Below, one piece after another: positions 1-64,000 of a stretch of DNA of 64,000 nucleotides; within the stretch, counting starts at the first letter, position 1; every line of letters begins with the position of its first letter. The stretch lies in NCBI RefSeq assembly GCF_030656255.1, contig NZ_JAUSOE010000026.1, forward strand, positions 29,382 through 93,381, written 5' to 3'. Both the position numbers and the translations under genes were made by a program. The notes beneath the pieces were generated by a model that was not told the DNA's origin, did no database searches, and worked only from the letters and a program-made list of their open reading frames with translations. The DNA comes from Brevundimonas sp. GTDB lineage: Bacteria > Pseudomonadota > Alphaproteobacteria > Caulobacterales > Caulobacteraceae.

Positions 1-233
1 CGATAGTCCATGGTTGCGGCGCAGGTGGCGCACAGAACGCGGAAGCTCTGTCCTAGCGGCGCAGCAGGCACTGCCGAACGGTTGCGACCGACATAGGCCT
101 GATAATCCTCGACCTTGCAGGCCTTGAAGGCGGTCTCGCCACCCGGCGCAGGGGCGGTTGCGGGTGTTTGGGCGCAGGCGGACAACGCAAGTCCGGCGGC
201 CATCAGGGAACTCAGGATGAAGGTGGTCTTCAT
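1..233 (-). CDS. Peptidase inhibitor I78-family-like lipoprotein (partial, runs off left edge)
   Basis: Minus-strand translation MKTTFILSSLMAAGLALSACAQTP...CKVEDYQAYVGRNRSAVP...CATCAATMDYR; lipobox LSAC, resembles the next ORF. Confidence 0.6.
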   Translation of the reverse strand, partial: MKTTFILSSLMAAGLALSACAQTPATAPAPGGETAFKACKVEDYQAYVGRNRSAVPAAPLGQSFRVLCATCAATMDY

Positions 234-258
234 GGTCGTCTCCGGGATACGTCGCAGC

Positions 259-603
259 CTAGCCGCAGCGGACCTGCTCGATGATGCCGCTGTCGGTGTT
301 GTAGAAGATGTTCAGACGATAGGCCGAATAGTCCTGGGTCACAGGACAGGTGGTGCAAGTGACGCGGCGGTTCACCACATCCACCGGCACGGGAATCTCG
401 GTCCGGGACTTGCCGACCAGATACTGCATCTCGCCGGCCTTGCAGATGTCGGTCGTCTGTCCGGTCGGCATGCGGCTGCCGACGGGCGGGTTCAACTGGG
501 CGCGTTCGACCGTGCGGGGCGCCGGCTGATCGGCGACAGGCGTCGAACAGGCCGCCAGCAGCCCCAGCCCCACGAAGCCGGCGATCAGGCCGCCTTTTCC
601 CAG
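259..603 (-). CDS. Peptidase inhibitor I78-family-like lipoprotein (start uncertain)
   Basis: ...GLGLLAACSTP...CKAGEMQYLVGKSRTEIPVPVDVVNRRVTCTTCPVTQDYSAYRLNIFYNTDSGIIEQVRCG; I78-like VGK...RlN...I..V.CG pattern. Confidence 0.65.
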   Translation of the reverse strand: MGKGGLIAGFVGLGLLAACSTPVADQPAPRTVERAQLNPPVGSRMPTGQTTDICKAGEMQYLVGKSRTEIPVPVDVVNRRVTCTTCPVTQDYSAYRLNIFYNTDSGIIEQVRCG

Positions 604-1043
604 CGCCCTTCGTCCGTTTGACGCCAATAGGCCAGATTGGCGCCCTGTTCTTTCAGCGTCTTCCAGCGCCCGCGTGCGTGTTGCAGCGCCGGCTCGTCCC
701 GACCGTCGAAAATAATGAAGCATCGTTCAAACCCTTCCGTCACGCCCAGTTCTGCGTCGTCGACGATGAACAGCGCCTGAGCGCCGTTCAGGTTCTCTCC
801 CGATTCGCTCAGCAGCACAGGCTGGCGATCCGCATGGGGCTGATCGGCCCGGCCATGCGGCAGGAAGCTCTCTTCGTGAAAACTCCACAGACGCTCGTCG
901 ATATCGTCCAGCCGATGGGCGTGCGACGACTTGATCATGGCGCGCCAGCTCCGCTCGAGCGTCTTCTCGAGCAGGGTCGGCAACACCTGGTCCAGCGTGG
1001 AGCGCTCCAGGTGGTAGAACCAGATTTCGGGCTTGTCGCTCAC
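585..1043 (-). CDS. holC: DNA polymerase III subunit chi
   Basis: EIWFYHLERSTLDQVLPTLLEKTLERSWRAMI...LWSFHEESFLPHGRAD typical HolC. Confidence 0.85.
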   Translation of the reverse strand: MSDKPEIWFYHLERSTLDQVLPTLLEKTLERSWRAMIKSSHAHRLDDIDERLWSFHEESFLPHGRADQPHADRQPVLLSESGENLNGAQALFIVDDAELGVTEGFERCFIIFDGRDEPALQHARGRWKTLKEQGANLAYWRQTDEGRWEKAA

Positions 1044-1062
1044 CCGGCTCTATCTCCGGAAC

Positions 1063-2538
1063 TCAAGCTTCGTAAGTATCGGCCACCATGCGATCCAGGG
1101 TGCGCACGGCGAAGCCGACGCCGCCTTCCGGCACGGTGGGGCTGGGGCTCTTGTTGGCCCAGGCGGTCGGGGCGATGTCCAGGTGCGCCCAAGGCACGCC
1201 GTTGGTGAAGCGTTGCAGGAACAGGGCGGCGGTGATCGAACCACCGGCGCGGCCGTTGCCGGTGTTCTTCACATCGGCGATCTTCGAATCGATATGCTGT
1301 TCGTAGATGTCCGGGATCGGCATCCGCCAGAAATTCTCGCCCACCTTCTTCGACGCCGCCAGGATTGGATCGGCGACCTCGTCGGAGTTCGAGAAGACGC
1401 CGGCGTAATCCAGGCCCAGGGCCACGATCATGGCGCCCGTCAGGGTGGCCAGGTCGATCATGAATTTCGGCTTGAAACGCTGCTGCGTGTACCAGAGGGC
1501 GTCGGCCAGGACGAGACGGCCCTCGGCGTCGGTGTTGATGACCTCGACCGTCTGGCCCGACATGGACACGACCACGTCGCCCGGACGCTGGGCGTCGCCG
1601 TCCGGCATGTTCTCGACCAGACCCAACACGCCGACGGCGTTGACCTTGGCCTTGCGGCCGGCCAGGGCGATCATGGTTCCGGTCACGGCGGCCGCGCCGC
1701 CCATGTCCCATTTCATGTCTTCCATGCCGTCGGCCGGCTTGATCGAGATGCCGCCGGTGTCGAAACACACGCCCTTGCCGACGAAGGCGATCGGCTGACC
1801 GCCGGCCGCGCCGCCGTTCCACTTGATCACGGCCAGCTGGCTCTCGCGACGGCTGCCCTGGCCGACGGCCAGAAGCGTGCGCATGCCCAGCTTCTCCATC
1901 TCGGCCTCGCCGAGGATTTCGACCTCAAGGCCCAGGCTTTCCAACGCCTTGACGCGCTTGGCGAACTCGGCCGGGTACAGGACGTTGGCGGGTTCGGACA
2001 CCAGGTCGCGGGCGAAGATCACCCCGTCGGCCACGGCCGACAGCGGCTCCAGCGCGGCTTCGGCGGCCCGCAGATCCGACGTAACGACGCGGACAGTGGT
2101 GATCGACGGAATCTTGTCGGGCTTCTGGGTGGTGCGATACTTGTCGAAGCGATAGGCCGCCAGACGCGCGGCGAAGCCGACGCGGGCCGCCTGGTCGGGC
2201 GTCAGGCCCGAGGCGTCGATGGTCAGGATTTCTGCGCCCGACAATTTCACCGCCGAATAGGCGGCGCCGCCGAAGGCCTCGACCGCCAGATCGTCCAGCT
2301 TGTCCGCAGCCCCAGCGCCCACCAGCAGCACGCTGTCGGCGTTCACGCCCGACGGCGCGGCGATGCTCAGGGTCTGTCCGGCCTTGCCGACGAAGCGGCT
2401 CTTGGACATCGCCTTGGTCAGGGCGCCATTGGTCTTGGTGTCCAGGTCTGGTCCTGAACCGGCGAGAGCGCGGTCCTCATGAACAGGCACGGCGAGAATT
2501 TCAGCGGCGTCGACGGCGGCGACGAACTCGATCTTCAT
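1063..2538 (-). CDS. pepA: Leucyl aminopeptidase (M17)
   Basis: VGKGVCFDTGGISIKPADGMEDMKWDMGGAAAV and NTDAEGRLVLADAL motifs. Confidence 0.95.
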   Translation of the reverse strand: MKIEFVAAVDAAEILAVPVHEDRALAGSGPDLDTKTNGALTKAMSKSRFVGKAGQTLSIAAPSGVNADSVLLVGAGAADKLDDLAVEAFGGAAYSAVKLSGAEILTIDASGLTPDQAARVGFAARLAAYRFDKYRTTQKPDKIPSITTVRVVTSDLRAAEAALEPLSAVADGVIFARDLVSEPANVLYPAEFAKRVKALESLGLEVEILGEAEMEKLGMRTLLAVGQGSRRESQLAVIKWNGGAAGGQPIAFVGKGVCFDTGGISIKPADGMEDMKWDMGGAAAVTGTMIALAGRKAKVNAVGVLGLVENMPDGDAQRPGDVVVSMSGQTVEVINTDAEGRLVLADALWYTQQRFKPKFMIDLATLTGAMIVALGLDYAGVFSNSDEVADPILAASKKVGENFWRMPIPDIYEQHIDSKIADVKNTGNGRAGGSITAALFLQRFTNGVPWAHLDIAPTAWANKSPSPTVPEGGVGFAVRTLDRMVADTYEA

Positions 2539-2678
2539 ACAGCGACTCCAGCCAGGCCCCACCCGGCGTTACAATGGAAAAAGACAAACGGCGCGTCTGC
2601 TTGTCGCGGACGCGCCCTCCTGTGCTACTAGATGCGCCTCATTATCGCCGCCTGCAACCGGGCGAAGTCCATCCGCCC

Positions 2679-3815
2679 ATGACCCTGATTCAAAGATACC
2701 TTTTCCGCCAGATCTCGCTGCCCGTGGTTGCGACCTGCGCTTCCTTGGCTGGAATCGGAATTCTGAGCCAAAGCCTCGACCAACTCGAAGTCATTGTCGA
2801 ACGTGGCCAGAGCGTGTGGGTCATGGTGAAATTGACCCTGCTGGCCCTGCCCCAGCTCCTAGCCGTCATCCTGCCGATCGGTCTGTTCGTCGGCGCCCTC
2901 ATCGCCCTGACCCGAATGCAGCGCGAGCAGGAACTGACGGCGGCCTTCGCCGGCGGGATGACGCGATGGCAGGTGATCTCGCCCGCAGCGCGTCTGGCGT
3001 TCCTGGTGCTGATCCTGAATCTCGTGATGACCCTGTTCGCCCAGCCCTGGGCCCAGCGTGAAGCCCGAAACCAGGCCTTCGCCATTCGCACCGATCTGGC
3101 GGCCCTGCTGGTCGAGGAGGGCCAGTTCGTCCAGGGACCGGACGGCTTGACCGTCTATGTCCAGCAGATCGAACAGAACGGTCTTCTGAAGAACCTGTTC
3201 GTCTACCTCGACGACGGCAAGTCGACCCAGAACTGGAGCGCCGCCGAGGCGCGTTTCGGCCGTGACGCCGCCAATGAACCGGTTCTCACCATGATCGACG
3301 GTTCCTGGCAGAAATATTCGTCGCGTGGCGTGCTCGAGACCCTGTCCTTCGACAGATACGATTTCCCCCTGGGTCAGTTCTCCAACGTGACCGAGCAGAT
3401 TCGCTACAAGCCGGCCGACCTCTATCTTCGCCAGCTGTTGAACCCCTCGCCCCGCGTGCTGGAGACCGCCGGATCGCGCGGCGAACTGCTGGCCGAGGCT
3501 CACGCCCGCATCGCAGCCCCGCTCTACGCGCTTGTCGCCATGGCCATGGCCCTGGCCGCCATCATGGGCGGATCGTTCAGCCGCACCGGATATTCGCTGC
3601 GGATCGCCAAGGCGGCGGGCGTCTTCCTGCTGGTGCGGGTGATCGGCTACGGACTGGTGGCCGCCAGCGCCTGGAACCCGTGGATGAATATCCTGCAGTA
3701 TCTGGCGCCCCTGATCGTCGTCGCGGCGGCCATGCGGGTGCTGTTCCGCGCCCTCAAGCCCCGCAAGCGCCGAAAGCTGCCGGTCATCGACCAGTTGCGC
3801 GCGAGATTCGCATGA
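2679..3815 (+). CDS. lptF: LPS export permease LptF
   Basis: MTLIQRYLFRQISLPVV... YjgP/YjgQ-type permease, followed by lptG with ATGA overlap. Confidence 0.9.
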   Translation: MTLIQRYLFRQISLPVVATCASLAGIGILSQSLDQLEVIVERGQSVWVMVKLTLLALPQLLAVILPIGLFVGALIALTRMQREQELTAAFAGGMTRWQVISPAARLAFLVLILNLVMTLFAQPWAQREARNQAFAIRTDLAALLVEEGQFVQGPDGLTVYVQQIEQNGLLKNLFVYLDDGKSTQNWSAAEARFGRDAANEPVLTMIDGSWQKYSSRGVLETLSFDRYDFPLGQFSNVTEQIRYKPADLYLRQLLNPSPRVLETAGSRGELLAEAHARIAAPLYALVAMAMALAAIMGGSFSRTGYSLRIAKAAGVFLLVRVIGYGLVAASAWNPWMNILQYLAPLIVVAAAMRVLFRALKPRKRRKLPVIDQLRARFA

Positions 3816-4948
3816 CCCTGGCCCTTCTCTCGCCTTCCCGATTGCGCCTGCCTCGGTTGGGCCGAATCGAACGCTATGTGCTGATCCAGCAGCTTCGTTC
3901 CCTGGGCGTGGCTTTGGCCGTGATCTCCGCTCTGGTGATGCTCATCGACTTCGTCGAGGTGTCGCGTGGCGTGGGTTCGGATCAGGACGTGTCCGCCCTG
4001 CGTATCCTGGGTCTCGTAGCCCTGAAATCGCCGTCGGTGATCGTTCAGCTTCTGCCCTTCGTCTTCCTGTTCGGGACCTTGGCCGCCTATATCGGCCTGA
4101 ACCGACGCAGCGAACTGGTGGCCATGAGGGCGGCGGGCGTGTCGGCCTGGCGGTTCGTCCTGCCGGCTGCAGGCATGGCCTTGGTCCTGGGGGTTCTGAC
4201 CGTGACCGTTCTGGGGCCGCTCGCTTCGGCCGGCGACGGCCTTTGGCAGCGCGAACGGGCGCGCATCTCAGGAACAGCCCCCGGCGCCAGTTCCAACGAC
4301 GCCATCTGGCTGCGCGAGGGCGACGACCAGAGGCAGATGATCATTCGCGCCGGGCGTCAGGACCGCGCCAACGCCCGACTTCTGGACGTCACCTTCTTCA
4401 TCTACACGACCGATGCGGAAGGCAACCGGGACTTCTCGGAACGAATCGACGCCCAGTCCGCCGCTCTCAGTGCGGGCCGCTGGCGGTTGACCGATGCAGT
4501 CGGCGCCAGCATCGGCCAGCGCGCCGTGACCTATTCCAGCCTCGACCTCCTCTCCAGTCTGGCGGATGAAGAGGCCTTCGAGCGTTTCGCCCGCCCTCAA
4601 TCGACGCCCTTCTGGTCGTTGCCGAACCAGATCCAGCGAATCGAAAACGCCGGGTTCGCCTCCACCGCCTATCGGTTACGGTTCCAGCAGTTGCTGGTAA
4701 CGCCCCTGGTCTTCGCAGCCATGTCGATCCTGGCGGCGGCGTTTTCGTTGCGGCTGATGCGTCTGGGCGACCTGGCGAAGATGAGCGTAGCGGCCGTGGT
4801 GCTGGGCTTCGCCTTCTTCTTCCTGAACCAGTTTTCGTCCGCCATGGGGTCGGCCGAGGTGGTTCCCCCCTTCGTGGCGGCCTGGTTGCCGCCGATATTG
4901 ACGGCGCTCGCCGCCTTCACCTTGCTGTTCTATACCGAAGACGGCTAA
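3812..4948 (+). CDS. lptG: LPS export permease LptG
   Basis: Second YjgP/YjgQ permease, RIERYVLIQQLRSLGVAL...; adjacent lptD. Confidence 0.9.
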   Translation: MTLALLSPSRLRLPRLGRIERYVLIQQLRSLGVALAVISALVMLIDFVEVSRGVGSDQDVSALRILGLVALKSPSVIVQLLPFVFLFGTLAAYIGLNRRSELVAMRAAGVSAWRFVLPAAGMALVLGVLTVTVLGPLASAGDGLWQRERARISGTAPGASSNDAIWLREGDDQRQMIIRAGRQDRANARLLDVTFFIYTTDAEGNRDFSERIDAQSAALSAGRWRLTDAVGASIGQRAVTYSSLDLLSSLADEEAFERFARPQSTPFWSLPNQIQRIENAGFASTAYRLRFQQLLVTPLVFAAMSILAAAFSLRLMRLGDLAKMSVAAVVLGFAFFFLNQFSSAMGSAEVVPPFVAAWLPPILTALAAFTLLFYTEDG

Positions 4949-4981
4949 GCGAGCGCCTCGCTCAAGACAGACGGATGGTTC

Positions 4982-7414
4982 ATGCAGGGTGATCGCGATC
5001 AGCGTTCGAAGGCCTTCCGGGCGCGGCTTCTGGCCGGCGCGGCCCTGTTCGTCTGCGTTCCTTTCGCCGGGGTCGCTGCAGCACAGACGACGCCCGCCTC
5101 GGACGGCCTGCCCCAAGGCGCGGTCTATGTCGACGCCGGCAGCGCCAGTCGCACCGGCGAAGTGATCACCGCCGAAAGCAACGGCGGCGACCGGGTCTAT
5201 CTGCGCGCCGACGGCAATGTGCTGCGCGGCGACAACCTCGCCTATGACCTGTCCAGCGGCGCGGCCTCGGCCAGCGGCCGTGTGGAAGCCGTTTCGGCGG
5301 ATGGAACCATCGTCTACGCCAGCCATCTGGAAACCGATCGCGACCTTAAGGCGGCCATAGCAGTCGATTTCGCGACACGGTTCGAGAACGGCGCCAGTCT
5401 GATGGCGGCGACGGCGGTTCGGCGGAGCGAAAACGTCAACGAACTGAACTACGCCATTTTCACCCCCTGCCCGATCTGCGATGCGAACGGCCCCAAACGG
5501 CCCAGCATTTCGATCCAGGCTGAAAAGGTCGTCCAGGACGAAGCCCTGCGCGCCGTCATCTATCGCAACGCCATCTTCCGGGTCGGCGGCGTCCCGGTCT
5601 TCTACACCCCGTTTTTCGCCCATCCCGATCCGACGGTGGAGCGGGCCTCCGGCTTCCTGGTGCCCATCGTCAACTATGATGAAGGTCGCGGCGTCTCGAT
5701 CGAGGTTCCCTATCTTCACGTGGTCTCGCCGTCGGAAGACTGGCTGATCAGTCCTCAGATCAACACCAATGTCTCGCCCCTGCTGAACCTGCAATGGCGT
5801 CGCCGGTTCGCCAACGGTTCCGTGATGGCGCGCGGCGGCTATACCTACGAGCGGAACTTCGGCGATTTTGATCTGAACGGCGACGGAGATTACGAAAGCA
5901 ACGTCCGTTTCGGCGACAAGGAACACCGCAGCTATCTGCTGTCGCACGGCGAATACGATCCTGACGGCCCCTGGCGTTTCGGGTTCACGGCCGAGCGCAC
6001 GTCGGACAAGACACTGTTCGACCGCTACGACGTGCGCGACACCTATCAGGACAACGGACTCTATTACGGCGACCGTCGTCGCCTGATCAGCCAGATCTAC
6101 GCCGAACGTCAGACCGAACGATCCTATGTGTCGGTCGCCGCCTTCTCCATTCAGAGCCTGCGGCTGGACCCTGCCTACGAGGACAACGACTTCCGCGACG
6201 CCTCCGGCTTCAAGGTGTTCGAGGATGACGACGACCTGCCTCTGGTCGCGCCTCTGATCGACGCCCGCTGGGAACCTTCGGGTCCGGTCTTCGGCGGTCG
6301 ATTGCGGCTGAAGGGATCGGCCGTCTCGCTCTATCGCGACAATTTCGTCGGTGCGCCGATCCTGAACCCTGACATCGTGCCTTCGGTGACGACGGGCTTG
6401 TCCGGCGTCGATAGCCGCAGGGTGACCGCGCAGGCGGAGTGGCGTCGAACCTTCATCACGGGCTCAGGTCTGCGGATCGAGCCGTTCATCGACGCGAGAG
6501 TTGACCTCTACTCGCTGTCCGATCTGCCGCCGATGATGGGCGTCGAGAGCGACGAGACCCTCAGCCGGACGCGCGCCAGCGCCGGGGTCGATGTCAGCTA
6601 TCCGCTGATCAGACGCACCCAGCGCGCGGACATCATCCTCGAGCCGGTCGTACAGGTTTCGGTTTCCAACAAGGCGGACATAGATCCTCGCATTCCGAAC
6701 GAGGATTCGCAGGTCATCGAGCTGGACGAGTCGTCGTTGTTCCGCATGGATCGCTTCTCCGGATATGATCTGGTCGAGGGCGGGCCGCGAGTCACAGCTG
6801 GCGGTCGCGCGACGATTCGCTGGTCGGAAGGGCGTAGCGCCAGCCTGTTCGTCGGCCGAAGCTATCGCGCCGATGACGAAGACGCCTTCCGCACTACGGT
6901 GCCGGACAGCACGACCGGCGCTCTTTACGATCCGACCGGTCTTGCGTCCTCGGCGTCGGATTGGGTGGTGCAGGGCAGTTTCTCGCCTTCCGATCGAATT
7001 CGCAGCTGGGGTCACGCGACCATCGATGGGTCCGGCGACGTTCGTCGCGCCGAGGCGGCGCTGGACGGCCGCTGGGGACGCCGCAATCTCGCGTCCGTCA
7101 GCTATATCGTGGATCGCTCCAATCCCTTGACCGGCGATCAGAACCGAAACTACGAATTCGTGCAGCTTTCGGGACAGCAGTTCGTCTATGGCGACTGGGG
7201 TGTCGCCGTCACGGGCATCGCCGATCTGGAACGGAACATCATCACTCGTCAGGAGGTCGGCGTCCTGTTCGACGACGACTGTTTGCGCGTCGAGTTCGGA
7301 TATCGCCGCGACAATACACGCGTGCGAGCCAGCGGCCCCTCGGACGGCGTCTATATACGCCTAAACCTCGCCACTTTCGGAGGTTCAGGTTATGGACAGG
7401 GTGAAATGCGTTGA
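4982..7414 (+). CDS. lptD: LPS assembly outer membrane protein LptD
   Basis: 810 aa, signal peptide, OstA-like N-terminus (VYLRADGNVLRGDNLAYDLSSGAASASGRVEA) and beta-barrel; gene context. Confidence 0.93.
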   Translation: MQGDRDQRSKAFRARLLAGAALFVCVPFAGVAAAQTTPASDGLPQGAVYVDAGSASRTGEVITAESNGGDRVYLRADGNVLRGDNLAYDLSSGAASASGRVEAVSADGTIVYASHLETDRDLKAAIAVDFATRFENGASLMAATAVRRSENVNELNYAIFTPCPICDANGPKRPSISIQAEKVVQDEALRAVIYRNAIFRVGGVPVFYTPFFAHPDPTVERASGFLVPIVNYDEGRGVSIEVPYLHVVSPSEDWLISPQINTNVSPLLNLQWRRRFANGSVMARGGYTYERNFGDFDLNGDGDYESNVRFGDKEHRSYLLSHGEYDPDGPWRFGFTAERTSDKTLFDRYDVRDTYQDNGLYYGDRRRLISQIYAERQTERSYVSVAAFSIQSLRLDPAYEDNDFRDASGFKVFEDDDDLPLVAPLIDARWEPSGPVFGGRLRLKGSAVSLYRDNFVGAPILNPDIVPSVTTGLSGVDSRRVTAQAEWRRTFITGSGLRIEPFIDARVDLYSLSDLPPMMGVESDETLSRTRASAGVDVSYPLIRRTQRADIILEPVVQVSVSNKADIDPRIPNEDSQVIELDESSLFRMDRFSGYDLVEGGPRVTAGGRATIRWSEGRSASLFVGRSYRADDEDAFRTTVPDSTTGALYDPTGLASSASDWVVQGSFSPSDRIRSWGHATIDGSGDVRRAEAALDGRWGRRNLASVSYIVDRSNPLTGDQNRNYEFVQLSGQQFVYGDWGVAVTGIADLERNIITRQEVGVLFDDDCLRVEFGYRRDNTRVRASGPSDGVYIRLNLATFGGSGYGQGEMR

Positions 7415-7486
7415 GCATGACGCTTTACGGGGCGCGACCGTCTGCCGGCCTGGCAAACGGACCGCTGTGAGGAATCAGGACGACCA

Positions 7487-8842
7487 ATGGGTTTGATGCG
7501 TTATTCGACGGGGGCTGCGCTCGCGGCGGTCCTCCTCGCCGGTTCGGCCTATGGTCAGACGGCGTCCGTTCCGGCCGCTCCGCAGGCGTCCGCCGCCGGC
7601 GCGCCCAATCCGGCGGCCGGTGACGGACCCGCAACGGCTCGTCCCGCCCCTCAGTTCGAGATGGCCGACGGCATCGTCGCCACGGTGAACGACAAGATCA
7701 TCACCGGCTTCGACCTGCGTCAGCAGATGCTGATGTTGATCGCCTCGTCGCAGGTCCAGCCGACCGAGCAGAACCTGCCGGCGATTCAGCAGGCCGCCCT
7801 CAACCGGCTGATCGAAGAGCGCCTGAAGGCGCAGGAGATCACCAAGTTCGAAAGCCTGAAGATCACCGACCAGGAGATCGACGAAGAGATCGCCCAGATG
7901 GCGCGCCAGGCCGGGGTCGCCCCAGCCGCCTATATGGAGTTCCTTCAGCAGGGCGGCATTCAGCCGAACGCCTTCCGCGAGAGCCTGCGCACCGAGATCG
8001 GCTGGGGCCAGCTGGTGCCCGGCCGCTTCAACAGCCGCGCCCGCCCCAGCACGCTTCAGGTCGACCAGGAAGTCCGTCGTCTCAATGATGCGGCCGCCCA
8101 GCCCCAGTATCTGATCGGCGAAATCTATATCGAGGCCTCGCGCGTCGGCGGCCAGGAAGCCGCCATGAACGGCGCCCGCCAACTGGTGCAGCAGATCATC
8201 CAGGGCGCGCCCTTCCAGGCCGTCGCCCAGCAGTTCTCGTCCGCCCCTTCGGCCTCGGCCCGGGTGCCCGGCGACGCCGGCTGGGTGGTCAAGGGCACGG
8301 TCCAGCCCGCGCTCCAGACCATCTTCGACCAACTCCAGCCCGGCCAGCTGTCCAACCCGATCGCCGTCGATGGCGGGGTGTACATCATCTATATGCGCGA
8401 CAAGCGCGACGGCGCGGCGACCAGCCTGGTCTCGCTGCGGCAACTGATGGTCGAACTGCCCGAGACGGCGTCGGAGGCCGATCTGGCCGCCGCGACCCGC
8501 ACTCTGGAAGGCCTGCGTCAGGGATTGAACTGCGACAACATCCTGTCCCAGGCGCGCGCGACCCAGGGGGTGATCGGGGCGGACCTCGGCGAATCTGACG
8601 TCGCCAACCTGGCGCCCCAGTTCCAGCAGTTCGCCCGCACCGGCGAGATCGGCTCGGTCTCCACGCCGATCCGCACCCCGCTGGGCCTGCACCTGGTCGC
8701 CGTCTGCGGTCGCCGGGTCGGCGGCCCCGAGGCCCCGAACCGTCAACAGGTCGAGGGTCGTCTGCGGGCCCAGAACCTGGCCGTGCTCGAACGCCGCTAT
8801 CTGCGCGACCTGCGCAGCGACGCCCTGATCGAGTTCAAATGA
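7487..8842 (+). CDS. surA: Peptidylprolyl isomerase / chaperone SurA
   Basis: SurA N-domain (DGIVATVNDKIITGFDLRQQM) plus parvulin domains; between lptD and pdxA. Confidence 0.92.
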   Translation: MGLMRYSTGAALAAVLLAGSAYGQTASVPAAPQASAAGAPNPAAGDGPATARPAPQFEMADGIVATVNDKIITGFDLRQQMLMLIASSQVQPTEQNLPAIQQAALNRLIEERLKAQEITKFESLKITDQEIDEEIAQMARQAGVAPAAYMEFLQQGGIQPNAFRESLRTEIGWGQLVPGRFNSRARPSTLQVDQEVRRLNDAAAQPQYLIGEIYIEASRVGGQEAAMNGARQLVQQIIQGAPFQAVAQQFSSAPSASARVPGDAGWVVKGTVQPALQTIFDQLQPGQLSNPIAVDGGVYIIYMRDKRDGAATSLVSLRQLMVELPETASEADLAAATRTLEGLRQGLNCDNILSQARATQGVIGADLGESDVANLAPQFQQFARTGEIGSVSTPIRTPLGLHLVAVCGRRVGGPEAPNRQQVEGRLRAQNLAVLERRYLRDLRSDALIEFK

Positions 8843-9834
8843 CCCGGCCTCTGGTCCTGACGCTGGGCGAACCCGCCGGCGTCGGGCCGGAGATCGTGGC
8901 CGCCGCCTGGAACGCCCTGAAGACCGAGCCGCTGGCCTTCGCCGTCATCGGCGACGCGGATCTGCTCCGCGCTCAGGGCGTACTGGTGGTCGAAATCAAT
9001 ACCCCCGCCGATGCGGTCCAGCCTTTCGGGCGCGCCCTGCCGGTGATCCATCGGCCCTTGCCGGTCCCGGTCGAGGTCGGCCGTCCCGATCCGGCCAATG
9101 CGCCGGCCGTCGCCGACGGTATCGAAGAGGCCGTCAGTTTCGTCCTGTCCGGCGAGGCGTCCGGCCTTGTGACCGCGCCGATCGCCAAGGCTCCGATGTA
9201 CGCCTCGGGTTTCCGCTTTCCGGGCCATACCGAATTCATCGCCGAACTGACCGCCGACGCCCCCTATCCCGGCACGCGGGGGCCGGTGATGATGCTGGCG
9301 GCCAAGGATCTGCGCGCCTGTCTGGTCACGATCCATGTCGCCCTGGACCAGGTGGCCGAACTGATCACCGCAGATCGCGTGGCCCGCACCGCCCGCGTGG
9401 TCCACGAAAGCCTGAAGCGCGACTTCGCCATCGCTCGCCCGCGCCTAGCCATGGCCGCCCTAAACCCCCACGCCGGCGAAGGCGGCGCCCTGGGCCTGGA
9501 GGAGATCGAGATCCTGCGCCCGGTCGCCGCGCAACTGCGGGCCGAGGGGATCGACATCACCGACCCCAGGCCCGCCGACACCCTGTTCCACGACGAGGCG
9601 CGCGCGACCTATGACGCCGCCATCTGCATGTATCACGATCAGGCCCTGATCCCGGTCAAGACCCTGGACTTCTGGGGCGGGGTGAATGTCTCCCTGGGCC
9701 TGCCGATCATCCGCACCTCGCCCGATCACGGCACCGGTTTCGACATCGCCGGCCAGGGGATCGCCCGCGCCGACAGTCTGATCGCCGCCATTCGTCTGGC
9801 ATCGGAGATGGCGGCGGCCCGCGCCGCGCGCTAA
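8839..9834 (+). CDS. pdxA: 4-hydroxythreonine-4-phosphate dehydrogenase
   Basis: LTLGEPAGVGPEI...FPGHTEFIAE...MYHDQALIPVKTLDF...RTSPDHGTGFDIAG. Confidence 0.96.
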   Translation: MTRPLVLTLGEPAGVGPEIVAAAWNALKTEPLAFAVIGDADLLRAQGVLVVEINTPADAVQPFGRALPVIHRPLPVPVEVGRPDPANAPAVADGIEEAVSFVLSGEASGLVTAPIAKAPMYASGFRFPGHTEFIAELTADAPYPGTRGPVMMLAAKDLRACLVTIHVALDQVAELITADRVARTARVVHESLKRDFAIARPRLAMAALNPHAGEGGALGLEEIEILRPVAAQLRAEGIDITDPRPADTLFHDEARATYDAAICMYHDQALIPVKTLDFWGGVNVSLGLPIIRTSPDHGTGFDIAGQGIARADSLIAAIRLASEMAAARAAR

Positions 9835-9842
9835 CAGGGCGT

Positions 9843-10652
9843 GTGACCGACCTTCCCTCCCTCCGCGAAACCCTCGACGCCCACGGCCTGCTGGCCAAGA
9901 AGAGCTTCGGCCAGCATTTCCTGCTGGACCTCAATGTGACGCGCAAGATCGTCCGCATGGCCGGGCCGTTCGACGGCCGCGCTGTGATCGAGGTCGGCCC
10001 CGGCCCTGGCGGCCTGACCCGCGCCCTGCTGGAATCCGACGCCGGTCCCGTGGTCCTGGTGGAAAAGGACCCGCGCTTCATCCCATTGCTGACCGAGTTG
10101 GATGACGGCTCCGGCCGCCTGACGATCGTCGAAGCCGACGCCCTGAAGGTGAAGGAGGCGGATTTGGTCTCCGGCCCGACCCATCTGGTCTCCAACCTGC
10201 CCTACAACGTCGGCACGCCCCTGCTGATCAAATGGCTGACCGGCCCTTGGCTGCCCCACAGCCTGACCTTGATGTTCCAGAAGGAAGTCGCCGAGCGCGT
10301 CGCCGCAGGGCCAGGCGAGGACGCCTACGGCCGTCTGGCGGTCATCTCCCAGGCCGTCTGCACCGCCCGCATCGTCATGCACCTGCCCGCCGCCGCCTTC
10401 ACCCCGCCGCCCAAGGTGGCCTCGGCCGTGGTCCATCTGGTCCCGCTGGACGAGCGCCCATCGCCTGAACGCCTGAAGAAGCTGGAACGCGTCACCGCCG
10501 CCGCCTTCGGCCAACGCCGCAAGATGCTGCGCTCCAGCCTGAAACAGCTGGGCGGCGCCGCCCTATGCGAGGCCGCAGGGATCGAGCCTGACGTGCGGGC
10601 GGAAACCGTGGACGTGGCGGGCTTCCTGCGTCTGGCGGATGCGCTGGCTTAA
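9843..10652 (+). CDS. rsmA: 16S rRNA dimethyladenosine transferase
   Basis: KKSFGQHFLLD...VIEVGPGPGGLTRALL...SNLPYNVGTPLL. Confidence 0.96.
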   Translation: MTDLPSLRETLDAHGLLAKKSFGQHFLLDLNVTRKIVRMAGPFDGRAVIEVGPGPGGLTRALLESDAGPVVLVEKDPRFIPLLTELDDGSGRLTIVEADALKVKEADLVSGPTHLVSNLPYNVGTPLLIKWLTGPWLPHSLTLMFQKEVAERVAAGPGEDAYGRLAVISQAVCTARIVMHLPAAAFTPPPKVASAVVHLVPLDERPSPERLKKLERVTAAAFGQRRKMLRSSLKQLGGAALCEAAGIEPDVRAETVDVAGFLRLADALA

Positions 10653-10689
10653 GGCATGGGCAACGTCGTCGATAAGGGACAGGGCAAAA

Positions 10690-11120
10690 TGCCAATACGT
10701 CGCCGACATCGCTGGCCCAGGATCATATTCTACATCGTGATGGTTATCGCGCTGCTGGCTCAGTTTGCTCTGGAATCGTTCATCAGAGCTATGGGGCAAT
10801 CCTGCAACGTCTTGGCGGTCATGAAGGACACCCCGTGGTTCGCAGGCACGTCGAGCATAATCCTCCTCTTGTTCACGATCTATTGGGGAACGGGCGTTGC
10901 GCTAACAGCAATAGGTTACGCCTGTGCTCTGCACATCATCAATGCAGGCTTGATCAACATTGTGGTTCACGGCTCTTGGGGGTGCATTCTCAGTGAAAAC
11001 CCTAATTGGCTTGACGTCCATCCTACGCCGACAGGCTGGATAACGGTCACCATGGGCGTTCTGTGCCTGGGAATAGTCTGGTTTTTGTCCACGCTGGCTC
11101 AACGCCTTGAACGTAGGTGA
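10690..11120 (+). CDS. Hypothetical membrane protein
   Basis: ORF with several hydrophobic segments between rsmA and the aminotransferase. Confidence 0.55.
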
Positions 11121-11124
11121 TCTG

Positions 11125-12267
11125 ATGACCGTCGAACCCTTCCGCGCCATCACCATCAGCCGCCTGGCGCACCAGCTGAAAGCGGAAGGCCGCTCGATCA
11201 TCCATATGGAGTTCGGCCAGCCCTCGACCGGCGCGCCCGCCGCGGCCATCGCCCGCGCGCATGAGGTGCTGGACGCCGACGCCATGGGTTATTGGGAAAG
11301 CCCCGATCTGCGCGCCCGGATCACTCGCCTGTATGACGACCGCTACGGCGTCACGGTCGATCCCGACCGCATCCTGCTGACCTGCGGCGCCTCCCCCGCC
11401 CTCGTCCTGGCGCTCAGCACCCGCTTCAGGCCGGGCGACCGCATCGCCCTGGCCCGCCCCGGCTATGTCGCCTATCGCAACACCCTGCGCGCCCTGCACC
11501 TGGAGCCGGTCGAGATCGCCTGCGGACCCGAAACCCGGTTTCAACTGACCGCCACCCAGCTCCAGGCGCTGGATCCGGCCCCCGCCGGCGTCATTATCGC
11601 CAGCCCCGCCAATCCGACCGGCACCGTCATCCCCGACGCCGAACTCGCCGCCATCGCCGAGGTCTGTCGCGCGCGCGACATCGCCATCGTCTCCGACGAG
11701 ATCTACCACGGCCTGTCTTATGTCGGCCCGACCCCGTCGATGCTGCAGTTCGCGCCCGACGCCATGGTGATCAACAGCTTCTCCAAATACTGGAGCATGG
11801 CCGGCTGGCGACTGGGTTGGCTGCTGGTTCCCGAGGGCCTGATCGACGCCGCCCGCGCCTATATCGGCAATATGTTCCTGACCCCGCCCAGCCTCAGCCA
11901 GCATGCAGGCCGGGTGGCCATGGACGCGGTGGATGAGCTGGAAGCCCATATCGACACCTATCGACGCAATCGCCAGCTGATGCTGGACGCCCTACCCGCC
12001 CTGGGTCTGCAGAAGATCGCGCCGCCAGACGGCGCCTTCTACATCTGGGCCGACATCGGCCATCTGACCGACGACAGCGTGGCCTTCTGCGAAGATCTGT
12101 TGCGCGACACCGGGGTGGCCACGGCGCCCGGCGTCGATTTTGACCCCGTCGACGGCCACCGTTTCATTCGGTTCAGCTTCGCCGTCTCGACGCCCGAGAT
12201 CGAAACAGCCCTGGCGCGGTTGATTCCCTGGTTCGCGAATCGCGCACACGGCACCATGCCGGAATAG
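11125..12267 (+). CDS. Pyridoxal phosphate-dependent aminotransferase class I/II
   Basis: ASPANPTGTVIP...SDEIYHGLSY...NSFSKYWSMAGWRLGW. Confidence 0.92.
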   Translation: MTVEPFRAITISRLAHQLKAEGRSIIHMEFGQPSTGAPAAAIARAHEVLDADAMGYWESPDLRARITRLYDDRYGVTVDPDRILLTCGASPALVLALSTRFRPGDRIALARPGYVAYRNTLRALHLEPVEIACGPETRFQLTATQLQALDPAPAGVIIASPANPTGTVIPDAELAAIAEVCRARDIAIVSDEIYHGLSYVGPTPSMLQFAPDAMVINSFSKYWSMAGWRLGWLLVPEGLIDAARAYIGNMFLTPPSLSQHAGRVAMDAVDELEAHIDTYRRNRQLMLDALPALGLQKIAPPDGAFYIWADIGHLTDDSVAFCEDLLRDTGVATAPGVDFDPVDGHRFIRFSFAVSTPEIETALARLIPWFANRAHGTMPE

Positions 12268-12406
12268 GCGCGCCTCCGTAGGCAATCTTCCCTACAGGCG
12301 AGTTCACCCTCTGGAAGCCGTGACCCCGCTAAGGTCTGAACAGTGGCGTAGAAGACGGCATCGCGACGGGTTGTTCCCCCCCGACCTTCGCGGTGCCGTT
12401 CTTAAG

Positions 12407-13048
12407 TCAGACGGCTTCGCGCAGCAGGGCCGCCTTGTAGTCGTCCACCCACAGATTGCGGAACCGGCACGACCGTTCGGCATGATAGATGTGGGCCAGT
12501 TCGGCGTACGACCGGTCGAAATCCTCGTTCACGATCACATAGTCGAAGGCGTCGCAGTGTTCGATCTCACCCTTGGCGTTGGCCACGCGGCGTTCGATCA
12601 CGTCATCGGCGTCCTGCGACCGCGTCACCAGCCGGCGGCGCAGCTCTTCCAGGCTGGGCGGCAGGATGAAGACACGCACGGCGTCCTCCGGGCATTTCTC
12701 GGCCACGTCGCGGGCGCCCTGCCAGTCGATGTCGAACAGCACGTCCCGTCCCTCGGCCAGGGCCCGGTCCACCGGCGCGCGCGGGCTGCCGTAGCGATTG
12801 CCGTGGACATCGGCCCATTCCAGGAAGGCGTCGGCGTCGATCAGTTTCTGGAACCGCGCGTGATCGACGAAATGATAGTCGCGACCATCGACCTCGCCCG
12901 GACGAATGTCCCGCGTCGTCATGGAGACCGACAGCTCCAGCCCGCCGTGGTCCGCCATCAACCGGCGGCACAGCGACGTCTTGCCCGCGCCCGAAGGGCT
13001 GGCGACGATCAGGAGGACGCCCCGGCGGGGCGTGCGTTCATTCGACAT
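12407..13048 (-). CDS. gmk: Guanylate kinase
   Basis: LLIVASPSGAGKTSLCRRL...TTRDIRPGEVDGRDYHF. Confidence 0.96.
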   Translation of the reverse strand: MSNERTPRRGVLLIVASPSGAGKTSLCRRLMADHGGLELSVSMTTRDIRPGEVDGRDYHFVDHARFQKLIDADAFLEWADVHGNRYGSPRAPVDRALAEGRDVLFDIDWQGARDVAEKCPEDAVRVFILPPSLEELRRRLVTRSQDADDVIERRVANAKGEIEHCDAFDYVIVNEDFDRSYAELAHIYHAERSCRFRNLWVDDYKAALLREAV

Positions 13049-13922
13049 TCTGGACCTGTTCACGCAACTGTTCGATGACGGCCTTCAGTTCGAGGCCGAT
13101 TCCGGTGAGCGCGGTCGTAGCCGATTTCGAGCAGAGCGTGTTGGCCTCACGCATGAATTCCTGCATCAGAAAGTCGAGTTTTCGCCCCGCGGGCACTGAG
13201 ACCAGCAGCTGGCGGGCCGCGTCGATATGGGCCGCCAGACGATCAAGCTCCTCACGCACATCCGCCTTGGTCGCCAGGGCCGCCGCTTCGAGGAAGATTC
13301 GGTCTTCCAGGCCCAGCGCATCCGGGGCCAGTTCGGACATGCGGCGGCTGAACCGATCGCGGATGGCGACGACCTGTGCCGTGGCCTCGCTTTCTGCCTG
13401 GACCACCAGAGCCTCGATTCGGCGGATGAACTCTTCCAGCACCGGCGTCAGCTGCGCGCCTTCGCCCTCGCGCGAGGCCTTCAGAGCGTCCAGGGCCGCT
13501 TCGACCGTTCCGGCCATGGCGGCTTCCAGGACGGCGCGGGCTTCGGGGTCGTCCACCTCTTCCGGCGCCTCGATCACCCCACGCAGGGCCAGAAGGCCGT
13601 CAGCGGACGGCGGGGTCGCCCCGTCCTCGGCCAGCTCATTGGCGAGGGTCAGATAGCGGGCCAGGACCGCCGCATTGATGGTGACCGCAGCCTCGCCGGC
13701 CTCGGTTCTTTTGGCCTGGACGCCGATCGTGACCTGCCCGCGGGCCAGACGCGCCTGGGCCGCCGCCTTGGCGGCCCGTTCCAGACCATCAAAACCATTG
13801 GGGCCGCGGAACCGGACCTCCAGATTGCGGCCGTTGACCGAGCGGGCCTCAACCGACCAGGTCCAGCCCTCGCCCGCCCCATCCGCCCGGCCGAAGCCGG
13901 TCATGCCGGACAGGCGGGTCAT
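13038..13922 (-). CDS. yicC: YicC-family endoribonuclease
   Basis: SGMTGFGRADG...EARSVNGRNLEVRFR...; adjacent gmk. Confidence 0.92.
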   Translation of the reverse strand: MTRLSGMTGFGRADGAGEGWTWSVEARSVNGRNLEVRFRGPNGFDGLERAAKAAAQARLARGQVTIGVQAKRTEAGEAAVTINAAVLARYLTLANELAEDGATPPSADGLLALRGVIEAPEEVDDPEARAVLEAAMAGTVEAALDALKASREGEGAQLTPVLEEFIRRIEALVVQAESEATAQVVAIRDRFSRRMSELAPDALGLEDRIFLEAAALATKADVREELDRLAAHIDAARQLLVSVPAGRKLDFLMQEFMREANTLCSKSATTALTGIGLELKAVIEQLREQVQNVE

Positions 13923-15070
13923 TGCACGCCTCGCGTGGCGCCGGCGGGCAGGGTCAGGGTCGCCTGTCCGGGCGTCTGAGGCGTCGGCTCGGCCGGGTCC
14001 GCCATCGGGGCGGCGCTTGTTCCCGGCGCGACCGGGGCCGCCGCCTCGGGCGGCAATCCCGCCTTCTGACGCTCGATCTGACGCCAGCGGGCGACATTGC
14101 GCAGATGCTCTTCATAGGTGGCGGCGAAGGCGTGACCACCCGATCCGTCGGCGACGAAGAACAAGGCTTGTTCGGCGGGCGGGTTCAGCACGGCCTGCAG
14201 CGCCTCCTTGCCCGGATTGGCGATGGGCGTCGGCGGCAGGCCGTCGATCTGATAAGTGTTCCAAGGCGTCCGACGGTCCAGTTCCGACCGGCGGATGCCG
14301 CGCCCCAGGGGAAGACCCTGGGTAATGCCGTAGACGATGGTCGGATCGCTCTCCAGCCGCATCCCTTGACGCAGCCGATTGGAGAAGACGGCCGCCACAC
14401 GCGGGCGTTCGGCCGCCAGACCGGTCTCCTTTTCGACGATGGAGGCCAGGATCACCGCCTCTTCGGGGTTTCGCACAACCGTTCCCGGTCCTCGCTGGGC
14501 CCACAGGAGACGAAGATTTTCGCTGGCGGCCCGCTGCATCCGGTCGATCACCGACTGGCGCGTATCGCCCCGCGCGATCTCATAGGTGTCAGGCCACAGG
14601 CTGCCTTCTTCCGGCAGGACCTCGACCGTGCCGGTCAGCACCGGCTCCTTACGCAGAATGTCCAGCGCCTGGGCCGACGACCAGCCCTCGGGCAGGGTCA
14701 CGAAATGGCGCACGACCCGGCCGTCGACCAGCAGTTTCAACACGCCGCCAAGCGAGGTCCCGGACGGAACCTCATATTCCCCGGCGCGCAGCCTGCGGTC
14801 CGCGCCGGTGAAAGTCGCCGCCGCCTTGAACAGGTCGGTCGAGCGGATCACCCCCGCCGCCTTTAGCTGAGCGGCTATGGCCGAGACGCCAGACCCGCTG
14901 GCCAGGGTCACGACCGTGCGGTCTCCCTGACGGGCGCCGGGGCCGGGGCCGTAGTAGACGCCCCAGACTATGGCCAGGGCGGCGATCAGGAACAGGCTGA
15001 ACGTCGCCGAGGCGGTCAGCAAGGTCACCGTCAGACCCGAACGCTTTTCCACCCGCCCCCGTCCGAACAT
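13919..15070 (-). CDS. mltG: Endolytic transglycosylase MltG
   Basis: YceG fold: ASIVEKETGLAAERPRVAAVFSNRLRQGMRLESDPTIVYG. Confidence 0.94.
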   Translation of the reverse strand: MFGRGRVEKRSGLTVTLLTASATFSLFLIAALAIVWGVYYGPGPGARQGDRTVVTLASGSGVSAIAAQLKAAGVIRSTDLFKAAATFTGADRRLRAGEYEVPSGTSLGGVLKLLVDGRVVRHFVTLPEGWSSAQALDILRKEPVLTGTVEVLPEEGSLWPDTYEIARGDTRQSVIDRMQRAASENLRLLWAQRGPGTVVRNPEEAVILASIVEKETGLAAERPRVAAVFSNRLRQGMRLESDPTIVYGITQGLPLGRGIRRSELDRRTPWNTYQIDGLPPTPIANPGKEALQAVLNPPAEQALFFVADGSGGHAFAATYEEHLRNVARWRQIERQKAGLPPEAAAPVAPGTSAAPMADPAEPTPQTPGQATLTLPAGATRGVQ

Positions 15071-15071
15071 G

Positions 15072-16343
15072 TCAGTCGACCTTCTTGAAGATCACCGAGG
15101 CGTTGGTGCCCCCGAAGCCGAAACTGTTGGACATGGCGACGTCGATCTTCATCGGCTTGGCCTTGTTCGGGACCAGGTCGATCGGCGTCTCCATCTCCGG
15201 ATCGTCCAGATTGATCGTCGGCGGCGCCACCTGATCCCGGATCGCCAGGACGCAGAAGGCCGCTTCGATGGCCCCGGCGGCGCCCAACAGGTGGCCGGTC
15301 ATCGACTTGGTCGAGCTGACGGCCAGGTTCTGAGCGTGATCCCCGACCAGACCCTCGATCCCCTTCAGCTCGATCCAGTCCGCCATGGTCGAGGTGCCGT
15401 GGGCGTTGACATAGTCGAGGTCCGACGGCTGCATGCCCGCCCGTTTCAGCGCCATCTTCATGGCCCGCACCCCGCCTTCGCCGTCCTCGGATGGGGCGGT
15501 GATATGGTGGGCGTCGCCGCTCATGCCGTAGCCCACGACCTCGGCGTAGATCTTGGCCCCCCGCGCCTTGGCGTGTTCGTATTCCTCCAGCACCAGGATC
15601 CCGGCGCCCTCGCCCATGATGAAGCCGGCGTGGCCACGGTCATAGGGACGAGACGCCTTGTCCGGCGTGTCGTTATAGGCGGTGCACAGGGCCTTGCAGG
15701 CCAGGAAGCCGGCGATGCCCAGCGGCACGACCGAGCTTTCCGCCCCGCCCGCCACCATCACATCGGCGTCGTCCAGGGCGATCATCCGGGCCGCATCGCC
15801 GATGGCGTGGGCGCCGGTGGCGCAGGCGGTGACGACCGCATGGTTTGGCCCCTTCAGGCCATGGCGGATCGAGATCTGACCGCCGGCCAGATTGATCAGG
15901 GCGCTGGGGATGAAGAAGGGGCTGACGCGGCGCACCCCCTGTTCCTTCAGCACGATGGCCGTCTCGGCGATGGCGCCCAGGCCGCCGATGCCGGAGCCGA
16001 CCATGACGCCGGTCCGTTCCTTGTCTTCGTCGGTCTCGGGCTTCCAGTTCGCGTCGGCCAGGGCCTCGTCCGCCGCCGCGATGGCGTACAGGATGAAGTC
16101 GTCGACGCGCTTGCGGTCCTTGACCGACATGATCTTCTCAGGGTCGAAGTCGCCTTCGCCGCCGCCGCCGCGCCCATCGACGCTCGGCACTTCGCCGGCG
16201 ATAGTGCAGCCATAGCCCGTGGTGTCGAAGGCGGTGATCGGGCGGATGCCCGACCGTCCCTCGACGATGCCCTTCCAGCTCTTCTCGACACCCCAACCCA
16301 GGGGGGTCAGCAGACCGATGCCCGTAACGACGACGCGGCGCAT
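15072..16343 (-). CDS. fabF: Beta-ketoacyl-ACP synthase II
   Basis: MRRVVVTGIGLLTPLG...VTACATGAHAIGDA...NSFGFGGTNASVIF. Confidence 0.96.
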   Translation of the reverse strand: MRRVVVTGIGLLTPLGWGVEKSWKGIVEGRSGIRPITAFDTTGYGCTIAGEVPSVDGRGGGGEGDFDPEKIMSVKDRKRVDDFILYAIAAADEALADANWKPETDEDKERTGVMVGSGIGGLGAIAETAIVLKEQGVRRVSPFFIPSALINLAGGQISIRHGLKGPNHAVVTACATGAHAIGDAARMIALDDADVMVAGGAESSVVPLGIAGFLACKALCTAYNDTPDKASRPYDRGHAGFIMGEGAGILVLEEYEHAKARGAKIYAEVVGYGMSGDAHHITAPSEDGEGGVRAMKMALKRAGMQPSDLDYVNAHGTSTMADWIELKGIEGLVGDHAQNLAVSSTKSMTGHLLGAAGAIEAAFCVLAIRDQVAPPTINLDDPEMETPIDLVPNKAKPMKIDVAMSNSFGFGGTNASVIFKKVD

Positions 16344-16498
16344 GGTGCGTGCTCCTAAAATTCTCCAGTCCGAACCCGGAGAATCACTTCGGATTCGCAT
16401 GGGTCAGAAACAGTAAAGGCCGCCGGGCGACTCCGCTAGGAGCGCCGGGCGGCCCTGTGAACCGTCGGCCCTATCGGGCCGCCAGTCGGGGGCTGAAA

Positions 16499-16738
16499 TC
16501 AGCCGGCCGACTTTTCGTCGATGAACTTGACCGCATCGCCGACCGTCTGGATGTGCTCGGCGGCGTCATCCGGGATCTCGATGTCGAATTCTTCTTCGAA
16601 GGCCATCACCAGCTCGACGTTGTCGAGCGAGTCGGCGCCCAGGTCGTCGATGAAGCTGGCCTTTTCCGTGACCTTGTCCGGATCGGCGTCCAGATGGTCG
16701 ATGACGATCTTGCGAACGCGCTCGAGGGTGTCGGACAT
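16499..16738 (-). CDS. acpP: Acyl carrier protein
   Basis: [26 protein letters not shown]. Confidence 0.98.
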
Positions 16739-16907
16739 GAGTGTCTCTCTGCCTGTTTAAAATCGCCGTAGAGGCGGGGTAACTTCGAAATCGCCGTCTC
16801 ACGGCAGCGAAGGCGACGCAAGCCCGAAAGCCCGAACCGCCGTTGCATCCAGCCCTTTAGCACAGGCTTTCGGGCAAGAAATAGTCTGTTGAATTTCGTG
16901 ATCGCGA

Positions 16908-17651
16908 TCAGATCATCGCCATGCCGCCGTTCACATGCAGGGTCTGGCCCGTCACATAGGCCGCTTCGTTCGACGACAGATAGACGGCGGCGGCCGCGAT
17001 CTCGTCCCCCGTGCCCAGCCGACCAGCCGGAATCCGGCCCAGAATGGTCTCGCGCTGCTGCTCGTTCAGCACATCGGTCATCGGCGAGGCGATGAAGCCC
17101 GGCGCGATACAGTTGACGGTGATGCCGCGCGATCCGACCTCCTGCGCCAGCGACTTGGAGAAGCCGATCATCCCGGCCTTGGACGCCGAATAATTGGTCT
17201 GACCCGGATTGCCGGTCACGCCGACGACCGAGGTAACGCCGATGATTCGCCCCGAACGCCGCTTCATCATCCCCTTCACCGCCGCGCGAGTCAGGCGGAA
17301 ATAGCTCTCCAGATTGATCTGGATGACCGACTGGAAGTCCTCGTCCTTCATCCGCATCAGCAGGCCGTCCTTGGTGATGCCCGCATTGGCCACCAGGATG
17401 TCCAGCGGCGCGCCCGCCGCCGCCTCTGCCGCCGCGACCAGATTGTCGACCGACTCGGGGTCCGACAGGTTCGCCGTCGCAAAATGCGCCCGCTCCCCCA
17501 GGTCCTTGGCCAGATCCGCCAGCACCGCCTCGCGCGTGCCCGACAGCACCACGGTCGCGCCCTGGGCGTGCAGCGCCCGCGCCACCGCCCCGCCGATCCC
17601 GCCCGTCGCGCCGGTCACCAGCGCGGTCTTGCCTGCAAGATTGAACATCAT
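16908..17651 (-). CDS. fabG: 3-oxoacyl-ACP reductase
   Basis: ALVTGATGGIGGAVARAL...NYSASKAGMIGFSKSLA. Confidence 0.95.
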   Translation of the reverse strand: MMFNLAGKTALVTGATGGIGGAVARALHAQGATVVLSGTREAVLADLAKDLGERAHFATANLSDPESVDNLVAAAEAAAGAPLDILVANAGITKDGLLMRMKDEDFQSVIQINLESYFRLTRAAVKGMMKRRSGRIIGVTSVVGVTGNPGQTNYSASKAGMIGFSKSLAQEVGSRGITVNCIAPGFIASPMTDVLNEQQRETILGRIPAGRLGTGDEIAAAAVYLSSNEAAYVTGQTLHVNGGMAMI

Positions 17652-18250
17652 GTCCTCCGAAGCACCGCCCCATCAGGCCGATGTCTGTCCAACAATAGAA
17701 AAACGCCGCCAACGATCAAACCGATAGCGAAAGGTACGATATGTCCCGGCTTTACGCCCTCATGGCCGCTCACAAACAGGTCCAGCGCCACGCTGACCGC
17801 GACGCCCACGACCGCAGACCACCAGCCGACGCTCTTGCGGCCCAGCACCACCAGCGCTGTCGCACACAGCGTCAGATAGGCTTGGGACGCGCCAGACACA
17901 TAGGCGTCAGGCTGCACCAGCGCCGACGCCAATTGCCCGAAAGCGCCGCCGATCAGACCTAATGCAAGAACAAGCGGCCAACTCAACCGCCGCGTTAACG
18001 CAGACCCGACCAAGCCGATGATGACGGCGTTGAGCACCATGTGCGGAAACTTGACGTGCAGCCATTGCGAGGCCAGCAGCTTCCACCCGTTTTCCAGCGT
18101 CAAGGTTCGGCCTTCGAACGTCCCATAGGCCGTCAGATCGATCGAATGCTGACGCATCCACAGCGGTTGCCCCAGATGAACGGCGACGGCGATCCAGACG
18201 AGGATGAGGCTCGCCGCCCAGACCCACAGGATCGCTTCGCCCCGGCTCAT
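17648..18250 (-). CDS. Rhomboid-family-like membrane protein
   Basis: Multi-TM protein with KFPHMVLNAVIIG and VSGASQAYLTL segments resembling rhomboid N-rich and GxS motifs. Confidence 0.55.
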   Translation of the reverse strand: MSRGEAILWVWAASLILVWIAVAVHLGQPLWMRQHSIDLTAYGTFEGRTLTLENGWKLLASQWLHVKFPHMVLNAVIIGLVGSALTRRLSWPLVLALGLIGGAFGQLASALVQPDAYVSGASQAYLTLCATALVVLGRKSVGWWSAVVGVAVSVALDLFVSGHEGVKPGHIVPFAIGLIVGGVFLLLDRHRPDGAVLRRT

Positions 18251-18254
18251 ATGG

Positions 18255-19202
18255 TCAGGCTTGTGACTTCGCGAAGGCTTCCAGCTCTTCCGGCGTATTC
18301 AGCGGCAGACACTCGGCCTCCGGCGCGATCCGCTTGGCCATGCCGGTCAGCACCTTGCCTGAGCCGATCTCGACAAAGCGGGTGGCCCCACCTTCGGTCG
18401 CCATCCACTCCATGCTCTCGCGCCAGCGCACCCGGCCGGTCACCTGTTCCACCAGCAGACGGCGAATGACTTCCGGATCGCTCTCCGGCCGCGCCAGCAC
18501 ATTGGCCACCACGGGCACGGCCGGCGCCAGGATGGTCGCCGACGCCAGGGCCGCCGCCATCTCGTCCGCCGCCGGCTGCATCAGCGGGCAGTGGAAGGGC
18601 GCCGAGACGTTCAGCGGGATCGCCCGCGCGCCCAGTTCCTTGGCCTTCTCGATGGCCCGGTCCACGGCGGCCTTCTCGCCCGAGATGACGATATTGCCGT
18701 TGTTGTTGTCGTTGGCGACCACGCAGACGCCGATTTCCGAACCGGCCGCCGCCGCCGCTTCCGCCAGGGCCAGATCCGTCTTGGGGCCGATCAGCGAGGC
18801 CATCGCCCCCTGCCCCACCGGAACCGCCCGCTGCATGGCCTGGCCGCGCAGCTTCAGCAGCCGCGCCGTATCCGACAGCGAGATCGCCCCCGCCGCCGCC
18901 AGGGCCGAATATTCGCCCAGCGAGTGACCGGCGACATAGGCCGCCGTCGTGACATCGAACCCGAACTCGACCTTCAGCGCCCGCATCGCCGCCATGGACA
19001 CCGCCATCAGGGCGGGCTGGGCGTTCTCGGTCAGGGTCAGCTGGTCCTCGGGGCCTTCGCGCATCAGAACCGACAGTTTCTGGCCCAGGGCCTCGTCCAC
19101 CTCGGCGAAGACCTCGCGGGCGGAGGCGAAGGCGTCGGCCAGTTGCGCGCCCATGCCGACGGCCTGGCTGCCCTGCCCCGGAAACAGAAGTGCGAGGGTC
19201 AT
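18255..19202 (-). CDS. fabD: Malonyl-CoA-ACP transacylase
   Basis: LLFPGQGSQAVGMG...VAGHSLGEYSALAAAG. Confidence 0.96.
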   Translation of the reverse strand: MTLALLFPGQGSQAVGMGAQLADAFASAREVFAEVDEALGQKLSVLMREGPEDQLTLTENAQPALMAVSMAAMRALKVEFGFDVTTAAYVAGHSLGEYSALAAAGAISLSDTARLLKLRGQAMQRAVPVGQGAMASLIGPKTDLALAEAAAAAGSEIGVCVVANDNNNGNIVISGEKAAVDRAIEKAKELGARAIPLNVSAPFHCPLMQPAADEMAAALASATILAPAVPVVANVLARPESDPEVIRRLLVEQVTGRVRWRESMEWMATEGGATRFVEIGSGKVLTGMAKRIAPEAECLPLNTPEELEAFAKSQA

Positions 19203-19286
19203 CGACCGCTCCCTGAATCATTGATCAAGAGCGCGGACCCCTAAGGCCTGACTTCCCTCAGGGCAAGCGGCGGCGCATGCGTCGCC

Positions 19287-20645
19287 TCAGCCTGCGCGTC
19301 GCGCCGAGACCTTGATCTGGACACCGATCATCTTCGACACCCAGTCGCCGGTGGCGTCGGACTCCAGTCCGAGGTTCAGCGCCGTCCGATCCAGTTCCAG
19401 CCGTCCCTCCACGGTGGCGACGCCGGCGCTCTCGCGGTAGGTGAAGGGCAGGACCACAGCCAGGCTCGTCGCTTTGATCCGCAGCCGGCCGGTCGCCTGA
19501 TAGCGATTTCCGCCCAGGGCGCGGAAGCCGGTCGTTTCGAACCGGGCGGTCGGATACTGGCCGGTATCAAACCATTCGACGCCCTTCAGAGACCCTTCCT
19601 GCGTCGCGTCGCCGGTCCGGGCCGAGGCCGTCTGCACCGTGATCACCGCCTTGGACCCGGCCAAGTCCTCCGGATCGAACCGGATCTGGCCCTCCCACTG
19701 TTCGAATCGGCCCTTGAAGGCCGCACCCGACTGGGTTCCGGCGAAGGCAATGCTGGAGGCGGCGGGGTCGATGGTCCAAGCGCCGGCTTTTACAGGCTGA
19801 GGCGTCGCATCCGCCGCGACCGGCTCAGGCTCGGGCGCAGGCCCGGGCGCAGGGCCAGCCTCGGATTCCGCTTCCGGCGCAGGCGTCGAGGCTGGAACGG
19901 ACGCTTCCGGCCGGATCGCCTCCAGCTCAGGTCTGGCGTAGGGCCGCGCCGCCACGGCGCCGGCCATGGCCACGACCGCGATCAGGGCCACGCCGACGCC
20001 CCGCTCGACCCAGGGCGAAGACGGCGCGGAAACCGCAGCCTCGTGCCCCGCTTTCAGAAATGGAACCATGTGCGCCAGCACTCCGTCGCGATCGACGAAC
20101 TGGTGCTTCAGCGCCGCCCCGACGTGCAGGGCGATCAGGACGACCGCGCCCCAGGCCATCGCCGCATGCGCCCCCACGGCCTGGAAGGCCAGGGTCCGCT
20201 TCACGCTCGCCGCCAGTTCGCCCACGCCCGGCAGGTGCGGGATCGGGAACAGGCCGAACCAGCTGGTCGCCACCTCCAGCGCCCGATCCTGCGCCACGGC
20301 CCAGCCGGCCGAGACATACAGCCACCCCGTCAGCGGCAGGGCCAGCATCAGGGCGTAGAAGGCCACATGGGTCGTATTGGCGGCGAAGGCCTCCCACCGC
20401 TTCATCCCGCCCGGCAGGGCCGGCGGCCGATGCGTCAGCCGCCAGACGATCCGCACCACGGTCAGGGCCAGGATCAGGAAACCGATCGACTTGTGGATCT
20501 GGAACACCCGATAGGCCAGGGCCTGGCTTTCGGGCTGTTCGATGGCGGCGGTCATCCACAATCCCATCGGGATCATCGACAGGATGCAGACGGCGATCCC
20601 CCAGTGCAGGGCGATGGCGACGGCGGAATAGCGACGGGCGGCCAT
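19287..20645 (-). CDS. Cytochrome b561 domain fused to YceI-like domain
   Basis: N-terminal RYSAVAIALHWGIAVCI...b561-type TM region; C-terminal WTIDPAASSIAFAGTQSGAAFKGRFEQWEGQIRFDPEDL YceI fold. Confidence 0.88.
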   Translation of the reverse strand: MAARRYSAVAIALHWGIAVCILSMIPMGLWMTAAIEQPESQALAYRVFQIHKSIGFLILALTVVRIVWRLTHRPPALPGGMKRWEAFAANTTHVAFYALMLALPLTGWLYVSAGWAVAQDRALEVATSWFGLFPIPHLPGVGELAASVKRTLAFQAVGAHAAMAWGAVVLIALHVGAALKHQFVDRDGVLAHMVPFLKAGHEAAVSAPSSPWVERGVGVALIAVVAMAGAVAARPYARPELEAIRPEASVPASTPAPEAESEAGPAPGPAPEPEPVAADATPQPVKAGAWTIDPAASSIAFAGTQSGAAFKGRFEQWEGQIRFDPEDLAGSKAVITVQTASARTGDATQEGSLKGVEWFDTGQYPTARFETTGFRALGGNRYQATGRLRIKATSLAVVLPFTYRESAGVATVEGRLELDRTALNLGLESDATGDWVSKMIGVQIKVSARRAG

Positions 20646-20854
20646 CGAGGCTCTCCGGATCAGTGATGCAACCAGCCCCCGCCGCCTTGCTTGTTCGGCG
20701 CGCGGGGGAAACGAGACGCCCCTCTACACCCGCCACGCTTCATTTCGCAACACTAACTGTATCATTTGAACGGCTCGACGCATGAGCCTTTGCGCCGGAC
20801 TAATGAGAACAAATGTTCTTGCTATGTTCCATTTTCTGATCCACCTTCCCTTTC

Positions 20855-21124
20855 ATGCAAACCGCCAAGGGAAGAGGCGCGCGTTCGAATGCCACAGGCC
20901 GTTACGAGCCCGAGCAGCATGAATCGTTCGACGACGGCTGGACGAACGACGACGCCGAGGCCGCGCCGCTGCGCACCACCCTCACGCCCGAACACGCCCG
21001 CACCATCATCGCCCGGAACGACAGTCCGGACATCGGCTTCGACCGCTCCATCAACCCGTACAAAGGTTGCGAACATGGCTGGCATTGCTATACGGTTCTA
21101 CATTGGGCACAGCTTGGCCCATGA
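20855..21124 (+). pseudogene. 5' fragment of PA0069-family radical SAM gene truncated at prophage junction
   Basis: MQTAKGRGARSNATGRYEPEQHESFDDGW...IGFDRSINPYKGCEHG then frame becomes non-homologous (WHCYTVLHWAQLGP*); expected continuation CIYCYARPTHAYLG absent. Confidence 0.85.
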
Positions 21125-22872
21125 ACGCGCCAGTCAACTGCATTTTGTATATTCGCTTCAGCACGAAGCGGCAGGAAACCGGGGCGTCCCGAGAACGCCA
21201 GCTTGAGGATTGCCACGCCTATGCGGCCCGGCAGGGCTGGAATGTCACCCGACTGGTTGAAGACCTCGGGCGGTCAGCTTGGTCAGGCGACCACCTGAAC
21301 TCGGGGAACCTCGGAACACTGGCCAACGAGGTCCGCGCCGGGGAGATTCCGGCTGGCACGATCATCCTGACCGAAAAGCTGGATCGCTTGAGCCGGATGG
21401 AAAGCCGGATCACCCGCAGGTGGATGGAAGACATGACCGACGCCGGGGTGCTGTTCGCCACCGTGTCGCCGGGCAAGCTGTATGACCGCGACACCTTCGG
21501 TGGATCGAGGCTGACGGACTTCCTCGAAATCCTGTTGGGGGCCAAGGCCGCACACGACTATTCGGAGAACCTGTCTGACAAGGTGACGGACGGTTGGGAA
21601 AAGAAAATCAGCCGGGAGAAATACGACCTGATCACCCGTAAGGTGCCGGGCTGGATCACGGTCACCAAAGAAGGCCAACGGGTCTGCAATCACCACGCCG
21701 CGTCGGTGGTGAAGATTTACCAGTTGGCCGCCGATGGCCTCGGTGTGCGGATGATCGCCAAGCGACTGAATGACGACAAGGTGCCGACGTGGGGTCGAAC
21801 CTCGACATGGGATCAGTCGAACGTCCGCTTTATCCTGACCTCCCCTGCTGCTGAAGGCGACTACCTGTCAGGCGGGGCCAACCCCGGCCGGGTGAAGAAC
21901 GCCGGGGTCTTCCATCCCGGCTATTATGAACGGGCCGTGCCCGCCGATCTGGTCGCCAAGGCGCGGGAGAAGATGGCCGGGCGCAAGCTGACCGGCGGTC
22001 GGGAATCAGGCAAGGCCGTCAACCTGTTCTCGGGCCTGATCCTCTGCGATCACTGCGGCTCTCGCATGTATCTGCGGACCCTGCCCAACAAGAGCCGGGT
22101 CTACCAGTGTTCAGATGCCAACCAGCGTCGGGGGTGCTCCCACAACGAGACGTTCCGGTATGACGCCTTCGAAGCCGCCGCGCTCGATGTGGTCCTGACC
22201 CGCGCCCTCGATGACCGGCACTTCAAACGTCCTGACGACAGCCTGTCGCTGGTCCATCAGGTGGCCGCACAGAAGAAGGCCATAGCCGATGCCGAAACGC
22301 TCGCCGGGTCCGCCTACGCCATCTATCTGAAGCACCCCGACAACCCGATGGCCGAAGCCCGGTTCGAAGAGTTGAGCGCGGCCCTGAAGACGGCGAAGGC
22401 CAGCCTTGGACCTCTTGAGGAAGCCTTGGCCAAGGCCCGTGGTTGGGTCAGTCCGGCCGAACATGCCCGGCGCGTGATGGAAATCCGCGACGCCATCGCC
22501 AGCCCGGACAAGGTGACGCGCGAGGCGGCCCGTCTGAAGGTCATGGACGCCCTTAAGGGGGTCGTGGCTGAAGTCCGGTGCAACGCCGTGGACACGCAGC
22601 GAGGCGAGCCTGAACGGACGTTCTCGTTGACGCTGGTCGGCGGGATGATCGGGGCCAAGTTCGACAACGCGGGCAACGTCATCGCCGAATACGATCTGAC
22701 GGAAAACCTGACGACGGTCACCCTGCCCGATGGCACTGCGGTCGATATGGCTGCGCCGATCCGGGCCGGGATGCTCGGGGGCGATCCGAAGCTTGAAGCG
22801 ACCTTGGATGCGGTCCTGCGCCGTCAGGAAGCCGCTGCGTCTTCCTCTTCCTTGACCGGGGCCAAGGCATAA
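21121..22872 (+). CDS. Large serine recombinase / prophage integrase
   Basis: LYIRFSTKRQETGASRERQLEDC catalytic N-domain, recombinase domain, zinc ribbon CDHCGSRMYL...YQCSDANQRRGC. Confidence 0.95.
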   Translation: MNAPVNCILYIRFSTKRQETGASRERQLEDCHAYAARQGWNVTRLVEDLGRSAWSGDHLNSGNLGTLANEVRAGEIPAGTIILTEKLDRLSRMESRITRRWMEDMTDAGVLFATVSPGKLYDRDTFGGSRLTDFLEILLGAKAAHDYSENLSDKVTDGWEKKISREKYDLITRKVPGWITVTKEGQRVCNHHAASVVKIYQLAADGLGVRMIAKRLNDDKVPTWGRTSTWDQSNVRFILTSPAAEGDYLSGGANPGRVKNAGVFHPGYYERAVPADLVAKAREKMAGRKLTGGRESGKAVNLFSGLILCDHCGSRMYLRTLPNKSRVYQCSDANQRRGCSHNETFRYDAFEAAALDVVLTRALDDRHFKRPDDSLSLVHQVAAQKKAIADAETLAGSAYAIYLKHPDNPMAEARFEELSAALKTAKASLGPLEEALAKARGWVSPAEHARRVMEIRDAIASPDKVTREAARLKVMDALKGVVAEVRCNAVDTQRGEPERTFSLTLVGGMIGAKFDNAGNVIAEYDLTENLTTVTLPDGTAVDMAAPIRAGMLGGDPKLEATLDAVLRRQEAAASSSSLTGAKA

Positions 22873-23135
22873 CCCCCGGTCTTGGTCTTGACCTGCATGA
22901 ACCGGCGGAAGGCGTAGTTCCCAATTCCGAGGGACATGCCGGATAGAGCCACCACCATGTCGGCGTTGCCGGGGGTCAGGATAGCCACGACCGTCAGGGG
23001 CAACATCAGCCACATGTAGACCTTCGACAGGGACAGCATGGGGGCGCAGTCCTTCACCGGCGGTTCCAGCACGTTCAGGAACCAGAGGACGGCGAGGATC
23101 GCGGACCAGATCGCTGCAAGGACGCGCCGGATCAT
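22824..23135 (-). CDS. Small membrane protein, possible holin
   Basis: Two to three hydrophobic segments, at the end of the late block. Confidence 0.4.
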   Translation of the reverse strand: MIRRVLAAIWSAILAVLWFLNVLEPPVKDCAPMLSLSKVYMWLMLPLTVVAILTPGNADMVVALSGMSLGIGNYAFRRFMQVKTKTGGYALAPVKEEEDAAAS

Positions 23136-23542
23136 GCGCCCACCTGAAGCATTCCCGCCACCTTCGAAGGTCGGAAGCGGTTCATGATGTGGCCGTTGTA
23201 GAAGGCGCGAGAGCCGTCAGGAAGCCGGGCATAGAGGACGTTCCGGGCGAACATCTCCCGCGTCTCTTCGTAGTTCATCAACGGCCGGGTCTTGCAGAGC
23301 GTCAGGATTTCCCGGCGGAAGTTGTCCGGGCCGAGCGCGGCCACGTCCTTCTTCAATTCGGTGCATGATCCGAAGTAGCGGCGCCACAGATCGAGGCGGA
23401 CCTTGCCGTGCTTCTTTTCCTTCAGAACCTTTTGGCCGACGTAGGCGCGGCCCGTGGTCAGGTTCGTGATCAGGTATGTGAAGCCAGCGAACTTCGTCAG
23501 TTCGGCTTCGTCTACGTCGGGCGGGATGATCCAGTCTGTCAT
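23132..23542 (-). CDS. GIY-YIG-like endonuclease domain protein
   Basis: ATG at 23540-23542; FTYLITNLTTGRAYVGQK (degenerate GIY...YVG) with YFGSCTELKKDV...FRREIL. Confidence 0.6.
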   Translation of the reverse strand: MTDWIIPPDVDEAELTKFAGFTYLITNLTTGRAYVGQKVLKEKKHGKVRLDLWRRYFGSCTELKKDVAALGPDNFRREILTLCKTRPLMNYEETREMFARNVLYARLPDGSRAFYNGHIMNRFRPSKVAGMLQVGA

Positions 23543-23546
23543 CCGA

Positions 23547-23553
23547 TATTTAG
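23547..23553 (-). promoter_or_regulatory. Late-promoter-like CTAAATA (4 nt before ATG)
   Basis: CTAAATATCGG-ATG. Confidence 0.6.
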
Positions 23554-23564
23554 CGGAATGCAAA

Positions 23565-23592
23565 GGGAGGCCGGGGTTCGCCCCGGCCTCCC
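23565..23592 (-). terminator. Strong hairpin, putative terminator
   Basis: GGGAGGCCGGGG-TTCG-CCCCGGCCTCCC perfect 12-bp stem; minus-strand T-rich tail TTTGCATT. Confidence 0.6.
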
Positions 23593-23643
23593 CACACAAC
23601 ACAATCGGAGAATACCGGGAACCAATGACCCCTCCCGGCACAA

Positions 23644-23829
23644 CTATTTAGTCAGTTTGGGCAATCGGTGGGCGGCTTCGACCACCCCGGCCTTCCACGT
23701 CTCGACCCTATGGTTGATGTGCGCCGCGCCGATCCAGATGATGGCGATGCACGCGATGACGATGGCGGTCCAGCCAGCCAGCTTCGAATAGATCGGGCTG
23801 GCTGCGATTGCGTCTATGAAAGGGATCAT
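23644..23829 (-). CDS. Single-TM phage protein (lysis-associated candidate)
   Basis: MIPFIDAIAASPIYSKLAGWTAIVIACIAIIWIGAAHINHRVETWK; ATGA overlap with upstream gene. Confidence 0.45.
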   Translation of the reverse strand: MIPFIDAIAASPIYSKLAGWTAIVIACIAIIWIGAAHINHRVETWKAGVVEAAHRLPKLTK

Positions 23830-24260
23830 TTCGGCAGCATCGCGACGACGGGCGCCTGAACTTGCTGGACCTGCGCCGCCCGTTCGGTCTTGGCCGTGTT
23901 GCTGTTGGAGTTGAAGACCAGCGCGGTGACGCCGCCGCCGAACGCGACCAGCACCAGCAGACACGCGCCGATGATGAAGGTGCGAATCTCCTTGAATGAT
24001 TCGTTCGGGGCCTTCGTCGCCATGTCCCGTTCAAGGTTGGTCAGACGATGGTTGGTCATGGCCTCATCAGCCTTGGTGTTCACCACCTGCATAATGTTGT
24101 TTTTCGAGTGGGCGACCTCGGTGGCGATCTTGTCCGCCATCTTGTCCCCGAGTTCATCGAACTTCCCGGTCAGTTTCTCGACAGCGGTCGTCATGCCCTT
24201 CACCTCGGTTTCAAGGCTGGCAATACGCTCGCCAATTCTGTTGTCTGAAGCCGTCGTCAT
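23826..24260 (-). CDS. Coiled-coil protein with TM segment
   Basis: MTTASDNRIGERIASLETEVKGMTTAVEKL...TM FIIGACLLVLVAFGGGVTALVF. Confidence 0.5.
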   Translation of the reverse strand: MTTASDNRIGERIASLETEVKGMTTAVEKLTGKFDELGDKMADKIATEVAHSKNNIMQVVNTKADEAMTNHRLTNLERDMATKAPNESFKEIRTFIIGACLLVLVAFGGGVTALVFNSNSNTAKTERAAQVQQVQAPVVAMLPK

Positions 24261-25366
24261 CAGACGCTCTGCATCGTGACAACGAAGCTTTCGAGGCCAT
24301 TTCCCCGGCTACCGCCGGTGTAGCCACCGCCGGTCGAACCACCCGCCGTCACCGGCGCAGTCGTGTTGTAGGTGGTATTGATCGCGGCCGGGGTTCCCCC
24401 AACTGCGCCTTGGCTCGGGAAGGTGATTTCAACGAAGCCGTTGGCCCCTTGCCCACCGAACCAATATCCACCGCCGTCATAGCGATCTTTGCAGCCGCCA
24501 CCGCCGCCGCCCGATCCATGGCCGACCCCGGCCTTCCCAGCCGATGCGCCGGTCACGCGGTCACCACCACCACCAGCAAGGCCACCGGCGCCGCCGAAGC
24601 TTCCCTGTGTCGGACCCGGCGCCCCACCGCCCCCAAAGGTCGATGCGCGGTCGTTAGTCCCACCGGGGCCAAGCTGACCCGTCAGGCCGCTCGGAAGACC
24701 ACCAGTGCCGCCTTGTGATACTTGGGCCGCCTGATTGGTGTTCCTCGACGTGATGCCGCCTTCGCCGCCGGTGGCGGTGAAGATCACGGCGCCGTTCTGC
24801 GTGACAGTCGTCTGGCCTCCCAATGATCCGTCGCGGACTGGAAGGTTGTTGCTTGGTTTGCCGTTGACGGTCGGGGTAGCAGCACCAATGCCACCTGCCC
24901 CAATGGTGAAGACGAACTTGTCGCCCGGCTTGCAGGGGACTTCGATGTAGCGGCCAAAGCCACCCGATCCGCCGCCGCCGCCGCCGCCGCCATTGCCGTA
25001 TTCGGTTCCTGCCCCGCCACCGCCGCCACCGGCGACGATCCAGTTGAACATCACGGAATTCACACCGCTCGGGGCAGTCCATGACGTTGTGCGGTCGAAG
25101 CCAAGGGTTTGGGCGTCGGGGATCGCATCACCCGGCATCGGCCAAGCCTGAAGCGTGATCGGAAGGCCGAGGGTAAGGCTGGCGCGGTTCGGACCTGCCC
25201 ACGGACGCCCTGCGGCATCACAGGCGGCTTTCACCTTGTCATACATGCTGGTCCAGTCGGCGTCGTCGATCACGGCGCCGGGCGTCACCATCGAAATGTT
25301 GGTGCCGAGAAGCGAGTTGTATGAGGTCGCCAAGGCGTTCCGGTCTGCTGCGGAAATGACGGCCAT
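24260..25366 (-). CDS. Glycine-rich tail tip/adhesin-like protein
   Basis: N-terminal domain followed by multiple polyglycine runs (GGGGGGAG, GGGGGGGGSGGFG, GSGGGGGGC). Confidence 0.65.
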   Translation of the reverse strand: MAVISAADRNALATSYNSLLGTNISMVTPGAVIDDADWTSMYDKVKAACDAAGRPWAGPNRASLTLGLPITLQAWPMPGDAIPDAQTLGFDRTTSWTAPSGVNSVMFNWIVAGGGGGGAGTEYGNGGGGGGGGSGGFGRYIEVPCKPGDKFVFTIGAGGIGAATPTVNGKPSNNLPVRDGSLGGQTTVTQNGAVIFTATGGEGGITSRNTNQAAQVSQGGTGGLPSGLTGQLGPGGTNDRASTFGGGGAPGPTQGSFGGAGGLAGGGGDRVTGASAGKAGVGHGSGGGGGGCKDRYDGGGYWFGGQGANGFVEITFPSQGAVGGTPAAINTTYNTTAPVTAGGSTGGGYTGGSRGNGLESFVVTMQSV

Positions 25367-26898
25367 TAGATTCGAGCCTTCACCACGGCCATGACCAGCG
25401 ACACGCCTTCGGAAGCCTTGTCTTCAAGAGCGCGGCCGAACACGTCGGTCGAAACAGCATCCTTCGCGGCATAGGCAACTCCGGGGATCGAAGACATCAC
25501 CAGCAGATCAAATTTCTCGACGGGGCCGAGAACCTTGACCGGGACACGGCCTTGCCATGCGACCGCCGGGTGGGATTTGTCGTCGCCAGCTTCGGCGTTT
25601 GCCAGATAGGCCGGTGCCGTCGAGACGACGCCGAAGACCGAGCCAGACCAACCGGCTTTACAGATTTCCTTGTCACCACCGAAGGACACCACGTCGCCCG
25701 GTTCAAGGTCTTCAGATGCTTCGAAGCGTTCGGCGAAGTCGGCGTAGGCCGCAGAGGTCGCACGACCGTTGAAGACGTTGGCGTTCACATTGCCGCCCGC
25801 GTCGCGCACGACCACGGTGTCAGCCGCCGTGGCGACCGAGGCGTTCTTGTTGTCGAGTTTCGCAGCGTTTGCGGCTTGAGTAGCGGAGCCAGCCGTGGTG
25901 GCCGAACCCGCCGTGTTGGCGGTGTTAGCGTTCTGGGCATTCTGTGCGTTCACCGCGTGGGTTGCGTTGTCCGCGTTCTGGGCAGTCTGTGCATTGACGG
26001 CGTTCTGGGCATTCGTCGCGTTGTTCGCGGTGTCCGCTGTGCCAGCCGAAGTCGCCTTGCCGATGAACGACGTGGCGACCAGTGCGCCCGCGCCGTTGCG
26101 CTTTGCGATGGTGTTGGGATCAGCAGCAACCGATACGCCAGCACCCGACAGGATCGCATCGACGTAAGCCTTGGTGGCGATGCCGTCCGCAGTCGTAGGC
26201 GTCGGAGCCTTGGGCGTGCCGACGAACGTGGGGCTGTCGATCTTGGCGAACAGGTCCGTCAGCTTCGAGGTCCACGGAGCGTCCGGGTGCGAAGTGATGT
26301 GAGCCGCCGTGACGGTCGTCTGACCGAAGGCAACGGTGATCACCCACAGCGGCACATAGCCCGCGCTGACCGCCGGGACAGCTTCGGAGCCGGTCGCTGC
26401 TTCGGTGCCGCGCTTCGCCTGAAGGGCAACCGTCTCGCGACGCACGGTCGGTTGAGCCGTGCCCGAGTTGGCTGGGCCAGCATACGGCTGCGCCGGGTTG
26501 GCGGCGTTGCGGTAGGGCAGAACCTTGTTGTCGGTGTCCTGCTGATCAAATGCAGCTTGAACCAGATACTTCACCGAACGACCGGCGGTCGTGGGGGCGA
26601 CGACCGGGAAAGTCGTGGTGCTGTCGATGGACCCGACCTTGACGGTCTGGTTGTTGTCGGCGGCCAGAGAGCCATAGGACGTGGCGTCGATGCTCTGAAG
26701 CACGGTGACCATGCCGGGACCGATACGGAAGTTCAGCGAAAGAGGCGAAGCGGGCGTGGCGTCCAGACCAGCGGCGACGCTGTTGGTGCCCCAGATGCCC
26801 CGAGCCAGATGCCCGATGGCACGGACCATGTTGCGGTTCGTGATAAGGATATCGGCGTCTTGGGGGATCGCCCCCGTGTAAACAATTGTGCGGTCCAT
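25366..26898 (-). CDS. Tail fiber protein with (N/T)A(x)n stalk and T4-superfamily-type C-terminal domain
   Basis: NATNAQNAVNAQTAQNADNATHAVNAQNAQNAN... repeats; C-terminus YADFAERFEASEDLEPGDVVSFGG...VFGVVSTAPAYL...AWQGRVPVKVLGPVEKFDLLVMSSIPGVA...GRALEDKASEG. Confidence 0.75.
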   Translation of the reverse strand: MDRTIVYTGAIPQDADILITNRNMVRAIGHLARGIWGTNSVAAGLDATPASPLSLNFRIGPGMVTVLQSIDATSYGSLAADNNQTVKVGSIDSTTTFPVVAPTTAGRSVKYLVQAAFDQQDTDNKVLPYRNAANPAQPYAGPANSGTAQPTVRRETVALQAKRGTEAATGSEAVPAVSAGYVPLWVITVAFGQTTVTAAHITSHPDAPWTSKLTDLFAKIDSPTFVGTPKAPTPTTADGIATKAYVDAILSGAGVSVAADPNTIAKRNGAGALVATSFIGKATSAGTADTANNATNAQNAVNAQTAQNADNATHAVNAQNAQNANTANTAGSATTAGSATQAANAAKLDNKNASVATAADTVVVRDAGGNVNANVFNGRATSAAYADFAERFEASEDLEPGDVVSFGGDKEICKAGWSGSVFGVVSTAPAYLANAEAGDDKSHPAVAWQGRVPVKVLGPVEKFDLLVMSSIPGVAYAAKDAVSTDVFGRALEDKASEGVSLVMAVVKARI

Positions 26899-26919
26899 TA
26901 GCTGTCCTGTCGTTTCTTA

Positions 26920-26926
26920 TATTTAT
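26920..26926 (-). promoter_or_regulatory. Late-promoter-like ATAAATA (21 nt before ATG)
   Basis: GATAAATATAAGAAACGACAGGACAGCTA-ATG with SD AGGA. Confidence 0.55.
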
Positions 26927-26936
26927 CGGGCGGTGC

Positions 26937-27608
26937 TTATGTGCCGCTCTTGATCTCGGTCCACGCGGTCACCCCGGCCGGGACCGTGCGGGCGATGGAC
27001 TGATAGATTTCGGTGTCGGTGACCTCGCCTTCGATGTTGTCGAGGGAGGCGTATTCGATGTTCCCCGCGCCATAGGCGCCATCGTCGGAGCCGTATCCGG
27101 CCACGTCGGGGATGCCCTGCCCCAAGGGGCGGGTGACGGTCATGAAGAACTCATAGGGTTGGTTCAGCGAGCCGTATGCGCCCGCCTCGCCATAGGCCAT
27201 GTCGTAGCCGTAGCTCCCCGTGTCGGAGACGTTGCCCGGCTCGAAAATGACGGGGGCGACGCCGGTCAGATCGGTGATCATGTTGATCATCGCTTGGCGG
27301 GTCGCGCGGGGACGGAGCCGTTCGGCCGCGATGCGGCTACGATAGCTGTCGTCGCCCTCCCCTTTGCGTCGGCGGAACATGCCTTTGCCGAAAAAGTCTT
27401 CGGCGATCAGGTCAAGGTTCATCTCGGTGGCGGTGGCCAACCGGTTCTGCTGCGCGACGTAGAGAAGTTGGTCGAAGTCGAACGCGGGCGCCGTCGCCAG
27501 CGCGTCCAACACGGCGTTGATGACCTGTCCGTCTTCATCGAACCAGCCCGTGGGAAGCTGGTGGTGAAGCATCAGGTCTTTGAAGAAATCACGATCCCCG
27601 ACAGCCAT
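26937..27608 (-). CDS. Baseplate/tail protein (gpI-like position)
   Basis: Directly downstream of baseplate J-like gene; LHHQLPTGWFDEDGQVINAVLDALA... Confidence 0.55.
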   Translation of the reverse strand: MAVGDRDFFKDLMLHHQLPTGWFDEDGQVINAVLDALATAPAFDFDQLLYVAQQNRLATATEMNLDLIAEDFFGKGMFRRRKGEGDDSYRSRIAAERLRPRATRQAMINMITDLTGVAPVIFEPGNVSDTGSYGYDMAYGEAGAYGSLNQPYEFFMTVTRPLGQGIPDVAGYGSDDGAYGAGNIEYASLDNIEGEVTDTEIYQSIARTVPAGVTAWTEIKSGT

Positions 27609-28732
27609 CAGGACACCGCGATGCTACCGGCATGCACCGATTGGTTGGGTTCGCCGCCGAGGTTTTCCGTGTGTCCGTTCAGCAGCAGCGTATCGACGCT
27701 CTGGACGCCCTCAACCGTGTCTTGGGCGACGTGGGCCAGTCGATAGAACGACAGGGGTTCGCCGACACCGAGGGTATTGATGTGGTCTTGGATCGCAGCG
27801 GCGACCGCGCCGATCAGCGATGCCTTCGAGTAGCCGGGCTTGGCCTTGATCGTCACCGAGACGTTGGCCGTGACGACCTTCGCCGGAAGGAGGAAGAACG
27901 GCATGCTGATCGGAGCCGCAGCCTGAACGGCTGTATGGATCGCAGACATCAGGGCATCGGGCGGTGATCCTGTGCCATCGTCCACGAAGATGACGAACGA
28001 CCCTCGGGCGACGTTGCCCGCTGCATCGACGTTCTGGACGATCTTGAAGGTCAGGCCCTGTTGGACCGAAGCCACGGCGTATTCGACCGCGCCGGTCGTC
28101 GCCTGTGATCGGGTATTGATGTAGTTCGTGAAGCGCGCACGGAAGGCTTCGTCGGCTTCGCCGTCAGCCCCGTTCTGGAAACCAGCAGCGTTGGCCACGG
28201 CGTCGATGCCGGGGATGGCCGAAGAGATCATGGTGATGGTGCCAGCCCGGACATTACCCGAGGCTCCCGGCGTGGACGCAGCGACAGGGACGGTCACCGA
28301 GGCGACGCCACCGGCGATGGTGTAGCCGTTCAGGCCAGTGTCCCAACGCGGGTTCGCCGTGTCCTTGACGACGGTGAAGGACACCGTGCCGTCTACCGTC
28401 TTCACGATGGCACCGAGCGGAACCAGAGCGGTCCCGGTCGTGCTGAAGCGGCTGAAGGTGACGGCGCCCGAGGCCGGGACAGCACCGAGGCGCGTCAGGC
28501 CGAAATCGCCGAAATAGGAATCGAGGTCTTCACCCCGGCTGGTCGCGGCGCGGGTCTGGCGCAGCACGGCCAAGGTCAGGAACTGTTGCCACTCGCTGTT
28601 GAAGGCTGCGGCCTCAAGCAAGGCGCGGAACGAAGAGCCGGGCGACAGGTCGGTCAAATCAGGGCACGACTGCTGTGCGATGGCCGCAGCCGCGTTGACG
28701 ATCTGATCGTGGTTTCGAAGTTCAAGAGCCAT
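27608..28732 (-). CDS. Baseplate J-like protein
   Basis: LTDLSPGSSFRALLEAAAFNSEWQQFLTLAVLRQTRAATSRGEDLDSYFGDFGLTRL...GASGNVRAGTITM. Confidence 0.85.
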   Translation of the reverse strand: MALELRNHDQIVNAAAAIAQQSCPDLTDLSPGSSFRALLEAAAFNSEWQQFLTLAVLRQTRAATSRGEDLDSYFGDFGLTRLGAVPASGAVTFSRFSTTGTALVPLGAIVKTVDGTVSFTVVKDTANPRWDTGLNGYTIAGGVASVTVPVAASTPGASGNVRAGTITMISSAIPGIDAVANAAGFQNGADGEADEAFRARFTNYINTRSQATTGAVEYAVASVQQGLTFKIVQNVDAAGNVARGSFVIFVDDGTGSPPDALMSAIHTAVQAAAPISMPFFLLPAKVVTANVSVTIKAKPGYSKASLIGAVAAAIQDHINTLGVGEPLSFYRLAHVAQDTVEGVQSVDTLLLNGHTENLGGEPNQSVHAGSIAVS

Positions 28733-29100
28733 CAGCGGTCCCCCATTGGAATTATGGTGCGGGACGTGACGCCTTGGGCATCCCGATATTCGACCGTGGC
28801 CGTGGTCGTGCCGTTCGGTTGAGCGGAGACGGTGACCCTCGGTGCGACGGACTGGTCCACGGTGGCTTCCATCCGCATCTGCTTCAGGAAGGCCGCACGG
28901 ATGCGGTCAGCGGAGGCGGTGGAACCCACGAAGGCGGGTGCGCCGCCGCCATACTCGGGGGTCCATTGGTCATCGCCGGGATTGGTCATCAACCGGCGGA
29001 TGACGCGCTGCTGACCGTGTTCGGTGCCGCTCGTAAGCAGCAGCCCGCCGGTCGCCGAAACGGTCAAGTCTTGCCCGTGGATGTGAGAGAGGTCAGCCAT
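28732..29100 (-). CDS. Gp25/GpW-like baseplate wedge protein
   Basis: DLTVSATGGLLLTSGTEHGQQRVIRRLMTNPGDDQWTPEYGGG; adjacent gpJ. Confidence 0.7.
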   Translation of the reverse strand: MADLSHIHGQDLTVSATGGLLLTSGTEHGQQRVIRRLMTNPGDDQWTPEYGGGAPAFVGSTASADRIRAAFLKQMRMEATVDQSVAPRVTVSAQPNGTTTATVEYRDAQGVTSRTIIPMGDR

Positions 29101-29105
29101 GCCAG

Positions 29106-29112
29106 TATTTAT
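29106..29112 (-). promoter_or_regulatory. Late-promoter-like ATAAATA (5 nt before ATG)
   Basis: ATAAATACTGGC-ATG. Confidence 0.6.
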
Positions 29113-29133
29113 CGGCGGGGCTGATAAGCCGGT

Positions 29134-29475
29134 TCAGGTCGCGGGGGGCGTCGGAAGCACCGGCATCGGCGTCGGAGGCGGTGCGTTCAGGACGTAATTT
29201 AACTGCGTGGCCCGGTTCAATGCGGAGACCGACGCTTGGTCGATCTGGAAAAGCAGACCGTTAAGGCGGCCAATGTCTTCCGAGGCGATGGAGCGAGCGG
29301 CGATAGGCGCAAGCAAAGCCCGAGCGTCTTCAGCCAAATCGGATAGAGCGGCGGTCGCTTCGTTCAGAACATCCAGTTCGTAGAGGTTCTTCAGGCGTTC
29401 AGCAGCGGCGATCTGATCCACGACGGCTTGCGCCTCTTCGAGAGTTTGCGGGTAGGTTTCAGGGGAAGTTGTCAT
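29134..29475 (-). CDS. Hypothetical phage protein
   Basis: ATG 29473-29475; preceded by CTAAATATTCCC. Confidence 0.5.
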   Translation of the reverse strand: MTTSPETYPQTLEEAQAVVDQIAAAERLKNLYELDVLNEATAALSDLAEDARALLAPIAARSIASEDIGRLNGLLFQIDQASVSALNRATQLNYVLNAPPPTPMPVLPTPPAT

Positions 29476-29480
29476 GGGAA

Positions 29481-29487
29481 TATTTAG
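29481..29487 (-). promoter_or_regulatory. Late-promoter-like CTAAATA (5 nt before ATG)
   Basis: CTAAATATTCCC-ATG. Confidence 0.6.
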
Positions 29488-29927
29488 GCTGGTGGTGTCG
29501 GCCAGATGACATCGGTCGGACAGGCGAACGTCGCCGTCAGATCGCGCAACGCTTGACGGTAATCGCCCCATTCGTCCCGCTGCGCTTCGGTCAGTGGTGA
29601 GCGCGGAAACTCTGTCCAGTCAGAGGCCATCAGTAGTCGCCAGCGTTCAGCCCTGATCGCATTCCCATGCTGACAGTCAGGCGACCACGACGGCGCGGGA
29701 GCCGCTGCCTGATCGGCTGCGATGGCTTCGGCCCGGTCGATTGCCGAGAAGCAAATGATGCAACGCCAGTCGCCAACCAGTTCGTCGTAGTCGCTGGCGT
29801 CAAAGAGTTCGGAGGCCGAACGGAGGCGCCCACACGCACAAGCGAGCAGCCCCTCGGGCACTTCGGTTTCGGACGCCAGACAGTCGGCTTCGAGCGAATA
29901 GCGGGCGTAGGTGTAGAGCGTCGTCAT
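29484..29927 (-). CDS. Hypothetical phage protein (tail-fiber-assembly-like position)
   Basis: MTTLYTYARYSLEADCLASETEVPEGLLACACGRL...; preceded by CTAAATATTGGT. Confidence 0.5.
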   Translation of the reverse strand: MTTLYTYARYSLEADCLASETEVPEGLLACACGRLRSASELFDASDYDELVGDWRCIICFSAIDRAEAIAADQAAAPAPSWSPDCQHGNAIRAERWRLLMASDWTEFPRSPLTEAQRDEWGDYRQALRDLTATFACPTDVIWPTPPA

Positions 29928-29932
29928 ACCAA

Positions 29933-29939
29933 TATTTAG
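29933..29939 (-). promoter_or_regulatory. Late-promoter-like CTAAATA (5 nt before ATG)
   Basis: CTAAATATTGGT-ATG. Confidence 0.6.
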
Positions 29940-32900
29940 GAGCGAGGACGGATTGTGACGCTGGACACTTGGCCGTTCGGCGTGGCCGAGCGGAGGCCCC
30001 CACCGGACCCTTGAGTTTGCCAATCCACGGCGAGGCTTCCGACATAAGATTCAGCATAGGTCTTATACGTCACCGCAACGCCAATATGAGAGATATTGGT
30101 CCCGGTCGGAACTGATTGCGACACGTCGAAGTATTGGTCAGAATAGCCGGTCCCAGACATATACAACGGCTCAATGTAGATCGTATCGAGTTCGACCCAC
30201 GCGCCGCCATTCCATCCGAAAACGGTGATGTAGGTTGATCCATTCAGAGTCTCGGATGGATCGTCGTAAATGTATTCAGGCTGGTTCGGCGGCGTGTTGA
30301 ACCGGTTCCGGTAGATGCGATTGTAGCCGTTGACGCGGACGTTGTAGCCGCCCGTCGTGGAGCGACCGCCGTATTGGTCGATAAACATGTGATGGCTGGT
30401 CGGGCCGTTGGCGTTCGCACCGAGCCAGCCGGTCCCGAGGTTCGCTGGTGTGGCTGGCGTCGAGATTTTCAGACGGGCGATGAAGCCAGTCGGCGACAGG
30501 TTTTCGGCATACAGGCTGTAGGTCTCGCCCGCGTTGAGCGGAGCGAGGTTGTTTCCGGCGAAAGCCAGCGTCGGGTTGTTCCCGAGGTCAAAGCCAAAGC
30601 TGACGTTCTGGCCATCGGTGACGTTCAGATCGAGAGGTTGAACAGCAACCTTCCACGGAACACCCGAGCCAAGCGTGATCGACGTGCCAACAGCCAGACG
30701 GTCCACGAAGGCCGACTTCATACGGACGCCGCCGTTTCGGATTTCGAAAGGCGCGATCCCGGTGTTTTGGTCAGGTGACCAAACTCGCAGGACACCAGCT
30801 TGGAAGTCGATGGCCGAGACCGGCGTGTCAGTGCCGTCAGAAGCATGGATTTTCATGCCCGCGATTTGCGTGCCAGCTTGGACCGTCAGGCCAGCCGTAG
30901 CCGAAATCCTACCGTTGAGAGTGGCGGTCGCGCTCTCGGTCTGCGTGACACGGGCAGTCGTCTGAACGTCAGAGGCTTCTGACGTGTATTGCGTGGCCGG
31001 AAGGCCGCCCATTTCCACTTTGACCCGGCGGACACCCAGCGCGTTGATGCCGGTCCCGCCGAAGACAGCACGGGCTTGCGCCTTGACTGCGTTTGAGGGC
31101 GCCAGCGTCGCGATGGCGTGTTCTTGGAGACGAGATGGCGCGTTGCTGAAATCGTGCTGGCTATAAATCGGCTTTTCGGGACCATCACCGCAGACGTTGC
31201 CCGCACTGTCGAAGAAGATGAGGTCCAGATACGCGACATGCCCCGACGACGCGAAAAGGATCGTGTCGCCGCTGATGGTGTAATAGTTGCTCCCGAACAC
31301 GTCGAACTTCGGGAAGTTGACAACATGCGTCTGATCGCCCGGATTGTAGGCGATGGCATGCGGCCCCCACCCATTATTCGCGACGAACAGACCAGCCGGT
31401 CCAGTGATACCGGTTAGGCCGTTTTCGAAGCTACCATTCGGGCAAAGGTTGTTCCGGGTCTGAAGTGTCGCCTGAAGATCGTTGACGCGGGTCGCGGTCG
31501 CGAATGTCCCGTTAGATGTGACACTTTCGACCTCGCCGATCCGAGCGTTCGTGTCGAAAGCCGTAGCTTCGTTCGACCAGTTGGTGGCGACAGACCCATA
31601 GTTAGCTTTGACGCGCGTGAAGTGGACTTGGGTCGCCGTGCCCTTGCCGATAACCACGCGGAAGTGCGTCGTTCCTGCGGGAGCGACGTTGTTTTCCGAT
31701 TTGGCGCGGACGCCCCATGTCGTAGGGATTGCGACGTGCCCGGCTTGTGCGTAGCCGGGGAGCCATTGGATTGAGGCGTTGCCGTCGCCGCCGCCACGGT
31801 CGCCCTCGAAGGATAGGCTGACCGCATCGCCGGAATTGATCGGGTAGAAATCCGACGCGATGTAGCCAACCGCGCCCTTGATCCACCCAATCGTTCCAAG
31901 GGTGGCGTGATAGTAAGTTCCGATGTCGCTGGCCGGTCCCGCGCCGTCACGTTCCCATTTAGTCAGGCCGTTCGTAAAGTCGCTGTTCTTGATCAGGTTC
32001 GGAAGCGAGCGTGTAGCCGCTTCCATGGTGTTCAGGCGCAGCCCCGAGGCGTTGTCGCCATCGACCGTGGCCTGACGCATTTCAGCCAGCAGCGCAGACA
32101 CGGACGGCTTACCGTTCCGAGCGTTCGTGATTTCGGCCTTCAGCGTGTTGTATTCGGTGGCATCGACTTTCAGGTTCAGCCCGTCCGTAACGGTCTGGCG
32201 CATGCTGGTAAGCTGCGAGCCAAGAGAGCCAGAGCCATTTCGGGCGCCTTCCACTTCGGTCTTGATCGAGTTGAAGGACGACGCTGCGGCGTAGTTCGCG
32301 GGCAAGTTGAGGATCACCGTGTCGGTGTTGTCCATCCGAGCCTTCAGGGTGGTCCCGACCGAGGCCACACCCACCTGAATCTCCGCTGCGGTGGCGATGC
32401 GGATTTTGGCTTCGTGGAAGACAATCGACTTCGCCGCGACTGACCCAAATCCAGACCAACCGCCCATTGCGTAGATGTTGAACTGTCGAACCGTCACTGG
32501 TGCATTGAAGAGCAAGCTGTAGCGGTAGGTGCGACCGACAGAGCCGCTGCCCTGAACGGCGCCGGTGCTGTCAGGCTGTTCGGCGAAACGAAGCTGTGCG
32601 TTCGACTGTTCGACGCCATTGCTATCGAAGCATTGGATCAGGACGCCAGAGCCGGGGAAAGAACCGGCCTCAAGAGTGACCGTGGATTCGACGACGTGCC
32701 AGCCGGGGCTTCCCGACGTGACGTTTTGAGAGATGCCGCGATCTTGACCAGCAGCCAGATTAAAGCGGAGGCCAAACGATGAGACGAGGCCGTTGGCCAG
32801 AGAGTTGAGACTGCCCGAAGACCAGTCGTTCCAGTTGGCCGGAATTTGGCCGGTGACGACGCCACGGGAGAAGTCCGCGTTCCGGTTCAGGGCATTTGTA

Positions 32901-35641
32901 GCAGTCGCCTCAAGACGGTCGGTGCGAACTGCATCAGTCTTGCCAGCCAGACCATCGGTCGTAGTTTGGCGCATTGATGTGAGTTGCGCCCCGAGGGAGC
33001 CAGAGCCGTTGCGCGCCCCTTCAACTTCAGACCTGATCGAGTTGAAGGTTGATGCCGCCGCATAGTTTGCGGGCAGATTGACGATGACGTTTTCGGTCGT
33101 GCTGATCCGGGCGTTCGTCTCGAAGACGGTGCCCTCGTCGGACCAGTTTGTCGCATAATTCCCGTAGTTGACCTTGACCCGAGCCATGTGGACTTGGGTC
33201 GTCGCGCCTCGATAGAAAACGATGCGATAGCCGGTCGTGCCCGGCGGGGCGTAGATGCCTTCAAGTTTCGAACGGAAGCCCCACGATCCCGCAAAAGGGA
33301 CGGATTGGGAGTTGGCGAACGACGGCAGCCACTGGATTTGGGCATAGGCCGTGCCGCCGCCGCCATCGCTCTCGAAAGACAGCGAGAGCGGGTCGCCAGC
33401 GTTGATGTTGTAGTTGGCCGTGTAGACGTATTCGGCGCCCATAAAATAGGCGATGGAACCGAGAGTCGGGTGCAGATAGCGAGTGAAGGTGCCCGGCTGA
33501 TCCTTGCCCCAATCCGACACTTCCCCAGATGCAGTGAGGCGAGAGAAATCACCGTTTTTGAGCAGGTTGGGGAGCGACCGTGCTGCGACTTCGAGGCTAT
33601 CCACGCGAGTCGCCGCAGCCTTGCCAGCCAGACCATCGGTCGTGGCTTGGCGCATGGACGACAGTTCGGCCGTCAGGTTCGACTTGCCATTGCGGGCGTC
33701 CACCAACTCTGTGCGGAGTGTGTTGACCTCGATGGCCGTCGCCTTCAGTGCGAGGCCGTCACTGGTTGCCGTCCGCATGCTGGTCAGCAGGGCGTTCAGG
33801 TTCGCAGCCCCGTTTCGGGCACCTTCGACCTCTGCCTTGATCTGACCGAACTCCGACGCTGACGCCTTCAGCGCGAGGCCATCAGACGTGGCGGTTCGCA
33901 TGCTTGTCAGTTGGGCGGTCAGGGTGGGCGAGCCGTTTCGAGCGTCGCTGATCTCGGTGCGAAGGGTGTTCACCTCGGTCGCGGTCGCCTTCAGGGCGAG
34001 GCCATCAGACGTGGCGGTTCGCATCGCCAGCAGTTGGGCAGAGAGGTTGGGCGAGCCGTTCCTCGCCCCTTCAACCTCTGCCTTCAGAAGGTTCAGATCG
34101 GAGGCCGAAGCCTTCAGGTTCAGGCCGTCAGACGTGGCCGTCCGCATGCTCTGAAGCTGGGCACCGAGAGTGCCCGAGCCGTTCCGTGCGCCTTCGACTT
34201 CCGTTTTGATCGCCGTGAACTGTGAGGCCGCTGCATAGTTGTTCGGGAGGTCTGCAAGCACCTGATCGTGGGTCAGGATTTTGGCGGTCGCCGCCGGGAC
34301 GCGCGGGTCTTCGTATGGGGTCCACGACGTGCCGTTGAACTGGCTGACGACGTTGTTGTTGGCCGTGTTGATCCAGAGGGCGCCGGTGATCGCGCCGGTT
34401 GGAGCCGTGGTCTGAACGTAGGTCGGCGGACGTGCATCAACGACAGCGACCCACGCGCTCCCGCTCCAACGGAACATCTTGTTGTTCTGATCGGTGCGGT
34501 AGAGGACATCTCCCACGACCAGCGTGCCAACCGGGACGTTCGTCGGGTTCGTAGTCTGTGCGTAGGTCTTGTTCTTTGCCCGAGCTTCGGCGGTCAGTGC
34601 GTTGACGGAATCGACGGTCGCCTTGCTGCTGGCCAGATCGCTGATGGCTGATGTGTGCTGAAGGCTCTTCGCCAACAGACCCGTGTCAGGTGTGTTCAGA
34701 GCGGCTTCAACGACATCGAGGTCTTGGGCGACGGCCAGTGTCGCGCTGGCTGCGGTCTGTTGCGCCGACGTGATGCGGGCATTGGTCGTGACTGCGTTGG
34801 CCGTGAATTCCGACCGGGTTTGGTCGATGCGGGTGGATAGGGCTTTGTCAGCAGTGGCGGTCGCGTTGGCCAAGCTGATGACGCTGGCCGAAACATCCCC
34901 GACGCCGGTTTCGATGGCGGCTTCGACAAGATCGAGACGTTGCGAGGTGACCTGACTATTGGTCGCGACCGTGGTTTTCAGGGTGGCGACTTCACCGCGA
35001 AGGCCGTTGGTTTCGTCACCGAGGACGACCTGAATGGCGTCGATCTGCGTGGCCTGATCGCCTTGGGCGTCAGCAATCTCGATCACGCGGGCGCCGAGCG
35101 TCCCGTAGAGCGGGTCGTATTCGCCGATGATTTCGCGGAAGCCTTCGACGGCCTCCGACAAGCGTTGGTCGCTCTCGATGTAGAAGCGTTCGGCGTCGGC
35201 CAGCTTCGTCTCTGCAAGGGCCATACGGTCGGCCAGCATGACTTCGGCTTCTGCAATTAGGGCTTCGGCTCTTGCCCGTGCGTCCTCAATCGCAGCCGCG
35301 ATGTCGTCGGGAATCGTGGCTTCGCCGGTGCCGTCAGAGACTTCGAAGCCATCTTCGGTCAGGGTGCCCGAGCCGGGCACGACAGCGATCCATTCCGAAC
35401 CGGTCCACAAATTCAGGGAACGGTCGCGCTGGTCGAACCAGAACTGGCCCTGAAGCGGGTTGACCGGCGGAAGATCGTTGGCGAAATTCTCGACGCTATG
35501 AACCCAATTCTGGTTCATCGCCTCGATCCAGTCTTCAGCCCCCTCCCCGATCAGAGTCAGAGGGCTGGCTTGGGTGTCGATTGCGCCAAGACCGAGGACG
35601 GCGACCAGGTCACCGTTGGTTTTCGAAATAGAAGTCGCCAT
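29936..35641 (-). CDS. Giant (1901 aa) tail fiber / host-recognition protein
   Basis: Many ~36-aa repeats (ExxxARNGxxxLxxxLxxMRxATxDGLxxKA), two related NLIKNxDF... beta-sandwich-like modules. Confidence 0.8.
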   Translation of the reverse strand: MATSISKTNGDLVAVLGLGAIDTQASPLTLIGEGAEDWIEAMNQNWVHSVENFANDLPPVNPLQGQFWFDQRDRSLNLWTGSEWIAVVPGSGTLTEDGFEVSDGTGEATIPDDIAAAIEDARARAEALIAEAEVMLADRMALAETKLADAERFYIESDQRLSEAVEGFREIIGEYDPLYGTLGARVIEIADAQGDQATQIDAIQVVLGDETNGLRGEVATLKTTVATNSQVTSQRLDLVEAAIETGVGDVSASVISLANATATADKALSTRIDQTRSEFTANAVTTNARITSAQQTAASATLAVAQDLDVVEAALNTPDTGLLAKSLQHTSAISDLASSKATVDSVNALTAEARAKNKTYAQTTNPTNVPVGTLVVGDVLYRTDQNNKMFRWSGSAWVAVVDARPPTYVQTTAPTGAITGALWINTANNNVVSQFNGTSWTPYEDPRVPAATAKILTHDQVLADLPNNYAAASQFTAIKTEVEGARNGSGTLGAQLQSMRTATSDGLNLKASASDLNLLKAEVEGARNGSPNLSAQLLAMRTATSDGLALKATATEVNTLRTEISDARNGSPTLTAQLTSMRTATSDGLALKASASEFGQIKAEVEGARNGAANLNALLTSMRTATSDGLALKATAIEVNTLRTELVDARNGKSNLTAELSSMRQATTDGLAGKAAATRVDSLEVAARSLPNLLKNGDFSRLTASGEVSDWGKDQPGTFTRYLHPTLGSIAYFMGAEYVYTANYNINAGDPLSLSFESDGGGGTAYAQIQWLPSFANSQSVPFAGSWGFRSKLEGIYAPPGTTGYRIVFYRGATTQVHMARVKVNYGNYATNWSDEGTVFETNARISTTENVIVNLPANYAAASTFNSIRSEVEGARNGSGSLGAQLTSMRQTTTDGLAGKTDAVRTDRLEATATNALNRNADFSRGVVTGQIPANWNDWSSGSLNSLANGLVSSFGLRFNLAAGQDRGISQNVTSGSPGWHVVESTVTLEAGSFPGSGVLIQCFDSNGVEQSNAQLRFAEQPDSTGAVQGSGSVGRTYRYSLLFNAPVTVRQFNIYAMGGWSGFGSVAAKSIVFHEAKIRIATAAEIQVGVASVGTTLKARMDNTDTVILNLPANYAAASSFNSIKTEVEGARNGSGSLGSQLTSMRQTVTDGLNLKVDATEYNTLKAEITNARNGKPSVSALLAEMRQATVDGDNASGLRLNTMEAATRSLPNLIKNSDFTNGLTKWERDGAGPASDIGTYYHATLGTIGWIKGAVGYIASDFYPINSGDAVSLSFEGDRGGGDGNASIQWLPGYAQAGHVAIPTTWGVRAKSENNVAPAGTTHFRVVIGKGTATQVHFTRVKANYGSVATNWSNEATAFDTNARIGEVESVTSNGTFATATRVNDLQATLQTRNNLCPNGSFENGLTGITGPAGLFVANNGWGPHAIAYNPGDQTHVVNFPKFDVFGSNYYTISGDTILFASSGHVAYLDLIFFDSAGNVCGDGPEKPIYSQHDFSNAPSRLQEHAIATLAPSNAVKAQARAVFGGTGINALGVRRVKVEMGGLPATQYTSEASDVQTTARVTQTESATATLNGRISATAGLTVQAGTQIAGMKIHASDGTDTPVSAIDFQAGVLRVWSPDQNTGIAPFEIRNGGVRMKSAFVDRLAVGTSITLGSGVPWKVAVQPLDLNVTDGQNVSFGFDLGNNPTLAFAGNNLAPLNAGETYSLYAENLSPTGFIARLKISTPATPANLGTGWLGANANGPTSHHMFIDQYGGRSTTGGYNVRVNGYNRIYRNRFNTPPNQPEYIYDDPSETLNGSTYITVFGWNGGAWVELDTIYIEPLYMSGTGYSDQYFDVSQSVPTGTNISHIGVAVTYKTYAESYVGSLAVDWQTQGSGGGLRSATPNGQVSSVTIRPRS

Positions 35642-35645
35642 CCAG

Positions 35646-35652
35646 TATTTAG
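35646..35652 (-). promoter_or_regulatory. Late-promoter-like CTAAATA (4 nt before ATG)
   Basis: CTAAATACTGG-ATG. Confidence 0.6.
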
Positions 35653-35672
35653 GATGACGGCCCTATTGCTGG

Positions 35673-36302
35673 TCAGTCGGGCTTGTTCGTCTTCAGCGTG
35701 ATCTTCGCGCCAGCCCCACCCGTTGGGTGTTGGTGGTCGTTGTAGTTCTTACGCAGTTCGGACAACTTGCCTTCGTGGTCGATGATCTGCTGTTTCGAAC
35801 GAACGTCGCCGTCTACGGTCGCTTTTCCCTCGCAGGTCAGGTCGCCGGTGATATGCAGATCGCCTTCAAGGTTGATCTTGTCGGCCTTCATCAGCACAGA
35901 GCCATCGGCGTTCATGCGGACGAACTGGCCACGCGGACCCACCCACAGACCTTCGCCCGACTTCAGTTCGGCTTCGTCGCCCCTGATGCTGTCGGCCTTC
36001 TGCGGCGGACGGGCGGATTGGGAATGGATGAAGCCCGTGATGACCATCGAGCCGCTGTCGCCCTCTTGGGGCACGACAAGGCACTGATCGCCAACGGTGG
36101 GCGCCACGCGCATGGCGCCGGAACCCACGGCCACGGTGCTGATCGGGAGCCAGCCGGTCAGGATGCCATCCGGCTCGATCATCACCTTCGCGAGGAAGGT
36201 CTTGGGATCATAGCTGGCGATGGTGCCCGCGCGTGGCTGGCCCTGCGTCTGCTGCTGCTGTGCGACGCGGCCGAGGACGGAGTTTGTAAGTTGGTTGCTC
36301 AT
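35673..36302 (-). CDS. Baseplate assembly protein V / tail spike (gpV-like)
   Basis: GTIASYDPKTFLAKVMIEPDGILTGWLPISTVAVGSGAMRVAPTVGDQCLVVPQEGDSGSMVITGFIHS. Confidence 0.85.
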   Translation of the reverse strand: MSNQLTNSVLGRVAQQQQTQGQPRAGTIASYDPKTFLAKVMIEPDGILTGWLPISTVAVGSGAMRVAPTVGDQCLVVPQEGDSGSMVITGFIHSQSARPPQKADSIRGDEAELKSGEGLWVGPRGQFVRMNADGSVLMKADKINLEGDLHITGDLTCEGKATVDGDVRSKQQIIDHEGKLSELRKNYNDHQHPTGGAGAKITLKTNKPD

Positions 36303-37474
36303 TGCGGGGATGCCTCCCCGTTGGGTTCAGGCGTGTTTTTGGCGCGGACCTGCATGGTCCACCCGCCGGTCGCATCCATCCCAAGATCGACGCTATCGAC
36401 GTAATACAGTTCGTCTTGGGCGCGCTCGACGCCTTGGATCGTCACCTTCTGGCGAGGGTCCAGACCGAGGGTGCCGGGCAGCTCGAATTCGATGGTCCAC
36501 TGCTGACGGCTGATCTGTTCATGCAGCTTGTTGGCGCGGACCTGCGCTTCAGCCTGTGTCAGGTTGGGGAAGGTGTAGTGGTATTCAGTGACTTCATCAC
36601 CGGAGCCGCCGCCCGAGGTCGCGTTGCGGCCACGCGCGGGCTTCTTGCTCTCGGTCTTGGCCTCATACCGCTTGCCGTGGCCCGAGTTCCACGAACGGAC
36701 GATGACCTTGATGTCCTTGGCCAGCGCGAGGTTGCGGGTCAGGCTGAAGTTCTTGACGTTCGACTGTGCGGCGACGGTCATCTGGCCCGAGCGTTCGGGT
36801 TCGGCCAGCGTGATGACGAAAGCCTCTGACCGGTCTTCCGACAGCGGTTTGAAATAGAGCGTGTCGCCCGATACCCAAGCGTCGAAACCCTCTTGCCGGG
36901 CAAGGTAGGTGATCGTGTCCCATTCGGTCTGGGCACGGCTGAACTCGCCGTTGTTCACCGACACATGGTCGCGCTCGTAGTAGGTGCCAGCGCGGGTCGT
37001 GGTCGCGGTCACGTCGGCGGTCAGGCCGTGGCGGGCGGCCAGCGTGGTGACGATTTCCGAGGCGGTCTTGTTGTGGAAGGCTTCGCGGGTCTTGGCGTCG
37101 ATCATCAGGGCGGTTTTGTCCCGCCCCTTCAGCGACAGCATGCCGCCTCCCCACGTCATGTCGATATCATCGACCTTGCCCTTGAGGACGGTGCGCCAAG
37201 CAATCTCGCCCTCTTCCGGCTCCCGGCCCATCTGGACTTCGACATCGACCTTATCTTGGGCGAGCCACCACGACGGCCCTTTGGCTCCGACGAACCAAAG
37301 GGCGAAAGTCATGTCGAAGGTATCGGCATGGAAGTAGTTGTTTTTGCGAACATTGGCGGCCTTCAGGCCGGGCAGTTCTTCGCCGTTGATCAGAACGCGA
37401 GCGCGCGGGCGACGGAGGGCTGGCCCCCGCCCCTGCACAACGATTGAATCAAGCTGACTTGTGGTTCCATCCAT
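36299..37474 (-). CDS. Late control / baseplate hub protein (gpD-like)
   Basis: ALMIDAKTREAFHNKTASEIVTTLAARHGLTADVTATTTRAGTYYERDHVSVNNGEFSRAQTEWDTITYLARQEGFDAWVSGDTLYF. Confidence 0.8.
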   Translation of the reverse strand: MDGTTSQLDSIVVQGRGPALRRPRARVLINGEELPGLKAANVRKNNYFHADTFDMTFALWFVGAKGPSWWLAQDKVDVEVQMGREPEEGEIAWRTVLKGKVDDIDMTWGGGMLSLKGRDKTALMIDAKTREAFHNKTASEIVTTLAARHGLTADVTATTTRAGTYYERDHVSVNNGEFSRAQTEWDTITYLARQEGFDAWVSGDTLYFKPLSEDRSEAFVITLAEPERSGQMTVAAQSNVKNFSLTRNLALAKDIKVIVRSWNSGHGKRYEAKTESKKPARGRNATSGGGSGDEVTEYHYTFPNLTQAEAQVRANKLHEQISRQQWTIEFELPGTLGLDPRQKVTIQGVERAQDELYYVDSVDLGMDATGGWTMQVRAKNTPEPNGEASPQ

Positions 37475-37478
37475 CCAA

Positions 37479-37485
37479 TATTTAG
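37479..37485 (-). promoter_or_regulatory. Late-promoter-like CTAAATA (4 nt before ATG)
   Basis: CTAAATATTGG-ATG. Confidence 0.6.
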
Positions 37486-37664
37486 GTGGACGGGACCGTT
37501 GGGGCGTTCGCGTCACGCTCGGGGATTTTGACGTTCGACGGTGCCCGGATCACGGCGTCGAAGAAGCCGTTGGCTTCCATGATCCGTGCCCATTGGCGGG
37601 CGTCCCCGAGTTCCTTGGCGGCGATGCGGGACACGCTGGTCCCCGAGACAGTGACGGTCTTCAT
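37482..37664 (-). CDS. Tail protein X-like (LysM-like)
   Basis: MKTVTVSGTSVSRIAAKELGDARQWARIMEANGF; immediately upstream of gpD-like. Confidence 0.6.
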   Translation of the reverse strand: MKTVTVSGTSVSRIAAKELGDARQWARIMEANGFFDAVIRAPSNVKIPERDANAPTVPST

Positions 37665-37667
37665 AGA

Positions 37668-38171
37668 TTAGGTCCGATCAAAATGAGCGAACTCGCCGAA
37701 GTATACTTTGGCGGCGCCCTTGTAGGCTGCTGCGGCTTCTTGAATGGTTTCATAGGAGCCGAGATTGCGATTGCGGCTGTTGACCGCGATGAACGCGATC
37801 CACTTCTTCGCCTTGGCGCACCAAGAGACGCCTTTGACGCCCGAACTGTTGGTGCTTGGCATCTTCGAGTTGCCGATGTTCTGCGAGGGGGTGGCGATCC
37901 GCAAGTTCTTGATCCGGTTGTCGTTTCGGATGCGGTTGATGTGGTCGAGGTGACCGTTGGGCATCTCGCCATGCACGAAGAGCCATGCCAGCCGGTGCGC
38001 TTTGAAATTGACCCCGCCGATGCGGATGATGGTGTAGCCGAGGCTTGACCAGCCCGCCTTGTCACCCGCCTTCGCCTTGCCGCCCCGATCTACTGCCCAA
38101 TGGAAGTCGCCGGTCTTTGGGTCGTATGTGAGAAGTTTAGACGCTTCTTCGAGAGTAATGGTGTTTGTCAT
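37668..38171 (-). CDS. HNH homing endonuclease with AP2 domain
   Basis: AHRLAWLFVHGEMPNGHLDHINRIRNDNRIKNLRIATPSQNIGNSKMPSTNSSGVKGVSWCAKAKKWIAFI; own motif plus SD AAGGAGGT. Confidence 0.9.
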   Translation of the reverse strand: MTNTITLEEASKLLTYDPKTGDFHWAVDRGGKAKAGDKAGWSSLGYTIIRIGGVNFKAHRLAWLFVHGEMPNGHLDHINRIRNDNRIKNLRIATPSQNIGNSKMPSTNSSGVKGVSWCAKAKKWIAFIAVNSRNRNLGSYETIQEAAAAYKGAAKVYFGEFAHFDRT

Positions 38172-38202
38172 TTTGTGGACCTCCTTGTGTTTTGACCACA
38201 AG

Positions 38203-38209
38203 TATTTAT
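38203..38209 (-). promoter_or_regulatory. Late-promoter-like ATAAATA (31 nt before HNH ATG)
   Basis: ATAAATACTTG...AAGGAGGTCCACAAA-ATG. Confidence 0.55.
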
Positions 38210-38248
38210 CCAACGACTCACCTTTAGCTCATTTAGTGGGTGATTTAC

Positions 38249-39096
38249 TCAAAACCCGGTTAGACCTCTTACATTTACTACGGCTCGACCCACATATCCG
38301 CCCGTCGCGCCAAGCTGCGCGAGGCGTTCGAAGGCGAAGGAAGCCCGCTCAAGATCGTTGATCGTGCTGCTGGTGTTCTCGGTGATCTGGCCGATGGACC
38401 CGATGGCCCCGACGATGCCGTTGGCGTCGGCCAAGGCGGTTTCGATCTGGCCTTTCGCGGCGTTCAGGCCGTTCCACACTCCGACGATCTGGGCCGTGCC
38501 GCTGCGGACCTGCTGCGCTGTCTTCAGGACGGTCGAGAGGCCGTCCCTGATGCCCGTCAGGCCGGTCGGAGCCGCTACCCCGACAGCGTTGCCCAAGTCG
38601 GTTGTAGCCGCCTGTAGGGCCGATCCTTGGGCCGCCTCGGTGACCGCGACTTCGAGGACGCAGACGCTGATGCTGTAGGCTATTTGGAACGCCGACTTTT
38701 CATCGAACTGGACATCTTCAATCACCACGTCGAGCGCGGTGTTGCCCCATGTCAGGGTGTAGGATCGACCGGACGCGGCCATGCGCTTCAGACTGTCCCG
38801 ACGCTCTTCAGCGTCTTGGGACAGAAGGATGCCGTCCCATTTGATCGGGTCATAGCTGGCGCCCATGGCGTCCACGACGCGGCGTCCGCCGATCAGGGTG
38901 TGGGTCACCGTGATCTGCTTCATGCCGTGCTGAATGTTCTCGGGCACCTCGAAGGCCGTGAAGTGGAAATCCCCGAGGCTCATTGGCGACGTGGCCGCTG
39001 GCGCCGGTTGGGCGACGCTGGCGACGGATGCCGGGATGAAGTCCGCGATGGCTGCGAGGGGCGTTTGAGTGCCCGCGAGGAAGGATGAAATGGACA
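38249..39096 (-). CDS. Baseplate/tail protein (gpU / DNA circularization-like)
   Basis: SLGDFHFTAFEVPENIQHGMKQITVTHTLIGGRRVVDAMGASYDPIKWDGIL; follows tape measure. Confidence 0.55.
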
Positions 39097-41094
39097 TTAG
39101 GCGAAGCTTTCCGCCCCTGACCACGACAGACCGGGGTCGCCGCCGGTGGGGCCGGTGTTGTGTCGATTATTCGAAGCAAGGTGGCGGTCCACCTGCGTTG
39201 CGATGACCCGACCATCCATGTGGACGTTGGTCTGGATGACTTGGCCGCCGCCATTGCGCGGGGGTGGGCCGACGTAGCTCGACGGACGAATGACGCCAGA
39301 CGCATCGGGCACGCCTCCCCTGCCCCGCATCGTATTGCCGGGGATGCTCTGGTTGCGTTCCTGCTGTTCCGCCGTAGCCGCCGGGGTGCCAGCCATCTGA
39401 TTCTTGATCCAGTCGCCGAGGCCCGTGAACAGCCGTTTGATGCCGTTCCAGAGCGCAGAGCGCACACTGTCCACAATGGCCTTCAGCTTCCCGATCTTGT
39501 CCGCCATCCACGACACGAAGCCGGTGATCCAGCGACTGATGGTGTCGCGGATTTCGATGAACTTGCGGACGACGAACAGGCCGATGGCTTTCCAGTCGAG
39601 TGTCATCAGCCATGCAGCCGCAGCCACGACGGCGGCGACGGCGGCTGCAATAGCCAGACCGGTCCCGATGATCGGGAAGGTCATCGCGAGGATGACGACG
39701 CTAACAGCCAAGATGGCCACGCCGAACGCGGCCAGAGCCACGCCGAAGATGAAGAGGCCCTTGACGATGTTGCCCACGGCTTCCGGGTTCGCCTCTGCCC
39801 ATGTGGTGATCATGTTGATCGCCGTGGTCAGGTTCTGGATCAGCGGGATCAGGGCCGGGCCAGCAGCTTCACCGAACGCCGCCTTCAGGTCAGCCCACGC
39901 AGTGCCGAGAGCCTGTTGGTTCGCTGCCGGGCTGTTCTTCAGGTGGGTCGAATAGGGGTCCACGCCTTCGGCGTTGCGGATGTTCTTCACATCACGCTCC
40001 CACGTCCCGTCGATGTGCGAGAACGCGGTTTCAGAAAGGAAGCCCTTGGCGCGACGATCAAGCTTCAGAGGACTGATGAAGTTCATCATCGCGTCCTTCT
40101 TCGCCTGTGCGTCAGCGTCAGCCCCGAGGCCCTGTGCTTGGAACGCAGCGGGCATCAGCACGTCGCGGACCCATCCCGCCGGATCGCGCTGGAACTGATC
40201 CGTGCCCTTCAGGGCACCGCGATCCAGCACGAATGATCCTGCGCCGACGTTCCGAACCAAGTTGGGATCGACCAGACCGGCGCCGACAAGCTGGTTCACA
40301 GCCCCGCGCTTCATCGAGCCGCCGATGAGGTTTTGGAAGGTCGTCATCAGGGCAGTGCCGGTCTTTTCGGCCCCCATGGTTTCCATCAGAGGCGCGAGGT
40401 TGCGGTAGCCGTCTTGGGTCAGACCCTTGTTGGCGATCCCGGCACCACGGGCGAACAGGTATTGGTCGTTGAGCGTGACCCGGCCGTTGGAATACGTCGA
40501 AATCGCATTCATAAGGCGAAGCTCGGATTGGAACTTCGCTACGTCGAGACCGCCGTTCGCAGAGATGGCCCGACCGCCAAGGTCCACGGCCTTGGCCGCG
40601 TTGTTGAAGCCCTTGCCTTCCGGGTCCGCATCACGGTTCTGGAAACGATAGGCGGCGAACGCTTGCATGTATGGGCGCGACGCGCGGATGGCTTCAGCCG
40701 GGTTGCCGAAGACCGAATGCAGGTCGTTCATCATGCCGACCCGTTCGTGGGACGCGACACCGAGGGCCGAGGTCCGCAGGTTGCGGGCCTGTTGGACGTA
40801 TCGAGCGGCGATGTCCGGCGAGATACCGGCGGTCAGCAGTCGGGTCTTGGCTGCGTTCAGGTCGTTGGCGGCGTTGCTGATCGCCAGCGCGCCCTTGGCC
40901 ATGCCGATACCGGCGGCCATCGCACCCACGCCAATGGCGGCCAGCCCGAGGCCAGCCGACTGCATGCGCGTCAGGCTCGACGTGACCGTGCCGATCTTGC
41001 TGTTCAGGGTGCCCATGCGGCCGATGATCGGGCCAAGGGCCGCGAACAGACCGCCGGTCAGGCTGATGTTTACGTTGATACCGTAGACGTTCAT
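39097..41094 (-). CDS. Tail tape measure protein
   Basis: 665 aa, GPIIGRMGTLNSKIGTVTSSLTRMQSAG start, hydrophobic central segments, located after chaperone genes. Confidence 0.85.
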   Translation of the reverse strand: MNVYGINVNISLTGGLFAALGPIIGRMGTLNSKIGTVTSSLTRMQSAGLGLAAIGVGAMAAGIGMAKGALAISNAANDLNAAKTRLLTAGISPDIAARYVQQARNLRTSALGVASHERVGMMNDLHSVFGNPAEAIRASRPYMQAFAAYRFQNRDADPEGKGFNNAAKAVDLGGRAISANGGLDVAKFQSELRLMNAISTYSNGRVTLNDQYLFARGAGIANKGLTQDGYRNLAPLMETMGAEKTGTALMTTFQNLIGGSMKRGAVNQLVGAGLVDPNLVRNVGAGSFVLDRGALKGTDQFQRDPAGWVRDVLMPAAFQAQGLGADADAQAKKDAMMNFISPLKLDRRAKGFLSETAFSHIDGTWERDVKNIRNAEGVDPYSTHLKNSPAANQQALGTAWADLKAAFGEAAGPALIPLIQNLTTAINMITTWAEANPEAVGNIVKGLFIFGVALAAFGVAILAVSVVILAMTFPIIGTGLAIAAAVAAVVAAAAWLMTLDWKAIGLFVVRKFIEIRDTISRWITGFVSWMADKIGKLKAIVDSVRSALWNGIKRLFTGLGDWIKNQMAGTPAATAEQQERNQSIPGNTMRGRGGVPDASGVIRPSSYVGPPPRNGGGQVIQTNVHMDGRVIATQVDRHLASNNRHNTGPTGGDPGLSWSGAESFA

Positions 41095-41546
41095 CGGAAG
41101 AGGCTCCCGATGATGTAGGCCGCGATCAGTTCTTGACCGACTTTCTCAACGACCTCTTCTTCCTTGCTGAAGGCTGCGCCCCCGAGGAACGAACGGGCCG
41201 GAAGGTCATCACCGTCACCGAGTTCCTGTGCCTTGGCGACAGGGCTGTCCGATCCGATGTTGGCTTGGAACGGCGAGGCATTCCATTCGAGGCTGTCACG
41301 CATTTCGCCGGTGCGAAGCAGCGGTTCGGTGGCCGAATAGCCAAGGCGAACGCGCTCTTCGATGGTGGACGGGGCCAGCGTGGGCCAAGCAGCGAAAGGA
41401 CCGGCATCGAACTGATAGGTTCCGATGCGGTCCTGCGCTTCTTCGTGGACGATCTTGGCGCCTTCACTCAACGCATGCTGCTGCGCGATCAGGGCACCGC
41501 CCTGAATCGCTGCAAGTTTAGCGGCAAAGCCGAGTAGAGTTCCCAT
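41091..41546 (-). CDS. Hypothetical tail protein
   Basis: ORF between chaperone and tape measure, ATGA overlap. Confidence 0.5.
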   Translation of the reverse strand: MGTLLGFAAKLAAIQGGALIAQQHALSEGAKIVHEEAQDRIGTYQFDAGPFAAWPTLAPSTIEERVRLGYSATEPLLRTGEMRDSLEWNASPFQANIGSDSPVAKAQELGDGDDLPARSFLGGAAFSKEEEVVEKVGQELIAAYIIGSLFR

Positions 41547-42067
41547 TTAGTCCTTTTGCTTCCAGCGTCGGCTTGTCCAGTCGAACTCTCCCCCTTCGAG
41601 TTCTCCGAAGATCACTTCGAAGGCGAGTAGTTCAGTCGCGTCCAACTCCATTGCTTCATGAAAGGGAACGCCGTTCCTGACGCAGTTCAGGGCTGCGCGA
41701 AGCTCGACGTTCCCGGTTAGTTTTTTGCCGCAGCCCAAACGTCGTCTTGGTTTTGGGGAGCGAGGCTTTCCGCCCAACGGGCGACGGCTTCCATGCCCGC
41801 GTCGTCCAGTCGGCCGATCAGGGATTCCACCGCCTCGACGGACTTCGGGAACTGCATGGGGGTGTCGTCAATCTGGCGCACCGAGGCGGCCAGCGTGGCG
41901 TAGATCATGTAGGGCTGGTTCGAAGCGGCATCGCCACAGGCGCGGGTCAGTTTCGCGCCTTCGAGCGTGTTCAACTTCTTGATATGAAGTTCGCGGCCAT
42001 CAGAGTCTTTGATGATGGTGCTATTTGAGGATGCGACAGCAACAGCGGTGGGAATCTTGTCAGTCAT
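41547..42067 (-). CDS. Tail assembly chaperone -1 frameshift fusion (gpGT-like)
   Basis: A_AAA_AAC heptamer (plus 41720-41726), fusion reads ...WAAAKKLTGNVELRAALN...; downstream 7-bp stem. Confidence 0.85.
41717..42067 (-). CDS. Tail assembly chaperone (gpG-like, zero-frame product)
   Basis: Upstream of TMP; ends at slippery AAAAAAC-TAA. Confidence 0.75.
   Translation of the reverse strand: MTDKIPTAVAVASSNSTIIKDSDGRELHIKKLNTLEGAKLTRACGDAASNQPYMIYATLAASVRQIDDTPMQFPKSVEAVESLIGRLDDAGMEAVARWAESLAPQNQDDVWAAAKN
41720..41726 (-). promoter_or_regulatory. -1 programmed ribosomal frameshift slippery site A_AAA_AAC
   Basis: Minus strand GC A AAA AAC TAA CC GGGAACG...CGTTCCC. Confidence 0.88.
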
Positions 42068-42127
42068 TTGTGTATACCTTTTCCGGGGCTAATTATTAGT
42101 GCGACGCGACACAGCAAGCCGCACCAG

Positions 42128-42134
42128 TATTTAG
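42128..42134 (-). promoter_or_regulatory. Late-promoter-like CTAAATA upstream of tail chaperone
   Basis: CTAAATACTGG, about 60 nt before ATG. Confidence 0.5.
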
Positions 42135-42181
42135 CGAGGACATGCTGTGCCGCGTCTGTTGTCCCCGGAGAAGGACACTCG

Positions 42182-42188
42182 TATTTAT
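42182..42188 (-). promoter_or_regulatory. Late-promoter-like ATAAATA upstream of tail chaperone
   Basis: ATAAATACGAG. Confidence 0.45.
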
Positions 42189-42218
42189 GAGTAGACACCT
42201 TCAAAATGGCGCCTTACC

Positions 42219-42225
42219 TTAAATA
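42219..42225 (+). promoter_or_regulatory. Late-promoter-like TTAAATA (5 nt before moron ATG)
   Basis: TTAAATAACACT-ATG on plus strand. Confidence 0.5.
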
Positions 42226-42230
42226 ACACT

Positions 42231-42461
42231 ATGTTCAAGAAGCTGCTTTACATCGCAGGGGCTGTCGGCGTGTTGGTCGGAGGGATCACACTCGCCACGA
42301 TCTCGCAGCCCCATGAATTCACGTCGGTCCAAGACCCACGGGGGCCAATCACTGCGCCACTCGCCCCGGCCAATCCCCAACAACCCGAGGCGGGCAAGGA
42401 CATGCCTGACTGGTGGTATGACCCGGCTGGCATCCGCTGCGCCGGTCCCAAATGCGACTGA
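42231..42461 (+). CDS. Small exported/membrane moron protein
   Basis: MFKKLLYIAGAVGVLVGGITLA...; opposite strand within tail block. Confidence 0.6.
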   Translation: MFKKLLYIAGAVGVLVGGITLATISQPHEFTSVQDPRGPITAPLAPANPQQPEAGKDMPDWWYDPAGIRCAGPKCD

Positions 42462-42466
42462 TGGAG

Positions 42467-42799
42467 GGACGCATGTCTGACACGATGACGATCAACGGTC
42501 GGGCCTACCGATGCACGACGCCAAGGTTCTCGATCAAAGCCGCCATGATGACGGCGATCACCAGCTTCATGGTGGGCGGGCTGATCAGCATGATCCTGCT
42601 GTTCGTGTTCTTCCCGCTCGGGCTTCTGTCGGCCCTGCTGACGCTGGCGTTGCCCTTCGTCATGGGGTCGATCATCAGGGCGGCCCCCTGCCCCCACTGC
42701 GCCGGGACGGTCCAAATGATCGGCAAGGCCAGCAAATGCCCCGACTGTCGAACGTCGCTGGCACTGCGGGACGGCAAGGTCGTTGACCTGACCCGCTAA
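42467..42799 (+). CDS. Membrane protein with C-terminal zinc-ribbon (moron)
   Basis: Starts MEGRM or MSDTM; two TM segments, CPHC...CPDC. Confidence 0.6.
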   Translation, partial: GRMSDTMTINGRAYRCTTPRFSIKAAMMTAITSFMVGGLISMILLFVFFPLGLLSALLTLALPFVMGSIIRAAPCPHCAGTVQMIGKASKCPDCRTSLALRDGKVVDLTR

Positions 42800-42800
42800 C

Positions 42801-42837
42801 AAAAAAAGGGCACCCCGGAGGGTGCCCTTATTCTTTG
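42801..42837. terminator. Bidirectional rho-independent terminator
   Basis: AAAAAAAGGGCACCCCGGAGGGTGCCCTTATTCTTT between convergent moron (+) and tail tube (-). Confidence 0.9.
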
Positions 42838-42852
42838 GATGGCTTCAGCCGA

Positions 42853-43293
42853 TCACTTCACTTCGCGGGTTTGCGCCTTGAAGGTGATCTTCTGTTTGAC
42901 TTCCTTGTCGGCTGCGTAGGTGCCGCCATCGTCCATCTTCAGCGAAACGCCGGTGAACTTGTAGATCGTTTGGCCGCCACCGGCTTCGTCGATGTAGCCG
43001 AAGAGCGTGGCGTTCAGCAGCGTGCCCGAGGCGTTGAAGTTCGCTTCCATAGCCGCGAAGAGGCGGTCCAGTTCGGCGTTCTTGCGGTAGACCTCGAAGC
43101 TGCCCGACCAGCCCTTCGGGATTTCACCGAAGAGTTGGAGGCCGCGAACCGGATCGACGTTGACCGAAGCAGTTTCCTGCTTCTGGTCAAAGCCAGTGCA
43201 ATTTTCGAGGTCGAAGGTCTGGTTGCCGACTTGAAGCTTGAACGCCCCATCGCGACCGATGCTGAAAGAGTTGGAACCGTTAGAGACTGGCAT
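42853..43293 (-). CDS. Contractile tail tube protein
   Basis: Small protein directly downstream of sheath; GRDGAFKLQVGNQTFDLENCTGFDQKQET; SD AAGGA. Confidence 0.8.
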   Translation of the reverse strand: MPVSNGSNSFSIGRDGAFKLQVGNQTFDLENCTGFDQKQETASVNVDPVRGLQLFGEIPKGWSGSFEVYRKNAELDRLFAAMEANFNASGTLLNATLFGYIDEAGGGQTIYKFTGVSLKMDDGGTYAADKEVKQKITFKAQTREVK

Positions 43294-43317
43294 GATCCTG
43301 TCCTTTTCTTATTGTTG

Positions 43318-44844
43318 TTAGCGGACGAGGACGACGGTCTGACCGCCTTCGACGTTGATCGTGAGGTAGCGCGTGATCGACTGGAATCGGACCTGCACAT
43401 CGACTTGGAGGTAGCCGAGGCTGGTGCGCGATTGCGGGTTGTTCGTCTTGTCGCAGAAGACGACGTAGGGCGGGTTGCCGTCTTCGTCGTTCGACAGGAT
43501 GCCAGCCGAGACGCAGTTGCCGAGGAAGGTATCGAGACGGGTCGTGACATTGCGGAACGTGTCCGCGTTGATCACGCCACCGATTTCGCTGCCCATGCCG
43601 GAATCAACCGTCGAGGCGAGGTAGTCCATGACGCGGGCGTAGTTGTCGCCGTTGGTGTCCGGGTTGCTGGACGTGTTCACGCCACCAGCGACCGACCAGT
43701 AGTTGCCGCCCGGCGAAGGGAAGGCGATCACGTCGATGCCGTTGCGGAACATGTCCGCCTTTTCGGCGCGGCTGTATTGCGAGGCCGAACCTTGGGCCAG
43801 ACCCGACTTCTGCGATCCGAGGATGCCAGCCAGCGGCTTGTTCAGGGCCGAAGCCTCGGGCGACATGCCGACCAGCTTGCCAGCGTCGAACGCGGACGGG
43901 TTGACCAGACGGGTGACGCCGTTGGTCAGGTCGCGCCAGTAGATGTGGTCACCAAGCAGGTAGTGGACCCATGCGCTGTCGATGGACGCCTTGGCGGTCT
44001 TGGCTTGGGCGATGGTTTGGCCAGCCGGGCCAGCGACGACCATGACGGTCCCCTCTTCGCGGCCGAACGCCTCGATGTTGGCCAGAGCCGAACCGTCGAT
44101 GTCTGCGAGGACAGCGACAGCAGCGGCGGTATCGCGAAGCTGATACATGCCGGTGCGCGATGCGCCGTCCGTGCCGATCAGGTCAGCAGCAGCAGTCGTG
44201 CCGTCAGCACCGCCGGTGAAGGGTTGAGCCGTCGCGGTCAGAGCCGGGATCGCGGTGGGGGTGCCACCAGCCGAAGCGATGACCAGTTCCGAAGCGGCGC
44301 GGACACCGGCGCCGGTGTTGATCGCGGCGATCAGGGCGGGCCAGAAATCAGCCACGACGTTCGACAAGTTGTCGAACTCTTCGGTCTTGGACAGCTTGCC
44401 CGAGTTCAGGACGGCGCGGACGGTGTTGGCCTTGGAGCCAGCCGTGAAACGGATGGTCAGGTCGTTGCCGAGCGAACCGACATACTTGCCGGTCAGGGTT
44501 GCGCCCGAGGGGCCAGCAGTCGCGGCAACAGCGCAGGTGGCTGCAGCGGCGCCGGTGCCAGCAGCACGGACGACGATGAAGCTTTCAGCAGCTTGAGCGG
44601 CGGCGACGGCGCAAACCGTGCCAGCGTCAAACTGACGGTTCATCACCGGGCCGAAGATGGCCAGATAGCCAGCCATATCGCAGGTGACGGGGACATTGAC
44701 CGGACCCCACGAAGCCGAACCGACGACGCCGAGGATATTGGTCGGGACGCCATTCAGAGAACGGGCACGCGGCTTGCGGATCGTGGTGTAAACACCGGGA
44801 ACGCCAAGTGCGTTCATGTTCAGAGTGCCTTCGAGGACAATCAT
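43318..44844 (-). CDS. Contractile tail sheath protein
   Basis: GVPGVYTTIRKPRARSLNGVPTNILGVVGSASWGPVNVPV typical sheath N-terminus. Confidence 0.9.
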   Translation of the reverse strand: MIVLEGTLNMNALGVPGVYTTIRKPRARSLNGVPTNILGVVGSASWGPVNVPVTCDMAGYLAIFGPVMNRQFDAGTVCAVAAAQAAESFIVVRAAGTGAAAATCAVAATAGPSGATLTGKYVGSLGNDLTIRFTAGSKANTVRAVLNSGKLSKTEEFDNLSNVVADFWPALIAAINTGAGVRAASELVIASAGGTPTAIPALTATAQPFTGGADGTTAAADLIGTDGASRTGMYQLRDTAAAVAVLADIDGSALANIEAFGREEGTVMVVAGPAGQTIAQAKTAKASIDSAWVHYLLGDHIYWRDLTNGVTRLVNPSAFDAGKLVGMSPEASALNKPLAGILGSQKSGLAQGSASQYSRAEKADMFRNGIDVIAFPSPGGNYWSVAGGVNTSSNPDTNGDNYARVMDYLASTVDSGMGSEIGGVINADTFRNVTTRLDTFLGNCVSAGILSNDEDGNPPYVVFCDKTNNPQSRTSLGYLQVDVQVRFQSITRYLTINVEGGQTVVLVR

Positions 44845-45023
44845 TAGACAGTTTCCTTCTGTTCTTCTTGTTTTTGGGCGGCGGCTTTACGGGCCTTTGC
44901 CTTCTTGACCGCCACCACGAACATCGGGCGCGTTTCTTGGTATTCGGCGACAAGCGCAGGATCGGTGATGTGGTCACCGGCCTTGAAGCCGTCGAAATCG
45001 GTTAGAACAACCAGTTCAAACAT
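44844..45023 (-). CDS. Small hypothetical phage protein
   Basis: MFELVVLTDFDGFKAGDHITDPALVAEY; SD AAAGGAT. Confidence 0.5.
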   Translation of the reverse strand: MFELVVLTDFDGFKAGDHITDPALVAEYQETRPMFVVAVKKAKARKAAAQKQEEQKETV

Positions 45024-45906
45024 TGATGATCCTTTCAATCGTGATAGGTCCATCCGGGTGGAACTGGCCGACCAACTTTCCACTACTATTTAGACCAGCA
45101 AACAAAACGCCCGGCACTTGCTCGACCGCATTCGTCGGATATTCTACTTCCCACCGCTCAACGCGCTTGAAGATGTCCACTTTGGCGGTCGTGTCGTCGG
45201 TCCAGACGTTCAGATATTTCGGAGCGTTGGTGACGCCGTATTCGAGTTCGAACCGGCGGACCTGCATCAGGGTCGGAGCGATCAAACGGCCGATGGCGTC
45301 GCGGATCGCGGGCGTGGGGGCATAGATCGCGATGCGGAAGGCTTGGACCTGACGGGCCACTTCGACGCTGGTGAAGCTGTCCGACACGACACCGGCGATC
45401 AGCTTGTGGCCGCCGGGCACATAGATTTGGTTCTGCGAGACTTGGGCGCCGTTGATCTGGCTGGCGAGGTTCTGCGCCACGGCCGAAGCCGTCTCGCCAC
45501 CAACGCAGCGATAGGCATAGCCAGTGTTCCCGACGCCGATGCCGACGACCTGCCCGGCCGTCCCCAGACCTTTGATCGCCACCGTGGGATCGGTGACTTC
45601 GACGGACATGGTGATCGGCACGGTGTGCGTGACGACCGGCGGGGAACGCAGCGGCTTCAGGATGCGGGTCATGCCCTGTTCGGGGCCGACGATAATCAGG
45701 ACGCGGCCAGCGTCCATGTCTTCATCAATGGCCGCCGACACGGGGAAACCGCGCTTGATACGGATTTCGACGGTCTGGCCACGGGCGTCCTTGACCCCGG
45801 CGATGTTGGGGCGGGCCGCCGGTGGATTGCCCACGCTGGCCGAGCCAGTCAGCTTTTGGCCGAGGCTGGCCACGAAGGCGTTTTCGATATCGGACAGGTC
45901 GATCAT
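45016..45906 (-). CDS. Tail completion/terminator-like protein
   Basis: Position between head connector genes and sheath. Confidence 0.45.
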   Translation of the reverse strand: MIDLSDIENAFVASLGQKLTGSASVGNPPAARPNIAGVKDARGQTVEIRIKRGFPVSAAIDEDMDAGRVLIIVGPEQGMTRILKPLRSPPVVTHTVPITMSVEVTDPTVAIKGLGTAGQVVGIGVGNTGYAYRCVGGETASAVAQNLASQINGAQVSQNQIYVPGGHKLIAGVVSDSFTSVEVARQVQAFRIAIYAPTPAIRDAIGRLIAPTLMQVRRFELEYGVTNAPKYLNVWTDDTTAKVDIFKRVERWEVEYPTNAVEQVPGVLFAGLNSSGKLVGQFHPDGPITIERIINV

Positions 45907-46541
45907 GCCGTCACCAGCCCGCAGGTCAGACGCCAGCCGAGTTCAGTCAGTTCAGGGGACGAAATCACCCATTCGGTGCCGTCATCGAGACGCAGCCGGT
46001 CATGGGTCCGCACGTCGCCGGTGTTGAAGACGGGCATCAGCACATCGAACCACGGCACGCGGGTATCGAGCGGCCCGTTCAGCACCGACCGTTCGCCTTT
46101 GGTGCCTTCGAGGAATGACACAGGCCAACCCGTCAGGGTATCCGTCTGCGTGCCCTCGGGGGCGGGATAATAGGGATCATGCTGGCCAGAGCCGGGGCGA
46201 TAGATCGAGGCGACGGCGTTGCACTTCACCGCCATCGTAGGCGCGATGTCCTGCATCGACGCGATGAACCACGTCCCGTTGCCGCCAACGAAGTAGTCAC
46301 CGACTTCGACGGTCGTGCGGTCCACCGCAGCAAACCAGATCGTCTTGCCGTAGAGGGCCACGCGCTGAACGCTGAAATCCGACTTGGGGTCGAACAAGCA
46401 GTCCAGATCACCGACCTTGTTCTGATCTGAAATGGGGTTGAAGGCCGTAGACGCGCGATACTGGCCATAGGTGCGCCCGAGCTTTCGAGCGATCTTCCCA
46501 TAGCCGCGATCAAGCTTCGGCTGTGCCGAGACGCGATCCAT
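45903..46541 (-). CDS. Head-tail connector region protein
   Basis: Position in head-tail joining block. Confidence 0.45.
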   Translation of the reverse strand: MDRVSAQPKLDRGYGKIARKLGRTYGQYRASTAFNPISDQNKVGDLDCLFDPKSDFSVQRVALYGKTIWFAAVDRTTVEVGDYFVGGNGTWFIASMQDIAPTMAVKCNAVASIYRPGSGQHDPYYPAPEGTQTDTLTGWPVSFLEGTKGERSVLNGPLDTRVPWFDVLMPVFNTGDVRTHDRLRLDDGTEWVISSPELTELGWRLTCGLVTA

Positions 46542-46928
46542 TTAGACGACCCAATGAACGCCGCCGGAGCGGAGGCCGGGGCCGGGCTTCAACTGAAGGA
46601 ACTGGCACAGACGCTTGCGCCATGCGTCATACAGGGCGGTGCGCTCTGCAATCTCGGTCTTGTTCCGACGCAGCGGGCCAAGCACGTCGTCTTCGAGGTT
46701 GTCAGCAGCAGCAAGAATCGCCTCTTCAAGGCCCTTCAGAGCCATGAGATATTTGCGAACCTGAACGCCCTCTTCCTCGGTCAGAAGGCCCATGCGGTAT
46801 TCCAGCACTCCTTCGTCGTTGACCAAGACGCCGAACAGCATGCTGTTCATGTCGATGCCACGGGGCGGATAGCCCATGAACCGGCGAATGTCGGTCTTTT
46901 CGGAGTCGGTAAATACTGCTGCGCTCAT
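46542..46928 (-). CDS. Head completion/connector-like protein
   Basis: Small ORF following capsid block; preceded by ATAAATACTGCT. Confidence 0.45.
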   Translation of the reverse strand: MSAAVFTDSEKTDIRRFMGYPPRGIDMNSMLFGVLVNDEGVLEYRMGLLTEEEGVQVRKYLMALKGLEEAILAAADNLEDDVLGPLRRNKTEIAERTALYDAWRKRLCQFLQLKPGPGLRSGGVHWVV

Positions 46929-46933
46929 AGCAG

Positions 46934-46940
46934 TATTTAT
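46934..46940 (-). promoter_or_regulatory. Late-promoter-like ATAAATA (5 nt before ATG)
   Basis: ATAAATACTGCT-ATG. Confidence 0.6.
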
Positions 46941-46975
46941 GCGGGCGACCCTTATTACGGCCCCGCGCTATAGGT

Positions 46976-47434
46976 TCATCCAGTCGGGAGGACTTCTTCG
47001 GGGTCTGGGCTTCCAAGCCGGTCCCAAGCTTCCTCATAGATTGAAAGGGCATATGACTTCGGTTGGAGCCAATATGACACCTTACCGGCGTCGTTTACGC
47101 CCCGGTGGGCGGCGGCCTTCACTTCTTCCTTCGTCATAATGTAGCAAGTCGGCGACGCCGTGTTGGCGTTGATCGTGATGACCCACCAGTAGGATCGTAG
47201 CGTATCAAGCGACCCACCCAATGGGACTGGCGAGCGTTTCGCCAAAGCCTTGGACTGGATCGGAAGAACACGGATTTCATCGTCCGTAGCGGCGTAGAGG
47301 TCTGCGCCCCGCGCGTTGCGGACAGTGGGCATGACATGCCACCCGCGTCGGGAGAGTTCGCGTGCGACGTGATAAAGCCCTGCGTTTCCGGTGAGTTGAT
47401 GGCGCACGGATTTCCCTCGATTTTTCGAGACCAC
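46976..47434 (-). CDS. PD-(D/E)XK-like nuclease (possible freestanding homing endonuclease)
   Basis: GLYHVARELSRRGWHVMPTVRNARGADLYAATDDEIRVLPIQSKAL fits PDxxK pattern; isolated after MCP terminator. Confidence 0.55.
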   Translation of the reverse strand: MVSKNRGKSVRHQLTGNAGLYHVARELSRRGWHVMPTVRNARGADLYAATDDEIRVLPIQSKALAKRSPVPLGGSLDTLRSYWWVITINANTASPTCYIMTKEEVKAAAHRGVNDAGKVSYWLQPKSYALSIYEEAWDRLGSPDPEEVLPTG

Positions 47435-47446
47435 CCATATCAGAGA

Positions 47447-47478
47447 AAAGGCCGGTGAGGTTTCCCCCACCGGCCTTT
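47447..47478 (-). terminator. Rho-independent terminator downstream of MCP
   Basis: AAAGGCCGGTG...CACCGGCCTTT perfect stem with T-rich flank on minus. Confidence 0.8.
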
Positions 47479-47504
47479 CTGATCTTCCGTTTCCGGCGAA
47501 ACTC

Positions 47505-48743
47505 TTACGAGTGTTCGAGGATGATCGCGCGCTTCAGCGAACGACCGTTTGCGGTCGGGATGTTGGCCGAGGTAGCCAGCTTGTCCACGGGAGCGGCGAA
47601 GCCACCGATGTAGACCCATGCTTGGCTGATCCAGCCACCCAGAACGTCCAGCGGAGCGCGGACGATTTGGGCAACGCCGTTTTCGAACGTGATGTAGTGG
47701 GCACCACGATACTGGTCTTGGTTGGCGTAGGCGTTGTTCGTGTAAACGCCTTCAACCAGCGTGTCGGCGCCAACGAGGATGGAGCGGTAAACCGAGCCGT
47801 TCTTGATCGCCATGTTGGTCTTGACGAAGCGAACGCCAAGGGCGCGCTCGATTTCGCCGTCTTTCCATTCGTCCGAAGCATTCGAACCGTTGTGGAACGC
47901 TTGGAAGAGCGGGTCAGCATACAGACCGGGCATGGCTTCCGGGTGGACGAACATGACATACGGGCCGGGGACTGCGTTGGCTTCCATCTTGGCCTTGGCT
48001 GCGAGGATCGCAGAAGCCGACAGGAAGTCCGTGGCGACCAGAGCCGAGGCCGAAGCCTTGTTGCCCGGACGCAGGATCAGGCCAGCGGTTTCGCCGACGA
48101 CCGGACGACCGGCGGTGCCGTTGGCGACCGAGACGTTGGTTGCAAACTTGATCGTGCCTTCGCCGCTCGTTGCTTCCGGCGTGGTCGGAGCGACGGTCAG
48201 GACGGTGTAAACCGAGTCACCAACCTTGACGGCCTGACCGGCTTCGAAGCCAGCGATGTTCAGGACGGTGATGGTGTCGCCAGTGGAGCCGAGGGTCGTT
48301 TTGACTTCGGTGTTGGCTGCGCCGTATGCGGAGAACAGGGCGTTGCGGGCCAGTGCGTCAACCGACGAAGCCGATTGGATCGCCATGTTGCGGGCGTTCT
48401 TCAGGAACGTGGACGAAATGGCGACGGAATCCATCGTCAGTTCGGTCTTCGCCAGATCGCCGTAGCGGTTCAGGGTCAGGTTGTATTGCTCGACGTTGCC
48501 GTTCGAAGCGGTCAGGCCGCTGTTCAGGTCATCGGCGCCAGCGTTGGCAATCGGGTCCGTCTTGATCGGGCGCAGACCGTCGCGGGTCTTGATGATCGTT
48601 TCGCCGATGCCAGCCGAGAACGGGACACGTTCGGCGATGGAGCGGAAGCCGAGTTTCGGCTTCAGTGCTTCTTGGATGACGCGATCAAGAGTGCCGTCTT
48701 GGACCAGCACTTGAAGGCTGGCGGGCAGTTGATTGAGAGACAT
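47505..48743 (-). CDS. Major capsid protein
   Basis: 412 aa, follows scaffold-like acidic coiled coil; ...MFVHPEAMPGLYADPLFQAFHN...ALGVRFVKTNMA. Confidence 0.8.
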   Translation of the reverse strand: MSLNQLPASLQVLVQDGTLDRVIQEALKPKLGFRSIAERVPFSAGIGETIIKTRDGLRPIKTDPIANAGADDLNSGLTASNGNVEQYNLTLNRYGDLAKTELTMDSVAISSTFLKNARNMAIQSASSVDALARNALFSAYGAANTEVKTTLGSTGDTITVLNIAGFEAGQAVKVGDSVYTVLTVAPTTPEATSGEGTIKFATNVSVANGTAGRPVVGETAGLILRPGNKASASALVATDFLSASAILAAKAKMEANAVPGPYVMFVHPEAMPGLYADPLFQAFHNGSNASDEWKDGEIERALGVRFVKTNMAIKNGSVYRSILVGADTLVEGVYTNNAYANQDQYRGAHYITFENGVAQIVRAPLDVLGGWISQAWVYIGGFAAPVDKLATSANIPTANGRSLKRAIILEHS

Positions 48744-48812
48744 TTTTAGTTTCTTTCCGCCCTCTCTTCGGAGGGCTTGGGTCGTCTTTTAGATTGGCCC
48801 GAGGGCCTTCAG

Positions 48813-49355
48813 TCACAGACCGAGTTGTTGCTTGCGAGCGGCCCACGCAGCGTCGGACAAATCCTTGGCGTTGGGGGTGGTTGAGTCCGCTTTCGGCATC
48901 TTCGCGGTCGATGACGTGCTTGCTGATTTCGCTGCGCCTTCAGTGAAGAAGTGCGGCTTGGCTTCCTTGAAGCTGTCCAGAAGAGCCTTCAGGTTCTCGG
49001 GCTTGCCGTTGTCATCGAACTTCAGTTCGGACAGGTCGATAAGCTTGAGAGCGTCCGGGTCCACGATGCCTTCCTTGACAGCCAGAGCTTCAAGGCGGGC
49101 TTGCGCGACTTCGACGCGGGCCGAGGTCTTCAGGGTGGTGACTTCCTTTTCCAGTTCGTCCGCCTTGCGGGCCTGCTGTTCCAGATCACCAATCCGGGTC
49201 TTGTATTCCGCGTGCTTGGTGCGGAGCTTCACGTTGTCGGCGATTGCCTCTTCGCGAAATGCCTCAAGCTGTTCGTAAGTGTATTTCCCCGCCCCTGCGG
49301 TTTCCTTCACTTCGGTCTTTGCGGCTTCAGAGCCGGTTTCTGCTTCAGTAGTCAT
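48813..49355 (-). CDS. Scaffold-like protein
   Basis: Charged coiled coil between portal and capsid genes. Confidence 0.7.
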   Translation of the reverse strand: MTTEAETGSEAAKTEVKETAGAGKYTYEQLEAFREEAIADNVKLRTKHAEYKTRIGDLEQQARKADELEKEVTTLKTSARVEVAQARLEALAVKEGIVDPDALKLIDLSELKFDDNGKPENLKALLDSFKEAKPHFFTEGAAKSASTSSTAKMPKADSTTPNAKDLSDAAWAARKQQLGL

Positions 49356-49403
49356 TCGGGCCTTCCCATAATGTTGGCGACCCCTGTCGCCGTTTTATGG
49401 AAG

Positions 49404-49410
49404 TATTTAG
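49404..49410 (-). promoter_or_regulatory. Late-promoter-like CTAAATA upstream of scaffold gene
   Basis: CTAAATACTTCC, 48 nt before ATG. Confidence 0.5.
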
Positions 49411-50975
49411 TCTTTAATGCCCGATGACTTGACAGGAGCGATCTTGGCCGCGTGTTCAGCTTGTGCTTGGGCACGCAGATCAGCCGCAGCCTGTTCTTTT
49501 TCGACCTTGGCACGCTCTTCAGCGACGTTTTCGATGTCGTAGTGGCTGGCGACGATCTTGGTGGCCGTCTCTTTCGAGATGATCCCGGTTTCGATCAGCG
49601 ACTTCAGAGCCGTGGCGGTCTGGTCTTCATCTGAAGGCGTCAGCGGGTAGAAATCACCCCAACGAAGGGCCAGATCGGTCCAGCCGCCGGTCACGACCGC
49701 GATTTCTTCGTTCATGGTCACCGACACCGTGGTCATGACCTTCAGAGCCATCCGCAGCAGACGCAGAAGGGCGCCTTCGCCGTAGGTCACGCGAAGCTTC
49801 TCGGTGTGCATCAACAGCGACGAATTGAGCATTTCGAGCGACTTGGCGCCCTGATGGCCCTGCGTGACCTCTTCAGGATTCACCCGGTCGCCATGAAGCG
49901 TCTCGATCAGGTTCGACTTCTGGCGTTTGATGTAGGCCGACGCCGCTTCGATGCCGCCACCAGCGATTTCGAGGTATTTGGCATCGCCTTCAGCATCCAT
50001 CGTCAGGACTGTCGAAGGCGTCTTGGCCATGCCCTGCCCTGTCGGCGTCTGGCCAGCAGATTCAGTCGTCTCGCCCGTGACCGGCGCCGCCATCATGGGC
50101 ACAGCCGAAGGGACCAGCATCAGAAGGGTCGGGTCCATCGTGTATTTCAGGGCGCGGCCGATCTGGCTGTCCAACATGTCGAGTTGGATCGCCTCTTCAA
50201 TCCCGGCGTCGAAGGTGCATGGGCCGTCAATCTCTGTGTTCAGGCCGCCGATCCACACCCACGGGCAAAACCCGAGTTCGTGGGTCACGGACTTGTCGTG
50301 GTCGATCACCGGCACATGCGGCCGATCCGAACGGGCTTGGTCCTCGACCTTCCACGGCACGAACCACCATTCGCCGAGTTCATCCCAAACCCGCTGGACA
50401 AACCAAAGGGCCTGAAGGCTGTCGTCAGGGACCGAATAACCCAACTCGCGCACGCGCTCGCCACGGACCTTGTAGAGTTCTGTGACCTTGATCAGCGTGT
50501 CAGGGGCGTATTCGTCGTATTCCGGCGTCAGGTAGGCCGTCGTGTGAACGTCCACGAACATGCGCGCGGGACCACCCGGACGCTGAAGAACCTTCAGGTG
50601 GATGCCGACAGAGCCAACCGAGCCAAGACGGGCCGCCTCGCGCATGCGCTCGACCAGACCCACGTCCTTGATGAAGTCCTTGGTCGCCTTGCGAACGACA
50701 GCGTTGGCCGTGTCCACCTCGGGGAAGTGACCATCACCAAAGAGCATCGACACATGGTCATCAATGACCGTGCGAAGCTGGTTCGTGCCCGTGTGCGTGT
50801 TCGGCGCACGATCATGCAGCGGAATGTATTCGTTCCCGGCATATTCCTGATGGAACGGATAGGGCTGATATGAATAGAACGTCCCGTTCAACAGGCTCAA
50901 ACGGACGTTTACGCCGTGTGCGCGAGGGAAATCCTTATCGTGGGGGTGCCTTGCGGCAATAATCTGAAACGACAT
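49407..50975 (-). CDS. Phage portal protein
   Basis: 522 aa; DDHVSMLFGDGHFPEVD...IEEAIQLDMLDSQIGRALKYTMDPTLL...; upstream of scaffold/capsid. Confidence 0.8.
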   Translation of the reverse strand: MSFQIIAARHPHDKDFPRAHGVNVRLSLLNGTFYSYQPYPFHQEYAGNEYIPLHDRAPNTHTGTNQLRTVIDDHVSMLFGDGHFPEVDTANAVVRKATKDFIKDVGLVERMREAARLGSVGSVGIHLKVLQRPGGPARMFVDVHTTAYLTPEYDEYAPDTLIKVTELYKVRGERVRELGYSVPDDSLQALWFVQRVWDELGEWWFVPWKVEDQARSDRPHVPVIDHDKSVTHELGFCPWVWIGGLNTEIDGPCTFDAGIEEAIQLDMLDSQIGRALKYTMDPTLLMLVPSAVPMMAAPVTGETTESAGQTPTGQGMAKTPSTVLTMDAEGDAKYLEIAGGGIEAASAYIKRQKSNLIETLHGDRVNPEEVTQGHQGAKSLEMLNSSLLMHTEKLRVTYGEGALLRLLRMALKVMTTVSVTMNEEIAVVTGGWTDLALRWGDFYPLTPSDEDQTATALKSLIETGIISKETATKIVASHYDIENVAEERAKVEKEQAAADLRAQAQAEHAAKIAPVKSSGIKD

Positions 50976-51060
50976 GCGTATCCTCTACAGAGCCTGTAGA
51001 AGTTCCCGCTCTGTAGACATGCCAACACTGGCCCGACTTGGCGTAAGAAACCTCATCGGA

Positions 51061-51067
51061 TATTTAT
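51061..51067 (-). promoter_or_regulatory. Late-promoter-like ATAAATA upstream of portal
   Basis: ATAAATATCCG, about 85 nt before ATG. Confidence 0.5.
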
Positions 51068-51080
51068 GGTCAGCAGTCAG

Positions 51081-51416
51081 TTACCTGTCGTCATCGGCAG
51101 AATTCTTCGCTTCGTTGCGACGATCTGCTTCGTCTTGGTCATCAGGACCAACATCGACTACGTTTTCCGACCAGAATGTCTTGAAAAGGGCCGCAGCCTC
51201 GGTGTCCTCGATCTCGACGGCCATGATGATGTCCGCCAGATCAGTCAGTTCGCCCCCGAGGCGACCAAAGGCGACGGTTTCGCCATTCCACCGACCAAAC
51301 GCCCTGTCACCTCCGCACCGGATCGGCCGGTAGATGGTCGCCTTGCCTATGAGGAAGTTGAAGAACTCTGCGGCCCGATGGAAGTCGAGAGCACAGACGA
51401 AAACGTGAGGGGTCAT
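51081..51416 (-). CDS. Hypothetical phage protein
   Basis: MTPHVFVCALDFHRAAEFFN...; preceded by CTAAATATCGGC. Confidence 0.5.
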   Translation of the reverse strand: MTPHVFVCALDFHRAAEFFNFLIGKATIYRPIRCGGDRAFGRWNGETVAFGRLGGELTDLADIIMAVEIEDTEAAALFKTFWSENVVDVGPDDQDEADRRNEAKNSADDDR

Positions 51417-51421
51417 GCCGA

Positions 51422-51428
51422 TATTTAG
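51422..51428 (-). promoter_or_regulatory. Late-promoter-like CTAAATA (5 nt before ATG)
   Basis: CTAAATATCGGC-ATG. Confidence 0.6.
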
Positions 51429-51434
51429 AGGCGC

Positions 51435-51565
51435 GACCAGATTAGGGCCACATAAGAGAAAAATACGACGGATATGGGAATGCGCCGTATTTCCGTATTG
51501 TGAGGCTTATTCCTTGCTAATACGAGAATACGGCGTATAACCGCGTTGTCATAAACACGGAAGAA
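51435..51565. promoter_or_regulatory. Divergent control region with repeated AATACGG/CCGTATT sites
   Basis: AAATACGACGG, CGCCGTATTT, CCGTATTG, AATACGAGAATACGGCGTATAA between 51081(-) and 51570(+). Confidence 0.55.
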
Positions 51566-51569
51566 CGCC

Positions 51570-52127
51570 ATGCCCCACCCCTTCGACCTCTCTGATTCCA
51601 ACTTCAGCCGCCTCCAAAGCCGGGCCGTTCCGCTGGTGGACGACCTCAACTCTGTCATCGCCAAGCTTCTCGATCTTGTTGAGGGCGACGAACCTGCGAC
51701 AGAAGCTGACATTCGCGCCTCGCCCTCGAAGATCGTGAAGAAGTTCGACCCGGCCACCCCGCCCGACCTGACCCACACGAAGGTCATCAGCGTCACGTTC
51801 GATGGCAAGCAACTCGACAAGCCGACGTGGAATGGTCTGAAGGACGCAGCCATTCGCTACATCGTCAAAACCGAGAAAGACAAAGACAAGCTGAAATCGC
51901 TGATCCTTTGCCCCTTCGTGTTCGGCAAAAAAGAAGACGAAGGCTACCGTTACATGGCCGACCTTGGCATTTCAGTGCAGAGTCAGGACTCTATGGGCGC
52001 CTTCAAGGTCGCCTATCACATCGCCAGCAACCACGGCTGCGGCATGAAAATCCAGTTCATGTGGCGCCAGAAAGAAGCCGCCCTGCATCCCGGCATGACC
52101 GGCATCATGGAAATCGGTGCATGGTAA
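51570..52127 (+). CDS. Hypothetical accessory protein
   Basis: 185-aa ORF, charged, no family confidently recognised. Confidence 0.6.
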   Translation: MPHPFDLSDSNFSRLQSRAVPLVDDLNSVIAKLLDLVEGDEPATEADIRASPSKIVKKFDPATPPDLTHTKVISVTFDGKQLDKPTWNGLKDAAIRYIVKTEKDKDKLKSLILCPFVFGKKEDEGYRYMADLGISVQSQDSMGAFKVAYHIASNHGCGMKIQFMWRQKEAALHPGMTGIMEIGAW

Positions 52128-52195
52128 ACATGACGGCGTTCACCGACATTTGCCCACAGGCTGCGAGTCAATCTCACTTGCCAGCCACTTCAAAT

Positions 52196-52210
52196 GTTCC
52201 CCATACGTTC
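52196..52210 (+). promoter_or_regulatory. Alphaproteobacterial LexA (SOS) box
   Basis: GTTC-CCCATAC-GTTC matches GTTCN7GTTC, immediately upstream of umuD'-like start. Confidence 0.85.
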
Positions 52211-52214
52211 TCGT

Positions 52215-52589
52215 ATGGGCGAGAAGGCTTACAGGGGGGATGAAACGACGGGCTTCCAAAGCCCGGCGCAGGATCACGTCGAAGGCGTGCCCAACCTGTT
52301 TGACTATCTCGACCTGACCCGGCCCCAACGCTACGCCGTCCGCGTCCGGGGCAACGGGCTGCGATCAAGGGGCATCTACGAAGGCGACATCCTTGTGGTT
52401 TCGACCGACATCGAGCCGTCGTCAGGCAAGATTTGCGTGGCCTTCGTCCACGGCGATGTCGTGCTGGCCACACTGTCCCAGAACGAAGGTCGCTGGTGGA
52501 TCGAACCGTCTGATCAGGCGCCCTTACCCCTGTCCGAAGATGTGGAAATCTGGGCCGTCATTTCAGCCCTGATCAGAACGGACATCTGA
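52215..52589 (+). CDS. umuD: UmuD'-like protein (S24 fold, catalytic dyad absent)
   Basis: [12 protein letters not shown]...[49 protein letters not shown]; overlaps umuC. Confidence 0.85.
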
Positions 52590-53842
52590 TGTTCGCTTTG
52601 ATCGACGGCAACAGCTTCTATGTGTCCTGTGAAAGGGCCTTCAACCCGCGCTTGATCGGCAAACCGGTTGTCGTCTTGTCGAACAACGATGGCTGCTGCG
52701 TCGCCAGATCAGATGAAGCCAAGGCTCTCGGTATCAAGATGGGCGAGGTTTGGCATCTGGCGAAGAGAAAGCCGGAACTGAAAAACGTCATCGCGGCCAG
52801 CAGCAACTATGCCCTCTATGGCGATATGAGCCGCCGGGTCTTCGAAGTCCTGACCGACGAATTCCAGCACGTCGAACCCTATTCGATAGACGAAATGTTC
52901 CTCCACCTTCCCAACGATGATCCGGGCATCGTGGATCACTGCCGTCGTGTCCGCGACCGGGTGAGAACCGAGGCCAAAATCCCCACCTGCGTCGGGATCG
53001 GCCCCACCAAGACCCTCGCCAAGCTGGCCAACAAGCGGGCCAAGACCGAGAAATCCATGCGTGGCGTCTGCGATATGAGCGATGCCAAGATCAGAGCCGA
53101 AGCCTTCGAAGCCATGGACATCAGCGACATTTGGGGAATCGGTCGGGCCTCGGTCACCAAGCTGAACAACATGGGCATCTTCACGGTCCAGCAGTTTACC
53201 GCCCTGCCCTCTGGCGCCGTCAGGAAACTGATGACCGTCACCGGCCAGCGCACCCACGCCGAACTCCTCGGCCTGTCCTGCATGCCCATGTCGGAGGCGA
53301 CGCCCGACAAGAAGACCGTCAGCGTCACGCGCATGTTCGGTAGACCGGTCGAGACGTGGACGGACATGCGAGAAGCCCTTGCCGCCCACGCCCTGCGAGC
53401 GGCCGAGAAATGCCGGAAGCATGGTCTGGTGGCCTCGGGGATGCAGGTATTCATGCACACCCACGCCCATGACGGATCGCCTTCGTATAACGGCCAACGG
53501 ACCTTCCCCATTGAGCCAACGGCGGACAGCTTCGCGATCATCAGCCAAGCGACAGCAGCAGGTCGGTCAGTCTGGAAACAGGGGCCACGCTACGCCAAGG
53601 CTGGCGTGATTCTGCTGGACTTGAAGGCTGAAGCCGATGTTCCCCGCGACCTTCTCCCGACCGTGGACCCGGTGCGATCACATAAGCTGATGACGGCTCT
53701 GGACGGGCTGAACTCGAAATACGGTCGAGGGACAGTGAAGCCCGGCGGGATCAGCAAGACGACAAGCTGGTCAACGCGGGCGGCCAATCTGTCGCCACGG
53801 TATACGACGCGGATCAGCGAACTGATGGAAGTGCGAGCCTGA
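52589..53842 (+). CDS. umuC: DNA polymerase V catalytic subunit UmuC (Y-family)
   Basis: [19 protein letters not shown]...[18 protein letters not shown]...[13 protein letters not shown]...LSPRYTTR. Confidence 0.95.
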
Positions 53843-53934
53843 TATTTGGGACCGGCACTATTTTCCGGTCTGGTCGATCACCGAACGATAGACTACCAGA
53901 ACGACGCAACCGCTAGATGCGGAGGGGGATTTCG

Positions 53935-54465
53935 ATGGAAGTGATTGGTGGGCTGCTTGGCCTCGCCTCGATGGCATTATTCTTTCTCGCCATCGTTTGC
54001 CTGATTTCAGGATGCTTCGGGATTGTAAGGCTGCGCCGTTACCTATTGACGGGTGCCCTAGCTTTCATGGCCCTCCCGGCACTCGCCGAGACGCCACGGC
54101 AGTTTGATCTTCATTGCGAAGCGTTGAGACACTGGCGAGACGGCACAGATACGGTCGATCCGATCAGTCTCCATTTTAGGGCCGACCTCGACGCTAACCA
54201 GTGGTGCGAAGACCAGTGCAACGTGACCTTCCAGATTAACGAGGTGTCAGCCATGTTCATCAGATTCAGAGACACCGATGATCTGATTTACAAAGATGAC
54301 AACTCGGGTGCGACTCCTACGAAAGAGGAAGTTGTTGTGTCACGGACAACGGGCACCTACGCCGACTCGAAATGGCAGCCTTTCGAGCGCAGCTATTGGA
54401 CCGGTGGAAAATGCACGGTCGAACCCTTCAGCGGATTTCCAGAAGCCCCATCGCGCCTATTTTGA
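53935..54465 (+). CDS. Hypothetical membrane/exported protein
   Basis: MEVIGGLLGLASMALFFLAIVCLISGCFGIVRLRRYLLTGALAF. Confidence 0.5.
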   Translation: MEVIGGLLGLASMALFFLAIVCLISGCFGIVRLRRYLLTGALAFMALPALAETPRQFDLHCEALRHWRDGTDTVDPISLHFRADLDANQWCEDQCNVTFQINEVSAMFIRFRDTDDLIYKDDNSGATPTKEEVVVSRTTGTYADSKWQPFERSYWTGGKCTVEPFSGFPEAPSRLF

Positions 54466-54548
54466 GCGCAACAGATAATCAGACAAAAGCTCATAGACCG
54501 ATACCCGTTTGCCAAGCCCATTAATCAAGCAGGGCCTGACAAAACGGA

Positions 54549-55010
54549 TCAGTTCAGACCGTCGAACGCCCCGGTCGTCCGGTTGCACCGCTCTGCGGCG
54601 ACACCACGGGCATCGCGACCGTCGCTCAACTTCGGCCACGACTCGATTTCTTGGAAGTAAGCCATACCACGCGATACGCACTGCGCGTAGGTCGTCGCGC
54701 TGGCTGGGCCAGTCGCGCCGGTGATTGCCCGATATTCGGCGTCGGCTTGGTCATAGTTGCGTTGGGCGATGGCCACGGCTTCGTTCGCAGCCTTTAGATC
54801 GGCCTTGATTTTATCGGACGACCGGCTTCCGTGAGTGAGAAGGCTGACCCCGAAGAAAATCAGGCCCAGCATGATGCCCGACGTGATCGTCTGGCCGCGA
54901 TCCTTCTGCCCTTTGCCAGCGGGCGTGATAAATAGGACTGCGGCCAGCCAGCATATGCCAGCCAGAATCCACAAAACCCATGTGAAGAATGTTGGGTAGC
55001 TGTCTTCCAT
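54549..55010 (-). CDS. Hypothetical membrane protein
   Basis: MEDSYPTFFTWVLWILAGICWLAAVLFITPAGK...coiled coil. Confidence 0.5.
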   Translation of the reverse strand: MEDSYPTFFTWVLWILAGICWLAAVLFITPAGKGQKDRGQTITSGIMLGLIFFGVSLLTHGSRSSDKIKADLKAANEAVAIAQRNYDQADAEYRAITGATGPASATTYAQCVSRGMAYFQEIESWPKLSDGRDARGVAAERCNRTTGAFDGLN

Positions 55011-55063
55011 GTCGTCCCCCGACTTCAAGTTGTGGCTGACCATAGCGCGGATTGGCGAAGAGG

Positions 55064-55372
55064 CTACCGGCGTTTCCATTTCGGTATCGGCTCGCACGAC
55101 ACGCCATCGCCGTCCCGGTCGTGGGCCTTCCAATAGCCGGGACGCCACGGATAGCTCGGTGCAAGACCCACAGCCCGAGCAGCCGCACAGTTTGGCATGG
55201 CAGCGAAGTGTCGGACCTGATCCCAAGCAGCGAAGCTTGACGAGTAGGACGAAACGGTGCGCGGGTCGGGCAGTGTGAGGATCGCGCCAAACAGCCCAAC
55301 GCACATCACGCCGACAAGCAGCGTCTCGATTGAAATCGGTCGCGGACCCTTGGAATTCTGCACCGGTATCAT
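55064..55372 (-). CDS. Excalibur calcium-binding-domain protein with N-terminal TM
   Basis: NCAAARAVGLAPSYPWRPGYWKAHDRDGDGVSCEP matches the Excalibur DxDxDGxxCE pattern. Confidence 0.8.
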   Translation of the reverse strand: MIPVQNSKGPRPISIETLLVGVMCVGLFGAILTLPDPRTVSSYSSSFAAWDQVRHFAAMPNCAAARAVGLAPSYPWRPGYWKAHDRDGDGVSCEPIPKWKRR

Positions 55373-55449
55373 GGACCAAAAGCTATCTTGGTCTTGACGA
55401 CTATGGAGTTAAAGCCGCTCGGGTTGGGCACTTGGACATCTGACAAAGA

Positions 55450-55477
55450 AAAAGCCCCCGGATTGCTCCGAGGGCTT
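55450..55477 (-). terminator. Rho-independent terminator
   Basis: Minus strand AAGCCCTCGGAGCAATCCGGGGGCTTTTTCTTTG. Confidence 0.8.
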
Positions 55478-55500
55478 CGTCTTGGTGGCTTGGTCGTCGG

Positions 55501-55869
55501 TTAGCTGTCGATGCCTTCGAGGAACTTGCGTTCGCGGTTCAGGCCGCCTTCCTTTTTCTCCCACAGACCCTTGCGGTTGCGAGCCGCCGTCTGCGTGATC
55601 CCGAGGGCCTTCGAGGCGCGGTTGTAACCGGCACCGTCATCGAACAGGCGATACAGCAGTTCGACACCACGCGGCGTCAGATTGGCACCGTCCTTGTTGG
55701 CGGGGTCTTGGCACTGTTCCAGCGTCGGAACCTTGTCATTCTTGGGGAGGGCCGCCGCGTCATCGACCAATTGAGCCTTAAGGGCGTCGATGGTCTTGTT
55801 GACGTGATCCAGAAGCTCCGTGCGGTGGCTTTCAAGGATCAGGGCGATGGCGGTGTCGGTCTTGGGCAT
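55501..55869 (-). CDS. Helix-turn-helix-like small protein
   Basis: LTPRGVELLYRLFDDGAGYNRASKALGITQTAARNRKGLW. Confidence 0.55.
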   Translation of the reverse strand: MPKTDTAIALILESHRTELLDHVNKTIDALKAQLVDDAAALPKNDKVPTLEQCQDPANKDGANLTPRGVELLYRLFDDGAGYNRASKALGITQTAARNRKGLWEKKEGGLNRERKFLEGIDS

Positions 55870-56066
55870 GGGAAAACTCTTTCGTTATCCGGTTAAAATG
55901 ACCCCCAACGGTGTTGGAGGCGGCCCCGCGCTGAAGTGCGTTGCCGTCCGGCTTACAACATAGTGTAGCCCCCTGCGTCAATGCCTTACCGTGCGCTAAT
56001 GCGTGCACATGAGTTGGAGCTTCCCATTTAACTATCTAGCTTGGCCTTTAGGCGTTATGAACGGCC

Positions 56067-56321
56067 ATGGGCATCAGACTTCTGCAATGGCTTGAAGACA
56101 AGACATGCCACCGCGTCGAACAGACAGCGGAGGGCTTCGAGCTATGGCTACTTCCGGGAAAACAAGAAGAATTTGACGAGCTTGTGCGGACGATCCGCGA
56201 CGACATGACCGGAGAGTTCAGCGCGTTTCCGAGGGGGAATGACGTTGGTGGCTTTGAGTGCGTCCACATCATCGTCCACGATCCGGCGAAGTTCGCTCTC
56301 GCCCTTAAAAGCCTTCGCTGA
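56067..56321 (+). CDS. Hypothetical protein
   Basis: 84-aa ORF MGIRLLQWLEDKTCHRVEQTAEG... Confidence 0.5.
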   Translation: MGIRLLQWLEDKTCHRVEQTAEGFELWLLPGKQEEFDELVRTIRDDMTGEFSAFPRGNDVGGFECVHIIVHDPAKFALALKSLR

Positions 56322-56789
56322 TCAGTTCACCGTGTAGCTATCAGACGTGATCGGCTCGCCGTTCATGAAGGTCTGAACGTCGATCTTCTCGCCATTGACG
56401 GTGAAGTTGATCGTGTCTTCGTTCCGCCAACGACCCGGCTGACCATTTTCGACCATCCGCCATTGTGCGGTGCCGTTGCCCACGATGCAGTCGTTCGTCC
56501 AGACCGTGCCGTCGTCCCGCGTATACCGAACCCGATACTGATCGCCTTCATTCGAGATGACCCGGATGATGTCGGGCTGACGGCCATTAAGGCTGGCAAC
56601 CACTGCCCGACAGACTCTCCCCTTGTCCTCGCCGGATAGTTCCTCAACGGGGTGAAGCTTGGCGGCTTCCGCCGTGACCCGGTTCGGTTCGGCGGTGCTT
56701 GCCGACAGGTCGGCGGCAGCTTTGTCGTAATCACCGTCCCCACAGCCGATTAAAAAACCGAGCGAACCAAGCGCGACCAATCTTCTCAT
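56322..56789 (-). CDS. Hypothetical lipoprotein
   Basis: MRRLVALGSLGFLIGCGDGD lipobox. Confidence 0.6.
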   Translation of the reverse strand: MRRLVALGSLGFLIGCGDGDYDKAAADLSASTAEPNRVTAEAAKLHPVEELSGEDKGRVCRAVVASLNGRQPDIIRVISNEGDQYRVRYTRDDGTVWTNDCIVGNGTAQWRMVENGQPGRWRNEDTINFTVNGEKIDVQTFMNGEPITSDSYTVN

Positions 56790-56999
56790 TTCAGGCTCTT
56801 TCATGGACCGTTGGTAGCTTGAGAGGCCGAGAGCCGAAATCAAAATTTGTAGAAAATTTGGTTGGTCAGCTTGCCGCGCCGTGCCGCTCGCTGGCCACAG
56901 ACCTACCCCACCCCCTCCCTTACCTGCGAATGGTTCTCACAAGCATCGGTGACCATCCGCCCCCCCCCCTGTCCATAGCTGCTGACCGTCCGCTAATTA

Positions 57000-57013
57000 T
57001 ATGCTTGCACATA
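57000..57013. promoter_or_regulatory. Operator-like site TATGCTTGCACATA
   Basis: 13/14 match to the inverted form of TATGTGCCAGCATA (TATGCTGGCACATA). Confidence 0.5.
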
Positions 57014-57060
57014 CAGGACAGGTGGCATAACAAACCTTTAAGGGACATTGAGGGTTTGTC

Positions 57061-57762
57061 ATGGACGGGTCATTCATAGCCTATTATCGGGTCAGCACCC
57101 TGAAACAGGGGGAGTCTGGCCTTGGACTTGAAGCGCAGAAGCTTGCCGTTGAGTCCTTCCTCAACGGTGGCGCGTGGACGGTGGCGGGAGAGTTCACAGA
57201 GGTAGAGACTGGCAAGATCGCCGCACGTCCCGAACTGTCCAAGGCCATCGACCTGTGTAAGGCCACAGGCTCGAAGCTGCTGATTGCCAAACTCGATAGG
57301 TTGAGCCGGAACGTCCACTTCCTGTCTGGACTGCATGAAGAGGGCATCGAGTTCATTGCCGTGGACATGCCCACGGCGTCCCGGTTCACAGTCCACATCA
57401 TGGCCGCCGTTGCCGAGCAAGAGGCCGCAGCCATCAGCCAGCGCACCAAGGCGGCTCTCGGGTCGATTAAGGCGAGGATCGCGGCCAACGGTCACCACGT
57501 CACCAAGAATGGACGTGTGATCACCCGCTTGGGCAATGGTCGAACCTTCGATGACTCTGCCCGCAACCGTGCTGTGACCGTGGTGAAGGCGAAAGCAGAC
57601 GAACATGCCGCGAAGGTTAGGCCGACCATCATGACGCTGCGAGCCACGGGCATGTCCCTGCAAGAGGTCGCCGACCATCTGAACACGTTGGGCGTCCCCA
57701 CGCCTCGGGGAGCCAAATGGGCCGCCACGACCGTCCAGAGAGCCGAGAAACGGGCCGCTTGA
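57061..57762 (+). CDS. Small serine recombinase (resolvase/invertase family)
   Basis: FIAYYRVSTLKQGESGLGLEAQ...LLIAKLDRLSRNVHFL...AAVAEQEAAAISQRTKAAL. Confidence 0.92.
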   Translation: MDGSFIAYYRVSTLKQGESGLGLEAQKLAVESFLNGGAWTVAGEFTEVETGKIAARPELSKAIDLCKATGSKLLIAKLDRLSRNVHFLSGLHEEGIEFIAVDMPTASRFTVHIMAAVAEQEAAAISQRTKAALGSIKARIAANGHHVTKNGRVITRLGNGRTFDDSARNRAVTVVKAKADEHAAKVRPTIMTLRATGMSLQEVADHLNTLGVPTPRGAKWAATTVQRAEKRAA

Positions 57763-57893
57763 ATATCTGATTTCTCTTTCAATCTCGGGGTTGCGCGCGA
57801 GGGCCTGTGAATAGGCATTTCCGCTTGCTGGACGCCCTGCCCTCAATCTTCCGAGCCACCCGCCCCCGATGCCCTAAAGGCTCTCACAGCGGC

Positions 57894-58502
57894 CTAATAG
57901 GGATCGAGGCCGTATTCCTCGATAGCGGCCAGTAGGGTCGTTGCGTAGTTCTCTCGGATGCCGGTCAAGGCGACAGCCTGTCCTTGCAGCTTCCTGTTGT
58001 CGCTCTGGAAATCGAGCGGACGCAAATATTCGATCATTGGATAGGCTGCGTCGCCCACGGTCATCAGGGTGCTGATCAGGTTCATGCCTGACGCTCCCGG
58101 CTGGTTGTATTCGTCAAAGCGGGCGATCATCACCGGCTTCGTTTGCCAGCCACACAGCTTGTCCGCTTGGGCGGCGATCATACCCATGGCGGTCGCGTAT
58201 TCCTCTTCGAAATAGTCGGTTGTGAAATCCGCCAGCCCGTCCACTGCCCTTTCGAGGATCGTGGCGGTGTAGGCGAGCACTTCGAACGTGAACACGTCCG
58301 CGTTGATGACCTTTCCGAAATTCTTCGGCGGGCCTTCCTTGACCATGTGGGACGCCATGTCCTCGATCAATGACCCGATCAGCAGGGACAGGGCGGCTTC
58401 GTGCTGGCGCCCTCTCCCCGCTTCCATGATCCTGATGGTCTTTTGAATGTCCGACCGTCTGACCTGATCAAACAGCGGGTGCTTCTTACCAAATCCGAAC
58501 AT
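57894..58502 (-). CDS. Hypothetical protein
   Basis: 202-aa ORF, no family recognised. Confidence 0.5.
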   Translation of the reverse strand: MFGFGKKHPLFDQVRRSDIQKTIRIMEAGRGRQHEAALSLLIGSLIEDMASHMVKEGPPKNFGKVINADVFTFEVLAYTATILERAVDGLADFTTDYFEEEYATAMGMIAAQADKLCGWQTKPVMIARFDEYNQPGASGMNLISTLMTVGDAAYPMIEYLRPLDFQSDNRKLQGQAVALTGIRENYATTLLAAIEEYGLDPY

Positions 58503-58512
58503 CAGTGGTCTT

Positions 58513-58956
58513 TCATTGGCAAGGGAAGCCCGTCACGGCCAACTGTTCGTTGACTTCGATTGGACCGGCTGCGGTGGCGATCACCCCGAAGCTGTAGACG
58601 ATGTTTTCGCCGATATCCCATTCCGCCGACAGGGTGCTGATTTCCCCGGCGGCTGACCTGTAGTGGTGGGCGGTCATGGTGGGTTCGCCGAGATCGGCGG
58701 TCTTGTCCTGAACGCTGTCGGTATAGGCATGCAGGTCGCGTCCGACCTTGCGTTGGATGCTGACCGCCCGGCCGTTGCAGAACAGGACATGACCATCTTG
58801 GCCGAAATACATTTGCGACCCCGGTTTGCCGCTGATGTCGGACAGGGTGCCAGACATGACGCGCGCCACTTCCTGCGGGCTGTCGCCTATTTCGACGCCG
58901 GTGAAGATCGTCACAGGATCGTTGAACGCGGCCAGCGCAAGCAAGGTCAAAAGCAT
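58513..58956 (-). CDS. Hypothetical exported protein
   Basis: MLLTLLALAAFNDPVTIFTGVEIGDSPQEVARVMSGTLSD. Confidence 0.5.
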   Translation of the reverse strand: MLLTLLALAAFNDPVTIFTGVEIGDSPQEVARVMSGTLSDISGKPGSQMYFGQDGHVLFCNGRAVSIQRKVGRDLHAYTDSVQDKTADLGEPTMTAHHYRSAAGEISTLSAEWDIGENIVYSFGVIATAAGPIEVNEQLAVTGFPCQ

Positions 58957-59025
58957 CTTGGTTCTCCCCCCTCCATCGTCGCCCAACCGCAGCCCAATGG
59001 CCAGACGGCTCGCGCTACGGGTGCC

Positions 59026-59829
59026 TTATCGCTGCATTGACTGTGAGAGGGCGAACCAACGCTGTTCGATGTTGCTGATCGCCACTTCATCGGCCTCCGC
59101 GCTCTTCCGTGCTGCTATCGAGAACTGTCGAAGCGCGACCATCTGCGCCCTGATCGCAAACCAGAGGGCGCGCGGCATCCCGTCTGTGTCGGGGCCGAAA
59201 GACAGGCCGAACGATCCGTCTTCATGCCCTGCCCCATAGTGACCGAGGGACGACACCGAGGCATGCCCGGCGATGCCGCATAGTGCCGAATAGAACTGAT
59301 AGTCGTCGCCCATCTCTGCGAGTTCGGACAACCTCTGTGGTTGGGGCGCCCGCTTGCCTTTGCCCTGTCTCCCGTTGAGCGGTTCAAAGCCGAGTCTGAC
59401 CCGTGAAAACTGGTCATCCTCCATGAGGGCTTCAGCCGCCGTTTCGCGATCCTTGATGAAGTATCCTATCCAGAACGCACATTCGTAGATCACCCGAGAC
59501 AGGTTTTGACTTTCGACGGTCAGGCCCCGTTCTGCGAGGATGACGGCACCGGCGAATGTGTCGTTCGATCTGGCGATAAGGCGAGCCACCAGAGCGTCAG
59601 GGCCAAGCCAAATCCCTCGGCCTTCTGTGTCCTGCCAGAGCATCAGCGACAACCGGTTAAGGTCTTGAGCCACGGCGAACCATTCTCGATGGGGTTCTGT
59701 CTGGCTTGCGGCATCCACGGCCAGCAGGGGCGAAAGGAAGCCATCGGCCCGCATGGACTGATCAAGCAGCCGATCCCGAATGCTCTCGATGATGTCGGGT
59801 GGGAGGTCTTCGAGGTCAAAAGGCTTCAT
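59026..59829 (-). CDS. DUF5677-like protein
   Basis: DLNRLSLMLWQD...LIARSNDTFAGAVILAERGLTVESQNLSRVIYECAFWIGYF. Confidence 0.6.
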   Translation of the reverse strand: MKPFDLEDLPPDIIESIRDRLLDQSMRADGFLSPLLAVDAASQTEPHREWFAVAQDLNRLSLMLWQDTEGRGIWLGPDALVARLIARSNDTFAGAVILAERGLTVESQNLSRVIYECAFWIGYFIKDRETAAEALMEDDQFSRVRLGFEPLNGRQGKGKRAPQPQRLSELAEMGDDYQFYSALCGIAGHASVSSLGHYGAGHEDGSFGLSFGPDTDGMPRALWFAIRAQMVALRQFSIAARKSAEADEVAISNIEQRWFALSQSMQR

Positions 59830-59864
59830 GCCGTCGTTATCCCACAAAGGGCCGCGAACGAAAA

Positions 59865-59935
59865 CGTATGTGCCAGCATATTTTCGCTTGACCCTTTCGT
59901 TATGTGCCAGCATACATATGCCAGCACATACGAAG
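59865..59935 (+). promoter_or_regulatory. Three-site operator/promoter module (copy A)
   Basis: CGTATGTGCCAGCATA...TTGACC...TATGTGCCAGCATACATATGCCAGCACATACG. Confidence 0.7.
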
Positions 59936-59945
59936 GAACACAGCG

Positions 59946-60512
59946 ATGACCACCACGACTGTCGAACAAGTCCGCGCCGCCCAAGTCCCCGTTGGCGCCC
60001 TCAAGATCACCGCGAAGAACTCTGACGCTGTGGTCTTCGTCTACACCAACGCTGCTGGTCATCCCTGCGCCATGGGTTTCGCCGGTCGTCGCACCAAGCC
60101 CGATTTCCGCATCCGCTACATGTCGGCGGCTGGCCGTGAGAAGGCTGTCACCACCTACTTCGCTTCGGCTGCTGGCATCGCGGCTCGCAAGGCTGAAGTG
60201 AAGGCCAAAGCCAAGGCCGGTCACAAGCTGATGGTGGGTCATATCCTCTGCGCTTCGTGGGGATACGAACAGACGAACGTCGATTGGTATGAGGTCGTTC
60301 GCGTCACCACGTCGTCGGTCGAGGTCCGCAAGATCAAGGGCAACGTCACCGATGATGGTGGCGACCGTGGCCAGTGCGTGCCGATGGCTGGCGAGTTCGT
60401 TGGGGAAGCCATGCTGCGCCGGGTGAACCAGTGGGGTTCGGTTCGGATCGACAGTTCGCGTTCGGCTTCGCTGTGGGAAGGCCGCCCCGTCTACTGGTCG
60501 TCATATCACTAA
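59946..60512 (+). CDS. Hypothetical protein
   Basis: MTTTTVEQVRAAQVPVGALKITAKNSDAVVFVYTNAAGHPC. Confidence 0.6.
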   Translation: MTTTTVEQVRAAQVPVGALKITAKNSDAVVFVYTNAAGHPCAMGFAGRRTKPDFRIRYMSAAGREKAVTTYFASAAGIAARKAEVKAKAKAGHKLMVGHILCASWGYEQTNVDWYEVVRVTTSSVEVRKIKGNVTDDGGDRGQCVPMAGEFVGEAMLRRVNQWGSVRIDSSRSASLWEGRPVYWSSYH

Positions 60513-60601
60513 CGGCCGGTAAGCATCTTTCCCCGGCCATTATGGATGACAGCCGGGGAAGCTGTGAGACAATCCATTATCTTCAACAGATCGGAGCGCA
60601 T

Positions 60602-61354
60602 ATGACCCGCGAATACGGCAAGACCGAAATCTTCTACGGCTTCGGTAAGGACAAGGATCAGGCTTTTGCTGATCAGCTTTCCGAAGAACTGAAGGGTTTG
60701 GGCGTCAACGCCCGTGTTCGCTTCGATCCGCGCTATGGCGTGTCTGCGACGGTGTTCCGTGTCGAGGACGGACTTGCCTTGCGGATGGTCACGAATGAGT
60801 GGCGGTCAGAGGCTTGGCGTATCACGACGGTCAACGGCGGTTTGCAGCACCGGATTGACGGTCCTGCCCGAACTGCCCGCTATGAGTGGGGCGAGGAACG
60901 CGCGTTCTACATCTACGGCGACGAAGTATCGGAAGAGACGCAGAAGGCTGCGGAACGGGCTGGCCTCGGGTGGGACGATCTTTGGTATTGGATCGGCGGT
61001 GTTCGGGACGGCGTTGACAAGAATGCCGATTTCGCTGGCCCGGTCTGGAAGCGGTGGCCAACGCTGTTGGTGGCTGGCTCCGGTTGGCAAGCCAAGTGCG
61101 CGCGGGTGATCGCCAAGGCTGGTCTGGAAGGCCGTGCGAAAGTTGCAGCGGGTCCGAAGCTGCGGGGTCAGTTCGCCGTCGTGTTCGACAGCATGGAAAG
61201 CCTTTCCGCCTTCGAAGCTGGCATGGCTGATCAACGCGGCCTCGATCACTTCCACAACGGGCGACGCTCTGTGATCCCTCCGCTTGGCCACTACGAACCG
61301 AAGTTCCGCATGCTGGCCAATGAGGATGGCCGGTGGCCTTGGGAGGCTGTGTGA
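60602..61354 (+). CDS. Hypothetical protein
   Basis: MTREYGKTEIFYGFGKDKDQAFADQLSEELKG. Confidence 0.6.
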   Translation: MTREYGKTEIFYGFGKDKDQAFADQLSEELKGLGVNARVRFDPRYGVSATVFRVEDGLALRMVTNEWRSEAWRITTVNGGLQHRIDGPARTARYEWGEERAFYIYGDEVSEETQKAAERAGLGWDDLWYWIGGVRDGVDKNADFAGPVWKRWPTLLVAGSGWQAKCARVIAKAGLEGRAKVAAGPKLRGQFAVVFDSMESLSAFEAGMADQRGLDHFHNGRRSVIPPLGHYEPKFRMLANEDGRWPWEAV

Positions 61355-61809
61355 TGCGGATCGACAATCCCTATCATCCCACCATCGCCACGACGCTCGA
61401 TCTGGTGAAAACCCTGCTGGCTCTGGACCCTGCAAATCATGACCCGGCGGTATCGAAACTCGCCAAGGCCGTTTGGCCGGAAAATGGGGAAGAGTTGTGG
61501 AAGGGCGTTGTTATCGCGGACAACCGATTTGATCCTGATGAACCTTTCAGTGGAACGACGCGCGCCAAGTTCAACAATGGCACGATAACAGTCGATCATG
61601 CTGCGTTCACTGACTTCAACATCAAAGGTCCGTGGTTTGAGGTTCAAATCATTCAGCGCGACTCGACGCCAGTCTATCGGCGTAGCTTCAGTGGCCCCTA
61701 CGGCGATGAATCTTACTGCTTCGACCTTGAGATCATCCGAGGCAAAAACACGGTGCGTTATCTTGATTGGGCGAAGCGCACCGGCACCCTCCTAAAAATG
61801 TTCTCCTAA
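61354..61809 (+). CDS. Hypothetical protein
   Basis: Start overlaps preceding stop; MRIDNPYHPTIATTLDLVKTLL. Confidence 0.5.
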   Translation: MRIDNPYHPTIATTLDLVKTLLALDPANHDPAVSKLAKAVWPENGEELWKGVVIADNRFDPDEPFSGTTRAKFNNGTITVDHAAFTDFNIKGPWFEVQIIQRDSTPVYRRSFSGPYGDESYCFDLEIIRGKNTVRYLDWAKRTGTLLKMFS

Positions 61810-61810
61810 T

Positions 61811-61878
61811 CGTATGTGCCAGCATATTTCCGCTTGACCTCTCCGTTATGTGCCAGCATACATGTGCCAGCACATACG
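61811..61878 (+). promoter_or_regulatory. Three-site operator/promoter module (copy B)
   Basis: CGTATGTGCCAGCATATTTCCGCTTGACCTCTCCGTTATGTGCCAGCATACATGTGCCAGCACATACG. Confidence 0.7.
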
Positions 61879-61888
61879 GAGAGACGAC

Positions 61889-62140
61889 ATGGCCACCGCC
61901 GCTTACACCATCACCCCGGCCCGCTACTCGAAGGGCAACTTCATCGTTCAGACCCACAAAGAAGGTCCGTGGAAGGGTCGCGCCGAACGTCTGATCATGG
62001 ATGGTCTGAAGTGCCGCTATACGGGCCGCGAACGTGGCTTCGTCGCTTCGGCCGCGAAGGTCAGCAAGTTTGAAGCTGCATTCGCCGCCGGTTGGGATTT
62101 CGACTTCATGACGCGGGCTAACGGCCCGGTCGCGGCTTGA
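61889..62140 (+). CDS. Small hypothetical protein
   Basis: MATAAYTITPARYSKGNFIVQTHKEGPWKGRAERLIMDGLKCRYTGRERGFVASAAK. Confidence 0.6.
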   Translation: MATAAYTITPARYSKGNFIVQTHKEGPWKGRAERLIMDGLKCRYTGRERGFVASAAKVSKFEAAFAAGWDFDFMTRANGPVAA

Positions 62141-62152
62141 TCGGGAGTGGTG

Positions 62153-62305
62153 ATGATGCCCGTTCGTTATGACCTGATCGACAGCCAGACCGCCAAGGTC
62201 GTGGACAGCTTCAAGACCCGTGATCGCGCTTATCGTGCTGCGGATCGCAAGGATGCTGCTTACGGCGCCGTCCGCTACATCGTTCGCCCGGTGTGGGCCG
62301 ACTGA
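62153..62305 (+). CDS. 50-aa small phage protein (below ORF-track length cutoff)
   Basis: MMPVRYDLIDSQTAKVVDSFKTRDRAYRAADRKDAAYGAVRYIVRPVWAD. Confidence 0.65.
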   Translation: MMPVRYDLIDSQTAKVVDSFKTRDRAYRAADRKDAAYGAVRYIVRPVWAD

Positions 62306-62316
62306 AGGGAGCCGCA

Positions 62317-62850
62317 ATGACCCATGACGTAAGTCCCGCCTCCCCGGACATTGACCCGACCAAGGTCGAATTCCGCCTGAAGGTGACTTTTGTTCTTCGA
62401 GCAACGCTCGATGATCCCGACCACTGGCGCCAGATCGACGCATACGACCGGAGCAAAGCAGAGATTGAGGCCATGCTGACCGGGGTTCTTGAAGCACCAG
62501 AATTCAGGAAGGTCGGGCCTAACCACGACCTAATGACCGTCACCGTTCGCAGCGAGCGTGACATCACCATGTTGATGACCGCCGCGTTTGAACTGATCAT
62601 GTCGGAAAGTTGGTTCGTCGAGATTCACGCCGTGGGCCATGAACCCTACAGCGAGCGTCACCGCACTGGTGGGCCGTCATATACCGGCAAGATAAACCAC
62701 CTTGGTCAAACCCTCGCGCGCCCTCGCCATACGTTCTGGCTTTGGGGTGAAGAGGTCACGCGGCGAGAGCATGCAAAGCTTGTGAAGGATGGCACAGCTT
62801 TCAGCCCGATCCTGTTTGAACAATGGCATGCGGCGCGCGATGCGAAATAG
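62317..62850 (+). CDS. Hypothetical protein
   Basis: MTHDVSPASPDIDPTKVEFRLKVTFVLRATLDDPDH. Confidence 0.5.
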   Translation: MTHDVSPASPDIDPTKVEFRLKVTFVLRATLDDPDHWRQIDAYDRSKAEIEAMLTGVLEAPEFRKVGPNHDLMTVTVRSERDITMLMTAAFELIMSESWFVEIHAVGHEPYSERHRTGGPSYTGKINHLGQTLARPRHTFWLWGEEVTRREHAKLVKDGTAFSPILFEQWHAARDAK

Positions 62851-63103
62851 CATGGACCTTGTGGACCTGATGGCCGTGCGGCATGCAGAGGCCATGACAG
62901 AATCCAAACCCAAGGTTTCGGCCACGGATGCCCGGCGGGCTGCGTCGGCGGCCTATCACAAGAAACGGGCGGACGCCGGGATGAAGAAAGTCACGGTGTG
63001 GCTATCTCCCGAGGCGCAGGACGCCCTTGAGAAACTGAAGGACGTCCACGGCTCGAAGGACAAGGCCGTGGACACCCTGATCATTCAGGCGGCGAAGGCC
63101 TGA
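62843..63103 (+). CDS. Small ribbon-helix-helix-like protein
   Basis: KKVTVWLSPEAQDALEKLKDVHGSKDKAVDTLIIQAAKA; start codon uncertain. Confidence 0.5.
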   Translation, partial: RNSMDLVDLMAVRHAEAMTESKPKVSATDARRAASAAYHKKRADAGMKKVTVWLSPEAQDALEKLKDVHGSKDKAVDTLIIQAAKA

Positions 63104-63492
63104 TGCGGGCACCGGTGGACATGTCCGCTGAAGAGCGCAGGTCGGGTCTGTGTCGGCAATGCGGGTTTCGCCCGGTATATGAAACTGACGCGATACTTTG
63201 CGAAGATTGCTACGAAGCAACGCGACAGAGCCACCAACAGAAAATCGCAGCCGACAACACCGCCAAAAAATCTGGACACAAAGTCCTCTGGGTTCTCGGG
63301 ATCATCGCGGTGCTATTCATCATCGGGCGATGCGCTTCGACGGGTTCCGACCAAAGCAGCAACATGCCAGCCAGCGACCAACGCGCTTACGATGAACTCC
63401 GAGCGAATGGTTATTCAGAATCCGAAGCGCGCGATGCAGCCGCAGGTGTCCGCCGTCTTTGCGAAGCAGGTGGCGGAACGGATTGTCGGTAA
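63103..63492 (+). CDS. Zinc-ribbon plus TM small protein
   Basis: CRQCGFRPVYETDAILCEDC, then TM VLWVLGIIAVLFIIG. Confidence 0.55.
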   Translation: MRAPVDMSAEERRSGLCRQCGFRPVYETDAILCEDCYEATRQSHQQKIAADNTAKKSGHKVLWVLGIIAVLFIIGRCASTGSDQSSNMPASDQRAYDELRANGYSESEARDAAAGVRRLCEAGGGTDCR

Positions 63493-63507
63493 CGATTGTG
63501 GCCGGAA

Positions 63508-63693
63508 CTATCGCCACCGCATCTTGAACAGCAGGACCAGCTTTTCGCTGTCGGTGTTGATCCAGAGGCGGTGTGGGTTGTCTTGGTCGTTGCCGATGGA
63601 TGCCGACCAAGCGTCGTCTGCGTTTTCCAGCAGCCATGTGAAGATCGCGGACAGGGGTTCGTCGGTGATCGCGCCGATTTTGAACCGGGTCAC
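63508..63693 (-). CDS. Hypothetical protein
   Basis: MTRFKIGAITDEPLSAIFTWLLENADDAWSASIGNDQDNPHRLWINTDSEKLVLLFKMRWR. Confidence 0.5.
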   Translation of the reverse strand: MTRFKIGAITDEPLSAIFTWLLENADDAWSASIGNDQDNPHRLWINTDSEKLVLLFKMRWR

Positions 63694-63995
63694 GGGCTAA
63701 CGCGGTCGGACCAGATCAGTCGGAACATGGCCGCGTCCTTTTGATGCTCGAAGCGCAGGACGTAGCTGATGCGGACGGAAGGCGCGAAGGTGTAGCACTC
63801 GAAGGGGCTGGCGACGATCAACGGCTTGCGGTCGAACTTCATCCCGTCGCACCAGTCCGCAGCCTCCCCGAGACAGCCGTAGACAGCCACGGTCACGTCG
63901 CGGTGCGCCAGCGGTTTGTAGGTTGGCCAGCCGACTGGATTGGTGGCCTTGTGCCAGTGGGGAGCGAAAGCCGTAGCTAGCGGCGTGTAGGTCAA
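63690..63995 (-). CDS. Hypothetical protein
   Basis: Overlaps previous ORF start; VLRFEHQKDAAMFRLIW. Confidence 0.5.
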   Translation of the reverse strand: MTYTPLATAFAPHWHKATNPVGWPTYKPLAHRDVTVAVYGCLGEAADWCDGMKFDRKPLIVASPFECYTFAPSVRISYVLRFEHQKDAAMFRLIWSDRVSP

Positions 63996-64000
63996 CCGGC

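Follow-up and report, generated by a model that had tools for sequence, protein, structure and literature searches.

The late promoters of phages T4 and Aeh1 are built around a short element upstream of the RNA start. The T4 sequence TATAAATA spans −13 to −6, and the Aeh1 sequence CTAAATA begins at −12 (PMC1524935); T4 late promoters have no −35 element (PMC7892883). Most middle and late mRNAs of the Thermus phage phiYS40 are leaderless (reviewed in PMC3594737), and in Deinococcus-Thermus a −10 element lying about 6–7 bp before an ORF gives rise to leaderless mRNA (PMC12340547). Caulobacter crescentus has 375 leaderless mRNAs, which are translated equally to others (PMC4117421), and Zymomonas mobilis has 119, leaders of ≤5 nt being counted as leaderless by operational definition (PMC7566282). 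By analogy with the Caulobacter and Zymomonas figures, the host of the prophage described here is expected to be permissive for leaderless translation.

The stretch of DNA that we analysed (the window) is 64 kb long and runs to the end of a contig of 93,381 bases. Its gene content reveals a contractile-tail prophage from about 22.8 kb onward, truncated by the contig end; the missing part is covered by the related prophages G629 and G285. The minus strand encodes portal, scaffold, major head protein, sheath, tape measure, hub, spike and a 1901-aa fibre, together with gp25-like and gp6/J-like baseplate proteins, and beyond the virion genes there are a UmuDC-like pair, a serine recombinase and early genes. 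G285, a same-genus genome assembled as one contig, harbours a close relative of this prophage, in which a T4-type terminase large subunit gene is present. The sheath and hub of G628, a viral contig, are about 40% identical to those of the window prophage. The nearest structural genes are those of the Komagataeibacter phages phiKX1 and phiKX2, and no T4 core replication genes were seen in scans of the prophage. It belongs to a temperate myophage lineage of about 45–50 kb outside the T4 group (Straboviridae). We use the terms 'late' and 'induced lysogen' as gene content suggests them.

Our best reading of the sequence, to which we give a probability of about 0.77, is that the late promoters of this prophage have the form [CA]TAAATA and yield leaderless late mRNAs.

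Abundance and placement of TAAATA

The window contains 19 copies of TAAATA where 1.87 are expected, and none of 100 shuffles reached 19. Sixteen copies lie on the late (minus) strand and one precedes a plus-strand moron (Table 1); plus-strand copies at 46910 and 54929 are probably due to chance. CTAAATA was found 10 times on the late strand of the prophage and 7 times in the remaining genome (about 3.26 Mb). The pattern TAAATA-N4/5-ATG has 11 matches in the 3.35-Mb genome, 10 of them inside the prophage, and the reversed pattern, which served as a control, has none in the whole genome. The TAAATA promoter regime is nearly absent from host genes.

A preliminary description of this DNA had listed eight minus-strand genes and the plus-strand moron with the motif 4–5 nt before ATG. 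Every motif–ATG sequence that it quoted is present in the window, and all nine genes have the short spacer, which is 5 nt at the moron and at five minus-strand genes and 4 nt at the remaining three. The tenth member of the prophage set, absent from that description, is a ninth minus-strand case in which TCCG separates TAAATA from the ATG of a 23-codon ORF before the portal gene. The counterpart of this MRFL... ORF in G628, MRFLQSPEPRNLYHTVEDQ, lies in the same place, 5 nt after TAAATA. It is possible that the ORF encodes a leaderless leader peptide coupled to portal translation.

Table 1. TAAATA sites and associated features of the prophage (window coordinates)
Feature	Coordinates	Strand	Context
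TAAATA	51422–51427	−	5 nt before ATG 51416; gene 51081–51416, 111 aa, first late gene
TAAATA	51061–51066	−	4 nt before 23-codon ORF ATG; 85 nt before portal ATG
Predicted leaderless leader-peptide ORF MRFLTPSRASVGMSTERELLQAL	50985–51056	−	Ends just upstream of portal gene SD
TAAATA	49404–49409	−	48 nt before scaffold gene 48813–49355, with SD
TAAATA	46934–46939	−	5 nt before ATG 46928; gene 46542–46928
TAAATA	45087–45092	−	63 nt before gene 44844–45023 (upstream of tail sheath gene), with SD
TAAATA	42220–42225	+	5 nt before ATG 42231; 76-aa moron 42231–42461
Tandem TAAATA, upstream copy	42182–42187	−	Gene 41717–42067
Tandem TAAATA, downstream copy	42128–42133	−	Within inverted repeat; 60 nt before gene 41717–42067
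TAAATA	38203–38208	−	31 nt before HNH endonuclease gene 37668–38171, strong SD
TAAATA	37479–37484	−	4 nt before ATG 37474; baseplate hub gene 36299–37474
TAAATA	35646–35651	−	4 nt before ATG 35641; 1901-aa fibre gene 29936–35641
TAAATA	29933–29938	−	5 nt before ATG 29927; 147-aa gene 29484–29927
TAAATA	29481–29486	−	5 nt before ATG 29475; 113-aa gene
TAAATA	29106–29111	−	5 nt before ATG 29100; gp25-like baseplate gene 28732–29100
TAAATA	26920–26925	−	21 nt before gene 25366–26898, SD AGGA
TAAATA	23645–23650	−	Two predicted hairpins downstream, without ORF
TAAATA	23547–23552	−	4 nt before ATG 23542, homing-endonuclease-like gene; terminator-like hairpin just upstream

Relatives were gathered through their baseplate, hub and sheath proteins. 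TAAATA is enriched in the window prophage, G285, G629, L008, L022, L139 and the divergent G628, and not in phiKX1, the same-family genome G151 or most of about 190 viral and genome loci. The promoter regime therefore appears to be lineage-specific, on a virion module that is shared. The moron site is retained in G285, G629 and L008, and the 113-aa gene was not found in G285.

Several further features of these sites were noted. The tandem copies at 42128–42187 are 54 nt apart, and G628 has a pair 56 nt apart with a different stem sequence. The HNH gene and the homing-endonuclease-like gene (23132–23542) each form a cassette with a TAAATA promoter of its own; the latter gene is replaced in L022, where an unrelated one follows the 23552 promoter, again at 4 nt. 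In a stretch missing from the window, L015 has TAAATACTCC-GTG at position 8610 (G285 genome about 1528609, plus strand), which may mark a leaderless GTG start or have arisen by chance. An excess of TATAAT-N12/13-ATG among relatives was set aside, as the matches look like repeated conserved internal coding segments and not promoters.

Promoter or translation signal

To look for an initiator we used the 24 TAAATA sites without an ATG at 4–5 nt. A pyrimidine–purine step is the usual transcription start signal. Such a step was present at positions 5/6 after TAAATA in 19 of these sites, compared with 2–7 of 24 at other positions. With sites taken as independent this gives p = 4e-8, a value that is optimistic because some of the 24 are orthologs; with one site per orthologous promoter the step remained in roughly 14 of 19 (counted from the site list). 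The RNA start is therefore predicted to lie 6 nt after the last A of TAAATA, and the geometry of the T4 and Aeh1 elements predicts the same start base (PMC1524935). No −35 sequence is conserved, the information content upstream being near zero except for C/A at −1. Several long-leader sites have NTG at +3; a GTG start there was rejected, the resulting ORFs being unconserved among relatives and the 5/6 step conserved.

The element is also retained between relatives. TAAATA is kept at all 15 window–G285 promoters that were compared, including those with flanks 47–62% identical. In G628 it is found at eight orthologous gene junctions, with flank identities of 0.47–0.70 against 0.57 for random pairs. 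The gp25-like gene begins 5 nt after the element in the window and 25 nt after it in G628, and the MADL start is common to both. A distance that varies while the N-terminus stays constant is expected of a promoter but not of a signal for translation.

These results bear on the proposal that TAAATA is instead an AU-rich translation-initiation element, such as an S1 site replacing the SD, with promoters further upstream. The motif does occupy the exact SD position in ten cases, before genes without an SD. Half of the sites, however, lie 21–114 nt away from genes with an SD of their own, spacing differs at orthologous sites, and the step at 5/6 has no translational role. One site (23645–23650) precedes hairpins and no gene, and terminator-like hairpins are found directly upstream of some others. 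We consider a translation element very unlikely. The preference for a promoter voiced in the preliminary description is supported by the step, the absence of a −35 sequence, the retention at orthologous junctions and the 23645–23650 site. The association with terminators invoked at the same time holds for some sites: terminator-like hairpins are found ahead of the 23552 site and of an orthologous promoter at G628:5807, but most sites are without one. The G628 ortholog of the 46934–46939 site, also with a 5 nt spacer, has such a hairpin directly upstream.

The stretch at 23553–23644 (minus strand), between two TAAATA sites, comprises about 75–90 nt predicted to fold into two strong hairpins (MFE −50 kcal/mol), and G285 and G629 retain it with paired changes. 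It may encode a small RNA transcribed from a late promoter up to a terminator.

Leader length and the start codon

At 5 nt spacers the predicted start base is the A of ATG, and a pyrimidine stands ahead of that A in 9 of 11 nonredundant sites; at 4 nt spacers the A comes one base earlier. The claim that the mRNA begins at the AUG itself thus fits the 5 nt sites as it stands, whereas the 4 nt sites need a shift of one base, strict T4 geometry placing the RNA start there at the U of AUG. The spacer switches between 4 and 5 nt at the orthologous promoters 51427, 35651 and 29938: it is 4 nt at the G285 orthologs of the first (flank 50% identical) and third, and 5 nt at the fibre gene in G285 and G629.

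It is conceivable that the element is a promoter from which RNA starts slightly upstream of or inside the start codon, giving leaders of 1–4 nt or heterogeneous length and some proteins begun at internal codons. The misfit of 4 nt spacers with a fixed 6-nt start would be explained in this way, as would three G628 sites with spacers of 3 or 7 nt. The 5 nt sites nevertheless fit exactly, the N-termini of the gp25-like protein and of the product of gene 46542 are similar in G628, and leaders of ≤5 nt still count as leaderless by the operational definition (PMC7566282). A shifted start is therefore improbable, though less so than a translation element.

The distribution of SD sequences was as previously described. 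At short spacers the best duplex reaches only 0 to −1.5 kcal/mol, and at long spacers (21, 31, 48, 60/114, 63 and 85 nt) it is −4.0 to −11.8 kcal/mol (Mann–Whitney p = 9e-5), although the missing SD at short sites is forced by geometry, because TAAATA occupies the SD position, and is therefore weak evidence taken alone. In G628 only two of 10 coding-strand sites have ATG at 4–5 nt, so a leaderless arrangement is optional.

Under our preferred reading, [CA]TAAATA would be the −10-like element of temperate myophage late promoters. RNA polymerase carrying a phage or host specificity factor would recognise TAAATA alone, without a −35 element, in parallel with T4 gp55–RNA polymerase at CTAAATA/TATAAATA, and would start RNA 5–6 nt past the last A. 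Evolution would have put the ATG on the RNA start point at roughly half of the sites, so that there the first cistron becomes a leaderless mRNA with initiation at its 5′-terminal AUG; at the others an identical promoter would produce a normal leader with an SD.

The recognising factor and comparison with known systems

A gp55 profile (T4, Aeh1 and phiM12) searched against all ORFs of the window, G285, G629 and G628 gave a best E value of 2.7, and no sigma factor emerged when most of the early and unknown prophage genes were scanned against Pfam and PHROG. Neither a gp45 clamp nor a gp33 coactivator was seen in Pfam/PHROG scans of most genes of the prophage, which is truncated by the contig end, and of its relatives. 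A highly diverged phage factor may read TAAATA. We tentatively propose, at a little under even odds, a temperate lineage whose own late-promoter factor, unrelated in sequence to gp55, reads bare TAAATA and drives a late regulon with many leaderless structural genes, among them fibre, hub, baseplate and moron genes. Slightly less probable, and compatible with the leaderless layout, is recognition by a sigma factor of the host, acting alone or with an activator from the phage. No phage sigma factor was found and the host genome has 12 sigma-70-family matches above the Pfam cut-off, but CTAAATA is nearly absent from that genome, and the late region has no excess of sigma-70-type promoters.

Two early proteins were considered. 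The 122-aa protein at 55501–55869, HTH-like by eye, was rejected as the factor, being absent from G629, which retains the motif. AlphaFold prediction of a conserved 188-aa early protein (59946–60512) from a three-row alignment gave a pLDDT of 33 and was unusable. An operator-like repeat, TGTGCCAGCATACATRTGCCAGCACATACG, is present at 59919 and 61865 (plus strand) upstream of the early genes 59946 and 61889, with a near copy in G285; it looks like a repressor-controlled early regulon.

If our reading is correct, T4-late-like promoter logic operates in a small temperate phage without recognisable gp55, and the prophage points to a transcription factor yet to be found. One 6-bp element and its spacing would serve as both promoter and translation start, and the phage could join new genes to its late regulon through about 11 bp (promoter plus ATG spacing) with no ribosome-binding site. 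The prophage would also offer a compact, naturally occurring setting in which to test how alphaproteobacteria translate abundant virion proteins from leaderless mRNAs. In the literature searched, which included few subscription papers, there was no description of this combination in a temperate phage without recognisable gp55, nor any report of CTAAATA from a phage of this kind.

The prophage shares with the T4-type late promoters (T4 TATAAATA, Aeh1 CTAAATA) the same core and a −10-like element alone with no −35, and its predicted start, 6 nt past the last A, is placed as theirs is (PMC1524935, PMC7892883). T4-type systems, however, have gp55, gp33 and gp45, none of which was found by the profile search and scans of the prophage and its relatives. 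The nearest ORF ATG is 14 nt from the element in T4 and 18 nt in Aeh1, neither having such a site within 10 nt of an ORF ATG, whereas the spacing at the short prophage sites is 4–5 nt. phiYS40 is a different phage from a different host phylum, and the prophage appears to mix leaderless and leadered messages from one element. The Deinococcus-Thermus motif is TANNNT and acts host-wide, whereas TAAATA is phage-specific and nearly absent from host genes. In Caulobacter crescentus and Zymomonas mobilis, alphaproteobacterial ribosomes translate many leaderless mRNAs, but these come from host genes, and the prophage would represent a phage late regulon whose members share a single promoter element. 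Precedents exist for every piece: the element in T4-like phages, the leaderless mRNA in phiYS40, and the −10 sequence adjoining ORFs in Deinococcus.
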